Positions 1-64,000 of a stretch of 64,000 nt of DNA are shown piece after piece. Both the position numbers and the translations under genes were made by a program. A model generated the notes under the pieces. It was not told where the DNA came from and did no database searches. It saw only the letters and a list, made by a program, of their open reading frames with translations. Origin of the DNA: Bryoerythrophyllum caledonicum (Eukaryota; Streptophyta; Bryopsida; Pottiales; Pottiaceae); NCBI GenBank assembly GCA_963971425.1, contig OZ020517.1:31282734-31346733 (forward strand), given 5' to 3'. Within the stretch, counting starts at the first letter, position 1, and every line of letters starts with the position of its first letter.

Positions 1-1422
1 CAGAGGAGGACGAAGACATGCCATATGCCACCCTCTCTGACATTGGTCACATAACAACATAGTTGCTGCGCCCTTGGCTTCTCCACAAACAAAACATCTA
101 TATCCAGCTGGAACCACCGCCATCTCTGGATGTACTGATCCTTCAATAGGCAAATGACAAAGTGCACAATTTTTGGTATTGTCCCTACACTCTTGTCCAT
201 CTTTTCCTTCTAAAAGAAGGACCCCACTTGGCAAGATCTCCTTGACCCGCAAGATGGTTCTACCTGCTCGAACATCCAAGGTCGTGGGTGCCTCACGTTG
301 TAAATATACGTAATCACCTACTTGAAAACGTCGAAGCTGAGGTTTGTAAACCCCACTCCTAATACGTGCATAACGCAACTTATCTCTATGTTGCGCTATT
401 GCCAAGTTGTCCATAGCCGTAGGCATGGCCCTCTGAAAATACTCAGCATGATCTTGTAACACTTGTGCCCAAATTTTCGGATCATCCAAGTCCACAACAG
501 GGTTTAGTTTCTCTCGTACTGCCGAAGGCAATACTGGCTCTCTGCCATAGAGTAACTGATAAGGACTATAACATGCCAGAGAAGCTTGCCAACTGAAGCG
601 ATAACCCATCGCTATCCACGGTAGCTTGACGTCCCAATCTCCATGATTGCCTGCTAGCAATCCATATTTGCACAATCCACGTTTGACTCTCTGAACCACT
701 CTCTCTGCCAATCCATCTGCCTCTAGATGATCTCTGGAAGTTGTTCGATGATCAATTAGGGCTTTAGTGCAAAGCTCTTCAAAAGACCCAAGGAACTCCC
801 TTCCTTGGTCTGTCAACACCTCTGCAGAGGCTCCAAATCTAGCTAGAACTTGATCTAGGAATGCCGCCGCTGCTAGCTCAGAGGAATTTTGCGGTAAAGC
901 CACCAACTCAATCCACTTGCTGAAATGCTCTACCATAACAAGTACATACTTAGCACCTCGTTTTGTGGTCATCAATGGTCCAGCAAAATCAAGACTCCAC
1001 CTATAGCCCAATCCCATAATTGGTAATGGTTGTAGTTGGGGAGACAAGATATTGAAGCTTGATCTAACTCGATCGCAAACTTCACACCTCCCTACATAGG
1101 TTGCCACCTCTTGTTGCATGCCCATCCATCAATATTGACCACACAACATTGAGTGTGTGTGTCGTTCTCCAAAATGTCCCAAGTCTTCATGCATTTGCTG
1201 TATCAACTAAAGACGTTGTTCTGGCCTAGGAACTACCCTTCGTGTTCCATCTTGCCATCTCCGAAATATAAGCCCAACCTCCCAATGAAATCTAGTCACT
1301 CTATGAGCTATCCGGTCCCACTCTTGAGGTGTGGTATTAGGAAGAAATCCCCCATGTTGTAGACGATACAAAATCCCTTCATCTCGCCACACATCAGGGG
1401 TGATTCTGGATCCCTTTTCATC
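1..1422 (-). pseudogene. Integrase with C-terminal PHD finger, cut by window edge
   Basis: The frame holds an HHCC zinc domain (MHEDLGHFGERH, then CEVCD near 1075) broken by TAG at 1207 and TGA at 1129. From 1128 to the left edge it is open for 376 codons. The integrase core shows Asp at 988-990 (SLDFAGP), Asp at 808-810 (TDQGREF) and Glu at 703-705 (LAERVVQ), a D-D-E arrangement of normal Gypsy spacing. A VGDYVYLQR-type C-terminal domain follows. The last 32 codons carry C-X2-C-X11-C-X2-C-X4-H-X2-C, including LLCDQCQRGWHMACLRPPL, the signature of a PHD finger whose last Cys pair lies outside the window. An extra CALC pair precedes it. PHD fingers read histone H3 tails, so this may steer integration, in the place where chromoviruses carry a chromodomain. 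That role is inferred. Confidence 0.85.
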
Positions 1423-3084
1423 TCATTGTTCATCCACAACATTTTCTAAAGCTTCTTCAATAGTTTGGCCAGACTTCCCTTCCATCCATGCCAAATAAGC
1501 TGAAGCATGCCAACCTGGAACTCCCTCTTGGTCAGAAGTACCGTGCCACCTAGCACCGGTCAAGTCCTCTTGCAATGGGCTTGGATTACGGCTTAAGCCA
1601 TCTGCATCCAAATTTTGCAACCCTGCCTTATGGACTACTTGAAAATCATATTCTTGCAATAATAATGCCCACCTGGCTAATTTCCCTGTAAGCTTGTCTG
1701 ATTCAATCAATCACTTAAGAGGTTGATGGTCAGTCACAAGTGTAAAGCTTTGCCCATAAAGGTATGGACGGAAATGCGCCACAGCCCATACTACCGCAAG
1801 ACATTCTCCTTCATAGGATGAATACTTGACCTCTACATCATTGTTACTTCGAGAAGCATATGCAATGACATACTCCTTTCCATCATCATCTTTTTGAGTT
1901 AAAACTGCATCAATTCCCAACATACTCCAATCTGTATGGAGTTGGAATGGCCGTCTGGCATCTGGCCTCCTCAACACTGGTGCTGAACCTAGTGCTCCTT
2001 TCAAGGCCTCAAATGCTTCTTCTTGAGCAAGGCCCCACATCCATTCTTGATCAGAGCGTGTCAATAGAGTCAAAGGTTTAGCCAAAAGACTAAAACCACG
2101 AACAAATCGACGGTAATAGTTTGCTAAACCCATGAAAGCTCTCAACCTTGAGACATCTCTAGGAATTGGAATTCTATTTAAGGCTTCCACCTTCGCTTGT
2201 TGTACACCTAAACCTCCTGGCGTAATCATATGGCCCAAATAAGGTAATTGATCATTAAAGAACCTGCACTTTCCATGATGCAAGCAAAGACCCCATTGTT
2301 GCAGCCTTTCAAATATTTGTTCCAAATGTTTTACATGCTCTTGTGGTGTATTACTAAAGATAATAACATCATCTATGTAACACCGAGCAAATGGTAAACC
2401 CTTTAAGACTTGATCCATCACACGTTGAAATTCCGCTGGCACATTCTTCAATCCAAAAGGTAAAAACTTCCAATGAAAGAGCATATCTCTTCCATCATCA
2501 TCTACTCCCCAAAATGATGTCTTCACCCGATATTCTTTTCTCAATGGCAATTGGTGGTACCCTGACCTCAAGTCTAAAGTACTAAAGACTTTTGCTTTTC
2601 CAACTGCATCAAATAACTCCTCAGGTGTAGGCATAGGGTAGCGATCTGATTTGGTCTTCTTGTTAACCGGCCGATAGTCTCCACACATACGCTTTTCCGT
2701 CCAATTTCCAAGAATGTTCTTTTTTGCTGGCATGACCGTCGCACATGCATATTCACCATCTGAGAGCTCCACCAAACCTGCATCAAATAACTTCTTGCAT
2801 TGCAGTTTGACCCCATCTCTCTCAGAAATACTCAACTTATATGGACGTCTAAATATTGGATAATCTTCTTCCAATTGTATTCTTACCGACTTGCCCTTAT
2901 AGCCCTCTACATCAGTGAGCTTGAAAGCAAAGCATGCCTTGTACGAGCGAATGAAAGCTCGCACATTCCGTGCCTCTGCACCTGTGAGTCCCATCCCTAT
3001 GTCCATCTCCCAATCTTTCTGAACTGGCAAGATTTCAATCTTTTCTAAAGACTCCAATATAGCTACTGGCACTTTTTCTAGTTG
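1423..3084 (-). pseudogene. Reverse transcriptase and RNase H of the methyltransferase-bearing Gypsy element
   Basis: The RT begins after the TAG at 3085 without its own ATG, as expected for a polyprotein segment. Visible RT blocks include CGDYRPVNKKTKSDRYPMP, FSTLDLRSGYHQL, FLPFGLKNVPAEFQRVM and the catalytic YIDD near 2375, followed by the thumb-like LRAFMGLANYYRRFV. RNase H follows with HTDWS, SSYEGECLAVVWAV and TDHQPLK. A TGA at 1711-1713 interrupts the end of RNase H; at this position homologues carry Trp, so TGG to TGA is the simplest explanation. The frame then continues to 1423, where a second TGA stands. The RT copies genomic RNA into cDNA and RNase H degrades the RNA strand. The FGLKNVPAEFQ block differs slightly from the usual FGLxNAPATFQ. 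Confidence 0.88.
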
Positions 3085-4713
3085 CTAGTTGGATGAAGAT
3101 GCACCATTGCCCTTTTCCAAGGCAATAGATGCTATCTTTTTATCATGAACATGAGCCAAAGGAGGTGCTTTCTTTACAAAAAATACCTCGTTAAAAACTT
3201 CTTTGGCATTCTCCTTACCCAATTCTTGGGCCAATGCCGCCAAGACCCTTTGACCTCTTAGTTTATCTTCTACAACCCATTCAAAGGCACCTCCATCCTG
3301 TCTCTTCATTTTTCTAAAGGTTGTATCCCAGGCTTGCTTACTCTCCAGCCACACCTCTGCATCTGGATGAACCTCTTTTGAAATATCATGAGGTGTAATT
3401 CCACCATGTGCCCCCTGGCTTGAAGACTCTGCCCCCAGATGTCCATCCAAGCCACCATTTTGATGCGCTTGAGCTGCTAGACAAACCCCTAGAAACCAAG
3501 TCATGGAGTTTAAATCCATGGCTTGTCCAAGGATGTGGCGGCGTTGAGACTCTGTAATTCCAGGGCCAGCTGTTGTACCTGTAAGAAAGCCCATGGCTCT
3601 CTCCCGTTCATCAGCACAACGCTCACGAACACTTGGTGTGTTAGTATCAAATACTAAGCCTGGTCCTCCTTCACGAAATGCGAATGATCGAGGATAACTC
3701 ATGAATGTAGGCAAAGCCAAACGAGGCTCCCCTACATTATTTATCAAGGCAAATGGGACTGAATCTGCCTGCACCACTTGTTGAGCAAAGCGGCCAACAT
3801 CTAAAATGTTTTCTACATGCCTTCGTTGTGGACGTGTAAGTTGCCCCAGTGTTGCCGAAATACCTGGTGCGGAAGCCAAGTTTGTCCATTTCCACCGCAA
3901 CTGATGTGTATAAGAACCAAGAGCTGCTGCATCCACTAGTATTGATTCTCCAAGATGTAAGCACACCTCTGCTGTAGCATTTCGCAATTGTGCATTGACC
4001 ACCCCTAATGGTGGGACATTCTCAAAGATATAGGCCACAAGAGTGGCTTGAAGGCGTTGCCACCACTTCAACAACCGCAATAGCTTCCAAAATAGAGCAG
4101 ATCGGGGGTCTTGGAGGCCTTGACCTGGCCCAGCTCGGGAATGCCCTTGGCAAGGCCATCCAGCCATCACAAAGTCCACTCTTCCTAACTTTTGAAGATC
4201 CTCTTGGCCAATCAAAGCAATGTCCGATGGTAAACGTGACATACAACCTTATATAGCACTTGCGGGTAATTGCGTTGGATATCGCATCTGCAAGTATTGA
4301 AGATGATGCTTTGCTGCTGTGTTGACAATGGCATTATTATCCACATACGTGTAACTTTGTATAGATAATCCAGCTTCTAAAGCTGCAGCCAATCTTGCTC
4401 CAAGTCCAGCAAATAGTTCTACGAGAACTATGCCCCCAGCTTCCTTGTGAAGCTCCACAAGCTTCTGCAAAGGAGGCCCTGTATATTTTGGCTCCCGAAG
4501 GTGTTGATCAACATTTTTCACCAATTCTTGGCATTGATCCATCAAGCTTTTTGATGAACTCCAAGGTGGCGTTGGATCCTTTGGATGCCTAACAAACTTG
4601 TCCAATTGAGTTGGCACTTGTATGTCTGATTGTGGAGGTGAATCCAATGAAGACATATTTCCCTCAAGTAACAAGTCACCAGATGGAAACCACTCGGCAA
4701 CGCATCCATACAT
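3085..4713 (-). pseudogene. C5 cytosine DNA methyltransferase domain inside the retroelement polyprotein
   Basis: The domain lies between protease and reverse transcriptase in the same frame. Motif order matches C5 methyltransferases. Motif I (SAM binding) appears as LVELFAGLGARLAAALEAG around 4400. A TAA at 4249-4251 follows. Motif IV, with the catalytic cysteine, is AGWPCQGHSRAG near 4135. Motif VI is FENVPP near 4020. A motif VIII-like stretch ends in RWKWTNL near 3885. A motif IX-like MGFLTG lies near 3595 and a motif X-like LGQAMD near 3530. The cofactor and catalytic motifs are therefore present, but the nonsense codon separates motif I from motif IV, so this copy is likely dead unless read through. 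The family transfers methyl groups from SAM to cytosine C5. The spacing recalls DRM/DNMT3-type enzymes, but the subfamily is uncertain. A role in marking element or host chromatin is inference. Confidence 0.85.
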
Positions 4714-4719
4714 CGCTAC

Positions 4720-7395
4720 TTATCCATGTACTATTTCTGCACTGGTACCAAAGGTAACAGGGAGTATTTCTTTCCTTCCATCTCCTTGAGACCAACCCGG
4801 TCTAAACCATGTCTCCTCAGTCCAGCAATCGTGCCCAAAACCAATGGGGTACAATGTCTGTTGCCCTAAAAGTATATCATAAGTGGTGGCACCCGTGATC
4901 ACACATTTTACAGATATGTGAGTATATGCATCGTTGCCCACCTTGAATTGTAGCCTTGAAGGTTCTTTTGTAAGCCCTGTTGGATGTTCTATGCCTCCAA
5001 GAGATGTTGCAATTGTAAAAAGGCATGGATCAAGGTCTTCTGCTTTAATACCTAGGCTCTCTGTTAGGTTCTTTCCCAACATAATTGGTTGAGCGCCTGT
5101 ATCAAGCAAAACCTTTTGTGGATACACCTTAGAACCATTACCTCTAGCCACAGAAAATACATGGCCTGAATTGGCCAATTTAACTACCCATGGCTTCATC
5201 TGCAAGCGCTCACGAGTTGCCATGGCTGGAATATTAGCCAAGTAGCTTGTAGCAACCTTCATATCATCTCCCAAATCAAGATGATTCTCATTCAAATGTA
5301 GGCCGCTATCAAACTCTACTGCCAAAGGAAGTTCCTTCTTCCAATCCTTCCAGCGCCTGAGTGCATCAGTTGCCTCAGAAGTAGCTTGTTTCCTTTCACC
5401 TTCTATATCTTGAGTCAAAATAGCCTCTTTCGTTTCCTTCATGGCCACATTAGCAGGTAATTGCACTTTCCTTTGCATTATCTTTCCAGCCATATAATAG
5501 ACTATAGCTGCATCAAAGTTCAAACTCTGCACTTGTATGCCTGAAAACAATGGGATCTCTAATACCTTAAGCGCCAATTTCTTGACCATATCCTCCTCCA
5601 AAGATGTCTTGTCCTCATTGGAACTTTGATTGTGAAGTGGTTTGGTTGCTACATCTACAAGACCAAATGTCAAGGGCAATCGTGATTGTCCAATATTATC
5701 CGCAGGTCCTTTGTGGCGTGCACCAAGCTCATTATCAATCAACACGGGATCTCGAAGTAAATCTGATGCTTGTGATGGTGTCTTCAACTGTGACCTTGTT
5801 GTTGCAGCTGCCATCAACTCTCCTTGGGCTCCATACTCAAATCTATCATACCATGGTTGTGGAGAGGCACTATGTGCTGGTCTTGATTCGGAGGTTGCAG
5901 GTGCTTGCTTAGTTGTTGCTGCAAGCAATAACGCCAAGTTATTTTGCAATTCACCCATATATGCCTCCAAACTGTTAGTTCCAGAGGTTGATCCACTCCC
6001 TTGTGGTTGAAAAGATTGAGGCCTCAACTGTGGATTTTTAATCCAACATTGAGCCTCAGTATGTCCTATCCGTCCACAAGTAGGATGAGAGCATTTAGGA
6101 GGAGAGTTGGCAGGCTTGTCTTGACTCTGTGTCTTTGTTTGATGACCCTTGTTAGCTGCTTTACCTTTACTTTCACTTGCACCACCTACACTATCAGAAG
6201 GCTTTGGGCAATCCTTCTTGCTATGGCCCAATTCTCCACATCCCCAACACCTTATACGAGAATTTACAGGTGTTGCATCTTCTGCAACCATTGCAACCTC
6301 CTTAGGTGGCTTTGAATTTGCATGGCCTTTGCTTGGACCTCCAAGAGTAGCCTTAAGTTGACTTGTCGTTGTTGTCATAATGGATGATAACCTTCCAGCT
6401 TCTTCCACGCACAACCCTCGGTCAAATTGCTCTACTATTGCGAATGCTTGAGCTAAGGTAACTCGACCTCCATACATCAATAGCATATGAGGATGTGCCA
6501 TCTCTCGGATCTTCTTGTCTTGTTTTCCCATGTAAAGCTCCACCAATTGCCGCTCTGTAAATGCATCTCCACTTTCACGAGCAAACCTTGCAAGGCGTGC
6601 ATACATAATCCTTGGAGTATCTCCAACTTCCTTCTTGAAATCCTGAATGTGGCGCATACGATCACGTCTTATGCCACCAAACTCAACTTCCAGATGTTCA
6701 AAGAATATTACCAACGGATCAAAGTTAGGCGGAGGTCCAATAGTGGCTATGGCCTCTGTGAATGCTCTGAACAGTCTAGATATGAATGTGACTGCTGTCC
6801 ATGAGGCGGCGCTCTCTCTAGCCCTACGAGCCCTGGCTGCAGCAGCTTGAAGCCTTGCTATCCGCGCTGCATCTCCACTTGTCGAGACTTCCTCATCATC
6901 ATCATCATCATCCAATACTCTAGCTGCAGGAATAGCAGCACCCTCCTTCAATGTTGTAACCAACTCCACGCGTCGCGTCCAGTAGTCCTCAACAGCATCA
7001 AGATCTTCCTTGTGGTCTTCAAACCACGCATCATATGCTTGCAATGCCTCAAACTCCAAATGGTTTGGTAATTGCTCAAAGGCCCACCAATCATTAAACA
7101 ATGGATTGCATTGCTTCATTGTTCTTTGCCATGATTGAAACCTGGTCTTCCAGTCGTTGAAGGCTATGCCTTCAGCTCTCCCCGAGTATCGATCTCGAAC
7201 CATGGATCCCCCACCGTGGTCATCCATGTCCTCAAAGGCACTTAACCCCCAAGGTTTAGGTGGATCAACCGCAAAGAGGGGCGTATGTGCACCCTCTTTA
7301 AGTTCTTTGTCGTCGATGTCCTCCAAATATACCTTATCGGATACCGATGAATACTTTGGTGACCCGTAGTCTTTCCTACGTGTTTGTACCATCAA
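4720..7395 (-). CDS. Gag-protease polyprotein of the methyltransferase-bearing Gypsy element
   Basis: This 891-codon open frame begins at the first ATG of the element. The N-terminal third is acidic and contains an Asp/Glu run. A gag-like helical region follows. Two zinc knuckles are visible: CWGCGELGHSKKDC near residue 383 and a C-X4-C-X4-H-X4-C version near residue 435. Both would bind element RNA. A retropepsin motif, LLDTGAQ, lies near residue 765 and supplies the catalytic Asp for polyprotein processing. The frame ends at a TAA (4720-4722), but the same frame stays open beyond it into the methyltransferase, so the stop may be a mutation rather than the natural end of gag. At 891 codons it is long for Gypsy gag-PR; the acidic and Ala/Ser-rich linkers account for this. 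No close relative can be named without a search. Confidence 0.85.
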   Translation of the reverse strand: MMVQTRRKDYGSPKYSSVSDKVYLEDIDDKELKEGAHTPLFAVDPPKPWGLSAFEDMDDHGGGSMVRDRYSGRAEGIAFNDWKTRFQSWQRTMKQCNPLFNDWWAFEQLPNHLEFEALQAYDAWFEDHKEDLDAVEDYWTRRVELVTTLKEGAAIPAARVLDDDDDDEEVSTSGDAARIARLQAAAARARRARESAASWTAVTFISRLFRAFTEAIATIGPPPNFDPLVIFFEHLEVEFGGIRRDRMRHIQDFKKEVGDTPRIMYARLARFARESGDAFTERQLVELYMGKQDKKIREMAHPHMLLMYGGRVTLAQAFAIVEQFDRGLCVEEAGRLSSIMTTTTSQLKATLGGPSKGHANSKPPKEVAMVAEDATPVNSRIRCWGCGELGHSKKDCPKPSDSVGGASESKGKAANKGHQTKTQSQDKPANSPPKCSHPTCGRIGHTEAQCWIKNPQLRPQSFQPQGSGSTSGTNSLEAYMGELQNNLALLLAATTKQAPATSESRPAHSASPQPWYDRFEYGAQGELMAAATTRSQLKTPSQASDLLRDPVLIDNELGARHKGPADNIGQSRLPLTFGLVDVATKPLHNQSSNEDKTSLEEDMVKKLALKVLEIPLFSGIQVQSLNFDAAIVYYMAGKIMQRKVQLPANVAMKETKEAILTQDIEGERKQATSEATDALRRWKDWKKELPLAVEFDSGLHLNENHLDLGDDMKVATSYLANIPAMATRERLQMKPWVVKLANSGHVFSVARGNGSKVYPQKVLLDTGAQPIMLGKNLTESLGIKAEDLDPCLFTIATSLGGIEHPTGLTKEPSRLQFKVGNDAYTHISVKCVITGATTYDILLGQQTLYPIGFGHDCWTEETWFRPGWSQGDGRKEILPVTFGTSAEIVHG

Positions 7396-7765
7396 CTAAT
7401 AAAATATCATAGCTTGATGTGCATGCAACAAACCATTCTTGAAACGAAGCAATGGGTAGAAAGTTATTCAAGTCTAAGTCTTGAACATCACCAAGGCTAG
7501 TGGAAGCCGGTTAGAGGTTGTTGAGAACCTTGAGGTTAAGCGGGATGGAGGAGGAATAAGACTTGGATGGGTGACCAAGGGAACTAGGTCGAAATTTCCT
7601 AGATTCTCTTGGCTTCGCCCCGCGAAGCCCGCGAAACTCGGTAACTCGGTAACTCGGTACCTCGGAACCTCGGAATGCCTTCCGCCTTCAAGCCCTACTT
7701 TTTCTGGCCCCCGGTTACTTTGTTATCTTTTTACTAATTACTGCCAGAGTAACTTAGTTACCGGA

Positions 7766-7900
7766 CAGTAATTACCAGTTACTATTACCCGACAGTAATT
7801 ACTTTGTCACTATTTACCATCGTAGTAATTTCTCAGTTATCGATCAGTAATTACACTCGTGGTAACTAATTACCAGTTACTTTTACCCGACAGTAATTAC
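7766..7900. promoter_or_regulatory. Cluster of four CAGTAATTAC motifs
   Basis: Exact copies of CAGTAATTAC start at 7766, 7793, 7845 and 7891, with related AGTTACTATT and TAATTACCAGTTAC between them. Four identical 10-mers in 135 bp are not expected by chance. They lie upstream of gag in the probable LTR or leader, so they could be transcription-factor or element-protein binding sites. This is a compositional observation with no functional proof. Confidence 0.5.
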
Positions 7901-7926
7901 CCAGTTACTATTGCCCGTCACTTATC

Positions 7927-7994
7927 CGGTCTAGTCACCCTTATCTCCGAAGTCAACTTCCGGTCTAGTCACCCTTACCTCCAAAGTCAACTTC
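7927..7994. repeat. Tandem 34-bp duplication
   Basis: Two adjacent 34-bp units beginning CGGTCTAGTCACCCTTA differ at two positions (7927-7960 and 7961-7994). They sit next to the CAGTAATTAC cluster. Confidence 0.85.
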
Positions 7995-8664
7995 GTCTCT
8001 CCCAAATTTTCTTCTATCAACGTTGCAACTCCGACAACAACTCCAAAATACCTCCAAAAACAACCGCTCCCAAATACAAGCGCTCCAAAAACCTCCGACG
8101 CTCCACTATTTTGGCTACCGCTCCAACTGCTGCTGCTGCCGCTCCAACTACTGCTGCTGCCATTGTCGCCACGCCTCCGCAGCACCTCCGCAGCGTCTCT
8201 AAAGCGTCTACAGTCCTCCGTACATCCGCAACGTCGTCTTTCGCACTAAATTCCAACAACTCAAACAAACTAGATTCTTCTCAAGTAATGAAGATCACAA
8301 CCCTTCTTCTTACTCTATTCCTATAGAATTAGTCCAGAAAAGTGAAGAAAGAGAAGAAACCGCGACTAAACTTTGTATTACATGGCAAACCGCCAACTTC
8401 AACAAGCCTCCAAGCCACACATCCTTCCAACTCTCTCTTCTACACTTAAATCTGAACTTGACAAGAATGAAGGTGACATGGGCAGCTTGGGGTTACAACC
8501 ACCCCAAACCAGTCCTGAAATAACCCCTTTCACACTTCTAAACTCGCCTAGTGTTAATTCAGCCCTATTAAGTGACTTTAAGTCCTAACTAGGCCCCCTT
8601 TAGGCTATACTAACAATAAAACTATACTACCAATCCCTAAAGAGACACTTAATTTTCACCGTTG

Positions 8665-10803
8665 TCATATGCCATGACAAAAGGCATTTTTCAAGTCCAA
8701 ATATAGTATGTATATATCTTGGTTAGTAAATTTTGCGTCTTCTAGTGCGGCTATTATAGTTTGTATTTGTCGAGCGGTACTTCTCTCTGCTCTAAATCCT
8801 TCTTGACTATCATGTAGGATTTTGAATTTTTCGCCGAATGAAGATAGTATGGAAGTGAGTGTACTGGTAAAGAGTTTATAGATTGTGTTAGCTAGTGCAA
8901 TTGGCCTATGGTTGGGTAGCATAGACGGGTCGCCTTTTTTGTATAGTAAAATTGTTGTACTTGATTTCCATGAGTTTGGTATTTGTTTTTGTTTATAGCA
9001 GTGAGAGAAGAATAAGAATAATAGTTTATAAAATCTTGGAGGCATATTTTTGAGTATTGTGTTTGGTATGCGGTCTGGGCCTGGGGCTTTATTATTTCCA
9101 AGATTTTGAAGGCATGTGTCGTATGTGGCTCTGTTGAGGAATTTATGTAGTGGAATTTTTGGTTCGCCCCGTTTGTCAAGGGTATATCCGTCCAGGTCAT
9201 GCCATGGGTATTGGCGTACTGCACATGTACATTCTGTTGTATGTTGTGGCTGATAATTACATGTTGGTATTGTTGGTCTATTGGTTTTTGTTTGTTGGTT
9301 AAATATTTCATTCGCAATGTCTTCGGGGCTAGTTAGGATATTATTATATTGATCTGTGATGCAATCCATTGGTGGGGATTCAAGGTTTTTAAAGACTATT
9401 TTGTTAATTTTTTTGGGGCTGATTTCGTATAGTTGTCTATATTTTGAGATGGCTTTTTTAATGTTTTCTTTGGTGTATTTTGTGATTACTTTCCAGGCTT
9501 GTATGTTGGCATTTTTTGCAATTAGCCGGATATCTTTTATCCATGTCTCGTGGGGAAGGTCCGGAGGCGGCGGGGTAGGGATTTGGGTGTGTTGTAGAGT
9601 TAGTAGTTCATTGTATATGGGGTGGTTACGCCATTGAGGGTTGTTTTTAACAATTCTAATGGTTTTGCGTATGGTATGGTATGTGGTTAAGTGTTGTTTC
9701 CAAGTTTTAGAAAGTTTGCGGGGTAGGTACCCGCCTTGTTGAGAAGTTCTGTTTGTCATTTGAGGTATTGGGTGTGCTCTGCAAGTTTGTTCTAGCGTAT
9801 CAGAGATTTTACTGATGAGTTTGTCTAAGGTGTGGCATGCTTCTTGCCATTGTGCTTGTGTTAATTGACTATTATTTTCAAGAGTGTTTATGAGGAAGTC
9901 TATTTGTACGGAGTTTTCTTCGAAGAATTTTGTGTTGAATTTTTCTGTGTTGGTTTTTGAGATGGAGTTGAGTATGCGTATTATATCTTTGTTTAGGATT
10001 ATAGGAGATCTACTAATTAGTGTGTTATTTGGGATGTTCAATTGTACGGGTGAGTGGTCCGAGTTGAGAATAGTATCTTTGTTTGTGGTGGAGGTGCATT
10101 GTATATTGTTGTTTGTATTTATATAGAATCCATCTATTAGACTCCAATCACTGTAGTTATAGCCACCTTGTCTAGAGAATTGTGTATCGGTATTAATGTA
10201 AGTGAAGTTTAAGTTTGCTGTGAAGTGACGCCATTGGTAATCAATGTTTTGAGGGGGGGTGTGATGGTTTCCATTTTGGCGGCCAATTAGCGCGATGTCT
10301 CTATTGAAGTCTCCACATAATAGGTATGTATGATTGGGATTATTATTAATTTGGGATGTAATGGTGTTTTGTATGTCTAAAATAAATCTAGTATCTTCGC
10401 GATGGGATGGCATATACATGTGAAAGATTAACCATGGTTGTAGTGGGTGATTAGTGATTTTAATTATTTGAATGTATGGTGATATGTGCATTGGGGTAGA
10501 AATTTTGGTGATGTTGCCTGGGAATGCGTATTTTTTGTGTATTAATGTAAGGAGGCCACCGCGTCCCGGTGTGTATGGTTTCCGTTGTTGAATATATCTT
10601 GTCAATGCATGTGTATTGTTGAAAATGAGTTTATATTCTTGAAATAAATTTTGTATATCTTTTGTGGATTTTGTAGCGGATAATTTTGTTTCTTGTTTAA
10701 CTATAATGGCTGGCGGTGTATTTGTATGTGTGACCAAAGTTTGTAAGCTAGGGAGGGCGGTGTTTAGAGAGGAGGCATTCCATGTGATTATATATGTATT
10801 TTC
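8665..10803 (-). CDS. LINE ORF2: APE endonuclease and truncated reverse transcriptase
   Basis: The frame is open from just after a TAA at 10804-10806. The N-terminus begins YIITWNASSL, then VKQETKL, the start of an APE-type endonuclease. Later come LLCGDFNRD, SLIDGFY and NSDHSPV, which are the nuclease active-site blocks. The RT follows with APGPDRIPN, LLYKKGDPSMLPNHRPIAL, QEGFRAERSTARQ and YLDLKNAF, then diverges and stops. There is no ATG at the proper N-terminus, so translation by reinitiation or recoding from the overlapping upstream ORF is possible. The endonuclease would nick target DNA and the RT would prime from the nick. This copy lacks the YxDD catalytic block and is not competent. 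Confidence 0.85.
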   Translation of the reverse strand, partial: ENTYIITWNASSLNTALPSLQTLVTHTNTPPAIIVKQETKLSATKSTKDIQNLFQEYKLIFNNTHALTRYIQQRKPYTPGRGGLLTLIHKKYAFPGNITKISTPMHISPYIQIIKITNHPLQPWLIFHMYMPSHREDTRFILDIQNTITSQINNNPNHTYLLCGDFNRDIALIGRQNGNHHTPPQNIDYQWRHFTANLNFTYINTDTQFSRQGGYNYSDWSLIDGFYINTNNNIQCTSTTNKDTILNSDHSPVQLNIPNNTLISRSPIILNKDIIRILNSISKTNTEKFNTKFFEENSVQIDFLINTLENNSQLTQAQWQEACHTLDKLISKISDTLEQTCRAHPIPQMTNRTSQQGGYLPRKLSKTWKQHLTTYHTIRKTIRIVKNNPQWRNHPIYNELLTLQHTQIPTPPPPDLPHETWIKDIRLIAKNANIQAWKVITKYTKENIKKAISKYRQLYEISPKKINKIVFKNLESPPMDCITDQYNNILTSPEDIANEIFNQQTKTNRPTIPTCNYQPQHTTECTCAVRQYPWHDLDGYTLDKRGEPKIPLHKFLNRATYDTCLQNLGNNKAPGPDRIPNTILKNMPPRFYKLLFLFFSHCYKQKQIPNSWKSSTTILLYKKGDPSMLPNHRPIALANTIYKLFTSTLTSILSSFGEKFKILHDSQEGFRAERSTARQIQTIIAALEDAKFTNQDIYILYLDLKNAFCHGI

Positions 10804-11535
10804 TTAGTTTGAGTTGTTGTTTTGGTTTTGTGGGGGAATGTAAGGGGGTGGGGGGGGGGTGGGTGGGTGTATTCTATTATGGGGTCTAAGCATTTTAGTG
10901 TCTCGTTAATTAGGTTGTTAGGGAGGTATGGGAATTTTTGTTTTATTGTATCGATTGAGGGTGGTATGGTTAGGCTATGTATGAAGTTGTATAATTCTTT
11001 GTGTATTGAGTGTCCGTGATTTATGATATTTTGGTTTTCTTCAAGAAATTTTGTGAATGGGTGTGGGATATGGATATGTCTTTCGGGTGGGTTTTGTAAA
11101 TTTGATAACGTTTGTAATAGTGTCTATCCATGTAGTTGTGTTTGGGATTTGTAGGTTTAGAAGATGGTTACATTCGATTATGTTTGGATGGATGGTTACT
11201 ATTATCGCATATAAAATGTGTGTTGGTGGGTGGGTATTTTGTTGTTGTATGTATTGGGCAATATTTGGGTGTGTGGTGTTGTGTAAATGGTGTAGTGCAT
11301 GTGTTGTTTTTAAGAGAGGTGCAAATGTTTGGGCTATGTGTTTGTATTCCGGGTGTAGTTTTATGGTATTTGGTACAAAGTAAATTTTAGCATTTTTCTT
11401 ATGTGATGAAGGGTGTGTTTTTAATATGTTAGGCATTGGCCCTGGGTTGGTTTCTATGTCTCCGCCTAAAAGTAGTAGGAGTTTTATGTGTTTAGATTTG
11501 GTGTTGGGTTTTAGGATTTTTGTTTTGTGTGGATT
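10788..11535 (-). pseudogene. LINE upstream ORF beginning with a 2A-type motif
   Basis: The frame opens after a TGA at 11536-11538 with no ATG before the 2A motif. After 2A the ATG at 11434 opens 131 codons that end in a TGA at 11041. In the +1 frame, overlapping that stop, protein-like sequence continues to a TAA at 10788-10790, so a single-base indel or frameshift near 11045 best explains the break. The end overlaps ORF2 by 16 bp. The product is rich in His, Thr, Pro and Asn and has no domain I recognise. By position it would be the LINE ORF1 or an N-terminal extension of ORF2. Confidence 0.55.
11437..11481 (-). other. 2A-type ribosome-skipping motif (GDIETNPGP)
   Basis: The minus strand encodes LLLLLGGDIETNPGP immediately followed by ATG at 11434-11436. 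The core D-I-E-T-N-P-G-P matches the established consensus D(V/I)ExNPGP with the usual hydrophobic Leu-rich lead-in. 2A sequences make the ribosome skip the Gly-Pro bond and release two proteins from one frame. The known skip site would fall between the last Gly and Pro here. Activity is inferred from the motif only. Confidence 0.85.
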
Positions 11536-11575
11536 TCAGATGTTTCTTTATGTTTTTGAATTTATGTCTGTTTGA

Positions 11576-12118
11576 CTATGTATGTGTGTCTTTGGTTGGG
11601 TGTGTTGGTGTTTTTGTATTTGTGATTCTAGCGAATGTAGGAATAGTGAATGCATAAATGTGTAGCATTGTATTTTTCCTTTTGGTTGTGGTGTCTATTT
11701 TATTATTATTATTATTATTTTTGTTTATTTTGTGTGTGTTGGTTTTCTTGTGGGGTTTTTTGTTGGTATTAATGGGATTGTGGTTTTTGTCCGTAGAGTA
11801 TATTGTGGTCTGGGTGTTATTGTAGTTAACAGGGGTGAGGTTTGGTTGTGGATGTTTGTAAAGTTGGTGTGATGTAGTGGGTTGGTGTTGTATGTTTGTG
11901 GTATATGGTGTATTAATTTTGGGGAGTATGTGTTTGTGGGAGTGTGTGAGTGGAAGGGAGTGTCTAGCTTTTTGGGTGATGAGTATATGTAGTATCGTAG
12001 TTTGTGATTGGTGTTTGTCTTTGCGTGGTATTGGGTTGAGTGTGTTAGGTATAAGTAGTGTTTTGTAATCTATTGGTAATGTGGTGTGAGGGTGGTTATA
12101 TGTGTCATTTATGTGCAA
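11576..12118 (-). CDS. Asn/Thr/His-rich ORF, probable LINE 5' region
   Basis: A 181-codon open frame shares the A/C-biased strand composition of the LINE downstream. The product is basic and rich in Asn, Thr, Lys, His and Pro, with an Asn run near the C-terminus encoded by an ATT/AAT microsatellite at about 11700-11720. No domain is recognised. The openness may partly result from the base composition, which has few stop codons on this strand. It could be 5' UTR sequence of the LINE rather than a true gene. Confidence 0.3.
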   Translation of the reverse strand: MHINDTYNHPHTTLPIDYKTLLIPNTLNPIPRKDKHQSQTTILHILITQKARHSLPLTHSHKHILPKINTPYTTNIQHQPTTSHQLYKHPQPNLTPVNYNNTQTTIYSTDKNHNPINTNKKPHKKTNTHKINKNNNNNNKIDTTTKRKNTMLHIYAFTIPTFARITNTKTPTHPTKDTHT

Positions 12119-12443
12119 AAGCTTTTATTGTAGGCAAAGTTGTGGTGGTATTTTGTGTTTTTTGTTGTGTGGTATGTGTGTGGTAGTGGAAATTTTGGTA
12201 ATATGCCAATGCAATTGGCAATGACAAGAGGTGTGTATATTATTGTGGTGGTATTGATCACATAACTTTGTCATAAGAGCTAGAGGAGCCCAATGAGAGA
12301 GGTTGTGGCTTTCTCATGGGTTTATACTCATACAAATGACATGTGTTTACAAGGAAATACCTATTAGAAGCTACAACAAGTTCTAGGGAGGTATAAGGTG
12401 TAGAAGAAGTAATGAGGGTTGTAGGTGTGTGAGGAGAACAATA

Positions 12444-12810
12444 CCGTAGGTGAACCTCTAGTTCGGCACCTTAATGCCGAATAATTAATTAAAGTGAAAA
12501 AATGACATTCGGCATTCAAAATTACAATAATGTTATTTTCGGCAAGAAATCAAATATTACTATATTTGGCCTGATTTGGCACCCATGGGAATTGAACTCA
12601 AGACCTTGGGATTCCCAACTCAAGTGCTTACACATGATTGTCATGGATGAAGACTTTTCCAAGCTTTAATCCCCTTTGATGTCTCTACATGTGCCAAAAT
12701 CTGTAAATATTCATTTTTTGCAATTTCGGCATTTTCAAAAAAACATTTTCCACTTAATTCGGCATGGACTTTTCTAATTAATTTATGCCGGACCAGAGGT
12801 TCACCTACGG
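12444..12810. mobile_element. TA-flanked MITE (Tc1/mariner-type)
   Basis: Terminal inverted repeats begin CCGTAGGTGAACCTCT at both ends and continue for about 25 bp with two mismatches. TA lies directly outside each end (12442-12443 and 12811-12812). The 367-bp body has no coding capacity and contains repeated TGCCGAAT pieces. TA duplication and short inverted termini fit a Tc1/mariner-derived MITE. Confidence 0.85.
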
Positions 12811-12991
12811 TAATGGGTGATTATAATGAGATATAGCACTAACAATACTATAGGGTGGAGGAGGGAAAAGGAAGTGATAAGGTAGATATGCGAGGTGATG
12901 AAGAGAGATGTGACTATTAAGGGAAATGTAGCTAAATAAGGAGGAGTTCGGTAGTCACTGTGTTATTGCAGAGTTCGTGGGCGGTCTTTGG

Positions 12992-15005
12992 TCAATCCAC
13001 GTTTGACGGGTCATCCAGAGGGGGGAGAGATGGCTTTTCGCGGTTGGATTTGATACCCTTCATCACAGACAAGGCGGCACTCATTAGTTTCTCAACATCA
13101 AGTTTTGAGTATACCTCGGCGTTGCGGGCGTCGGTGTATTCGCGAGTCTCTCGAATGATGTCTTTCTTGAGAGTGAATAGCTCCAAGCGGATTTTTTCGT
13201 GCCCATTCGCCATAATAGCGGCCATCTCTTCGCGTATGTTGGTGGTGGGAACGGTGGTGGGGTTGATGGCGGCAACCGTGTTCACCAAGGTGGTGTTGAT
13301 GTCATTGAATCCCCATTTCTCCACCAAAGTCGTGGAGGGGGGATCAATACCATCAAGACTCCGGCGGTGGGGTCTAATTTCAACTTGGTGACAACCAATG
13401 TTGAAGGTTTGGTGAAGGTATTGTCTATAGACAATAGGATTAGCAACTTGCACATTGGCAGAACCATTGTGCTTGCCATTAATCTGCCTGTGGATCCAAG
13501 TGCTGACAATGTTCTTGGCCTCCAATGCTTTCGTAATGGCCTCCATGGTTTCAACCACGCTCAGCAAGATTGGTAGCTGAGATAACGTGAGTGTGAGCGC
13601 GTTCTTCTTGGCCCTATCAGTGGTTGGGAAGGTTCCAGTTTTGTTGGGCTTCGTGGGGATGATCTCGTGGAAGGTCGTAATCTGGTGCATCTCCAATTTC
13701 TTCGCTTGGGTAGGAGTGGGTGCCACGATCCACGCAAAGGGCTCCTTCTCCTGCTTCTGGACATCAGTGATTTCAAACTCAAGGTTACGGGCAAAACCAT
13801 TAAGTACCACATTATGGAACAAAGTGTGCGGGGATACCACATAGGTTATCACTCTTGATATTGACAGATAAACCTTGCCGCGCCACCGCATGCCATGTTT
13901 TACAAACTTTTCCCAAGGACACCGGTCCCATGGGATCAAGTTGCAATATGAAGTATCGTGTGCCACAGAGTAGAGAAATGGCATCAGTTGCTGGATTTAG
14001 TAGGTGCAACTTGATCAATCCCGAAAAGACATGTTTTTGCCCTTCCTTTTTACTCCTTGGCAGTCGATGACAAGGGGATTCAAGAGATTAGTGCCAAGAG
14101 GGATGTTCATCTTTGTAAGCCTATCTCTAGCAAGCCTTTTGACATCGTCGTGAAACAATGGTGTCTTGGGTAGTTCAAACACGATGGCAATATGGAAATC
14201 ATAGGATAGGCCGGTTTCAGGGTTAGTTGGGATATCGAATGGGAGTTGTGTGAGGTTGTAGTGTTGCCCAACAACACCATCCTCTCTCACCTTAGGATAT
14301 AACATTTGTGGGATTCAGGGATAAGAGATTGTGGCATTTAGGACTTCTTCTGCCTCTGACTTGGGTACTCCTCTAATCATCATATCAGAGACATTCTCTC
14401 CACTAAATAATGGGTCAAGATGTGCGTCCCTTGCAAGCTTCTCCATGTTGGGGAAGCCCAACCAAAAACGAAATGCGGATAGCTCTGGGGTGCTGCTACT
14501 CGGTTTTGGGTCTAGTGTGTTGCCTCTTAGTTTCTTTGCAAGGTGTTGTACTTCCAGAGGGTCAGAGGTGGAGGTTTTGTTAGTGCTAACCATTTCACTG
14601 TTTTCTGTGTCCATGGCTTCTGTGGTAACGCTAGGCTCCTTCAAGGGCTGCTCCATGGTGTTTCACGGGCTAGTGGAGGAAAGTTGGTTTTCGTGGTCAG
14701 GGGATAGAAGGAGAGAGGTAGCGAGCCTTCTTTTCTTGCTTGTTCTGGAGAAGGTGAGGGGGGCTTCTTCTTCGTCGTCTAATATGTGGAGTGGTGGTTC
14801 TAGATGGTGTTGTTGGGGTGTGGTGGGATTGGTGTCTAAGGTCTTCTTCTTCCTACCTCGCGTCTTGGGGGTCATGTCGCGTTTTGAGGTTGGGGCTGAT
14901 AATTTCTTCGTAGTCGATGGTCTTGTCTTGGATGGTGTGGCTTCTACTCTAGAGATGCTAGTGGCTTTGGCTTGTCGTGGGCGTGGATTGTTTTTGGGGT
15001 TTTCT
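12992..15005 (-). pseudogene. Unknown basic protein gene, degraded
   Basis: Four open segments (14663-14875, 14315-14656, 14015-14305, 12992-13984) lie in the same minus frame and are separated by single stops. Open sequence continues upstream of 14875 to a TGA near 15005. Between 13812 and 14018 the neighbouring frame looks more protein-like, so a frameshift pair is likely. The N-terminus is Lys/Arg-rich with nuclear-localisation-like stretches (RGRKKK, SKKRR) and an acidic DDEEE patch. The middle has VLNGFARNLEFEITDVQ and AWIVAPTPTQAKKLE. The C-terminus is helical and charged. I do not recognise the family. Its position upstream of a same-strand LINE suggests an ORF1-type protein of another retroelement, but composition differs from the LINE. 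Confidence 0.5.
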
Positions 15006-16151
15006 CAGGGCACTCCACTATTGGCCCTACGTTGTACGTTTCCACTACTATGTTTCTTCCACTACTATGTTTCCTCTGAAGGCATCGTTGTTGCTGCTAA
15101 ACTTGTTAAAACTTGTTAGTATGTGACCACGATTGCATGTTACATAAATGAGATCTAATTCTACTAACGAAGATTTGCAATAAATGAAAGGGTAAGGTAT
15201 AGCCTGTGATGGTGATTTGGAGCTGCGTTGTAGCAGTACTGGATGGTGACTTCGCTCTATCTTGAAACTTGGAATCCTGGGTTGGGGAGGGAGAGACTTG
15301 TTGGAGAGGTTTCCAGATCTGATCCTGGTACTCCAGATCTAGGGTGGGTCGTCTTCTATGTGGTCTAAGTGATAGCAGATCTGACCCCAACACTAAGTTC
15401 CCCGCTTCAGATCATACTTGCACAGATCCGCACCTTCTTAAGACAACCTCCAACTCCCTTCCATAGATCTGGTGTTGAGCCATCCAACACGTTTACTTTG
15501 CATCTCAAATCTCACCAAAACTACCACAGATCTGCACACTACGAGGGCTCACAATAGGGCCAGCCAACTCCTATCGCACGCAATTTGCATCTCACAGGCT
15601 AAGTCCCCCACCTCCCCTCACTAGGAAATACGGAGCTCACGCACTAGTTCCCATCCTCTTTTGATAACCACAAAATTTATACCTTTTAAGATGAAACTAT
15701 TGATAATGTAGGGATTGAAGGAGAGGGGATTCAATGAAATTTATCCATGGTTTTCTACAAAGTAAATGAGGCCTTTAAAATCCACTTTATTTGGGGATAT
15801 GAGTGTTTTTTCACTCTCCCCAATTTTAATTCTCCATTTAAGTATGAAACGGGATGGACTCCAAAAAAATCCTCTAATTTTAGGATGGGGTCACATGTGG
15901 AGCTTCTTCATTAGTATATGAAGATAGAATGCATTCCTCAAAAATAAGTGCTCACTTTTAAGAATGTTCATACCTCTTTTATGCAACCAACTTTGGATTT
16001 AAAGAATATTTTTTAAAATGAGATATCAAGGAAAATCTCAAATATTTAAAATTAATCCAAGTTTGATTGTATATTGTAACATCATTTCAATGGAAGCATG
16101 TTATAGTGGATTCATCAGAATCTAAGCCAATGATAATGTAGAAGTCTGAGT

Positions 16152-16196
16152 AGAAGAAGAAGAACGCCGGTCCCCGAAGGGCGCCGACGTGAATAA
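16152..16196 (+). repeat. Dispersed GC-rich stem-loop, copy 1
   Basis: The motif AGAAGAAGAACGCCGGTC with downstream GAAGGGCGCCGACGTGAATAA recurs at 53554-53597 with few changes, in otherwise unrelated AT-rich DNA. The second copy forms an ACGCCGG/CCGGCGT stem. It may be a terminus of a mobile element or a relic of a shared gene end. Confidence 0.6.
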
Positions 16197-17949
16197 TGTG
16201 TCCGTTCGTTCCACTAAGTCAAAGAAGTCTGAGTATAACATGGTTTTCAACTAGAAATGTTAAGGATAATTACATAAGCAAAATCACAAGTATGAAAGAC
16301 AACACAATGTCACAAGTTGGTTAAATTTGTTACAAAATAAAATAAGTACAAAATGAGCATTTTGCAACATTGATATGTTAAAATTACAATGTAACAAAAT
16401 AAATTATTTCATAACAACTCTTTTTTAACTCAAAGTTCAAGCTTACATGGATCTACAATGACAAAATATTGTTGTCTATTTGCATGCAATTCATCAACAA
16501 ATAATGCGACTTGTTCATTGAAAATCGATCAGGATTTGTTGTGAATTTTTTGTAATTCGATGTAATCAACATCATTCCACATTGCATTCAAAGGAACTTT
16601 TGCTTTCATGTAATTCTCCACCACATTCCTCTCTCGTGTAAAGAAAGATCAATAACCACAACAGATCAGGAGTCCTAACCAACATCAAATTAACAAAAAA
16701 ATACACTTAAACAAGTATACGTAGTACACCCTCAAGTGCCCCCCTAGCGAATAAAGAGACCCTCTATCCAACTAGGATCAAACAACACTAAGAAGACTAT
16801 GTAGAATCTATATCAGACTGATGGATAGGATACTTAATTGTTGAGGCTTGCATATATTGATTTTATCACCTATATTGTGTCGCATGTATTGCCAGAAACA
16901 TCCCATGTATTGCCAGGAACAATTTGTCTTTGGTACAATTTGTACTATAGGTATGGTTTGTACCATTCAAAGTCAACTTGAAAGTTGTCGTGGTAGTCTC
17001 CGTGGCGCTAGTGCCGAGGCCTGGGCTTTAAGCTACCCACTTGAACCGGTCGTCGAATACTATTTTTTTTTCATTGGGTAATATATATTTTTTTACTGTG
17101 AGCATATATATATTTAATATATAAATAAAACTGTTATACCTTATTTTACCATTTTCTCTTCTCCACTTTGTAATAAAGAATATTTTTGTGTTATTTTTTC
17201 TTTGAACTAATAAGACGACATTGATTAAAACACAAATTTGAGTTTATATATTAAAAAATTAGATTAAACTAAAATAGTTTACAATAACTATAATTACGTG
17301 CATGTATATATATAGGAATGAATAATTAAACACTTTAAATTTTTTAATTAAAAAAGAACAAATATTATACTATACTATCACTTGCATTTATTTTCTAGAA
17401 ATATTTTTAAAATGAATTATCAATTATACAATTGTCGAAGACCATAGGCAAGCTTTACCACATTAACACCAATCCAACATTTATTTATTTTAATAAAAGT
17501 TTGCCATTTGTCCTCCCATCAGTCCGATATAGATTCTCCATACATAGAAGATTTAAATCTTTTATTTTCAAACTTTATTTTTGAAACAAGTTGAGTTAAG
17601 TAACAATTATAGACACAATCATAGTAATGACATAGTTAATCCTTGAACGTTACAAGGGAACCGTATACACATGACCGTATTTCACTATATATAATACAAA
17701 AATTGTATTAAAACTTAACAAGATTTACACCTTAGAATTGAAATTTCTTAAACTAGCATCTTTCATTGGAGGTAAATTCGAAATCTGAATTTTATCATGT
17801 TTGAATACTATATTATACATGTAGAAAATTGTGGTTGTCGCACTATAGTGGTAGCTTTTGATGTTTAGGGATTAAGGCAAGTTGCCATGTACCCCTTTTG
17901 AAACAAAGAGTCCACTAAAAGGAAAAAAGGCCACTGAAAATACACACAC

Positions 17950-17952
17950 ATA

Positions 17953-18002
<50 letters not shown>
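17950..18002. repeat. (TA)n microsatellite
   Basis: About 53 bp of TA dinucleotides interrupted once by G near the start. Confidence 0.95.
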
Positions 18003-18006
<4 letters not shown>

Positions 18007-18229
18007 TATTATTTTATGGTTCAAAAAAATTACTAGTAATTTTTATATGGTTTATATTTTATATTAGATGTATTAAATATAATATTAAATATGATTTTTG
18101 CTAGTATATCTATAAATACAATCCTAGTAGAACATGTCGTATATAATTTATACCACATCTATTAAATTTAATATTAAATACTACTTCTAGTTTTCTACTT
18201 TCCAAACCTAGTACTTTTAATAAGGCATT

Positions 18230-18500
18230 TGCACTATTCTAAATATTACTTTTAGTGTAGTGTATACTAAAAGCGAACCTATACACTAATGGTGAACTAG
18301 GCAATTAGTGTCGTGACAAAACAATACACTATATGCCAACTGCTACACTATTTGCAAATTCTCGTAATGATTGTAATAAAAAAAAATCACTTGTGCACAT
18401 TTAGCGTGTCAAGAGTACACTAAATATCACTTTTAGTATAGTATCACAAATACTGTAATTATCTTTGTACATTATTCGTGAATAAGTTTACAAATAGTGT
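18230..18500. repeat. Inverted partner of 21340-21490
   Basis: The segment containing TTACTTTTAGTGTAGTGTA, CTAAAAGCGAACC and ACACTAATGGTGAACT matches the reverse complement of 21340-21490 at high identity by eye. The two copies are about 3 kb apart in opposite orientation, so they are either termini of a larger element or two insertions of one repeat. Confidence 0.65.
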
Positions 18501-18561
18501 TAGCCACCAATATCATCAATGATATCCCCAATCAACCACCTATCCGGCCGCGATGCCTTAA

Positions 18562-19682
18562 CCCCTAAAAGCCCAAGTGTACGTACCACGTACGTTTGGG
18601 ATTTTGGGCATGTACCTTTGAGTGGAAAAAATACTCCGATTCTTATGAAAATTTTACACTACATTGTCCTTGATGAAATCTATATGGGGAATTTTTCAAA
18701 TATGATTTTGGACTTTTGGTTCAAAAGTTATTAGCCTTCAAAGGTCAAAATGGGGACTCTGGACTATAGGGGCAGCCATGTCAACCAATGCAACTTGAGG
18801 AGGAAAAAGGGGCAGAATTTTGGGACAAAAAGGGCAAGGAAAGGAATCCAGACTTCTTTGCACGAAGTCCAAGTAGAAAAAGCATTAAAAATTATTAAAA
18901 GAGTTGTTGAAATAATTTTTAAAAAACAGCAAACAATCAGCCGTTAGTTGGCCTGCCAGCATCCCACGCCAGAAGCAGGCCGGCCAAAAAAAAAAAAAAA
19001 AAAAAAGTTTTTTTATTTTTATTTTTTTTGGCGGGCCCCGTCCAGCTGCGGGGGCGGTTAACAACCGGACAAATTGGCCACCCAATTTCAAGCACTACCC
19101 TTTCCCATAATGCTTTATTTATTCCATATATTCATGAAAATTATGGATTTTACTAATTTTTGTCGTTTCTTTTTCTAAAATTAGTGAAAAAATAAATTGA
19201 AAGTTTCTACCATTGGGATTCTCAAATGCAACAATTTGCATGAAATAAACAATTTCATATCCCTTATGTAGTAATTGTCATCATTTTGTACCCCCTTTCA
19301 CTAAAGTGTATATTTCTACATCTATTACCCCTCGAATTGACCTCAAATTTTGCACACAAATAGCTAACAACATATAAGTCATATTGGTAAAAGATTTGAT
19401 CACATTTCAATGTAAAAACTAGAAGATATACCTAGTCAAAGTAGGCTGACCTTGCCGGGCAAGGGGGAAAAAATATTTTTCTTTGCACTTCAAACACTAT
19501 AATCTTCACATCCGTGTGGTGGATTGCAACCAAATTTGTACTGTAAGTTCATATACATGTCTATTTTAAGATTGTATGGTTAAAAGTCTAAAATTAGACT
19601 TTAATGTTAGATTTCATTGCCACTTGTTGATGATGGCAGTTTTGGAGTGTTTCATGAGGGAAAATGCTTGGGCTTTTAGGGG
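18562..19682. mobile_element. TTAA-flanked MITE A (piggyBac-like)
   Basis: TTAA at 18558-18561 and 19683-19686 flanks inverted ends that start CCCCTAAAAGCCCAAG on both sides. piggyBac elements duplicate exactly TTAA and have termini starting with C residues. The 1121-bp body has no transposase and includes a poly-A/poly-T stretch near 18985-19030. Confidence 0.8.
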
Positions 19683-19699
19683 TTAACTAACCACCTACA

Positions 19700-20790
19700 C
19701 TCATTCTCAATCCCATATTATCCCCTCTTGCATTTGCAAATTTTATCACTCTTATAGTTTGGTGATGCAAATGAATATTTTTGAAATTTTTACCCTTTCA
19801 ACATTTTACTTTGTAAAGTTCCTACTTGTTCAACTTTTTTATTTTTTCACTTTTAACTTTTAATTGTTTTCTTACTTTTCCTATTTTTTACCTTTTCAAC
19901 TTTTTACTTTTTAGACTTCCTACTCGTTCAACTATTTACTTTTCAACTTTAAACTTTTTATTTACTTTTATACTTTAATAATTTTTACATTTTCAACTTT
20001 TACTTTTTCAACTTCTTACTTTTACAACTTTTTACTTTTATGAAGTTTTTTTGTTTTTTACCTTTTCATCATTTTAAAAAAAAAATTACTTTTCAAATCT
20101 TTATTTCTCTCACTCTTACTTTTTCTAACCCTTACTTTTCCTAACCTTTACTTTTGCAATCCATTACTTTTTCTTACCCATATTTTTGAACTTTTATTTT
20201 TTCAATCTCTTATTTTTTCTAACCCTTACTTTCCAAATCCCTTACTTTTTCTAAACTTTACTTTTAAAAACCCTTACCTTAATAATCCCTAACTTTTAAT
20301 ATACTTTTACTTTAGATTCTCTTACTTTTTCAATCGTTTTCTTTTTCAAACCCTTACTTTTCAAATCCCTTCTCTTTTCATAAATTTTGTTTTTCAAATG
20401 TCTCCTTTCTCAAATGTTATCTTCTTGAATCTTTTACCTTTTTAGTACTTTAAATGTGTATTTATTTAAATGTTTATTTCTTCAATTGTTTCCATTTTCA
20501 AATGTTTTCATTTTCCATGTTTCCATTCTCAAATGTTTAAAGTTGCCAATACACATTCCTTTTAAATCTAACTTTTTATTTTTCCAATCTTCTATTTTCA
20601 AATATTTCCTATTTTTGCAATTCCACTTTTCTTCCAGATCTAGGTTCTATTTACTCTCAATCATCTATTTGCCAAATCAATTTTTGGTACAATTTCACCT
20701 TCATTCCATATCTAAATTCTATTTTATCCATAAATGATTTTTTTTTCTGAATGTACTTAAATCTTTGTCGCTTCTTATACTCAAAATGTG
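19700..20790. repeat. Left arm of a long inverted repeat, pyrimidine-rich
   Basis: The arm is made of degenerate CTTACTTTTTCAAAC-like units and ends in CAATTTCACCTTCATTCC and TTATACTCAAAAT. Its reverse complement is found at 21490-22260. The spacer contains a Tourist-like MITE and the 21340-21490 repeat. Transcription across it would give a long hairpin RNA. Confidence 0.7.
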
Positions 20791-20822
20791 CACATAATCT
20801 TCTTCTTATCTTGATACACTAA

Positions 20823-21294
20823 GGGGGTCTTTACACTAGTGACCAAGGGCCGTGGCCAAGGGAAATTCTGCACTATGATTGGAGGATAAGAGCCAGCCGG
20901 TCCAAGTACACTTTACACTAGCCATAAAAGGAGGAAGTGACCAAGACTAAAAATGGATGAGAAAATGACATAGAATCCTACATGTCCAGAAATGGATAAG
21001 GTTTTGTGGTCACCCGGATAATGCGGAGAGACCACCAAAAGAGGTTCTCTAGCCGCAAAATCCGGGTGACCAAGATATGACAAGCCTAGGAACTAATAGA
21101 ATTTTTTCAAAAATACTCTTTTCAAAAATACATTAAAAAATTCAGCCCACCTAGCCGGCCGGTCCAAGTTCACTTTACACTGTTGTTGGTGACCAATGGA
21201 TGGGAAAGTTGGCTCTTGGTCATGGCTCTTGACCAAGGGCCGTGACCAAGAGAATTATCCATCCCGGCTCTTGGTCACTAGTGTAAAGACCCCC
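20823..21294. mobile_element. TAA-flanked MITE (Tourist/PIF-Harbinger-like)
   Basis: Both termini read GGGGGTCTTTACACTAGTGA inwards, with TAA directly outside (20820-20822 and 21295-21297). A 3-bp TWA duplication with G-rich ends is typical of PIF/Harbinger-derived MITEs. The 472-bp interior repeats pieces such as GGTCCAAGT and GACCAAGGGCCGTG in both orientations. There is no coding capacity. Confidence 0.85.
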
Positions 21295-21339
21295 TAAGTG
21301 TGCACAAGTGAAAAAATTTATATTGCAATCTTAAGTGGA

Positions 21340-21490
21340 ATTCACAAATAGTGTTGTAGTTGACATTTAGTGTATTGATTTGTCACTACACTATTGCCCA
21401 GTTCACAATTAGTGTACAGGTTTGCTTTTAGTGTACACTACACTAAAAGTGATATTTAGTGTAGTTCTAGAATATTGTCAGTAGAGTTTG
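21340..21490. repeat. Inverted partner of 18230-18500
   Basis: The reverse complement of this stretch aligns with 18240-18400, sharing TAGTGTAGTGTA, ACTAAAAGC and GGTGAACT-like blocks. Confidence 0.65.
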
Positions 21491-22260
21491 AGTATAAAAA
21501 GCGACTGAGATTTCTAGTACATTTAGGAATAACAACCATTTGGAAGAATTCTTTTGAAAAAAATAGAATGTGGATATGGAATGAAGGTGAAATTGAAAAA
21601 TTAAATAAAAAAATCAAATGGAAAAGAAAAGATTGAGAAAAAATAGAACTTAGGTATGGAAAAAAAATGAAATTGCATTATAAGGTCCAAACACTTGAAA
21701 AAGGAAACATTTGTAGAAGTCAACATTGGAAGAAAAGAAAACTTGAAAAATAAACATTAGAAAGATATACATTACAAGAAAAATAAATTGAAAAGAAAAT
21801 ATTTGTAAAATGAACATTTGAAAAAAAAAACATTTGAAAGTTTAAAGTATAGAAAAATGAATATTTGAAGATGTATATCTTTGAAGAATGAAACTTATGA
21901 AGATGTATATGTTTGAAAAATAAACGGTTGACTTGGAAAGTAAAGATAAGGAGAGGAAGGATTTGAAAAAGTAAGGGTTCCAAAAAGTAAGGGTTTAGAA
22001 AAGGGAGGATTTGAGAAAGTAAGGGTTCCAAAAAGTAAGGGTTCAAAAGTAAGGGATCCAATAAGAAATGGTTTAAAAGTGAGGGATTGAAAAAATATGG
22101 GATAATAAAAAGTAAGGGTTCCAAAAAGTATGGGGTTGAAAAAGTAAGGATTTGGAAAGTAAGAGATTGCAAATGTAAAGGTTCAAGAAACTAATGATTT
22201 GAAAAGTAAGGGTCCAAAAAAGGAAGGGTTTTGAAAAAGTAGGGGTTTGAATAAAACCAA
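21490..22260. repeat. Right arm of the long inverted repeat, purine-rich
   Basis: The arm is built from GTAAGGGTTCCAAAAA-like units and begins with TTTGAGTATAAAAAGCGAC and GGAATGAAGGTGAAATTG, the reverse complements of the end of the left arm. Open frames on the minus strand (Phe/Leu-rich) are by-products of the repeat. Confidence 0.7.
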
Positions 22261-22310
22261 ATGTCAATAGGACTTTATTATGGCATGGCAACAATTAGGT
22301 GGTTTATCAT

Positions 22311-22406
22311 GATGTAATTTTAAAACTGCAATAAAATGTAATAATGATGTAATAATGATGTAATAATGATGTAATAATGATGTAATTTTAAAACTGCAAT
22401 AAAATG
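22311..22406. repeat. Direct repeat flanking a short tandem array
   Basis: A 28-bp unit GATGTAATTTTAAAACTGCA... occurs at 22311-22338 and 22379-22406. Between them lie about four copies of the 11-mer TAATAATGATG. Confidence 0.85.
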
Positions 22407-22551
22407 GTTGGGCTAATGCGTAGCGTACTACGCCATCCGCTGTCATGATACTAAAATCAGAAGCAAAGTCAAAGAGTGAGAAAATTGATGATGTCTCTAA
22501 TTCAATCTAAAAGCATGCATAAAAAAATTTAATCAAATATTTAAACCTTAA

Positions 22552-23045
22552 CCCCTAAAGGATTAAGTGTAAAAAATGGGCATTTAAAAAGTTTGGTCAG
22601 GTTCCTATGGTGTCAATTTCCAACATTCCTTTTTCAAAATTTTCCTACAGAAAGGCATTACAAAGATTTAAGTGGGAAAACATTTTTTTGGTAAATTGGA
22701 CATTTGAAGAAAAAGTTATAGGGATTTGAATTTCTAATGGGGAGAGCGGGCACCTCGGGCACCTCCAAAAACTTTTGCTAGGACACTCTATTGTTCAAAT
22801 GTGAGATTTTCAATACTCCATTCAACGCAAGGAAGAAAATGAACCATTTACATGACTTCAAAACTATAATCTTTCAATCCGTGTGGTCAAAGTTTATGAA
22901 AATTTGAGAGTATATTACTCAATAAGTCCTAATTGAGATCCTACGGTCAGAGCTAAAAATCAAAGTTTTTGTTTCCTTCTTTGTTCATTGCACTAGAAAC
23001 CAACAATTTTGAAGTTGGTGTAAAATTGTCACGGTATTTTAGGGG
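22552..23045. mobile_element. TTAA-flanked MITE B (piggyBac-like)
   Basis: TTAA at 22548-22551 and 23046-23049 flanks ends that start CCCCTAAA on both sides. The body is related to 47568-48457 in opposite orientation (shared CCTATAACTTTTT- and GCACCTCGGG-type blocks). No coding capacity is present. Confidence 0.75.
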
Positions 23046-24689
23046 TTAAATATAGGTGTACAAATTATTGATTAATTGAACAATTAAACTAACCATTCAT
23101 TTCATTAGTCCATCATATGATTCAGTGAATAACTACTCCATGACTAATTGATGTATGAACTATTTAATTAAATATTGGACATGATTGTTTTTACCAATGA
23201 TATGCCTAGTTCTTATACGAGCCATTTAATACGCTTAACTTTTCTTCCTTACATGGCATTTCTTCTTCATTACATTGATATAAGACGTAATTTCCTACAT
23301 AAATTGATTACTACCCATGGCACCGGTTTACAAAATAAAGGATGTCACATTACACGAATGGATGACCGGTCGTACCCCGTTAACATTCAAAAGTGACCGG
23401 TGATAGGCTGTGGGAGGGAGATAACCGGTGATGGGAGGTCATGTGACTGGTGATAGGCAGTTGTGGAGACTTCTTCACAGGGTGGGAAACTATTTCAGCC
23501 GATTGCCATTGTCTCACATCTTGTGGATGATGAGAAGGTGGCGCCAACCACAGTTGGAGAGGTGTAGGAGGAACGCAATGCTTGTGCAGAAGGGGAGATT
23601 TGGAGTGCTAGATCAAGGAGAATTTAGAGGCGACAAATGTGGTAAGCATTGTAAACATGATCGTCTCACCCAACATTTTGTTTTTTGTTAGGTAGAAGTG
23701 TGGTGCTTTCTAGCATAGTGTATTAGAAACCTGAGTTGTTTTGAGGTGGAGCGCCGTGTGAGTGAGCACTAGGGATGGTGCTTTCTGAAGTAGCCCTTCA
23801 TTTTCATCTAGTTGCTTGTGCACCTAAGTCTAAGACGGTATTGTTTGTTTATAGTGCACATGATAGAGAAATTGACCCATATGAAGCGAGTTTCCGAACC
23901 TAGTGAATCTGATGCTTACTAAATTGTAATGTGAGTGGGATTTTTGGATTTAGATTTGAAAGTTTCTTGTCGATGTTGTGTCGTTCTCTTATGTGCTCAT
24001 AATTTGCACCATTTTTTCCGTATGTGAAGCTGTAATTTGTTGATTACAAACATTTTTGGATCTGGATGACTATTCTATTGAATTTGTAATGTGTATTATT
24101 TGTACTGGTTTGTACAGTATGTACAATTTGTACTGATGTAGCTGTTTAGGAGTTATTTTGAAATGCTCAACCTTGGCGGACATTGATATTTTGTGGTTCT
24201 TCATGTTGTATGGTATACAATGTTATTCTTGTGTTGTAGTTGCACAAGTCAAAAATCAAGAGGTGGAAAATGGGCTGAAGAGGTGGAAAATGTGCTGAAG
24301 AGAAGACGTTGCTAGGATGAAACTGTAGGAAAATCCTCCTTTTTTCCATGATGTTTTTTTTTTGCATGTTTGTGCACTAGTGAACTTGATGCACATTACT
24401 TATTGTTTAGTGCTTAATATTGCTAAGTGCCTATTTTTGTCACTATTGTGTTATTCTTTCCCTAATTGTGAGCATATCTGTTGAAAAGCTGAAGGTGTGA
24501 GCATACATAAGTATACCACAATCTTTGTATTTCTTCAAAGGATAAGACTCAGTTGAAGCAACGAGTACGCACAAACAGGTTTTTTGGCTTGATCCAACCT
24601 TCTCCAATTTTGTACTTTGTGTATTGTTTTATATTTTTCTACCATTTTGTACACTAATGTCTTGTAAGCGTGGTTTGTCATTTCCAAGG
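23046..24689. other. Non-coding stretch with no recognised gene
   Basis: The stretch holds three copies of an ACCGGTGATRGG-like motif near 23345-23460 and GTAC-rich sequence near 24095-24140. A small open frame at 23428-23691 has no recognisable domain. Confidence 0.5.
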
Positions 24690-26671
24690 TTGAAATGGTT
24701 CGGTTTAGAGGAAGGGGCTCCAATATGCTTTTGGGTAGGGGACATACATTGGAAGGAAGTGGCAGTGGGAGATTGAGTCCAGGGCGAGGGATCACCCTAA
24801 TTGTGGGAGCTGCAAGGAAGGAATTGTAGTGCGAGGAAGGGAATGTGGATATTGAAGATGAGGAGCGGGACGATGAAGACGAGGAGCAAGATGATGAAGA
24901 CAAGGAACAAGATGATGAAGACGAGGAGCAAGATGATGTAGATGATGGGGAAGATGATGAAGACGAGAAGCAAGATGAGACAGACGAAGAGCAAGATGAT
25001 GGGCCCGAGGAGCAAGACGATGAAGACAAGGAGGAAGGAGAACCCATGGAGAAAGATGAAGTTGATGAAGAGTTTTGAAAGCTACCAGAACTACCTCCAT
25101 GTCTCACGACGGACTCCTTCACCAAGAAGTATGGATTCAAAGATGAGGGAGCCAATCCTAGTAAGCTAACCAAATGGAAGGGCCAACCATTTGATGATAG
25201 CAAGTGCGTAGCTTTATTTGGTGAGCCGGTTGGAAGAGAAGGGCTAAATGGATACAATTGGAAGGCAGTCAAGGAGAGGAAGATCCGGCAGAGACTTGAA
25301 GAACTTCTTTCAACTTTATACCAGAGGGCTGTAGTGCCACAACTCCTTCCTCACAAGATGGCCTGAGCAATTGTTTTGGAGGAAGATGGAGAAGCGGTCA
25401 ATTGGGCAGCGTATGGATCTGCCACCAACAAGACACAACGAGAGGCGCATAAGAGAAATCTTCTGAGGCTTCAAAAGTGGAAGCAAACTTCGACAACAAT
25501 GGCCTTTACAGAGTGGAGAAAGATCCACGTGGATCCAAAGGAGCTCCACTCAAAGGTGTGCGAAGGTGGAGGAAGCTCCCTTGGTGGACAAATTTTAGAT
25601 GGGGAGGAGTGCCACAATAGGTTATCCATGAACTTACCATCTATTTAAGTGTCTAGCCTATTTGTTAAGTGTTGAGCCTCACATGTAGATTTTGATGTTA
25701 TTTATTTAATTGCATGTTTTAGATTGCACAATGCGTACTATGAATGGTAATTTTTATACGGTTGCCCACCTAGCTAGTATTTGAGTTGGGTCATTGTGCA
25801 ATTGCTAGTTTGTTTTGTTTTTAAATACTTCAATATTGATTAATGTATTGATCTGAACAAAATTGTGGTACATGTACAGTTTCCTCCATGACTGTACTCA
25901 TAGGTATGTGGATTGTCACATGTAGGAATACATTGGAAGAGTTCTTGAGATGGAGAAATTGGAGTTGAAGGCTGCGGTAGATCTTGAGCGCCAAGTTGCA
26001 TCAGCAAAAGACTCACACAGGACCAAATGTGAGTATGAAACGGGAGTTTTATCTTGCATGAAGTCAAAACAAAAGGATTATGAAAAAAAGGCACAAGAGC
26101 TACAGAGTCCTTCAGATGTGGCAGCAAGAAGAATGCTTTGGAGGAATTAATAGAGGGCACAAGTGCGGTATTGGAACGGTTGCAAAAAGATGGAGTCATA
26201 TTACAAAATGATCTAGAACATCACAGCGACCGAGTTGCAAGGAAGCGGTTGGAAGTCGGAGCTCTTGAAGTAGAGCATGCCCAACTTGGACGTGCCCGAA
26301 GTGGCTTTCACTTGAGGCCTATGCCCATGGTATATACACCATTAAAAGAACCTTGTACTTCACAGGGTTCCCTTGATATTACAGATTGCATGCTTTGTGG
26401 CTTTTTGTTCCTCAACTATGAGATTGTGATCTCTAGTTGCAAGCATCTTTACCATCCATGGTGTTCTATGGTGAACTTTTCACAGTCGAATAAATGTTGT
26501 GCTCGTGGTTGCTCCATGGTTCAACCCACTGCTTGGACCGCAAGTTTCGGATGGAGGGGTGTGCCGGGTTGGGGGCAAGGACTAAGTGGAGGCAAGGATT
26601 TTCTGAGCATGATGTTGGAAATGGCTCCATCTATCGCTACATGTGTAGCATCTTGCAGTGACGCTGCTTGA
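24690..26671 (+). pseudogene. Coiled-coil/RING-like protein, degraded
   Basis: Open segments on the plus strand follow each other with stops between them. A first part begins with a Gly/Arg-rich MVRFRGRGS stretch near 24690. A long acidic Asp/Glu-Gln repeat follows at 24845-25078. Then come charged segments to 25648. A second part (25950-26150, 26138-26671) starts with a heptad-like coiled coil and ends in a RING-like cluster: CMLCGFLF, then SSCKHLYHPWC, then CCARGC. The arrangement resembles the C-terminal half of the gene at 44751-46975. RING domains usually recruit E2 enzymes for ubiquitin transfer. At least four nonsense or frame breaks make it non-functional. It could be a host multigene-family relic or a protein of a DNA transposon; I cannot tell. 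Confidence 0.5.
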
Positions 26672-26796
26672 GCTCCAAAGCTCTATTCACCCATACCAGG
26701 TGATTTGCTCTTCCCTATTTGTACAAATTGCTTGAAGTTGTACTACGTTGAATGTATCTATACATTGTTTTACAACAATTTCTTTCAAGTTGGATT

Positions 26797-27025
26797 TGTT
26801 TGTACTTGTATTCAAGTGGATTTGTATATTATGTATTTGGTTTGGACTTATGGTATTGAGAGGTCTAACCATTTGTACGCTTGTGTGCTTGTTTGTAGTT
26901 GTATGCTTTTAGATCTTAGTTTTGTAGGATTTACAACTAAAGTTGTACATTGGTTTGATTTGTTTGTACTTATATTCAACTGGATATATATGTTTGTTAT
27001 TGAGTTTGGACTTATGGTACTGACA
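26797..27025. repeat. Diverged tandem duplication
   Basis: The segment around 26797-26860 (TTTGTACTTGTATTCAAGTG, then TTGGACTTATGGTA) recurs at about 26960-27025 with changes. Confidence 0.65.
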
Positions 27026-27100
27026 GCATATACCGTTTGTATATCACTGTTAAAGTTTGTACATGTATACTTTCATATGACCGCACAGATTGAAAGATTA

Positions 27101-27390
27101 TAGTGTGTGAAGTGAAGAAAATGGTTCATTTACTTCACTCCGTTTAGTGGATCAGCAGACTTTGACTTTACATGGTGTCAAGATTTTGAACTACACAAGG
27201 TCTAAATCCACTACCTTAAGCATGATGTTAGTTACTTAGACAACAATTTTTTGAGGTAGACGACAGGTGTAGCATATTCAAAACAGCTGTGGAAGTAGTG
27301 GAGGTTCAAAATTTTCCAATTCAAACTTTTATTTTTTGTGAATTTAATGTGTTTTGGATTACTAATCCGAATGGTCAATAAGCATTGAAA
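27101..27390 (+). repeat. Dispersed non-coding repeat, copy 1 of 3
   Basis: Blocks such as GTGTAGCATATTCAAAACA and GTGGAGGTTCAAAATTT recur in the same order at 47681-47985 and 50471-50775. The other copies lie beside TTAA-flanked MITE sequence, so this may be part of a larger element of that family. Confidence 0.7.
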
Positions 27391-27902
27391 GCTTCTATTG
27401 TCTCAATTGATTTTTGGATTTATTCGGAATATCAATAAAGCTTTTTCATATATGCACAAGTTTTACATCCATCTCTTTTGCTATTCTATTGTCTTGTGTT
27501 TTGTGTATGGATTTAGTCATCCCATACAAAATGACATAAACATGACATTCTTGTTGTGTACAGAATGTACTTCAAGTTTGCAAACTTCTATTCATTTTAC
27601 TGCTTCACATTCACCTGATGCACTACAACATTTTTAACATCCACATACAATTGAAGAATTAACAAGTTGACAATATATCTTACAAATTGTAAACCTTTAT
27701 TTCAAAAAGTATGCCCCACCACAGCATGCTTGCAACTTCTTACCACACCATTCTTTAAACAATAACCCCGCTAAGCTTTACATTCATCTACCCCATTCTA
27801 TTGCCTTGAAGAAGAAGGCTTGTCGGTATGATCCGTTCGAGTACTTCTACAAGTCCGCAGTCTCTAGCTTGGCCTAGCAATCCTCCCCCCCTCTTCGTAC
27901 TT

Positions 27903-28078
27903 TCAATCCACGGCTGCAATTTTCCTATGCATCTCCAACCACCAACTATCGTCGCTATCATAGCCATCATCCCTCTTTTGCTTCCTGTCAAGATCCACCT
28001 CCTTCGCCGCAAAGATTTCCATGGCCTTCTTTATTCGTTCCACCACATTGTTCACAGAAGCGTCATTCTCTGGGAATG
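27903..28078 (-). pseudogene. 3' part of a gene split by the plus-strand LTR element
   Basis: Reading the minus strand across the 28079-44251 insertion with one GAATG copy removed, the frame of 44252-44491 continues without a break into this segment for 57 codons to a TGA at 27903-27905. The segment is Lys/Glu-rich and ends in an acidic RDDGYDSDDSWW tail. Frame continuity indicates that the LTR element disrupted a coding sequence. The protein family is unknown. Confidence 0.65.
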
Positions 28079-29757
28079 TGTAAACATTAAAATTTTTATA
28101 GTAAACCTTTTTTCAAATTGACAGTGTAAATAGGGCTTCAAGTTAGGTTATTTTAGAAATAAACTAGTAAAGTAACCTATGGCGGCTAGGAGATTTGAAA
28201 AGGTGTTTAGTTATACAAACGGTTAGGATTTGGGTAGTTTTTTTATAGTTATATGGCGGCTGTGACTTTTGAGATCCAGATTTGAAGCGGTGTCAACTAA
28301 ACTTTCTAACCAACATAAGTAAGGCTGTGAAGAAAGAAGAACACCACACAACATTGCAGTTTTATATTTTGAGTGTGTGGGTCCTTGTCGGTAAGCTTGA
28401 GTGCTAGTATTTAGAATAGGCTGAGTTATTGCAACACTGATGGATGTTCAAATCAAAGTCTGATGAATTGTGCTTTGCAAGAATAATAATAACATTAATA
28501 TCTATTATCAAAGTGTTGAATTTAAGAAGACTAGTTAACTGAGAGGAGTTTTGTCAATTAGACTAAGGTAGGTGAGATACTGAATCATAGTTGATAGAGG
28601 TACAAAAAACAGGATCCAAGTCAAGTTGACTGATGAGGTGATGGAAGACCATGGTGATACATGAATGTGTAGTGAACAAAAGGGAGATTGTCAAATTGAC
28701 ATGGTTAACTGGAGCGCAACACATGTCAAATTAAAGTGTCACAGATGGGAAAGTGAGAGTTATTTTTGGGAATTAAATTGTAGTTGAGTCAGTTGTATAA
28801 TGAAGTAAACTGAACAATGCATTTCCCTATTAGCAAATTATTTACTGTGCACAGTAGAATAATTTGAATTATTAAATTAAATTAGAATGATGGCATAAGG
28901 AGATGCATCATTTGAAGGCATGGCGAGGAGCATGGCCTTGAAGAGTGTTAAGATGATCCCAGAGAGAGGAGTCTTAGTTAAGTGACATCATTGTGTAATT
29001 GTGAAATAGAAACCAATTGGATTCTGTAGATTAGTAGGCCTAACTAATTTAGTGGAAATCTAATTGAAGGACTAGATACAAAATTAAGAAATTAAAACTA
29101 GCATATGATTGATGAGAGATCTTGTGAGGATTGATCTCCCTCATTTAAGTATTGATTATTGTCGTTGTAATAATTTAGTTTCATTTCTTCTTGTAAGTCC
29201 ATAAACGGTATTTACAATCAAGGGAGAATGATGTGAGAAAGAAAGAAATATGTAAATCCCGGGTATTATAATTATTATTAAAAATGAAATAGGAAGTTGG
29301 AAGTGAAAGATGAAGATGTATCGGAAGAGAAAAGCGGATATTGCTTGAGATAAGTAGATATCTTTATGTGAATGCCTTCTATAGATTGTGATTTATACAT
29401 ATTATAAAGTAAAGAAAATGGAAAGCAAAGTAATGGTGAAACTTGTCTATTGGACCAAAGTACTGTCTATTTGACGAGGCTAGAACCGCCTAAGGGTGAC
29501 ATCCCTTGTTACAGTCGAATTGAATTACACCATAACCTTTAAGAGAATGGGACATGATAAGAGTGAGATTTAGATAATTTATAGTATAGCTTTGGGTTTA
29601 CTTGGAAGAATACTTTGTGTATTGAAGAATTATCTTCTTGGTGAACTACAAGTGACCATTAATTACACCAAAAACGCTAAACGAAAAGACCTTCTCCCGA
29701 ACCAACCTTATTATGTAGCTTGGGGTTAATTAAAGGATTACAAAATTTAACACTACA
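28079..29757 (+). repeat. 5' LTR of the plus-strand element
   Basis: The LTR starts TGTAAACATT and ends AACACTACA, and its partner is at 42573-44251. It contains five exact GTCNANTNGAC palindromes at 28553, 28620, 28690, 29445 and 29465. Such an LTR should hold the promoter and polyadenylation signals; I did not pin these down. Confidence 0.95.
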
Positions 29758-29761
29758 TTTT

Positions 29762-29779
29762 TGGCGCCGCTGCCGGGGA
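29762..29779 (+). promoter_or_regulatory. Primer-binding site, tRNA-Asp type
   Basis: TGGCGCCGCTGCCGGGGA starts four bases after the LTR. It is complementary to the 3' end of plant tRNA-Asp with one difference from the common Athila-type site. It primes minus-strand cDNA synthesis. Confidence 0.9.
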
Positions 29780-30114
29780 ATTAGGTTCCGGTTAAGCGGT
29801 AGCTAATGTTGTAGTATTTACAAAGAATCTAGATAATTCTGAAATTATTGTTTTAGTTTTATTTTTTATTTTTAAAAAAAAAAAATTTAATTAAAAAATA
29901 AAAATGAAAATTGAAAGTTTAAATACATATCTTTTCCATAAAAATACCACTTAAGGAAAATGATGTTTATTTTCAAAAATTCATAAACCTTACAAATGGA
30001 TAAAACCATTCCAAAATATCATAAACATTCACAAAGTATTAAATTCCAACCTATACCTGAAAACAAAAAAATAAAAAATTGTACTTGTTGTACAATCAGT
30101 CATGTTATTAAACC

Positions 30115-30612
30115 ATGTCTCAATTCCCATGGGAAGTGAGTAAAGAGAGTGTGTGTGAATTTTTTAGAGGACCTTATTTATTTGCGGCCTTATACCGAGT
30201 GTATAGAGGTTCATATTACGGGCAGGGATTCCAATTTTATGGTAGACAATTTAAAAGTGATATAGAATTCCAAAATAAATTTAATCAATTACCACTTGAT
30301 ATAAAACAAATAATACTATCTAAAATTTGGGATCAAGGAAAAGAATTCAATGAAATAGTTGTGAAAAGAAAAACATTGTATTTGAAATTTCAATTACAAT
30401 TTTTGTTTGCTCAATATGGTAGAATAAAATACCAGACACAACCATTAATTTCTAAAAGTTGTGGAATATGGAACGGTTTTAAATTTGATAGAGAAACCTT
30501 TGTTTTTATTTATGGTAGATTTAATCCTCGAAGTAAGATATTTTTTCCGGATTTCTTTTCAAAAGATCCTACCTACCCAGACTCTATAGCATTTGATTTA
30601 TTATGCATCTAA
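30115..30612 (+). CDS. Small leader ORF 1 between primer-binding site and gag
   Basis: A 165-codon frame starts with ATG (MSQFPWEVSK) and encodes an aromatic-rich, basic product (FQFYGRQFKSD, FVFIYGRFNPR). It resembles no domain I recognise. It lies in the leader where simple Gypsy elements have no gene, and is followed four bases later by another ORF. In an AT-rich leader with abundant TAA codons, 165 codons is long enough to suggest selection. It could be an accessory gene or a relic. Confidence 0.5.
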   Translation: MSQFPWEVSKESVCEFFRGPYLFAALYRVYRGSYYGQGFQFYGRQFKSDIEFQNKFNQLPLDIKQIILSKIWDQGKEFNEIVVKRKTLYLKFQLQFLFAQYGRIKYQTQPLISKSCGIWNGFKFDRETFVFIYGRFNPRSKIFFPDFFSKDPTYPDSIAFDLLCI

Positions 30613-30615
30613 AAC

Positions 30616-30909
30616 ATGAATAATTCAAGTGAAACTACAGAAGAATTGACAAGGCGTTTAAGAAGATTGTTAATAATCTATTCAAATATTAAATACAACG
30701 AAATTAGATTATTCAATCTTGTAGAAAAAGAAATTGAAAAAATTAGAATAGAAAATCAAAATAATGTAGAAAAAAGAAAATTAATTAAAAGACTTGTAAG
30801 AGGATTTAAATACCCGCGAGAATTGTCAGTGGAAAGACTATACCCAAATAAAGAAGTTGAACGATTTTCCCTTACCAATTGGTGCCAGTATTGTTTTTTC
30901 TTCAAATGA
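30616..30909 (+). CDS. Small leader ORF 2
   Basis: A 97-codon frame begins four bases after the stop of leader ORF 1. The product is Arg/Lys/Glu-rich and probably helical (EELTRRLRRLL, KEIEKIRIENQ). No domain is recognised. Its end overlaps the start of the next ORF in another frame. Confidence 0.4.
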   Translation: MNNSSETTEELTRRLRRLLIIYSNIKYNEIRLFNLVEKEIEKIRIENQNNVEKRKLIKRLVRGFKYPRELSVERLYPNKEVERFSLTNWCQYCFFFK

Positions 30910-31196
30910 ATTATAGGAATGATTTAGAGGGTTCTAAACTTGAAACTCCTAAAGATAGAATCCTTAATAAATTATTTGGTAAATTGGCCCAATATCAAGA
31001 TTTAGGACCTAATGATAAAGAGTTATTTGAACTAACGGAACAAGAAATTGATAGATTATTAGGGTTAGCTAGTGCATGGATGAGTGCGGATACAATGAGT
31101 GATATACTAACACGTTGTCCATATCCTAGACACCCAAAGGAAGAGATAGAAACAATGAATCTATCGGAGGAAACACTTTTTTTGTGTTTAAGTTAG
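30879..31196 (+). CDS. Small leader ORF 3
   Basis: A 105-codon frame overlaps the end of leader ORF 2. An internal ATG at 30909 (MNYRNDLEGS) may be the true start because it directly follows the previous stop region. The product is acidic and helical. It ends 51 bp before the gag ATG. No family is recognised. Confidence 0.4.
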   Translation: MVPVLFFLQMNYRNDLEGSKLETPKDRILNKLFGKLAQYQDLGPNDKELFELTEQEIDRLLGLASAWMSADTMSDILTRCPYPRHPKEEIETMNLSEETLFLCLS

Positions 31197-31247
31197 GTGG
31201 GAAAGTACGTGGGAATGTATGAATAATAAATTACATGGCATCCTTAA

Positions 31248-34200
31248 ATGTCAAAAAAGTATAATGAATTAAGGGAAATCGAAAATAAAGCAAGAGATGA
31301 ACGTCAAAGAAAAAGAGCAAAAGGAAATGACAGATCATTAAGGTCAATACTAGTTGGTATTAATAACCCAATATATGATACTACCCCTTCTCCTAATCCT
31401 TTGGATTCTCAACTTTCTGGATTTACTTTTGGGTTTCCATTACCAGATCATTATGAGGAAGAATATAGAAAATTACTAGCATCTCCTAAAACACCGGAGA
31501 GTTATAAACCAGAAGTTGTTCTAGTTGCAAATGAGCAATTAAGGGAAACTGTAGAGGCTGGAAGAAAGAGTTTTTCTTATTATACTACCTCTAGTGAAAT
31601 ACAAAGTCCTGAGGAAACTAAAATAAAATCACCTAGATATCGAAAAGGAAAGGAACCCAAACTTGGGTTAACTGTGGAGATAAAAGTGAAAGAAGAATTT
31701 ATTGGAAGTTCTTCGGAAAACTCAACGATTAAACAATTAAATTTTCAAACTCCAACTCTAAATGATAATTTAGATTCATCTAATTCATTGAGTGATTATT
31801 TTAAGTTGAGAACTAGAATTAATAGTATAAAGGATTCTCTTAATCTTCAAAATCCTATTGATAATATTAAGAAGGAACAAATTGAGGGGACACCTTCTTC
31901 ACCCAATCCAAATCTAGATGAATCTTCTCATAAGGAGCAAAATGTTGACTCTAAGAAATTATCTAAGGAAAATTCACAAAAGATAGAAGAGAAAGAGAGT
32001 GAAGAGAATGTAAAGGAAGATCAAACAACAACAAGAATATTTAGCTCTCCTTTACCTAATAGACCACCTATTCCACCACCACCTCCGAAAATACCAATAT
32101 ATCCTATCAATATGGCAGCACCACCACGTATCCTAAATATAGCACCTTATCCTATTTTTCATGGATACCCTGGATCTGATCCAGATCGACACTTGGATAG
32201 ATTCCGAGTAGTTGCAAATGCAAACCAGTTACCTGAAAATTTATATTTATCTACTTTTCCTAGTACCTTGCTGGATGATGCCCATCAATGGTATGTTCAA
32301 CTTGAACCTCCGGAAAACTGGGAAGCACTTAAAACCACTTTTCTTGCTAGATTTCGTCCTAGGTCATTTATTCCTGGATTGATTGATCGATTCCGTACTA
32401 TTCGGATGGGAGTAAATGAAGGAATTGACTCTTATTACACAAGATTCAATACCCTTCTAAAAAGATGGTCAGGACACGCATTGGGAAATCAAATGTTGTC
32501 TTGTACCTTTGTAGGGGGAGTTTGGCCAGAGGAGTTAAGAATATATTTAAAAGAACATAACCCTGAAGATATTGCTACGGCCTATGCCTTAGCCAAAACT
32601 TGGGAAGAAGCAAGGGTCAATACAGATTTTGCACAATATGCTGATGGTTATCCACCACGGAGAGAAGGATATGATCATATTCTTGGAATGGATATTTATG
32701 GAAAAGATCATTATCCTTATCCCTCAAACAGACTTCAATTGCCACTGGCACCAATCCCGTTACAAATGAACAATCCAAATACGCAACTTTTGGCCATTAA
32801 AGGATCAAAAGATGATGCCATGATGGAAAACATTTCTAAACTTGAAAAGAGATTGAGTGAGTTGTCTGTACAAGTGACAGGAGGAAAGGAAAAGAGAGCT
32901 AGACCTATAAATATAAGGACAAATGTATGGTGTACCAACTGTAAGGGACATGGACATCTATCAAATGAATGTCCTACTCCCATTGGAGATGCTTATAACC
33001 TTAGACTTAAATGTACTTTTTGTGGAGGGTCTCATGATGTATCCAATTGTTGGAATTTGGGAAAAGTAGTTGCAGCCGTTAGTGCAAATATACAACCCAT
33101 TCACAAATCTAAAGAACCATATAATGTTACCTCAAAAAGGCCATTTACCAGACCTAATACGGGAGAACCTTATAGACCTGGAGATGGTAGACCTCGATGG
33201 GGTACCAATTATAATTCAGCTCCAAATTGGAATGGACCACCTTCCAACCCCAATACCCGTCGTTATGGGACCCCTGAAAAAGGAAAGATTTTTGTTTGTT
33301 GGAATTGTGACGAGCTAGGCCATATGGCTAAAGATTGTCCTAATGCAAGGAAACAAGTGGGTTATAATCCATTATGTGGGAGATGTGGTGAAAATGGCCA
33401 CACTGCCAATGATTGTAATGCACCTACACCAATAAGGCGGGTACAATTTGATGAATCTAGAAATTCTCACAATGTTAATCAAATAACAGAAGAAATTAAT
33501 GAACCAACTAAAGAAGTGTTTGTAACACGATCCGCTAATAAAGCGAAATTAGCGTTGATAGAGAGTGATCAGGCAAGTAGTTCTGATAATGACTATAAAA
33601 CTGCAAAAATAGGAAAGGGAAAATTATTAGAAAAGAAACAATCTAATCCACAAAAAATAGTTTCCGATCCAGTGAGTTCGGAACCAAATTTAATTCCTGA
33701 CATTCCTATAATTGTGGAAAAATCCACACCTATCAGTATTCCATTGAATTCCCAACCAGGAATCAATCCAGTTTTATCAACACCAGAACTTCCAAAAGAA
33801 ATACCAACAATAGCTTCTCTTGACCCAAGTACTTCTACATTACACTCTTTCTATAAAAATCCCAAAAAGAAATTAATTGAAACAACTAGTGCAAGAAAGA
33901 GAAAATACAATCGAAGTATGCGGTTAGCAGAAGGGATGACGCCATATGATATACTAACTAATATGGAAAAAATTCAACCCGACATTTCTCTTAGACAATT
34001 GTTGGCAATTGCACCTAAATGTCGTGGTGAATTGAGTTCATCTTTAGTTAGAAAAAGGGCTAAGGTTGTAGATGTTAATGATATTTCCTTAGATCTCGGA
34101 GCTCCAACTGTTGATGTAATAATTGATGGTACATTGATTGATGGAGTACAAATTGATAGTGGTTCAAGTGTAAATCTCATGAATGTAGATACTATGGAAG

Positions 34201-35105
34201 AATTAGGTCTTAAGACCATGACTTCCACGCCCATAGTCCTAAGAATGGCTGATCAAAGTAGAGTATTACCTTTAGGAATACTCAGAAATGTAGAAACCGT
34301 TATAAGTGGTTTATCTTTTAAAATCAACTTTGTTGTTTTCAAAGTCAGTGAATCAATATCTACTTATCCAATCCTTTTAGGGAGACCTTGGTTAAAAATG
34401 GCCAAAGCAAAAGATGATTGGAATAAGGGTACAATAACCATAGGGGAAAAAAGGAATAAAATTGTATTACCTATGTTCCCAATTGAATATCAGGGAGAAA
34501 CTCAAGATGATGATACTGATGTCACCTCTGAGAATTCCTATGATAAAGAAACTGAAACTACTCAACAAGTCGCTAAGGAAATGCCACAAATCAAATGTAT
34601 AGGATTAGGAGAATATTCATGCCTAAAAGAATTAGAAATAGACTCAGATGATGCTATTTTAGCTTGGGAAAATACTCCTACATTTAATATAACAGTTGAA
34701 GTTGAATCTGAATTAGAACCACCTTATATAAGTGATTCAGAAGAATTAGTAGAGAACATGTTTCATACAAAGTTTAAAAAACTTCCACCTCCAAAAAGTT
34801 CTTGTATAGAAATGAACTTAGGAACGGTGGACGATCCAAAAAATATCAAAATCTTTAATGGACTAGATCCTACAGAATTAAGAGAATGGAAAATCTTTTT
34901 TGAAGAATGTAAGGATACTTTTGCTTGGACTTATAAAGATCTCAAAGGTATCCCTCCAGAAGTATGTCAGCACAGAATCATTTTAGAACCTAACACCCAA
35001 CCAGTAAGACAGAGACAATACCGAATGAATCCTAAATATTCCCTTATGGTAAAAGAAGAGATAGATAAACTCTTGGAATGTGGATTTATTTATCCTGTTC
35101 CCTAA
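31248..35105 (+). CDS. Gag, protease and N-terminus of reverse transcriptase
   Basis: This 1285-codon frame starts at ATG 31248. Residues 1-280 are a charged, disordered extension ending in a Pro-rich stretch. A retrotransposon-gag region follows, with YLSTFPSTLLDDAHQWYVQL and WEALKTTFLARFRP near residues 325-375. Four zinc knuckles are visible: CTNCKGHGHLSNEC, CTFCGGSHDVSNC, CWNCDELGHMAKDC and CGRCGENGHTANDC, between about 560 and 725. The protease carries DSGSS near residue 970 rather than DTG. The RT N-terminus ends FIYPVP at a TAA (35103-35105). The minus-strand sister element reads Tyr at that position, so TAA is probably a mutation, or else a readthrough stop. The downstream frame continues in register. 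Confidence 0.92.
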   Translation: MSKKYNELREIENKARDERQRKRAKGNDRSLRSILVGINNPIYDTTPSPNPLDSQLSGFTFGFPLPDHYEEEYRKLLASPKTPESYKPEVVLVANEQLRETVEAGRKSFSYYTTSSEIQSPEETKIKSPRYRKGKEPKLGLTVEIKVKEEFIGSSSENSTIKQLNFQTPTLNDNLDSSNSLSDYFKLRTRINSIKDSLNLQNPIDNIKKEQIEGTPSSPNPNLDESSHKEQNVDSKKLSKENSQKIEEKESEENVKEDQTTTRIFSSPLPNRPPIPPPPPKIPIYPINMAAPPRILNIAPYPIFHGYPGSDPDRHLDRFRVVANANQLPENLYLSTFPSTLLDDAHQWYVQLEPPENWEALKTTFLARFRPRSFIPGLIDRFRTIRMGVNEGIDSYYTRFNTLLKRWSGHALGNQMLSCTFVGGVWPEELRIYLKEHNPEDIATAYALAKTWEEARVNTDFAQYADGYPPRREGYDHILGMDIYGKDHYPYPSNRLQLPLAPIPLQMNNPNTQLLAIKGSKDDAMMENISKLEKRLSELSVQVTGGKEKRARPINIRTNVWCTNCKGHGHLSNECPTPIGDAYNLRLKCTFCGGSHDVSNCWNLGKVVAAVSANIQPIHKSKEPYNVTSKRPFTRPNTGEPYRPGDGRPRWGTNYNSAPNWNGPPSNPNTRRYGTPEKGKIFVCWNCDELGHMAKDCPNARKQVGYNPLCGRCGENGHTANDCNAPTPIRRVQFDESRNSHNVNQITEEINEPTKEVFVTRSANKAKLALIESDQASSSDNDYKTAKIGKGKLLEKKQSNPQKIVSDPVSSEPNLIPDIPIIVEKSTPISIPLNSQPGINPVLSTPELPKEIPTIASLDPSTSTLHSFYKNPKKKLIETTSARKRKYNRSMRLAEGMTPYDILTNMEKIQPDISLRQLLAIAPKCRGELSSSLVRKRAKVVDVNDISLDLGAPTVDVIIDGTLIDGVQIDSGSSVNLMNVDTMEELGLKTMTSTPIVLRMADQSRVLPLGILRNVETVISGLSFKINFVVFKVSESISTYPILLGRPWLKMAKAKDDWNKGTITIGEKRNKIVLPMFPIEYQGETQDDDTDVTSENSYDKETETTQQVAKEMPQIKCIGLGEYSCLKELEIDSDDAILAWENTPTFNITVEVESELEPPYISDSEELVENMFHTKFKKLPPPKSSCIEMNLGTVDDPKNIKIFNGLDPTELREWKIFFEECKDTFAWTYKDLKGIPPEVCQHRIILEPNTQPVRQRQYRMNPKYSLMVKEEIDKLLECGFIYPVP

Positions 35106-37583
35106 AGTGAATGGGTATCACCTATAGTAGTGGTTCCTAAGAAAAATGGCAAATTGAGAATTTGTCAGGATTTTCGTAAATTAAATAGTGTAACTAAGAA
35201 AGATTACTTTCCTTTACCATTCACTGATGCTATCCTTGATGGAGTAGCAGGTCATGAGTGTTATTCTTTCTTAGATGGTTTTTCAGGTTACAATCAAGTA
35301 AAAATAGCACCTGAAGATAGACCCTTAACAACTTTTACCACTGACTGGGGTACTTTTGCCTATAATGTCATGCCCTTTGGGTTATGTAACGCACCTGCTA
35401 CATTCCAAAGAACAATGACAACAGCATTCCAAAAATATTTGCGAAAATTTATTGAAATTTTCTTAGATGACTTTTGTGTCTTTAGCACTAAAGCAGAACA
35501 TAGGGTATGTTTGAAAAAATGCTTTGAACAATGTCATGAATATGGTATTTCCATAAATGCAGCCAAGTCAGAATTTACAGTACCATGCGGGAGGTTAGTA
35601 GGACATATTGTATCCCTACATGGAATTGGAGTAGATCCTGATAAAATAGCAGTTATTTTAGCTTATGAAACACTTGTTCATATCACTGGACTCAAAGGAT
35701 TTTTGGGAGCTATAGGTTATTACCGAAGATTTATTTACCTATATGCAGAAATTGCAGCACCCTTAACTCATTTGACAAAACAAACTGATACCCCCGGAAT
35801 TTGGACTGAAGAATGTACTAAGGCGTTTGAAAAATTGAAAAGATGTCTTAGTAAAGCTCCAATTCTTATTTCCCCTAATTGGAATATCCCTTTTGAAGTA
35901 TATGTAGATGCTTCCAATTTTGCAATTGGGAGTGTATTAAGTCAAAAGGATGCTAAAGGTCATGATCGACCAATCTACTTTGCAAGTAGACAATTGAGTG
36001 CTGCAGAAAAGAACTATTCTGTAACTGAAAGAGAAGGGTTAGGAATGGTTTTTTCTGTTAAAAAATATAGACATTATTTGTTAGGATATAAATTCACTTT
36101 TCATGTGGATCATGATGCTTTAAAATATATGGTTAATAAACCCCAACTTAGTGGAAGGATTGCAAGATGGGTTTTATTACTTCAAGAATTTAATTTTACC
36201 GTTGATGTCCGACCGGGAAGAAAACATGCTAATGCAGACTTTCTTTCGCGTGTCAGTGAAGAAGTTAATCCTATTTCTATTAATGATAGTTTTCCAGATG
36301 CTAATCTTTTTCAAGTGGATGTTATCCCCATAGAATATGCTGATGTTCTTCATTATTTGAAAACCAATACATTTCCTCATGATTATACGGATAAACAAAA
36401 ACATAAATTAATATATAAAGTACAACCTTATACTTTAATTTCAAATGTACTTTACAAGAAAGGAAAAGATGGGATTTTAAGACGATGTATTAACCCGGGT
36501 GAAGTGCCCATGATCCTTAAAGGATGTCATGATGACATTTGTGGGGGCCACTTTGCCGGTTTAGTGACAGCCAATAAAGCATTACAATCTGGTTATTGGT
36601 GGCCTACCTTGTTTACGGATGCCCATAAATACACCCAGAAATGTGATCCATGCCAAAGAGTGGGTAAACCCACTCCCTCTACTGCAATGCCATTAAATCC
36701 AATTTTAGCCCAAACGCCATTTGAAAAATGGAGCATAGACTTTGTGGGACCTATTAAACCACCAAGTAGGCATGGACAAAAACGGTATATTTTGGTTGCA
36801 ACAGAATATGTAACCAAATGGGCAGAAGCATTACCAACAAAAACTGATGATGCAAAAACAGTTGCAAAATTCTTATATGAAAATATTATTATCCGGTTTG
36901 GTTGTCCTAAAGAATTGGTAAGTGATAGGGGCACACATTTTTTGAATGATATAATTGAACAATTGACTACAAAATATTTAATTAAGCATAGAAAAACTAC
37001 CCCTTATCATCCAAGGGCTAATGGACAAACGGAGAAAACAAATGGCATTTTATGTCGTATAACCACAAAAACGGTTCAAGGTTCAAACGTAGATTGGGAT
37101 GCTAGAGTATATGATGCTTTATGGGCCTATAGATGTGCCTATAAAGTCTCCACTAAATTTACCCCATTTCAATTAGTTTATGGCTTAGAAGCCATATTAC
37201 CTATTGAAATGGAAATACCAACTTTACGAATTGCACTTGATGAAAGATTAGGAGATGAGGAATCATTAAAACAAAGATTATATATGTTAGAAAGATTAGA
37301 TGAAACAAGAGCTCAAGCTTACTTGAATAACATGACAATTCAAAACCAACGCAAATCTTACTATGATAGTAAACTTAAACCAAAAATCTTAAAATCAAAT
37401 GATTTGGTATTATTATATGATAGTCGTTTCCAAAAATTTCCCGGAAAATTTAGAATGCGTTGGTTTGGCCCCTATAAAATTCTTAATTCTTATCCTAATG
37501 GCTCTATTGAACTACAAGATTTTGAGGGACGAATTCATTTGACAAGATACAATGGATACCGTATTAAACCCTATAAAACTTGA
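35106..37583 (+). CDS. Reverse transcriptase, RNase H and integrase
   Basis: This segment is in frame with the upstream gag-PR after one TAA, so no new start is needed; the first ATG is at 35130. RT blocks include VVPKKNGKLRICQDFRKLN, FLDGFSGYNQV, MPFGLCNAPATFQR and the catalytic FLDDF. RNase H shows YVDASNFAIG, ATGs such as HVDHDALKY, and ADFLSR at its end. Integrase has a Cys pair in KCDPCQRVG, then IDFVGP, VSDRGTHF and RANGQTEKTNG, giving D-D-E. The C-terminus ends LYDSRFQKFPGKFRMRWFGPYK, with no chromodomain. A purine-rich AAGGAGGGG follows 14 bp after the stop. Only the nonsense codon upstream prevents expression. Confidence 0.93.
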   Translation, partial: SEWVSPIVVVPKKNGKLRICQDFRKLNSVTKKDYFPLPFTDAILDGVAGHECYSFLDGFSGYNQVKIAPEDRPLTTFTTDWGTFAYNVMPFGLCNAPATFQRTMTTAFQKYLRKFIEIFLDDFCVFSTKAEHRVCLKKCFEQCHEYGISINAAKSEFTVPCGRLVGHIVSLHGIGVDPDKIAVILAYETLVHITGLKGFLGAIGYYRRFIYLYAEIAAPLTHLTKQTDTPGIWTEECTKAFEKLKRCLSKAPILISPNWNIPFEVYVDASNFAIGSVLSQKDAKGHDRPIYFASRQLSAAEKNYSVTEREGLGMVFSVKKYRHYLLGYKFTFHVDHDALKYMVNKPQLSGRIARWVLLLQEFNFTVDVRPGRKHANADFLSRVSEEVNPISINDSFPDANLFQVDVIPIEYADVLHYLKTNTFPHDYTDKQKHKLIYKVQPYTLISNVLYKKGKDGILRRCINPGEVPMILKGCHDDICGGHFAGLVTANKALQSGYWWPTLFTDAHKYTQKCDPCQRVGKPTPSTAMPLNPILAQTPFEKWSIDFVGPIKPPSRHGQKRYILVATEYVTKWAEALPTKTDDAKTVAKFLYENIIIRFGCPKELVSDRGTHFLNDIIEQLTTKYLIKHRKTTPYHPRANGQTEKTNGILCRITTKTVQGSNVDWDARVYDALWAYRCAYKVSTKFTPFQLVYGLEAILPIEMEIPTLRIALDERLGDEESLKQRLYMLERLDETRAQAYLNNMTIQNQRKSYYDSKLKPKILKSNDLVLLYDSRFQKFPGKFRMRWFGPYKILNSYPNGSIELQDFEGRIHLTRYNGYRIKPYKT

Positions 37584-37596
37584 GGACAAGTTAATA

Positions 37597-37611
37597 AATT
37601 AAGGAGGGGAC
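37597..37611 (+). promoter_or_regulatory. Internal polypurine tract after pol
   Basis: TTAAGGAGGGGACA follows the pol stop and nearly repeats the true polypurine tract TTAAGGAGGGGGCTA at the 3' LTR. It may prime plus-strand DNA internally, or mark the end of an ancestral, shorter element before the third ORF region was added. Confidence 0.55.
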
Positions 37612-37689
37612 AATAGTTAAATAGTGAAATACAGAAATTAAAAAATTCAAAATAAAAAAGTATTTTTTTTATTTTTTATTTTTTTAAAA

Positions 37690-37720
<31 letters not shown>

Positions 37721-39480
37721 AAAATAAAAATTAGGAGTAAGAAAAATTGGAAGAAATTAGAAATTCAAATGGACTGAGGATAAGTAAAGTAGGCAATGAG
37801 TAATTAGTAAGTAAAAGAAATTGTCGATTAGACTAAGTGGTCATAAATGAACACGTCAGTCACTTACACATGAGTTAAAGTCATGATGACACGTGGAAGT
37901 GATGGATGATGCCCATTAAGGCACTTAATAGTCAAATCGACGGTTATTGTGAGTGTCTACTGGACGTAACCGAATGTGGCGGTTACAGGGAGAACCAAGA
38001 CAGAACAATTTTAGTGTTTGTGTGGTTGTTTTGTTTCTTGAGTCTTGGTTGTGTTTTGAGAGTGCGAGCGCTTAGTCGAGTTGACAAGAGAACACTTGGG
38101 GAGCAGGGAGTGGTGTGTGTCAATTGGACTGTTGGAGAGAGCCGAAAGAGAGAATGCGGAAGGACCAAGAGACCGTCAAGTTGACAACAAGCGGCACTTA
38201 GGGTTTGGATTGCAGTTCTGTGTGGTGTAATTGTTGTATTGTAAGTTGGTTGTGGCAAGAAAACCTTAACGTACATTGAAAAAACAATTGCATTGTTCAG
38301 TTTGATGTTGGTGTAACTGGCAATATGGAAAACACGCAAGTCCAGTAGACAGATAGAGATTTTTTCTCACTAATTACTTTGTTTGGTGGGAAACCGTGTA
38401 CAACACACAGAAGTGGAGGTCAAAGAACCTGTGAGTAGAGATGTGCGACAAGAGAGAAAGTTGAGAAAACCTTATCGTCACAGTCAAGTTGAAAGCTACA
38501 GGTGAGAGTGTCAAACTGCGCCTCTAGGGTTTGTGTATGCAGCATTTGATTAAAGCCATGTGTTAACTGTCACCTTGGTCGACTTGACTTTGAATCAGTT
38601 TTGTCTGTATGTAGAATGAGTACATGAGTATCGTGTTTTGAAAGAGTTCACAGCTGAGAAAGAGAAAGAAAAAATTAGTATATTTAGTTGGACTGACAGA
38701 AACTGCAATCAGTCGATTTGAATTGAACATCAGAGACTGCAATCGCAGAAATGTTGAGAGAAAATCAGGAAGTGAGAGAAATTTCTGTTGAAAGAACTAA
38801 CAACTAATTTATGCTAACAATTAACTCTGCCAAGTCCCAAAATGTTATTGCGTCATTTGGTTTCAATTCTGTTTGCTCAAAAGAAACGCAGTATGACAAT
38901 TTGTCGAGTTGTACATGAGTTAAGTTGAGAGTCACAAGTGTAAAATAAAAATTAAAAAATTAAAAAAATAAATAAATAAAATAAGAATAAATAAAAAGAG
39001 ACTAGGTCAAATCGAGAGGTAGTTGGTAGGTAGCATACAGTGCGTAGAGGAATCAATAACATGCCAAGGGACATAATGTCATTTTGTCAAATAGACACAA
39101 GTTAGACAACAGTAGTCAAGTTGAGACAGAAAAGAAAGTAATCTTATTAGTGAGTATCTAATGGACCCTTTCACTTATCTGACCTTAAAAAGACTGGTCT
39201 GAACTTAAAAAGAGAGTAGGTCAGGTCAAATAGACTAATAAAGCCTATTTTTCACGAGTTAGACTTGCATAATTAAGGAAAATTCAGAAAATAAGTATGT
39301 AGAAAATAAGAATTGAGAGTAAGAGAGTTAATAAAAAAAATAATAAAAAGAAATAAGTTGGAAACATGAAGTTGCACATGGATGTTAACGGAAGTGGCGA
39401 AATGATCCAGTTGACATGGGCGGTGTACATGTATGATTGTCAATTGGACTCCATTAACAGACTGTTGCAAGTAAAGAAAC
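37612..39480 (+). other. Spacer between pol and third ORF, rich in GTCNANTNGAC
   Basis: This 1.9-kb spacer has no convincing gene. It contains AAAT-type microsatellites (about 37688-37722 and 38960-38995) and eleven exact GTCNANTNGAC palindromes. It probably is the leader of a transcript for the third ORF. Confidence 0.6.
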
Positions 39481-42400
39481 ATGAAGACCAGCAAGACAAA
39501 GAAGATGAACCTTCCAGCGCCTACTCCTTCACAAGCAGAGCCAGTGCCTCCAACCAAGAAGATTAAGGAGCTGAGCCTCAAGAAGATGTCAGCCGATGTG
39601 TGGAGTCAAGTTGAAGCTAACAAGGTCAATTTGAAAGCAGCAGGATTGTGGGATTTCCTTCTGTTAACTTTTGAGCCGCAAGACAATGACTGTGTCACAC
39701 AGTTTTTAAACTCCACGTTGTTTGGAACAAAGACGGAAGCAGTGGTCGACAAGACTCTGTATGACTTTACAGCTTTCAGTATATCGGAGATTTTGAATCT
39801 GTACCAGGGCTCCGGTCAAATTGAAAGAGAAGTTGGTACTGTCAAGATTGTGGATTTGGCAGGTCTATTTGACGTAGGAGCAGTTGCCGAAGGAGAGTGC
39901 AATCCAGAGAAGGCACGAGGTATTTGGGCGGAATGGTTACCATTTTTTAATGAACGCATTCTACTGGCAGAACGTGGCACTAACAGAATGACCAAAGAAG
40001 GAGTAGCAGCGGCGATCCAGGGTTGGAATGGAGCCAAACTCAGTTGGGGTAATACGTTGTTTGAAAAAATCAAAGTAGAGATTGGGAAGAAGCAGACAAA
40101 GACCCCGTTTGCGTTGTATAGTGTTGTATACCTTTCCACCTTGGTGAAGCCTAGATCATCTACAGAAGGATCAGTAGTTTCCGGAAAGAATGCATCTCTC
40201 CCTAAGTTAGGGGACTTAATGAGAAAGGAGTTAGTCAAATTGACGAGAGAGCCATTTGACTCAGTTCTGTTAACTAGACATACTAATAGTGGAACTGGAG
40301 GTGAAGGCGGCTCCTCATCTGGAGACTTCTTAGTCCGCCATTGGCCACGTACTGCGGCACCAGTCCACACCTCAAGTCCAATCGACTTAACTCGGAGCCA
40401 AAATGAAGAAGTGTTGGCAGAGGTCAATTTGATTGCGACTGCACCTACAAAGAAGCAGGGGAAGAGGGCGTCGCGAGTTACCCCCAAGATGAGGAAGGAT
40501 GCAGAAGCAAGAGAGGCCCAATTACAAGATGAACTAGAGCGCTTGGAACAACAGATGATTACGGATTCCGAGGCTAATCTGGAAACGATTAGATTAACTC
40601 GTTTGGAACTGGTCAATTTGACGACAGTAAACGAGGGCATACTGGCTGAAGCTGCTAAGAAACAACTGGACGCAACTAGGTACAAGGAATTGTACCAGAA
40701 GGAGAGAGACGAGCATTTAGCGTTGAAGAATCAGATGGAGCAACTACAAGCAGAGTATAACCAAGATGCAGCGTTTCATCAACAAGAGCGACAGCAAAAG
40801 GAGGTTTTGCGAGCCCAACTGGCGGACGCTATAGAAACTCACCGACGGGAGTTGGAGAATCTTCAACCTCCTCCAGTTGAAGTCAAAAGTGCTGAGATGA
40901 ACCGCCTGATGCTTGAAGTGGAGGCACTTCAGCTCCTTCTTCAAGACGCACGAGGTCAAATGGATGGAGGCGGCCTTGAAGTGGATCGGTTACAAGCGGC
41001 ATTGTGGAAAGTCAACTTGACATCACCCGCCACTTATTCACTGTTTAGAGCTTATGAGCTCCAGCGAGATACGGTGTTCACGATTTTCAACCGGGCGAGA
41101 TATTGTCAACTTGACGCGGTAGAGTTTGACCGAGCCTGGCGAATGGTGATCGGAATGCACAATGCGGAGAATCTCATCTGTGAGATGATTGCACGCGGTG
41201 ACGTCAAATTGACTGAGGCTAGTAAGCTACTCATTCCCATTGGTCATTTAGGTGCACGAGTGACGCTGTATTATTTGAACTTGGAAGCCCAATTACATCA
41301 GAGACGTCAAATGGACGTGGCAGTAGAGAGCCAAAGACCGACAGGAGTACAGGACTTTGCTAACCAAGTAGCGGAAGTTGCACTGACTACATCGCCTGAA
41401 GTTTTGGAAGCATGGGAAGAATTGATGAAGGGATTGAAGCGAGCGGTAAGTAACCAGGACAACGTTCGTGTCAAATTGTCCTATGTGCTGGAGCGGGAGG
41501 GCTGCGCTCAACGAGGAGAACTGTCGACTGGACACTATGTATATGGGCTAGCCCAATCTCACCGTGACTTGAGGCGAATCTTAGATCAGTTGAGGGATCG
41601 TCAATTTGACATCACTCCACATAATGCCCAAGTACAGTTACTTTTACCTCCAGCCACGTTTGCTTCACCGACCTGGCTCCATATTCGAACTCCAGTGACT
41701 GGTTCTCATGCAAAGGAGTATTACCTTGGACACTATGATCGTCTATTTGACAGGGCGTTTGAGCAACCTGTTCTGACATGGTCAGCGATTACCTGGTTGT
41801 TAGAAGATTACGGACTATCAAGAACTGAAGAGCGATCATGGGACCTGGTGTACAAGGCAGTAGTGGACCACACATGGACCATGACACCGCCTATCGCTAT
41901 GAGTACCAACGCCCATTTCTGCAACCTAGTTCCGCGACGTTTCAAGTGGGATCCACAGGCCACTATTGATTCGGTGGAATATAACTGGCCCCTGATACCG
42001 GATCAATTTGACACTGTCAACAACTGTGCGGATGCCTATGAGGAGTTCTGGACTGCGCACCATCAACACACGGATCCAGTGTGTTTCCGAGCAGCCGTTT
42101 TCGCCAAGTTCCTGTCTTATATGTGTAGGACGTTCAAGGTGATCATCGACGTGAATAGGTTTGATGATCGAAAGCCCGAGTTTTTGCTTGCTCTTAAGCT
42201 GCGGTATCACAGTGCGCGATGGAGTAGAATGTTGGAAATTATGTCCATGATGCATTTTTTGTATGGTACTAACGGGTGTTTCATCAACGAGTTTAACGGC
42301 ACGAGGAAGGTGGCAATCGACAACTGGCTTACGTTTCAGCACACGAATCGAATAGAGTTACTTCAATTTGACGATGATGTGCGGCGGGACGCGAGCAAGT

Positions 42401-42483
42401 TGATGGCACAGCGCATCCAAGACAATACCAGGCATCAGGACAACCACCGTAACAAGCGACCCCGACTCTGAAGTCAAGTTGAC
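37823..42483. promoter_or_regulatory. Dispersed array of GTCNANTNGAC palindromes
   Basis: I found 23 exact copies starting at 37823, 37931, 37955, 38075, 38119, 38175, 38340, 38578, 39086, 39225, 39439, 39863, 40234, 40376, 40612, 41011, 41105, 41203, 41306, 41523, 41600, 41751 and 42473, plus many with one mismatch. Five more lie in each LTR. I saw none in gag-pol (31.2-37.6 kb). With eight fixed bases, chance predicts about one per 65 kb. In the ORF the motif occupies different codon phases (VNLT/VKLT versus RQFD), so it is kept at nucleotide level. It is probably a protein-binding or small-RNA target motif. Confidence 0.8.
39481..42471 (+). CDS. Large third ORF downstream of pol, coiled-coil protein
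   Basis: A 996-codon intact frame lies in the position of the env-like ORF of Athila elements. No signal peptide or membrane segment is visible, so an envelope role is not supported. The N-terminus is basic. Residues 25-240 form a globular region (FSISEILNLYQGSG, RGIWAEWLPFFNERIL) reminiscent of plant-transposon third-ORF domains. Residues 330-460 form a long coiled coil (DELERLEQQM, LKNQMEQLQAEY). A second globular region fills 520-980 and the C-terminus is basic (NKRPRL). It is intact although gag-pol has a stop. The array of GTCNANTNGAC sites in and around it suggests, as inference only, that it encodes a sequence-specific DNA-binding or anti-silencing protein of the element. Confidence 0.8.
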   Translation: MKTSKTKKMNLPAPTPSQAEPVPPTKKIKELSLKKMSADVWSQVEANKVNLKAAGLWDFLLLTFEPQDNDCVTQFLNSTLFGTKTEAVVDKTLYDFTAFSISEILNLYQGSGQIEREVGTVKIVDLAGLFDVGAVAEGECNPEKARGIWAEWLPFFNERILLAERGTNRMTKEGVAAAIQGWNGAKLSWGNTLFEKIKVEIGKKQTKTPFALYSVVYLSTLVKPRSSTEGSVVSGKNASLPKLGDLMRKELVKLTREPFDSVLLTRHTNSGTGGEGGSSSGDFLVRHWPRTAAPVHTSSPIDLTRSQNEEVLAEVNLIATAPTKKQGKRASRVTPKMRKDAEAREAQLQDELERLEQQMITDSEANLETIRLTRLELVNLTTVNEGILAEAAKKQLDATRYKELYQKERDEHLALKNQMEQLQAEYNQDAAFHQQERQQKEVLRAQLADAIETHRRELENLQPPPVEVKSAEMNRLMLEVEALQLLLQDARGQMDGGGLEVDRLQAALWKVNLTSPATYSLFRAYELQRDTVFTIFNRARYCQLDAVEFDRAWRMVIGMHNAENLICEMIARGDVKLTEASKLLIPIGHLGARVTLYYLNLEAQLHQRRQMDVAVESQRPTGVQDFANQVAEVALTTSPEVLEAWEELMKGLKRAVSNQDNVRVKLSYVLEREGCAQRGELSTGHYVYGLAQSHRDLRRILDQLRDRQFDITPHNAQVQLLLPPATFASPTWLHIRTPVTGSHAKEYYLGHYDRLFDRAFEQPVLTWSAITWLLEDYGLSRTEERSWDLVYKAVVDHTWTMTPPIAMSTNAHFCNLVPRRFKWDPQATIDSVEYNWPLIPDQFDTVNNCADAYEEFWTAHHQHTDPVCFRAAVFAKFLSYMCRTFKVIIDVNRFDDRKPEFLLALKLRYHSARWSRMLEIMSMMHFLYGTNGCFINEFNGTRKVAIDNWLTFQHTNRIELLQFDDDVRRDASKLMAQRIQDNTRHQDNHRNKRPRL

Positions 42484-42559
42484 AGCGAATTGAAGCTCGA
42501 CTGTCGACCTTGACAGTGCACTCCTTGTCTAGTTGAACTTGCCGGGAGTCAAGTAGATT

Positions 42560-42570
42560 AAGGAGGGGGC
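42560..42570 (+). promoter_or_regulatory. Polypurine tract
   Basis: AAGGAGGGGG lies directly before the 3' LTR (TGTAAACATT at 42573) and primes plus-strand DNA synthesis. Confidence 0.9.
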
Positions 42571-42572
42571 TA

Positions 42573-44251
42573 TGTAAACATTAAAATTTTTATAGTAAAC
42601 CTTTTTTCAAATTGACAGTGTAAATAGGGCTTCAAGTTAGGTTATTTTAGAAATAAACTAGTAAAGTAACCTATGGCGGCTAGGAGATTTGAAAAGGTGT
42701 TTAGTTATACAAACGGTTAGGATTTGGGTAGTTTTTTTATAGTTATATGGCGGCTGTGACTTTTGAGATCCAGATTTGAAGCGGTGTCAACTAAACTTTC
42801 TAACCAACATAAGTAAGGCTGTGAAGAAAGAAGAACACCACACAACATTGCAGTTTTATATTTTGAGTGTGTGAGTCCTTGTCGGTAAGCTTGAGTGCTA
42901 GTATTTAGAATAGGCTGAGTTATTGCAACACTGATGGATGTTCAAATCAAAGTCTGATGAATTGTGCTTTGCAAGAATAATAATAACATTAATATCTATT
43001 ATCAAAGTGTTGAATTTAAGAAGACTAGTTAACTGAGAGGAGTTTTGTCAATTAGACTAAGGTAGGTGAGATACTGAATCATAGTTGATAGAGGTACAAA
43101 AAACAGGATCCAAGTCAAGTTGACTGATGAGGTGATGGAAGACCATGGTGATACATGAATGTGTAGTGAACAAAAGGGAGATTGTCAAATTGACATGGTT
43201 AACTGGAGCGCAACACATGTCAAATTAAAGTGTCACAGATGGGAAAGTGAGAGTTATTTTTGGGAATTAAATTGTAGTTGAGTCAGTTGTATAATGAAGT
43301 AAACTGAACAATGCATTTCCCTATTAGCAAATTATTTACTGTGCACAGTAGAATAATTTGAATTATTAAATTAAATTAGAATGATGGCATAAGGAGATGC
43401 ATCATTTGAAGGCATGGCGAGGAGCATGGCCTTGAAGAGTGTTAAGATGATCCCAGAGAGAGGAGTCTTAGTTAAGTGACATCATTGTGTAATTGTGAAA
43501 TAGAAACCAATTGGATTCTGTAGATTAGTAGGCCTAACTAATTTAGTGGAAATCTAATTGAAGGACTAGATACAAAATTAAGAAATTAAAACTAGCATAT
43601 GATTGATGAGAGATCTTGTGAGGATTGATCTCCCTCATTTAAGTATTGATTATTGTCGTTGTAATAATTTAGTTTCATTTCTTCTTGTAAGTCCATAAAC
43701 GGTATTTACAATCAAGGGAGAATGATGTGAGAAAGAAAGAAATATGTAAATCCCGGGTATTATAATTATTATTAAAAATGAAATAGGAAGTTGGAAGTGA
43801 AAGATGAAGATGTATCGGAAGAGAAAAGCGGATATTGCTTGAGATAAGTAGATATCTTTATGTGAATGCCTTCTATAGATTGTGATTTATACATATTATA
43901 AAGTAAAGAAAATGGAAAGCAAAGTAATGGTGAAACTTGTCTATTGGACCAAAGTACTGTCTATTTGACGAGGCTAGAACCGCCTAAGGGTGACATCCCT
44001 TGTTACAGTCGAATTGAATTACACCATAACCTTTAAGAGAATGGGACATGATAAGAGTGAGATTTAGATAATTTATAGTATAGCTTTGGGTTTACTTGGA
44101 AGAATACTTTGTGTATTGAAGAATTATCTTCTTGGTGAACTACAAGTGACCATTAATTACACCAAAAACGCTAAACGAAAAGACCTTCTCCCGAACCAAC
44201 CTTATTATGTAGCTTGGGGTTAATTAAAGGATTATAAAATTTAACACTACA
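42573..44251 (+). repeat. 3' LTR of the plus-strand element
   Basis: It has the same length (1679 bp) and ends as the 5' LTR, with two differences noted by eye. Exact GTCNANTNGAC copies start at 43047, 43114, 43184, 43939 and 43959. It is followed by GAATG. Confidence 0.95.
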
Positions 44252-44700
44252 GAATGATATCAATAATTTCCCTTCGGATTTCTGTAGCACGTTCCGCCAA
44301 TAGCCAATGATGTCCCCAATCCTCCGATCAAATGCTTGCACCGCATCCCAATAAGAACAGTCTACGTCTTTAAAAGAATCCTCTTCCGTTGAACTCCGTA
44401 GCTTTGCGGCCTCTTCCAACTTTGCAAGGACCAGGGCTATTCCCAAAAGTACAATTGTACTTCTTGTACTCATCTTCCAACTCAATGCCATTGTTTACCT
44501 TTTGCCATACGCCATCTTCTCCCTTCTCAGCTCTCCTTGAAGGAAATCGGAAGAAACGCTTGTGCTCAGTGCTCCAATGCCCCCCAAAGTTGCGGCAAAA
44601 TAATTCTTGTTGCTCGCCATCTTCAATCCCTCGCGCCCGTATTTCCACCTCATAGTCTTGTGTCATCCAAAATAATAGATCAATTTCCATCTCATACTCC
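44252..44700 (-). pseudogene. 5' part of the gene split by the LTR element
   Basis: Two overlapping minus frames (44370-44690 and 44252-44491) carry protein-like sequence: FCRNFGGHWSTEHKRFFRFP and, in the second, DAVQAFDRRIGDIIGYWRNVL. One frameshift near 44450 would join them. The second frame runs exactly into 28078 when the LTR element is removed, continuing for 57 codons. The product is charged and helical with no domain I recognise. It lies 60 bp downstream of the RING-protein gene on the same strand and may belong to the same multi-copy unit. Confidence 0.55.
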
Positions 44701-44750
44701 GCGTATAGTTGGTGACAAGAAAACCCACTATTCTACATAAGTGGTTTTTC

Positions 44751-46973
44751 CTACTCACAATAGTTTAGGGATTTCTTGGGAAGTTGATCTAAGGGGAGAT
44801 TCCATTGGTTGAACTCGTGCCCCGGTGGCATAACATCTCTTATCCCCATCACTTTGTAGAATCTTGTGCTAATTGGAGAGCGACACATAGGACACGCCGA
44901 TTGTATCATAGAACCTGCGGAAATATAAGTAATATGAAAGTTATGGCCACATTGGCTCAACATATACGCTCCCTCTGGACCGAAATGATCTTGGCACAAG
45001 CTGCATTTGTCATTGAGGAATGCCGGAACATGGTCGCAAGTATGAATTACTCTTCGTTCCGATTCTACAAAATGTGATGAGAAGGTATTGTAGAGCACCC
45101 ATCCTTCCTCTACTTTTAAAGCCCAGTCAATACCATGGCTCTTTCCCTTCCGATGATAGTTTGTACAATCTATCATCTTCGGTACATCACCCCAAATAGT
45201 AACCTTTGTGGACTTATGTCCACGTTGGCCAACAAATTTCTTCAATTTCTTCAATGAGGTATCCACGAGTTCACACGATTCTTGTGATTCGACGGCAAAT
45301 TTCTTGAGATCATGTTGTGCTTTCGAGACCATGGTCTCCCTGTCTTGAAGGCGATGAACCCAACCCAACGAAGGCATTGTGTTCTCGTTCCATGGTGTGT
45401 CGTCCACCGATCTCAATGTCCTCCGCAGTGTCTCTAGTTCCGCTCGTGCCTCGTCCCTCTCCTTATTTGCCACCCCCAACTTCTGTGACATCAATTCCAT
45501 CTCCCCCTCACATTCCATTATTGTCTTTCCTTTTCCAGGCGCTTCTGGCCGTACTTGGCTACTCCCAGCTGGTACTGCCAATTGAACAGAAGAAGGCCCA
45601 GCGGTTCTGCTAGATTTGATCAGTGTGACATCCTCTGTATCATTCCCTACAAACTTGGAAAGAGCGAGGTCGTTCGAAGTTCCGTCGTTGTCCTGAATGA
45701 CCACCACATCCACCTCAGGCACCTGCGCATTCATCTTCTCCGACATCTTTTTAAGGACTTTCTCATTGGCCACGAGCTCCCACTTGTTCCCTTCCAATTC
45801 CCATTTAAGGTGTCTAGTGAGGGTTTCATTTTTATGGGCCTCCTCCTCCATATCCATCACTCTCTGAGTTAGCGCGACCGTTTCTCGTAACATTGGCAGT
45901 ATAGAGGAAGCCAATGTGTCGAAGCCATTAGCGCCTTGTAGCATATTCGGAGTGATACTTGAAAAAGCATGAGCCATTTTTAGAAGAGAAAGAGCCATTG
46001 CTGCAAGAGATTCGGCCCCGTTCTTCAAATCATAAGCCACTTCCACTACTTCATGTCTTTCGGCCCATTCCCTTGAATCACTTCTCAGATCGTTTGGATC
46101 ACAAAATTCCTTTGGTTCAATGCACGCTTCAGTCCACTTAACACTCAAGTCGAGCAAGTCATTGAACTTATCTTTGTTTGGCATGGTTCGAAACATTTCT
46201 TCAATATCAGAAATCAAAGTACCCTTGTCAATCATCGGGTCATTGGAATTTGGTTCCAATGTTTCCCGCGTTGAAGTATTTGGTCCGGCATCCATTGTCT
46301 CTAGTGCCATGCCTTCCAAAGTTTGAACATTTGGAACAAAGGTTTCTTCTCCATCCGTATTCTCCCCCCCTCGTTCCGCGTTACCATCGTCCTCACCTCC
46401 TACAATCACAATATTTGGAATATCTGATTGTACGGGGTCTTCTACCGTCGTTACCTCCAAAGTCTCTTCGGGGATTGTGGTTGACAATATATTATCGACC
46501 ACAATGTTCAAATGTTTGTCAGACTCCATCTCAACGGCAACCTCCTCCACCGATGGTTGTATTTTCGGCATGGTATGCACCGCGCTCATCTGACGAGGCT
46601 TTTTCTTCAACTCCTCCAAAATAGCCTTGGTCAAGATTGAATCATGATTGAATAAATCAGGAATATGCTTTTGATTTCGCCCAATCCTAAGCGGATAGTA
46701 TCTAGTAGTCGGAAACGTGCTCCAATCTACCTTTCGTTTCAACATGACCTTGGTGTATACCATTGATAGTAGGCTATAATTGAAAAACCCTTTGCTTCTT
46801 GCGCGATTCCCAAACAAAGCCCGCCAAACCTCCTCCGCACGATAAATGAAGTGGTCATCTTTGCACATCCACGGCTTGCAAGCAAAGTATGTTGTATGAC
46901 TTATGTGGCAATCTTTTGGCCAAAGTTTATTGATGTGGTACATCTTCACGTATTTCTTGCATGTCTTGGATAA
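44751..46973 (-). pseudogene. Coiled-coil protein with C-terminal RING-type zinc finger
   Basis: The frame is open for about 740 codons below a TAG at 46974-46976. Above the stop the same frame continues with acidic, Trp-containing sequence to near 47160, so the original start is upstream and this copy carries one nonsense codon. The N-terminus has CKKYVKMYHINKLWP, shared with the gene at 51977. The middle is acidic, then a long coiled coil follows (about residues 350-580). The C-terminus has C-X2-C (CSLC), then SQCGHNFH, then CPMC, a RING-H2-like cluster. RING proteins act as ubiquitin ligases; here that is only family knowledge. Several related copies in one window suggest a mobile or amplified family. 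Confidence 0.6.
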
Positions 46974-47148
46974 CTAGTAATCCTCCATTTCAGCCTCCCA
47001 ACCTTCCTCCGCTTGAATGTCTTCATTGTCCAAAATCTTCCACCGTAGATCATGAGTAGCACCTTTCTGTTTGAACCGTTTCTTCGACCTTCCCGTTCCA
47101 ATTTCACTCACATCCTCCCCACAATCCCCTTCTACGTCGCCATGATAA

Positions 47149-47172
47149 CGCTTGTTTTTAAAAAAACAAGCG
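47149..47172. repeat. 24-bp palindrome
   Basis: CGCTTGTTTTT is followed by AAAAACAAGCG with a 2-bp centre. It could form a short hairpin. No element end could be tied to it. Confidence 0.7.
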
Positions 47173-47367
47173 CGGACACTCCGGTATTAATTCGTCAGTG
47201 AATGGTTCGGGAAATTAAGAAAAGGTTTGTCCGGTTACAACAAAAGGACCCCCGTCTCCTCACCCAGTAAGAGCAACAAGTACAGAAAACTGTAACTGTA
47301 GCACATCCGACTCGGTATGAGAGGAGAGGAAGTGAGGAAAAAATAAGCGGCCGTCCGCATGTATATG

Positions 47368-47567
47368 NNNNNNNNNNNNNNNNNNNNNNNNNNNNNNNNN
47401 NNNNNNNNNNNNNNNNNNNNNNNNNNNNNNNNNNNNNNNNNNNNNNNNNNNNNNNNNNNNNNNNNNNNNNNNNNNNNNNNNNNNNNNNNNNNNNNNNNNN
47501 NNNNNNNNNNNNNNNNNNNNNNNNNNNNNNNNNNNNNNNNNNNNNNNNNNNNNNNNNNNNNNNNNNN
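47368..47567. other. Assembly gap of 200 N
   Basis: Exactly 200 N, a typical scaffolding placeholder, so the true distance and even adjacency across it are unknown. Confidence 0.99.
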
Positions 47568-48457
47568 TATAGTGAAATGAACAAAGAAGGAAACAAGAAC
47601 TTCAATTTTTAGTTTTGACCGTAGGATTTCAATTAAGACTTACTAAGTAATGTACTCACAGAATTTCATAAACTTTGAGCACACGGTTTGAAACTTTATA
47701 TGTTTGAAGTCAAACAAATGGTTCATTTTCTTAGCTCCACTCAATGGATCACCAATCTTTGACCCAATTGTTGTCAAATTTTTGCACTACAGAAGGTCTA
47801 AATCCATTACCATCTTGTTAAACATGATGATAGTTCCTGATACGCCAATTTTTAGAGGTAAAGGACGAGTGTAGCATATTCAAAACAAATGTGCAAGTAC
47901 TGGAGGTTCAAAATTTGCCAATTCACACTTTAATTGTTTGTGAGATAAGTATGTTTTTGATTGATAATCTGAATGGTCAATAGGAAGGCTTTCACCAGAT
48001 GTTGTTGTGAAAAAAATAAAATGTGAAAATTATGAAGATCTCTACATTTTATCTTGAAAAGAAGAATTTTTATTTCGTACCTTGCCCAACAATGAGTGAC
48101 AATGTATGAAAATGTTTGACTTGGGTTGGTATGCTATTTTTCAGTAAAGACAAGACTTGTATTTTTACAATATCAAGGGAAGCAATATTACTTGCGAGTA
48201 TTGAAAATCTCACTTTCAATAGAGTGTCCTAGCAAAAGTGTTTCCACGTTCCCGAGGTGCCAGCTGTCCCCATTGGAAATTCAAAACCCTATAACTTTTT
48301 TGTCAAATGTCCAATTTAAGAAAAAGTTGTTTTTCCACTAAGGTATCGGTAATGCCTTTCTATTGTAAAAATTTCAAAGAAGAATGTTGGAAATTCACAC
48401 CATAGAAACCTCACCAAACATTCAAAAAGCCCACTTTTGACATTGATCCTTTAGGAG
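47568..48457. mobile_element. TTAA-type MITE, partial, left end lost in the gap
   Basis: The right end TTTAGGAG followed by TTAA (48458-48461) matches the ends of MITE B, and the sequence at 48240-48400 is the reverse complement of 22640-22770. The left part contains a copy of the dispersed repeat also found at 27101 and 50471. Confidence 0.55.
47681..47985 (+). repeat. Dispersed non-coding repeat, copy 2 of 3
   Basis: It shares GGTCTAAATCCA, GTGTAGCATATTCAAAACA and TGGAGGTTCAAAATTT in order with copy 1. Confidence 0.7.
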
Positions 48458-48808
48458 TTAAGATGGAGCTATATACCATAAGATAATAGAGCTACATACT
48501 CTAAGGAAACCAAAATATAAGAGAGAGACAACAAATATAAGGGAGAGACTGCAAATAACACAAATATATTTGAAATATATTTTCTAGGGAGAAGCTTTTT
48601 CAACTTTGTGGGAGAGTTGCCTTATATACATTATACTTTCCTCCCACCATAGAAGGTAAAGTAAACTACAAGCTCACTTTACTTTGAGCGAATACAGTAT
48701 CATAAGTTCATTTTACCTTATGCGGATATAGAATCTACTCATTGTTTCTAAGTTGACTTTCACTTTAACAATAGGCACAAAGGCTTTCATTTCTTTTTGC
48801 CAATTTAA

Positions 48809-49023
48809 CCCCTATTAGCCCAAGTGTCTCCATGGTACAAAAATGCATACTTTAACAAGCAATTAGCTTTCAATCAGTACAATCAGAATTCACAAAATTT
48901 TGACCACATTATCTCATATCAGTTTAGAAGGAAATCCTATGGTTACAATTTCAATAAGTTATTCTTCGTAGTTATTAATCAACAAAGTAGAGATTAATCT
49001 AAAATCGCTTAGACCACTAGGGG
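48809..49023. mobile_element. TTAA-flanked MITE E (piggyBac-like), 215 bp
   Basis: TTAA at 48805-48808 and 49024-49027 flanks ends starting CCCCTA. The left end CCCCTATTAGCCCAAGTG is close to that of MITE A. Confidence 0.65.
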
Positions 49024-49997
49024 TTAAAGGAGTCGGGATGAATTTTAAAAAACCAAAGAAATACAAAACTAATAAATAAATGAAGAGGACAAAAGGAAGA
49101 GAGTGACAATCTACAAAATTCCAGATCTGAACTAAAACGAAAAGAAACAGGAGGGAGAGAGAGAGAGGGACATTTATAAATGTAGATCTCATTTAATTTA
49201 GATGGAGTGAGTGGAGACGGGAGAGATGGACAATCGTTCAAGAAGATCCTAGTTAAATTAGAAGAAGAGGATCCAAGGCAAAATAATTCCACCTTCTTAT
49301 TATTGGAAGGAGTGGAGAAGAATGCAAAAAATTATAAATAAAAATTAAAGAAGGTTCTTCAAAAAACAAAAAAAAAGGGAGGCAAGAACGAGAGATGAAC
49401 AATAATAAATGAAGTCTTTAGTAAATTAGAAGGGAAGGAAGAGGGTATAGGCTTTAGGGACAATTATTGATTTAGATGTTAAGTAATTTAGAAGATGTGA
49501 GTTTGGGAAGGAACATCCTTCTTTTATTTTTAAAAGACAAAAGGAAGAGAGGGACAACCAAATAAAAATTAAACTCTCAAGTAAACTAGAAGGAGAAGAG
49601 AACCAGAGAGAGAGAGGGACAATTATAAATGTACACCTTATTAAATTAGAAACATCTTGTTTTTTCTTGTACAAGATGTGTTATAAACCTTCTCACTGAT
49701 TGTTTGGATAAACATTCTAAAAGATGCCGGGTGCACAAAAAAGTGAAACATGAATTGGCCATGTTTGAACCTCCACTCCTTGCACAAATTTGTTTGAATA
49801 TGCTACTCCCGTTTCTTACTTCTACAAATTGGTGTATATGGAATTAACATCAAGCTTCACAGAAAAATATAAAATTACAAACTTTTGGATTGGATCAGGG
49901 TTTATAAAAAGCAAAGTCAAAGTCTAGATTATCAGTCAACAATGGAAGAAAATGAACATTTTCTTTTACTTTACACACTATAATCTATCAATCTATG

Positions 49998-50076
49998 CAG
50001 GGTTGTTCCGGCGTCTGTCCGTCCGTCCGGCTGTCTGTCCGATAGAGGCTGATGTCCGTCTATGTAGACAACCCTG
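49998..50076. mobile_element. 79-bp hAT-type MITE
   Basis: The inverted ends are CAGGGTTGT and ACAACCCTG, flanked by a perfect 8-bp duplication AATCTATG (49990-49997 and 50077-50084). Eight-bp duplications and CAGGG termini are typical of hAT. The interior is rich in GTCCGTC and has no coding capacity. Confidence 0.92.
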
Positions 50077-50470
50077 AATCTATGCGGTGGATTACAACCA
50101 TAAGAGCATGGTGTGTTCATATAGAAGTATACTTTAGGATCTTCCGGTTTAAATTCTAAAGATCACTTGAAAAATGTGATTGCTATGCCTCTTTTTCGAT
50201 GTGACGGTTTTGGACTAATTTTTTAGCTAAATTGGCCATGTTCCTTTAGAGTTTCAAACAAGGGTAAAATATTTAGACCTTGCATATTACATAAATATGA
50301 TACGAAATGTTGTCAAAGTCTCAGTGTCTCATGAATATGGATCAACGCAGGGAAGAGAATGAGTTGTTGTTTGGATTGTAAACCCCATGATTTATCTATC
50401 CGTGCGGTCGATAGGAACCAAATATATGAACACGCCGTACTGTATTAGTTGCAAACTATCGCACGAATCG

Positions 50471-50775
50471 ATAGATTATGGTGTCTAACGTGAAAACAAT
50501 GGTTGAGTTTTCTTCCCGGGTTTGCAAACTTTGACTTCACTTTCAATGTAATGTTTGAAGTACAAAAGTTCCAAATCTTTTACCATTGTCTTAAAAGTTA
50601 GGCATCATGTTGATACCCAATACACCAATTTCTAGAGGTAAAAGAGGGGTGTAGCATCTTCAAAAAAATTCAACAACAAGTGGAGGTTCAAGAATGGCCA
50701 ATTCACGTTACAATCACTTGTGAACTAAATATCTTTTAGAATGCTTATCCATATTCCAATTGGTCAATAAAAGGG
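50471..50775 (+). repeat. Dispersed non-coding repeat, copy 3 of 3
   Basis: It shares the ordered blocks of copies 1 and 2 (GTGTAGCATCTTCAAA, GTGGAGGTTCAA) at lower identity. Confidence 0.65.
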
Positions 50776-51976
50776 TGTACATCACATCTTTTAGGACAAC
50801 AAAAGAAGAAGTGAAAAAAAACATAAAAATTTGTAAGTTTTATTGAAGAAAACTTGAAAAGAAGAAGTTTTGTTGCACATTGCACAAAAAATAGTGAAAT
50901 TATTTTACTTTGAATAAAATGCGAATTTACAATGAAGACCATCAATTTTTTGGGAAATCTTTAAAGAAAAAAATATTCGAGATGAGTATGAAAAACCTCA
51001 ATGAGTGAATGTCAATAGAAAATTCTATAAAAGGATTTTAGATGCCGGTGCTCCCCATTTTTGACTATGGATGGTACTAAATTTGAAACCACAAATCCAA
51101 AAAAAAATTAAATTAATACATTCAAATAGCTCTTCCCAGGGACAAAGTAACATAAAATTTTCGAAAGTTGTTTATTCATATTCGAAATCTAGAAACCTGC
51201 CCAAAATTTAAAACTTGCCGCGAAGGAGATTTAGTCATGTAGAGGCCAAAAATCCTCCCATACAAAGTTATGCCTATGCCGTGGGCAATGTACCCTTGGC
51301 CCTTGGAACATTGTGCCCGTGGGCCATTCCAATTTCCTCCTAGTGAGTCAAACATACAAAAAAGAAACGAGCATTTCTTACATGTTATGTAAGATATTTT
51401 AAGTGGAACCATTATTAAGAAACTATATAAATTTGTGCTTCCTTGCGCACAATGGAATATCCTCGTGAATGCGTATAAAATCTTCCCGACATTCTTCCGA
51501 CCATTAATGCACGTGATTAGATCTTCAGATCTGGATTGCACGTGCAATGTCAACCGTCTCAGAAAAGGAAATGGAGGACAAGGGAAGGGAGTTGAGAGGG
51601 GAGAGAGTTGGGAGGAGAAGGAGCGTGGAGAAGTGGAGGAGCAAAGAGAGGAGGCCGACCGATCGGGGTCGGCCGCGGATGGACTCTGCGGACGGATCCG
51701 ATCGGACGGCCGCGACCGTCCGTGGCGGCATCGTGGCTGTTCGATCGGGCGATACGCCAAAGGCCGTCCGCCATCAGACGTCTCGGATGAATCGCCGACC
51801 GCCACCCGCGGTCGGCGTAAAAGGTGGACGGCCGACCATTCTCCCACACTTTAGTGGGCGAGCTAGTCGCTTTGGCATATTCTGCCAAATCGCTTGCGCC
51901 CCCTCGAGTGGCTCATTATTTTTTAATTCATTTAATTTCCATTCATTCATTTAATTGTTTGTTCTAGTTAGGGAAG

Positions 51977-53000
51977 ATGCCAAGGTCTAACCGGCCCGTT
52001 GCTCCAAAGGGGAAAGCCCCCAAGATGGATTGGGACGCAACGGACGACCCCGATGTTGTTGCGGAGTACAGATGGCAGGATGAGGAAGAGAGGTTGTGGA
52101 CTTGCACCATGTGCAAGAGGTACGTGAAGATGAAGCACCTCATGAAGTTGTGGCCCAGGGCACAAGCGAGGATATCAGGGCAGCGGCGCGAAGGTCTAGC
52201 GAGCAGTTGTTAGAGCGACCATTTCCGCCATCGATATCATGAGGTCACTACTGCGGTGGATGTGCACAACTCAAGGCCGGGGATCATGTTGTACTCGAAC
52301 ATGGCGATGGTTTGGGCGGAAATTGTCCTACACAAGGATGTGGACTGGCGCACCGTGGCGGATCGTAATATCAGCCTGATGGATCGAACCGCCCATTTTA
52401 TACCAACCACCTGGAATCAACCGAGTGGTTGTTGGCCACGTTGGTCAAACCAAAGATCCGGGGACGATTCCGATGCCCCCCAACAACAACGGACTCCTCT
52501 ACAAGAGTACGTGGGCTATAACTACAACTATGGCAATGATATGGGTTTTGCGCCTGTATCATTTGGTGGGGGGAGTAGCGGCCATTATTACAAAGGCGGC
52601 CAATGTGGTACATGGACCAACACCCCTCAAAGCTATACGCCAACGCATCCAAGGGATACGTACGAGTCTGGTCGTAATTCCCCTGAAAGAGAGGAAGAAC
52701 ACAACACCCCAAACTCTACACCCGTCTAATACGACGGATATGGTGTTCTTACAATGGATATGGCCGTTCTTTGGATGGCGGCCAATGTGGTACAAGGACC
52801 AACACCCCTCGGAGCTATACGCCAACGCATCCAAGGGATACGTACAAGTCTGGTCGGAATTCCCCCGGAAAAGAGGAAGAACACGACACCCCAAACTCTG
52901 CACACGTCTATTACGACGGATATAGCCATGCTTACGATGGATATGGCCGGAGCTTAGATGGGAGAGACAACACACCTCCATCAACGTTTCTACCTCGTTA
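51977..53000 (+). pseudogene. Relic related to the N-terminus of the RING-protein family
   Basis: Two open segments in one frame (51977-52213 and 52256-52729) are separated by a TAG at 52211-52213. The first starts MPRSNRPVAPKGK and contains CTMCKRYVKMKHLMKLWP, matching the N-terminal motif of the gene at 44751-46973. The second contains VLHKDVDWRTV, matching MLKRKVDWSTF of that gene. The rest is Gln/Asn/Pro/Tyr-rich and includes a 182-bp tandem duplication that shifts frame. No RING is seen before 54248. It is probably a decayed member of the same family. Confidence 0.55.
52595..52958. repeat. Tandem duplication, period 182 bp
   Basis: GGCGGCCAATGTGGTACA starts at 52595 and recurs at 52777; the copies are roughly 90% identical by eye. 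The period is not a multiple of three, so the second copy reads in another frame. Confidence 0.85.
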
Positions 53001-53553
53001 GAACAAAGATGCCGAGTTTGAAAGACAAATGCATGAAGCCACAATACAGAGCCAGAACGAGTACATCCACAGGCTCGAAGATGAATCTCGTTACCTGAAC
53101 AGACAGTACAATAACTTGTATGATGTTTATTTAAGCGGGCCGTACTCAAGTGGCGCTAGGCCAAGTCAAAGACGTGATACTGACTCAGATTCCGATTAAT
53201 CATACATGGGCACGTTGTAATGTAATCCATGTGAATAATGTCTTTCTGCGAGAATAATGTTGACTATTTTATAAATTTAGATCTTCAAATTGATGTTTAC
53301 TAAATATTTCTACGTTGCGGGCATGTCAATGTGGATGATGAATGTACAATGCATGTTACGGGTTTCCAAATGAATTTTATTGATAATTTTTTGGTATAAG
53401 TGGATGTGTGGAATGAGGAATTTTTATACATTTCAACTTTTCATTCACCTCATATAAGTTCAAGAGTATTTCATATCATTACATGTTCAACAAATTTCTT
53501 TTTACAACTTGTGCCCCTAAAGTTCCTTGAGTATTTCTCACCCAAAAGTTAAA

Positions 53554-53597
53554 GCAAGAAGAAGAACGCCGGTTCGCGAAGGGGCCGGCGTGAATAA
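53554..53597 (+). repeat. Dispersed GC-rich stem-loop, copy 2
   Basis: AAGAAGAAGAACGCCGGTTC with GCGAAGGGGCCGGCGTGAAT resembles 16152-16196. ACGCCGG and CCGGCGT can pair around a TTCGCGAA palindrome. Confidence 0.6.
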
Positions 53598-54247
53598 AGG
53601 GTATGTTTGTTCCATCACTAAGACCATGCCCACGAGACACCGTGTCGGGGAGGGCTTGGTTTGTTTTCAATTTTACGTTGGTGTAGTAGAATGGACATGG
53701 CATGTTGAATGGCAACGGTGTTAATAATATTGAAAGTGTGTGAAATTGTTTCGATGGAGATTTTAAAGGTAACTCAAAGGATATTTATAGATGGGATAAA
53801 GGTGGTGGCACGAGCACCGGCTGTGATTACAATAAGCGGGTCCATTTTCCATCCCAGGGCAACGATGTCATTAATAAGGGGTTGCCGGGTTGGTATTCAT
53901 TATTTTGTTTTCAATTGTTTCCAGGGAGAATCTATCATTACAACATAAGAATTCGATGAATTGAATGGTATAGTCTTGGTTAATGTGATCGGGTGCGGGG
54001 TCATTGTATGGTAGGCCTCGAATGCAAAGTATGTATGCTTTGAGTCTAGCGTTACAGTGACAACGCTAAGTTGCGCATGTTCATGGGACTCGGGAGTAGC
54101 CAAGGGGGGACCGTATTTCCTTCTGGGTTGTTATTAAAGGTGTCGGCATTCATGAGGATAAATCATCGTGATTTGTTATGGGAGGTAAATAGTTTTAGAA
54201 TTTCCCATACCGCTTTGTTATGTCTTTTGACAATTAAGGAGTGTATG

Positions 54248-55344
54248 TGTGAAGCATAAAACCGAGATAGTTAAAATAACTATCACTCAGCGAGTTCGTC
54301 CCTAGGGAATTGAAAGTTATGTTCTGCCGTAATATTAGTGTCACAATTATATGTAAATGTGGTCCGTAGTCCTTACAAAGCCTTAATTTAACACCATAAT
54401 CCGTTAATAATCCTCCAAGTCAAGTGCCACTAAATCTTCCATATCATTCTCTACATCCAAGTGCAAGTATTCTGCTCTTCCTATAGCCTCCGTTGTCTCG
54501 TACTCACCTATGTGCCATTCCATTGCTTCTTCTATTGTTGTCGGTTCAGCGGGAAATCCGTTCTTCTCCTCTTCCGTTCCGTAGCTCATTAGCCAGGTGT
54601 AATCCTCTTCTCGTAATCTCGCTCCTATCTCCGTTCTTTGATTTGCTTTGATCCGTATGTAGATCTCGTGGTCAATTCTCTCCTTTTCCACTCGGTTTAC
54701 AATTGTCACTCTTTCCTTATCGCTGTTCAACCATCCATACTTCAAATTCAACCAACACCTGAATGCCTTGAATTTCTCCTCGTCCGTTAGTTCCAATCCT
54801 GGCATTACTTCATCTTCATAATCTGATTATTAATTATGTTCAATTCAAAACACACTTTTATTCTGACAATTATTTAATCTCTCAATTATCTATCTCCTAC
54901 ATTAACCCGCAATTGCGGTCCTCAAATTTATATTCATATCAGTTTCTACTGATTTCCTTTCTCTCGCCTCACTCAACTCTCCTTCTCGGTGTCATTTATT
55001 TGCTCTCAATTGACTTCATCCACAATGTAATCTTTCTCGATTCTTCAATGTGCACAACTTCAATTACATTAACTTCCGGGAACAATACATCAAAGAAAAC
55101 AAAGAGATAGCACAACGCTTATCTCGGCACTACAACTGATCAACACAATTGGGCCTCGAGCCAGTTCCAAAAATCCTACTTATGCACCCGCAACTCCCAA
55201 CGGTATACCCTTTCACAGCAACCGACACCCCTTCCGAGCTCAACTCCGTTGGAAGCCCGGTATTTACGCTCCTAAACCTCTAACTAACTTACTTTAACTA
55301 AAAAAAAGGTTAAGTCAAATATGAGGACTATTCTACGTTCTACA
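54248..55344 (-). repeat. 3' LTR of the minus-strand element
   Basis: On the minus strand it starts TGTAGAACGTAG (55344) and ends GCTTCACA (54248), following the tract AAAGAGTGGGGCTA. Length is 1097 bp. Confidence 0.9.
54404..54805 (-). CDS. ORF inside the LTR, unknown acidic protein
   Basis: A 133-codon frame (MPGLELTDEEKFKAFRCW...) lies entirely within the 3' LTR; its C-terminal part is repeated identically in the 5' LTR at 63811-63996. The product is acidic and helical with no domain I recognise. It is on the element's sense strand. In the 5' LTR it would be upstream of or within the transcript leader. Whether it is translated is unknown; it could be a chance frame. Confidence 0.35.
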   Translation of the reverse strand: MPGLELTDEEKFKAFRCWLNLKYGWLNSDKERVTIVNRVEKERIDHEIYIRIKANQRTEIGARLREEDYTWLMSYGTEEEKNGFPAEPTTIEEAMEWHIGEYETTEAIGRAEYLHLDVENDMEDLVALDLEDY

Positions 55345-55358
55345 TAGCCCCACTCTTT
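55345..55358 (-). promoter_or_regulatory. Polypurine tract of the minus-strand element
   Basis: Minus strand AAAGAGTGGGGCTA directly precedes the LTR start TGTAGAACG. It matches the position and ending (GGGGCTA) of the tract in the plus-strand element. Confidence 0.8.
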
Positions 55359-55369
55359 ATTGTGCAGCG

Positions 55370-56886
55370 TCCTCGCAAACATGGTGGATCTCTGCTCGGT
55401 TGTCCCCACGCGTGATTTCGATGACGACCTCTGGTGCGTTGATCAGGTCTGCCACGTTCGACTCCGACTCCAGAGGGGGTTCGTTTGCGCCCTTCTAGTC
55501 ACGGACATGTGGCTCCTCGTCCTCCGGCTCCGATTTTGAACCCCCTGCCTCCAGTTCCATGATTTTCTGGGACAACTCATCATTGAAGTTGCCCAGCTGA
55601 TGGACCTGTTCCTCCAGCTCCAGAATACGTCTGTCCCTCCTCTACGTTCCGTACGCCTCTGAGAACTCCGTCTGACTGGCAGCAGCTTCCACCTGGACAA
55701 CAATAGGGTTCCGTAACTGAGTTTCCAGCGACGTTACCTTGTCCGTTAGCGCCTGGTTCTCCACCCGTAAGCTATGCCTCAACTTCGCCTGCTCCCCCAG
55801 GATAGCCGCCTTATTCTTCCGTAACACGTTGGCCTCCGCCCGTTCCCTTTCCAGCGCATCACGCAAGGCCGTCTGCTCCGTATCACCGATGCTCTTGAGG
55901 CTCGATACGGTATTGATCTTCTCCTGCAGATCAACTATCTGCCTCCTTAGTACGTCGCACTACGCCTCCACCTACACTTTCTCCTAAATGGCTACATTGC
56001 GACTCCTTGTAGCAATGCTCGCCAGAGTACGGGCGTCGGCCAATGCCTTCTCCATGGCACCCACATCCGCCATACCCATCAGAGTCTCCTTGAACAGTTC
56101 GAGCTGCACCATCAGCTTCTGTTTCACGTCGTACTCCTCCTCCGTGCTCGTCTGCCCTGGCATACAAGGCTTCTCCTCCGGTATTGCGCTCGGTGTTGGC
56201 TGCTTCCCCTTGTCCATTTGCACGGGGGTCGGCGCGTTGTCTTCCTCCTCCGTCTCGTCTAGCGATATGACTTGTCGCGCCCTCGGTTCCGGAGCTCGCC
56301 CTGGAGTCGACATCCCCAGAGTGGGTCACTTCAGTTCGTTTAGCAACGACCTACGGATGATGTTGCTCACGTAGTTGGAGCACAGCAGCGCTCCCATCTT
56401 CCCCGATCGCCGCTTCATTCTGAGCTCATTATGTATGCGGTTGCTCACGTAAGCCGCCCAATTCATCTGCATTCCTCTGAGCGTCGCCACAACTGCGTAC
56501 AAAATCTTCTTTGGCACATACGTCGAGTGTTGAAGAATGGCCAGCCTCTTCGCCGCGAAGCGCATCCATTCCACCAGCTCCGGTGTCATCGTGTCGGCCG
56601 CTCTCCATCCTTGCTTGGGATCCATTGCGTCCTGGCCCGACTTAAATTGCTCTTCCGGGATGAAATCGTCCGACACCACCGTGTCGTTGTTCACCGCCAC
56701 CTCGCTGATCGGCAGGTAACAGTGCTCGTGCAATGTCGCCTGATCCACCACGATCTCCACCCCGTTCACTGTACTCGTCCCGTCCACTACGTCGTAATTC
56801 TGCACATACTCCTTCACCAGCGCCTCGTCAATGTCTGGTAAGGATTGTGAGAACTTCACAAACCCATACATGTCGGCCTGCTTCAA
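55370..56886 (-). pseudogene. Third ORF of the minus-strand element, coiled-coil protein, degraded
   Basis: Segments at 56326-56886, 55984-56313 and 55642-55866 share one frame with stops between them, and the frame continues past a TAG after 55642 to about 55370. The first part is globular (KQADMYGFVKFSQSLPDIDE, DTMTPELVEWMRFAAKRL) and resembles third-ORF proteins of plant Gypsy elements. The second is acidic and Pro-rich. The third is a heptad-rich coiled coil (ERERAEANVLRKNKAAILGE). The order globular then coiled coil matches the intact third ORF at 39481-42471, though sequence identity is low. Several stops make this copy non-functional. Confidence 0.6.
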
Positions 56887-57340
56887 TTCTCGCTAAACCT
56901 CTCCAGACCAGCAAGCCTCCAGCCAAATTGGCTCCATGTTTGTCACTACGACGAACGTCATGGGAGGAATCTCCTCCTTCCGCTTCACATTGCGGCTCTC
57001 ACTCACAGGTGTTCTCTTTTATTTTGCCATGACCTCTATTTGCTCACCGCTCTTTCACTCCTACACCCTTGCGCACACACTCTCTCGACACACGACACGC
57101 TCACGCAAACTCACAACAATGTCTAGACAGCCCTGCTCCTAAATGTTTGCCCGTGATCAACTTCAAAATGACGCCTCCTTCTCCCTCCTATAGCACTCAT
57201 TGTGTACCCGCTATGATATTCATGAGTTATGATGTCCACTCGCACTCTTTTATTGATGCTACACCGCCATTTACTTACTCGATTATCCTATGACCTGACT
57301 TCTTAAGTACTGTAGGCTACCTACATACCCTCCTCTCCAA

Positions 57341-59498
57341 TCAGCCAAGAACCCGTCTCGGGTTCGGTTGATAATATAATTTTAATCTATTTCCATTAAT
57401 ACGTGTCGCCAGTTGCTTGCCCTCGTAATCTTCTAACTGAACTGAGCCGTTCTGGAAAACTTCCGTGACTTTGTACGGTCCATGCCATCTTAATTGAAAT
57501 TTACCTAGAAAATCCAAATATCTACTATCATAAAGTAAGACATAATCATTTACAGAAAAGGTTTTCTGTTTCAACTTGCTATCGTAGTAACTTTTCCGTC
57601 GTTTTTGAATTGCTTCCATAATGAGAAACGCATGCGCTCGTGTTTCATCTAATTTTTCCAACTCCGTTAACCGCTGTTGAAGGGACTCCGTATCTCCCAG
57701 TCGATCCCGTATGGCTATCCGTAAGCTGGGTATTTCGAGGTCAATAGGTATAATAGCTTCTGTTCCATAGACCAGCTGAAATGGAGTTGATTGAGTAGTA
57801 ACTTTATATGCCGTTCTATAAGCCCATAATGCGGCAAATAATTTAATATTCCAATCCATACCGGTTCCCATAATAGTTTTTGTCAAGATTTTACACAAAA
57901 TTCCGTTTGTCTTTTCCGTTTGTCCATTAGCCCTTGGGTGATATGGTGTTGTTTTCCGGTGCTTAATATCGTATTTATCTGTTAATGCTTGAATAGTACT
58001 ATTAATAAAATGAGTTCCTCGATCACTTACCAATTCTTTACGGCATCCAAATCGGGTAATAATATTTTCATATAGAAACTTTGCAACGGTGCTAGCATTA
58101 TCGCTCCTTACTGCTGAGGCCTCTGCCCATTTTGTAACATACTCCGTCGCTACTAGTATATACCGTTTTTGTCCGTTACGGGAGGCAGGTGCTATTGGGC
58201 CAACAAAATCGATTCCCCATTTTTCAAATGGTGCTTGTGCTAAAATTGGAACTAAGGGCATAGCTGAGGAACTTGTAGGACGACCTACTCGTTGGCATGG
58301 ATCACAATGTCGTGTATACCGGTGAGCATCCTTAAATAGATTGGGCCACCAATATCCTGAAATCAAGGCTTTCCGTGTAGTAGAATCGCCGGCAAAGTGG
58401 CCACCACAACAGTCTTTATGGCATCCATCTAATAGCATCTGTACTTCACTTTGAAAAATACAACGCCTCAATACCCCATCCTTACCCTTTTTATATAACA
58501 CATCCTCAATCATAGTATATGGTATACTCTTTTCAATCAGGTTCTTCTTCATTTTCTCCATAAAAGTAATAGGAAACGTTTGTGTTGTCAAGTATTGAAT
58601 AAGAACTGCATAATCTGGTGAGACTACATCAACCGCAAATAGATGAGCATCTGGTAATGCACCTGGAATTGCTTCCGTACCCAGTTCTGTAGTTAGTCGC
58701 AATAAATGGTCGGCATTAGCATGTTTCTTACCCGCCCTAACCTCAATGGTAAAAGTGAATTCTTGCAATAGCAACACCCAACAGGCGATTCGTCCACTCA
58801 GTTGAGGTTTATTCACCATATACTTAAGCGCATCGTGATCAACATGAAAAACAAAAGCGTATCCCAATAAGTAGTGACGAAACTTCTGAATAGAATATAT
58901 CATTCCCAGTGCTTCCCGTTCCGTGACTGTATAATTCCGTTCCGCCAAATTCAATCGGCGACTACTATAGTAGATTGGGTGATCAAAACCTTTGTCATCC
59001 TTCTGGCTTAAAACGGATCCAATTGCCACGTCACAGGCATCGACATAAACATGAAACATCTTATTCCAATCAGGTGGGATCAGGATAGGCGATGTTAACA
59101 ATTTTTGTTTCAATGTTTCAAAAGCCACCGTACAGTCTCGTGTCCATACTGGTCCCGTATCCTCCGTCGGCTTCTTTAGTAAATTAGTTAAAGGTTGACA
59201 TATACGAGCGAAGAATTCAATATACCGTCTATAGTAACTGACATGTCCAACAAAACCTTTGACACCTGTGACTGTCACCGGTCTCGGTAGATCTGCAATT
59301 CGTCTTGCTTTATTGGGGTCCGTTGCAATGCCTTTTGCCGATACAATATGTCCTAATAACTTGCCTTATGGCCTGCCAAAAGTGCATTTTTCCGAATTTA
59401 AAGATATTCCAAACTCTGCACATTGGATTAAGCACTTATCCAATCAATCCAAATGATCGGCCTCACTGCTGAAAACGCAAAAATCATCCAAAAAATCT
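57341..59498 (-). pseudogene. RT C-terminus, RNase H and integrase of the minus-strand element
   Basis: The long open part (57341-59278) covers RNase H (YVDACDVAIG, HVDHDALKY) and integrase (CDPCQRVGR, IDFVGPI, VSDRGTHF, RANGQTEKTNG), ending LYDSRYLDFLGKFQLRWHGPYK. Above it the same frame extends through two more stops (near 59420 and 59376) up to the catalytic FLDDF region, where a base missing from a T-run shifts the frame. A purine tract GGAGAGGAGGG follows the stop on the minus strand. It is otherwise full length compared with the plus-strand element. Confidence 0.85.
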
Positions 59499-60220
59499 CC
59501 ATAGAGATACGTAGGTATTTTTGAAAAGCTTGAGTCATAATCCGTTGAAAGGTGGCTGGTGCATTACACAGCCCGAATGGCATCACTCTATATGCAAAAG
59601 TTCCCCAGTCTGTTGTAAATGTAGTTTTTAAATGATCCTCCTTAGCGATTTGCACTTGATTGTAACCTGAAAAGCCATCCAGGAAAGAATAACATTCATG
59701 CCCCGCCACCGCATCCAGTATACTATCCGTGAATGGTAATGGAAAGTAGTCCTTCAAGGTGACTGCGTTCAGTTGACGATAGTCTTGACAAATGCGCAAT
59801 TTTCCGTTTTTCTTAGGTACCATAACCATTGAGGAAATCCATTCACTATACGGTACTGGGTAGATAAAACCCACCCGTAACAGCTTATCCAATTCTTCTT
59901 TCACCATTAATGAATATTTTGGATTTAATCGATGTTGTCTTTGTCTTATCGATTTCGTGTTTTCCTTAAGATATATCCTATGTTCACCAAGCTCTGGCGG
60001 AACTCCCTTCAAGTCTTCATAAGTCCATGCAAAAGAGGATTTGTGTGCCCTAAAGAAGTCCGTATATTTTACCAACATTTGTCCGTTTATTCCTTCATAC
60101 AGCTTAATTGGCTGGTATTTTCCGTTACTTCCGATATCCACAGGCCGACACACCGGTTTCCCAGTATAATCTTCCTCTAGTGGTACATCCGCCCCCGCGT
60201 CCGTTATAAAATCTGATGGA
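59428..60220 (-). pseudogene. RT N-terminal part of the minus-strand element
   Basis: This frame carries WTYEDLKGVPPELGEHRI, PVPYSEWISSMVMVPKKNGK, LDGFSGYNQVQIA and MPFGLCNAPATFQRIM. It is entered by a frameshift near 60228 and left by another near 59498, just before the catalytic Asp pair. The Tyr in PVPYSEW is the residue replaced by TAA in the plus-strand element at 35103. Confidence 0.85.
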
Positions 60221-63200
60221 TTAGTGTTTAGGTTCCAAACTACTTACCATCGTGACTTCATAATTATTCATCCATTTCGCTATAGCATGATCTGAATTAT
60301 CGGTATCAAATTGATCTATAATATATTCTCCCGGTTGTCCACATTGATAAACCAAATTAAACCCTTGTTGTCTCCCACTACGTTCCACAAGTATTGGTTC
60401 AAGTTCCTCCATATCCTCAGATGAATAACCACTCATATCTACTTCAGAGGTGACCTCCGTCAGTGGCACTTGTGATTCCCCATGATACTTCACCGGGTAC
60501 ATTTGTAATACTATTTTCTCACTTCCTTTACCGAGGGTTAAGGTGCCCTTTCCCCAATCATTCTTAGTTTTCGCATCATATAACCAAGGACGACCTAATA
60601 GAATAGGATAAGATGATGCCGAACGGGGTAATTTAAATACCACGTAGTCTATATTAAACTCGTGTCCCGCAATAATAGTCAAAATATTTCGGACCACTCC
60701 TACGGGTTTTACTCTACTATGATCCGCCATCCTCAGTGTTAAGGCTGTAGGTGATATAGAGGTTAGGCCTAAAGTTTCCGCAGTTTCAGCCGTCGTCAGG
60801 TTCACGCTTGACCCGCCGTCCACTTGGACTCCCGATACCAATACTCCGTCAATGGAAACATCTATCATCGGGGCTCCTAGATCAGGATTTAAGGCAACTT
60901 CATGGATGTCCTTATTCCGTATTCGTCTTCGTATTAGAGATGCATTGAGTGCCGTTCTATAGTCCGGTGCTATTGCCAACAATTGCCTCATTGAGATACT
61001 TGGTCTAATTTCATCCAGATCCTTCATAATGTCATAATGTTGTAAATTTGCAGATATTCCCAGCGGTTTCTTTTTTCTCTTTACTTTATCCGTCCCTCTT
61101 TTTGGGATCCGTTCCTTTGGTAAGGGTAGTGATTCTGGTAATAAGGGGCTTCCATTCTGTACTTTCGTGTCCAGATAGAGGTCCGTAACCACTTGTGGAG
61201 GTTCTGTGAGTACTGGCACATCGGTGTTTATGGTCCTCGCATTCGACTTTGGTGAGCTTGCGCCGGGTATATCACCCAATAATATAGGCTCCGTTCCTGG
61301 AGGTAATACTCTTGGTAATATTTTCGTGACGCGTCTTTCCTTCTATATAGTTGACCCCTGTTCCGTTTCCTTATTTTTGTCCGTTTCGTCTGGAAATATT
61401 ATCTTCCCCTTGTTGCTTCTAGTCTGTACTGTTGCCACCAATTCCACTCTATTGACGGGTAATCCTTCAATTGGACCCTTCGATGCCTCTGAAGGATTCA
61501 TTGCTTGCATATGTTGGTCCTTATTGTTAAAGTTAAAGGGAGCATTACATTCCGCCGTGGTGTGTCCATTTTGTTTGCAGTTACTACATAACGGAACATA
61601 ATCATCGGTGGCTCTTTCATTAGTGCACTCGCTGGCATAATGTCCCATCTGTCAACATCGAAAACACCTAACTGGTCGTTTAATATTTCCTCCCGGTATA
61701 TCAGACATAGGTACAGGTATAAATCGGCTTGGTGCGTTCCATGTTGCCTTTGTGAAGGACCCCGGTTGTCTTGTATTTACTCTATTATCCATATTTTGAT
61801 TCTTAATCCAGTGTTGCGCATTGGCTTCATAACTATGTCCTTGATTATTTCTATATTGATTATTTTGTTGATTATGTTGCTTACTCCCAATATATCCATT
61901 CTGTGCTTGTACTTGATTCACGTCCCATGGTGTTACTGGTATCAATTGTTGACCTGTATACATATGCGATCTGGCCAAATGCCAACAACTTTCCGTAGGG
62001 TGGTTCTTTCCACATATTTGACATTGAACTTTCAGGTTCACTGGCGAAGGGCATTCCGTATTCATGTGGCCCTGGCCTTTACAGTTGGTGCACCACACAT
62101 TGGGTCTGAAATTCATTTGTTTTGGCCTCTTTTCTTTATCCTTAGCCATATTGACTGCCAAATCTTCCATTTTCTTTGTTAAATTCAACAACAACTGTTC
62201 ATTAGAACCATCTTGTCCTGTTAGCATACTGCCCCGCTTAGATCCTTCCAACCTTGGGGGTAGATCTTGATACGGTGGATATACTACGGATGGGGGTAAA
62301 CTTTGTATTGGTGCTGCATTTATTATCCCTGCTGGATATGCCCTTACCGTATTGGATACCGTCGTTGGTTTCGGATGATTTCCCAGTGCCTCCATCCAAC
62401 TTGGTCCCTTAACTCCGTCTGGGGGTATCATTGTCGATCCTATAGATAAAACGGGATTGAAATGACACTCTTCCCACAACTTTGCTCTTAGCAGCGAGGC
62501 TGCTACCGTAACAGGCCGTTCTTCCTTTACAAACATCCTTAGTTTAGGTGGGTACAATCCATTAACTAATATCGATAACACAAACGATTCCGGCAAGTCA
62601 TTATTTGGCCATCTGTGTATTATATCTGCCACTCTCCCATAATATGACTCCACGGCTTCGCCTGGGATCATTCGACTATTAATCAGTCTTTCTCTTAACC
62701 TATCTTCATAGCCCACTGGTCTAAAATGAGTCAGAAATGCGTCCCTCAACGTATTCCAGTTCGCAAAGTGACCCACCGCTTGTCGATTATACCAATCGAA
62801 TGCCACTTCCTTCAACGTGGCTGGAAACCATCTTAACCACACATCTTCCGTTCTTCCATTGTTCGCGACACACGCTGTTAGGAATTGAGATAGGTGCTGT
62901 TGTGGATCCGCTCCTGGCCTACCACTAAAAGTCAGTAACGGAGCTACATTCGTAGTGCGATCCGTTGCCGCTCCCATTTGTATTACAATTGGTATCGCCG
63001 GGATTCCGAGTTGTGGTGGATTTGGTTGTTCAGCCATATCTTCTTCTTCTTTTTCCTTTTCCTCTTCTTCAACCTCTATCTCTACTTCTCTTTCTTTCTC
63101 TAGTTCTTCCCTCTCTTCTCCCTCCTCAAACAATCGTCTTACTATTTGTTCCTCCTCTTGATCTTCGTGATTTTTAGCTCCTGATAGCGCTTGCAGTTTT

Positions 63201-63568
63201 GCTGCAACCGAGTCAAATAAAGTTCGTAATGCTCCAAACGTGCCTAAGGGGGTTCCCAAACCTTCCGAGCTTCCCTCTCCTCGCACTTGAGTTCGTGGGC
63301 CAACTTCTGGATAGCTCCGTCCGAATAAAGTTCTCGAGGCTACATGCAATCCCGTCCACAACTGAAATACAGATTCCCTTTCCTCTACTGGGCAAAATAA
63401 TGCTCGTCGAAAATCTCTTAGCCACGGTTTAACCCAACTCCTTCTTCGTTTGCTTTTCCGTACTCGCTCCTCCCGCTCTCTAATTAGATTTCTTGTTCGC
63501 CATCACCTTTCCCTTGTTGAAATCCAACGATCAACATTCCATTCGGCATCCACATCCTCGTTGTTCAT
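60221..63568 (-). pseudogene. Gag and protease of the minus-strand element
   Basis: One frame runs from ATG at 63566-63568 through stops at 63503 (TGA), 61652 (TGA) and 61343 (TAG) to 60221. Features: Glu-rich acidic region, gag core (FSGRPGADPQQHLSQFL, WNTLRDAFLTHFRP), zinc knuckles CTNCKGQGHMNTEC and CQICGKNHPTESC, and a third knuckle whose middle Trp codon is now TGA at 61652, so CFRC and the following GHYASEC are split. A fourth knuckle is CSNCKQNGHTTAEC. The protease motif is VDGGSS near 60815, differing from the DSGSS of the plus-strand element. Confidence 0.85.
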
Positions 63569-63633
63569 AATCTCCTCCAAACATTTCCAGCATATTACAC
63601 ATAATTCTTTTTAATATTTACAATTTTATCACA

Positions 63634-63651
63634 TCCCCGGCAGCGGCGCCA
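63634..63651 (-). promoter_or_regulatory. Primer-binding site, tRNA-Asp type
   Basis: Minus strand TGGCGCCGCTGCCGGGGA lies three bases from the LTR end and is identical to that of the plus-strand element. Confidence 0.9.
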
Positions 63652-63654
63652 AAA

Positions 63655-64000
63655 TGTGAAGCATAAAACCGAGATAGTTAAAATAACTATCACTCAGCGA
63701 GTTCGTCCCTAGGGAATTGAAAGTTATGTTCTGCCATAATATTAGTGTCACAATTATATGTAAATGTGGTCCGTAGTCCTTACAAAGCCTTAATTTAACA
63801 CCATAATCCGTTAATAATCCTCCAAGTCAAGTGCCACTAAATCTTCCATATCATTCTCTACATCCAAGTGCAAGTATTCTGCTCTTCCTATAGCCTCCGT
63901 TGTCTCGTACTCACCTATGTGCCATTCCATTGCTTCTTCTATTGTTGTCGGTTCAGCGGGAAATCCGTTCTTCTCCTCTTCCGTTCCGTAGCTCATTAGC
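63655..64000 (-). repeat. 5' LTR of the minus-strand element, partial
   Basis: 346 bp match 54248-54593 with one difference (A at about 63737 versus G). The rest lies beyond the window. Confidence 0.92.

Follow-up and report, generated by a model that had tools for sequence, protein, structure and literature searches.

A Ty3-type retrotransposon with a third ORF

The window, i.e., the whole 64 kb stretch of DNA that was analysed, contains a complete Ty3-type LTR retrotransposon on the forward strand (28079 to 44251). The element is bounded by two LTRs (28079-29757 and 42573-44251) which are 99.88% identical and have TG...CA ends, and the 5 bp target-site duplication GAATG is present on both sides. 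Between the LTRs, gag, protease, reverse transcriptase (RT), RNase H and integrase follow one another in the order of Ty3/gypsy elements. The element is young. The range originally given for the motif in one retrotransposon, 28553 to 43969, falls short of the full extent of the element. No Rfam match was found at the gathering threshold.

Immediately inside the 5' LTR is the sequence TTTTTGGCGCCGCTGCCGGGGA (29758 to 29779, forward strand), a putative primer-binding site, and a purine-rich stretch 5' of the 3' LTR (42556 to 42572, forward strand) is a putative polypurine tract by its position. Four ORFs are discussed here, all on the forward strand. A small ORF of 165 amino acids without a Pfam match (30115 to 30612) lies 5' of gag, followed by a gag-protease ORF that extends into the start of RT (31248 to 35105) and an RT-RNase H-integrase ORF (35130 to 37583). 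The latter two are in the same frame with an in-frame stop codon between them, and because this stop splits them, pol may be defective in this copy of the element. The last ORF (ORF3; 39481 to 42471) encodes 996 amino acids and is located 3' of pol. The position of ORF3, together with the sequence of the putative primer-binding site, suggests that the element may belong to the Athila/Tat lineage.

An 11-bp palindrome concentrated in the LTRs and around ORF3

The 11-bp palindrome GTCNANTNGAC occurs in 33 exact copies in the window, all of them within this element, which reproduces the count originally made (five per LTR and 23 between 37823 and 42483, i.e., in the segment from pol to the 3' LTR). 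Counting the LTRs once leaves 28 distinct sites. Five copies are found in the 1,679 bp of the 5' LTR (starting at 28553, 28620, 28690, 29445, and 29465), with counterparts in the 3' LTR (43047, 43114, 43184, 43939, and 43959). Eleven are located in the 1,897 bp between the end of pol and the start of ORF3 (37823 to 39449; starts at 37823, 37931, 37955, 38075, 38119, 38175, 38340, 38578, 39086, 39225, and 39439), a further 11 in the 2,991 bp of ORF3 itself (39863, 40234, 40376, 40612, 41011, 41105, 41203, 41306, 41523, 41600, and 41741), and one in the 101 bp between ORF3 and the 3' LTR (42473 to 42483). There are no exact copies in the 7,826 bp from the 5'UTR to the end of pol, including both gag-pol ORFs, as had been noted earlier, and none in the 47.8 kb of the window outside the element. 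First-order Markov simulations gave means of only 0.00 to 0.09 exact copies per region of the element and 0.46 outside it.

Copies with a single mismatch are also abundant, as claimed, with 22 in the 5' LTR and positions 37584-42572 combined compared with approximately 3.0 in simulations. Since 18 of these 22 deviate solely at the outermost G or C, the hard core of the motif is TCNANTNGA. The invariance originally described for GTC, the central A and T, and GAC thus holds for the core but not for the outer G and C, which are softer. The 5'UTR-gag-pol region has one such copy compared with 1.9 simulated, which is neither an excess nor a provable depletion. When 69,120 palindromic patterns were ranked, GTCNANTNGAC came first in the LTR and in positions 37584-39480, and second in ORF3, behind TCAANTTGA, which is a variant of the GTCNANTNGAC core.

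The sites within ORF3 fall in all three codon phases (4, 6, and 1 sites in phases 0, 1, and 2, respectively), and their number exceeds anything seen in 5,000 synonymous shuffles of the ORF (mean 0.87, maximum 5). Together with the enrichment, in related proteins, of three peptide patterns, one per phase (see below), the shuffles bear out the claim that selection acts on the nucleic acid rather than on the protein. Chance, composition or the duplication of a single repeat unit is a negligible explanation for the excess, being contradicted by the three-phase excess in relatives, by the synonymous shuffles, by the Markov simulations, and by the surroundings of the sites. Sequences flanking the 28 distinct sites resemble one another no more than random places do, with a mean identity of 0.266 in direct and 0.244 in inverted orientation compared with 0.250 at random places. 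The arrays that Tandem Repeats Finder detected in the element are all A/T-rich and of low complexity, and none of them contains a motif site.

An alternative is that a protein of the element binds the word in RNA, where it would serve packaging, export or dimerisation; on paper, the motif forms a hairpin of 3 bp that closes a loop of 5 bases. This is highly improbable, as the predicted hairpin energy averages only -0.66 kcal/mol, the bases adjoining the stem could pair in only 10 of 28 sites, and changes at the outer bases are mostly one-sided, with a pairable outer pair in four of the 23 core sites that do not have G...C. Furthermore, gag-pol, the bulk of the transcript, has no sites.

Sites encodable by relatives of ORF3

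A search using ORF3 residues 530-996 as query returned 35 proteins, and P0003 as query returned 53, of which 32 were new. Among 7,997 candidates, nothing was found when the words were taken from residues 1-500 of ORF3, and no related DNA was confirmed in viral contigs or in bacterial or archaeal genomes. Judging by the type of element, the hosts of the related proteins are presumably plants. At the protein level, the relatives have an excess of the three peptide patterns that are able to encode the motif, one per reading phase, although a site encodable by a relative's protein is not necessarily encoded in its DNA. This shadow of the motif persists across related ORF3 proteins while the positions of the sites turn over, the outcome that had been predicted, here for encodable sites in proteins. 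Alignment columns were counted because kinship makes shared sites non-independent: P0039 and P0004 have eight of nine sites in common, and P0046 and P0047 are nearly identical.

The shadow is restricted to one group of ORF3 relatives. In a tree from which P0035 and P0067 were omitted owing to short coverage, and in which P0036 and P0042 were tagged as motif carriers on weaker evidence (ranks 6 and 12), the node uniting P0038 with the other members of the motif group is supported at 0.26. The next node out has a support of 0.97 and adds P0048, P0049, and P0064, which do not have the motif. Among the shadow-bearing relatives, P0001 and P0035 are the only ones with the N-terminal domain of ORF3 in the available sequence.

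The shadow also switches with lineage. Encodable sites in two relatives, P0001 and P0054, indicate the ATC-type variant ATCNANTNGAT. At the first aligned site, V.LT in the window protein and P0003 is replaced by I.LI in P0001, with LELL in P0036, the nearest relative of P0001; at the second, S/R/C-L-F/L-D gives way to NLFD in P0001 and to DLFD in P0054. The NQFD of a third candidate site occurs in P0002 and P0036 as well and provides no evidence for the switch.

Outside the group, a mild excess of the motif was observed in P0008 (p 0.021), P0052 (p 0.021), and P0024 (p 0.033), where the Poisson values, here as elsewhere, treat residues as independent. Other palindromes of the 256-pattern class were obtained for P0052 (GACNANTNGTC, corrected p 0.003), P0025 (0.049), and P0020 (0.086), but these are unconvincing, since the 0.1 level was also passed by five of the 68 proteins when reversed, with reversed P0020 giving the lowest value, 2.1e-4. 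In a wider scan, several proteins outside the group were topped by low-complexity patterns, e.g., CGNCGNNNNCGNCG in P0011 (p 7e-9).

These data bear on whether a host protein, such as a WRKY factor or a chromatin protein, binds the sites with ORF3 uninvolved. Short binding sites are also repeated within a Ty3-type element in the Drosophila gypsy insulator, where the Su(Hw) sites are bound by a host protein and are confined to one small region. Position 8 is T in 15 of 28 sites, so that some half-sites read TTGAC, which resembles the W-box of WRKY factors. The two N positions beside the motif centre are variable, yet both half-sites are fixed; the shadow is limited to a single group among the relatives of ORF3 and changes with lineage; and ORF3 has a candidate DNA-binding fold of its own, as predicted below. 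We therefore consider a host binder improbable.

The ORF3 protein and a possible self-recognition system

The N-terminal domain of ORF3 (residues 25-232; 39553 to 40176, forward strand) is PF20167-like in relatives and is predicted to have a VANC21-like fold: the single match in our fold comparison of the predicted structure was 9lnj, the structure of VANC21 bound to its DNA. The two share 12% sequence identity, which is compatible with divergent function. The five matches reported by Foldseek itself do not include 9lnj and none reaches an E value of 0.001, a sequence profile of the domain searched against the PDB up to E 10 found no VANC chain, and 14 members of the domain had no match to DUF1985 in Pfam up to E 1. 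Nothing in the viral structure library matched with an E value as low as 0.001. Of the 36 alignment members, 11 match PF20167 (Transposase_32) weakly at E values up to 0.1, the lowest being 9.1e-05. The middle of the protein (residues 335-514; 40483 to 41022, forward strand) consists of long helices (335-393, 398-460, and 471-514) predicted to form a coiled coil, with a possible role in dimerisation; its profile matches coiled-coil chains, and the best stretches among the 58 PDB matches of the full-length profile (up to E 1) are in this part. The C-terminal region (residues 521-990; 41041 to 42450, forward strand) is helical and conserved. A RING ORF at 44751-46949 was considered as kin of the ORF3 domain, but no relationship was found.

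VANC proteins are described as the anti-silencing factors that VANDAL (Mutator-like) DNA transposons of Arabidopsis encode (PMC5735166; PMC10398659), with motifs in non-coding regions, often in tandem repeats (PMC5735166). The system described here resembles them in having an element-encoded protein, a short motif that has built up within the DNA of the element itself (28 distinct sites), related proteins with different motifs, and an N-terminal domain predicted to share the fold of VANC21 in its DNA complex. It differs in that its host element is an LTR retrotransposon, its motif is an 11-bp palindrome rather than the 9-base YAGTATTAY of VANC (the VANC21 motif is non-palindromic), similarity to VANC was not found at the sequence level (PDB profile, Pfam DUF1985), and ORF3 has an additional coiled coil and conserved C-terminal region. 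The original suggestion of a VANC-like build-up is thus upheld for the accumulation and strengthened by the fold match; the non-coding tandem arrangement of the VANC21 motif is not seen here, as the sites are dispersed and 11 of the 28 lie in ORF3 coding sequence.

We favour self-recognition by the LTR retrotransposon, with a probability of roughly 0.6: ORF3, probably in dimeric form, would bind the palindrome and counter silencing in the manner of VANC. The VANC-type N-terminal domain and the coiled coil argue for a DNA-binding protein that is probably dimeric, and the dimer would bind the 11 bp of GTCNANTNGAC (core TCNANTNGA). Through the copies accumulated in both LTRs and across the segment from pol to the 3' LTR, many bound sites could mark the element's own copies, from which silencing marks would be removed or kept off. 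LTR transcription and ORF3 expression might thereby continue, as with VANC for VANDAL transposons. Several observations weigh against this reading: the Foldseek and sequence-profile results, the low identity to VANC21, the non-palindromic VANC21 motif with its non-coding tandem arrangement, the N-terminal domain seen in just two of the shadow-bearing relatives, the reliance on encodable sites in those relatives, and a second Ty3 element in the window with a related domain but no enriched palindrome.

The same binding could serve a purpose other than anti-silencing, with ORF3 activating the LTR or an internal ORF3 promoter, regulating copy number, or steering integration or genome handling. The Tas/Bel-1 protein of foamy viruses, an element-encoded DNA-binding protein as proposed for ORF3, transactivates its own LTR and internal promoter through few sites; to our knowledge it is unrelated to ORF3 and has no motif spread through coding sequence. 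The LTR and the 1.9 kb 5' of ORF3, where promoters are expected, both contain sites, and a palindrome and a coiled coil would suit an ordinary dimeric regulator. We nonetheless regard this as unlikely, if the strongest of the alternatives, as the fold comparison points to a protein that opposes silencing and to no known activator, and 11 sites in the ORF3 coding sequence, hinted at in relatives too, exceed the needs of a promoter.

In the open-access literature, we found no VANC-like system described for an LTR retrotransposon. If self-recognition by ORF3 is correct, sequence-specific self-recognition by mobile elements extends beyond a single group of DNA transposons, and this protein family would supply new sequence-specific tools to remove silencing. 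Since a protein, its candidate target and a solved protein-DNA complex as structural template (9lnj) are now available together, the question becomes one for a direct binding experiment. Asking whether related proteins could encode a given DNA word is a way to detect such systems from protein sequences alone.

In plant Athila/Tat retrotransposons, PF20167 proteins are described as products of additional 3' ORFs with unknown function, and the account of these ORFs in PMC11728184 reports no cognate motif for them. ORF3 shares their location 3' of pol, and its relatives match PF20167 weakly; unlike them, ORF3 itself has no Pfam match. Tentatively, and with rather less confidence than we attach to self-recognition by ORF3, the PF20167-type proteins 3' of pol in many plant LTR retrotransposons may form a large unrecognised branch of VANC-like self-recognition. 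Each lineage would write its own word into its own copies, including their genes, and change it in concert (e.g., GTCNANTNGAC to ATCNANTNGAT), and LTR retrotransposons would share one anti-silencing principle with DNA transposons.

A second Ty3 element in the window carries a PF20167-like domain. Its ORF is matched by the N-terminal-domain profile A3 at E 1e-12 and matches PF20167 at 2.7e-08 (34.3 bits, short of the curated threshold of 45). Despite this domain related to that of ORF3, no enriched private palindrome was detected in the second element. A different word was found there, and it is strand-biased.

The element and its palindromic word

The Ty3-type LTR retrotransposon (28079-44251, plus strand) was delimited by its LTR pair, target duplication and Pfam domains. 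Its 5' LTR (28079-29757) and 3' LTR (42573-44251), both 1679 bp and on the plus strand, are 99.88% identical with TG...CA ends, and a 5-bp duplication (GAATG) lies on both sides of the element, which marks the insertion as recent. The Pfam domains follow the Ty3 order (gag, zinc knuckles, protease, reverse transcriptase, RNase H, integrase). Despite the LTR identity and an open ORF3, an in-frame stop early in the reverse transcriptase splits the plus-strand gag-pol frame (31248-37583) into two same-frame ORFs (31248-35105 and 35130-37583), so this copy may have a defective pol. The 1.9 kb 3' of pol has no plus-strand ORF of at least 100 aa, and an ORF scan identified ORF3 as an uninterrupted 996-aa frame (39481-42471, plus strand), with the 3' LTR beginning 101 bp after it.

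The DNA-level motif data come from one copy of the element. The 11-bp palindrome GTCNANTNGAC has 33 exact copies in the window, all within the element: five in each LTR, 11 in the pol-ORF3 interval, 11 in ORF3 and one after ORF3 (28 distinct sites when LTR sites are counted once). This bears out the original prediction, which counted 33 exact copies with five per LTR and none in gag-pol; the 5'UTR-gag-pol region contains no exact copy and one one-mismatch copy, which is chance level. First-order simulated sequence contained a mean of 0.00 to 0.09 copies per element region, and GTCNANTNGAC ranked first of 69,120 palindromic patterns in both the LTR and the pol-ORF3 interval. The flanks of the 28 distinct sites were no more alike than random places, and none of the tandem arrays in the element contains GTCNANTNGAC sites. 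Among one-mismatch copies in the motif-bearing regions, 18 of 22 differ at the outermost base alone, which makes TCNANTNGA the hard core.

Within ORF3, four, six and one of the 11 sites fall in codon phases 0, 1 and 2, respectively. In 5000 synonymous-codon shuffles that kept the protein, the mean number of exact sites was 0.87 (maximum 5), and the core TCNANTNGA, observed 20 times, had a mean of 3.35 (maximum 10). One DNA word is therefore encoded by differing peptide patterns, and the earlier claim that the motif occupies different codon phases under selection on nucleic acid is supported.

Persistence and switching of the codable word in ORF3 relatives

Proteins related to ORF3 were tested through the motif sites that their sequences could encode, against a composition-based expectation. 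Searches with ORF3 residues 530-996 yielded 35 relatives, and 32 further were found via one relative, P0003. For the resulting 68 proteins (including the window ORF3) and 15,360 palindromic patterns, we counted places where some codon choice spells the pattern. GTCNANTNGAC was the top pattern in the window ORF3 (12 codable places, 1.25 expected) and in P0002, P0003, P0004, P0038, P0039 and P0067; it ranked second or third in P0035, P0037, P0040, P0046 and P0047. Its rank was 6 in P0036 and 12 in P0042. Motif-group relatives have 41 to 57% identity to their finding query. Nine representatives had an excess in all three phases (20, 50 and 12 sites versus 1.25, 3.94 and 1.51 expected); no excess was seen in their reversed sequences (1, 5 and 1 sites by phase) or in the sum of the 52 relatives outside the motif group (11, 26 and 14 versus 7.4, 25.4 and 13.1). 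A narrower scan of the 68 proteins, with 256 patterns of the same layout as GTCNANTNGAC, gave 17 proteins with a best pattern at corrected p < 0.1, namely GTCNANTNGAC in 11, ATCNANTNGAT in two, GTTNANTNAAC in one (P0040, with GTCNANTNGAC second) and other words in three. The reversed-protein control gave 5 of 68 at this threshold, with GTCNANTNGAC, ATCNANTNGAT and GTTNANTNAAC in none.

The nine representatives hold 82 codable sites in 38 aligned columns, 22 of which are used by a single representative. Sites lie off the window-protein positions in 4 of 5 cases in P0001, 7 of 10 in P0002, 7 of 12 in P0003, 6 of 9 in P0004 and 6 of 8 in P0035. The codable word persists while its positions turn over, as would be expected from selection on a binding site rather than on a peptide.

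The best pattern in P0001 (9 versus 1.22 expected) and P0054 (7 versus 0.40) is ATCNANTNGAT, which is GTCNANTNGAC with both outer bases altered. Each has a tree partner with the GTCNANTNGAC pattern (GTC-type), P0036 for P0001 and P0002 for P0054, which implies at least two motif changes. In this tree of 66 proteins, the 14 motif carriers cluster, with support of only 0.26 at the group's deepest node. One aligned site reads V.LT in the window protein and P0003 versus I.LI in P0001, as expected if both ends of the word changed. A second reads S/R/C-L-F/L-D in GTC-type members versus NLFD in P0001 and DLFD in P0054.

A possible self-recognition system

VANC proteins are described as binding short motifs built up in their own VANDAL element, leading to local loss of DNA methylation, with motifs that differ between related VANCs (passages in PMC5735166; PMC10398659). 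Our element has a matching set of parts, a protein of predicted VANC21-type fold and a word written into its DNA outside gag-pol. In the LTR, upstream of ORF3 and within ORF3, the sites fall in the stretches whose expression would have to continue. We therefore favour, with a probability of about 0.6, a model in which ORF3 would recognise its own element through GTCNANTNGAC and this recognition would then shield the element from silencing. The main rival, that ORF3 is a plain transactivator or copy-number regulator, seems rather unlikely. For self-recognition, ORF3 may act as a dimer, as suggested by the palindromic site and its predicted coiled coil. We infer that ORF3 binds the word from its predicted fold, from the motif switching and because the word is confined to a single group among the ORF3 relatives; anti-silencing as the outcome is proposed by analogy. 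N-terminal domain coverage was measured in nine relatives, seven of them in the motif group, and only P0001 and P0035 of these seven include the domain in their available sequence. Three proteins, the window ORF3 among them, therefore carry the link from domain to word.

One paper treats the function of the additional ORFs in Athila and other plant retrotransposons as unknown, and notes PF20167 for an Athila element (PMC11728184). Passages of a 2026 paper leave open whether additional-ORF proteins shape methylation (PMC12844716). We found no report of a VANC-like system in an LTR retrotransposon in the open-access literature searched.

Other features of the window

A Ty3-type element on the minus strand (1711-7395) has a C-5 cytosine DNA methylase ORF (3085-4242; PF00145, E 1.4e-09) between its RT/RNase H (1711-3072) and gag-protease-like (4720-7395) ORFs, and so seems to be a retroelement carrying a DNA methyltransferase, of which there are earlier reports. 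A LINE-like ORF (8665-10737, minus strand) matches endonuclease and reverse transcriptase domains (RVT_1, E 4.3e-07). Weak RING-finger matches, below curated cut-offs, were found in ORFs at 26138-26671 (plus strand) and 44751-46949 (minus strand); the latter begins 500 bp beyond the motif-bearing element and is unrelated to the ORF3 N-terminal domain.

A second Ty3 element (54248-64000, minus strand), with an LTR copy truncated at the edge of the window, contains a broken PF20167-like ORF (55984-56886). It has a word of its own, ACGGA, which occurs in its LTR and coding parts, with 62 sense-strand copies (LTR copies within the window counted twice) versus 14.9 expected under a first-order model and six on the opposite strand. 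The density of ACGGA is about 6.5-17 per kb there versus 0.7-1.4 elsewhere, and its count exceeds all 1000 synonymous shuffles in only one of the five ORFs. The strand bias points to an RNA or coding feature rather than a DNA site.
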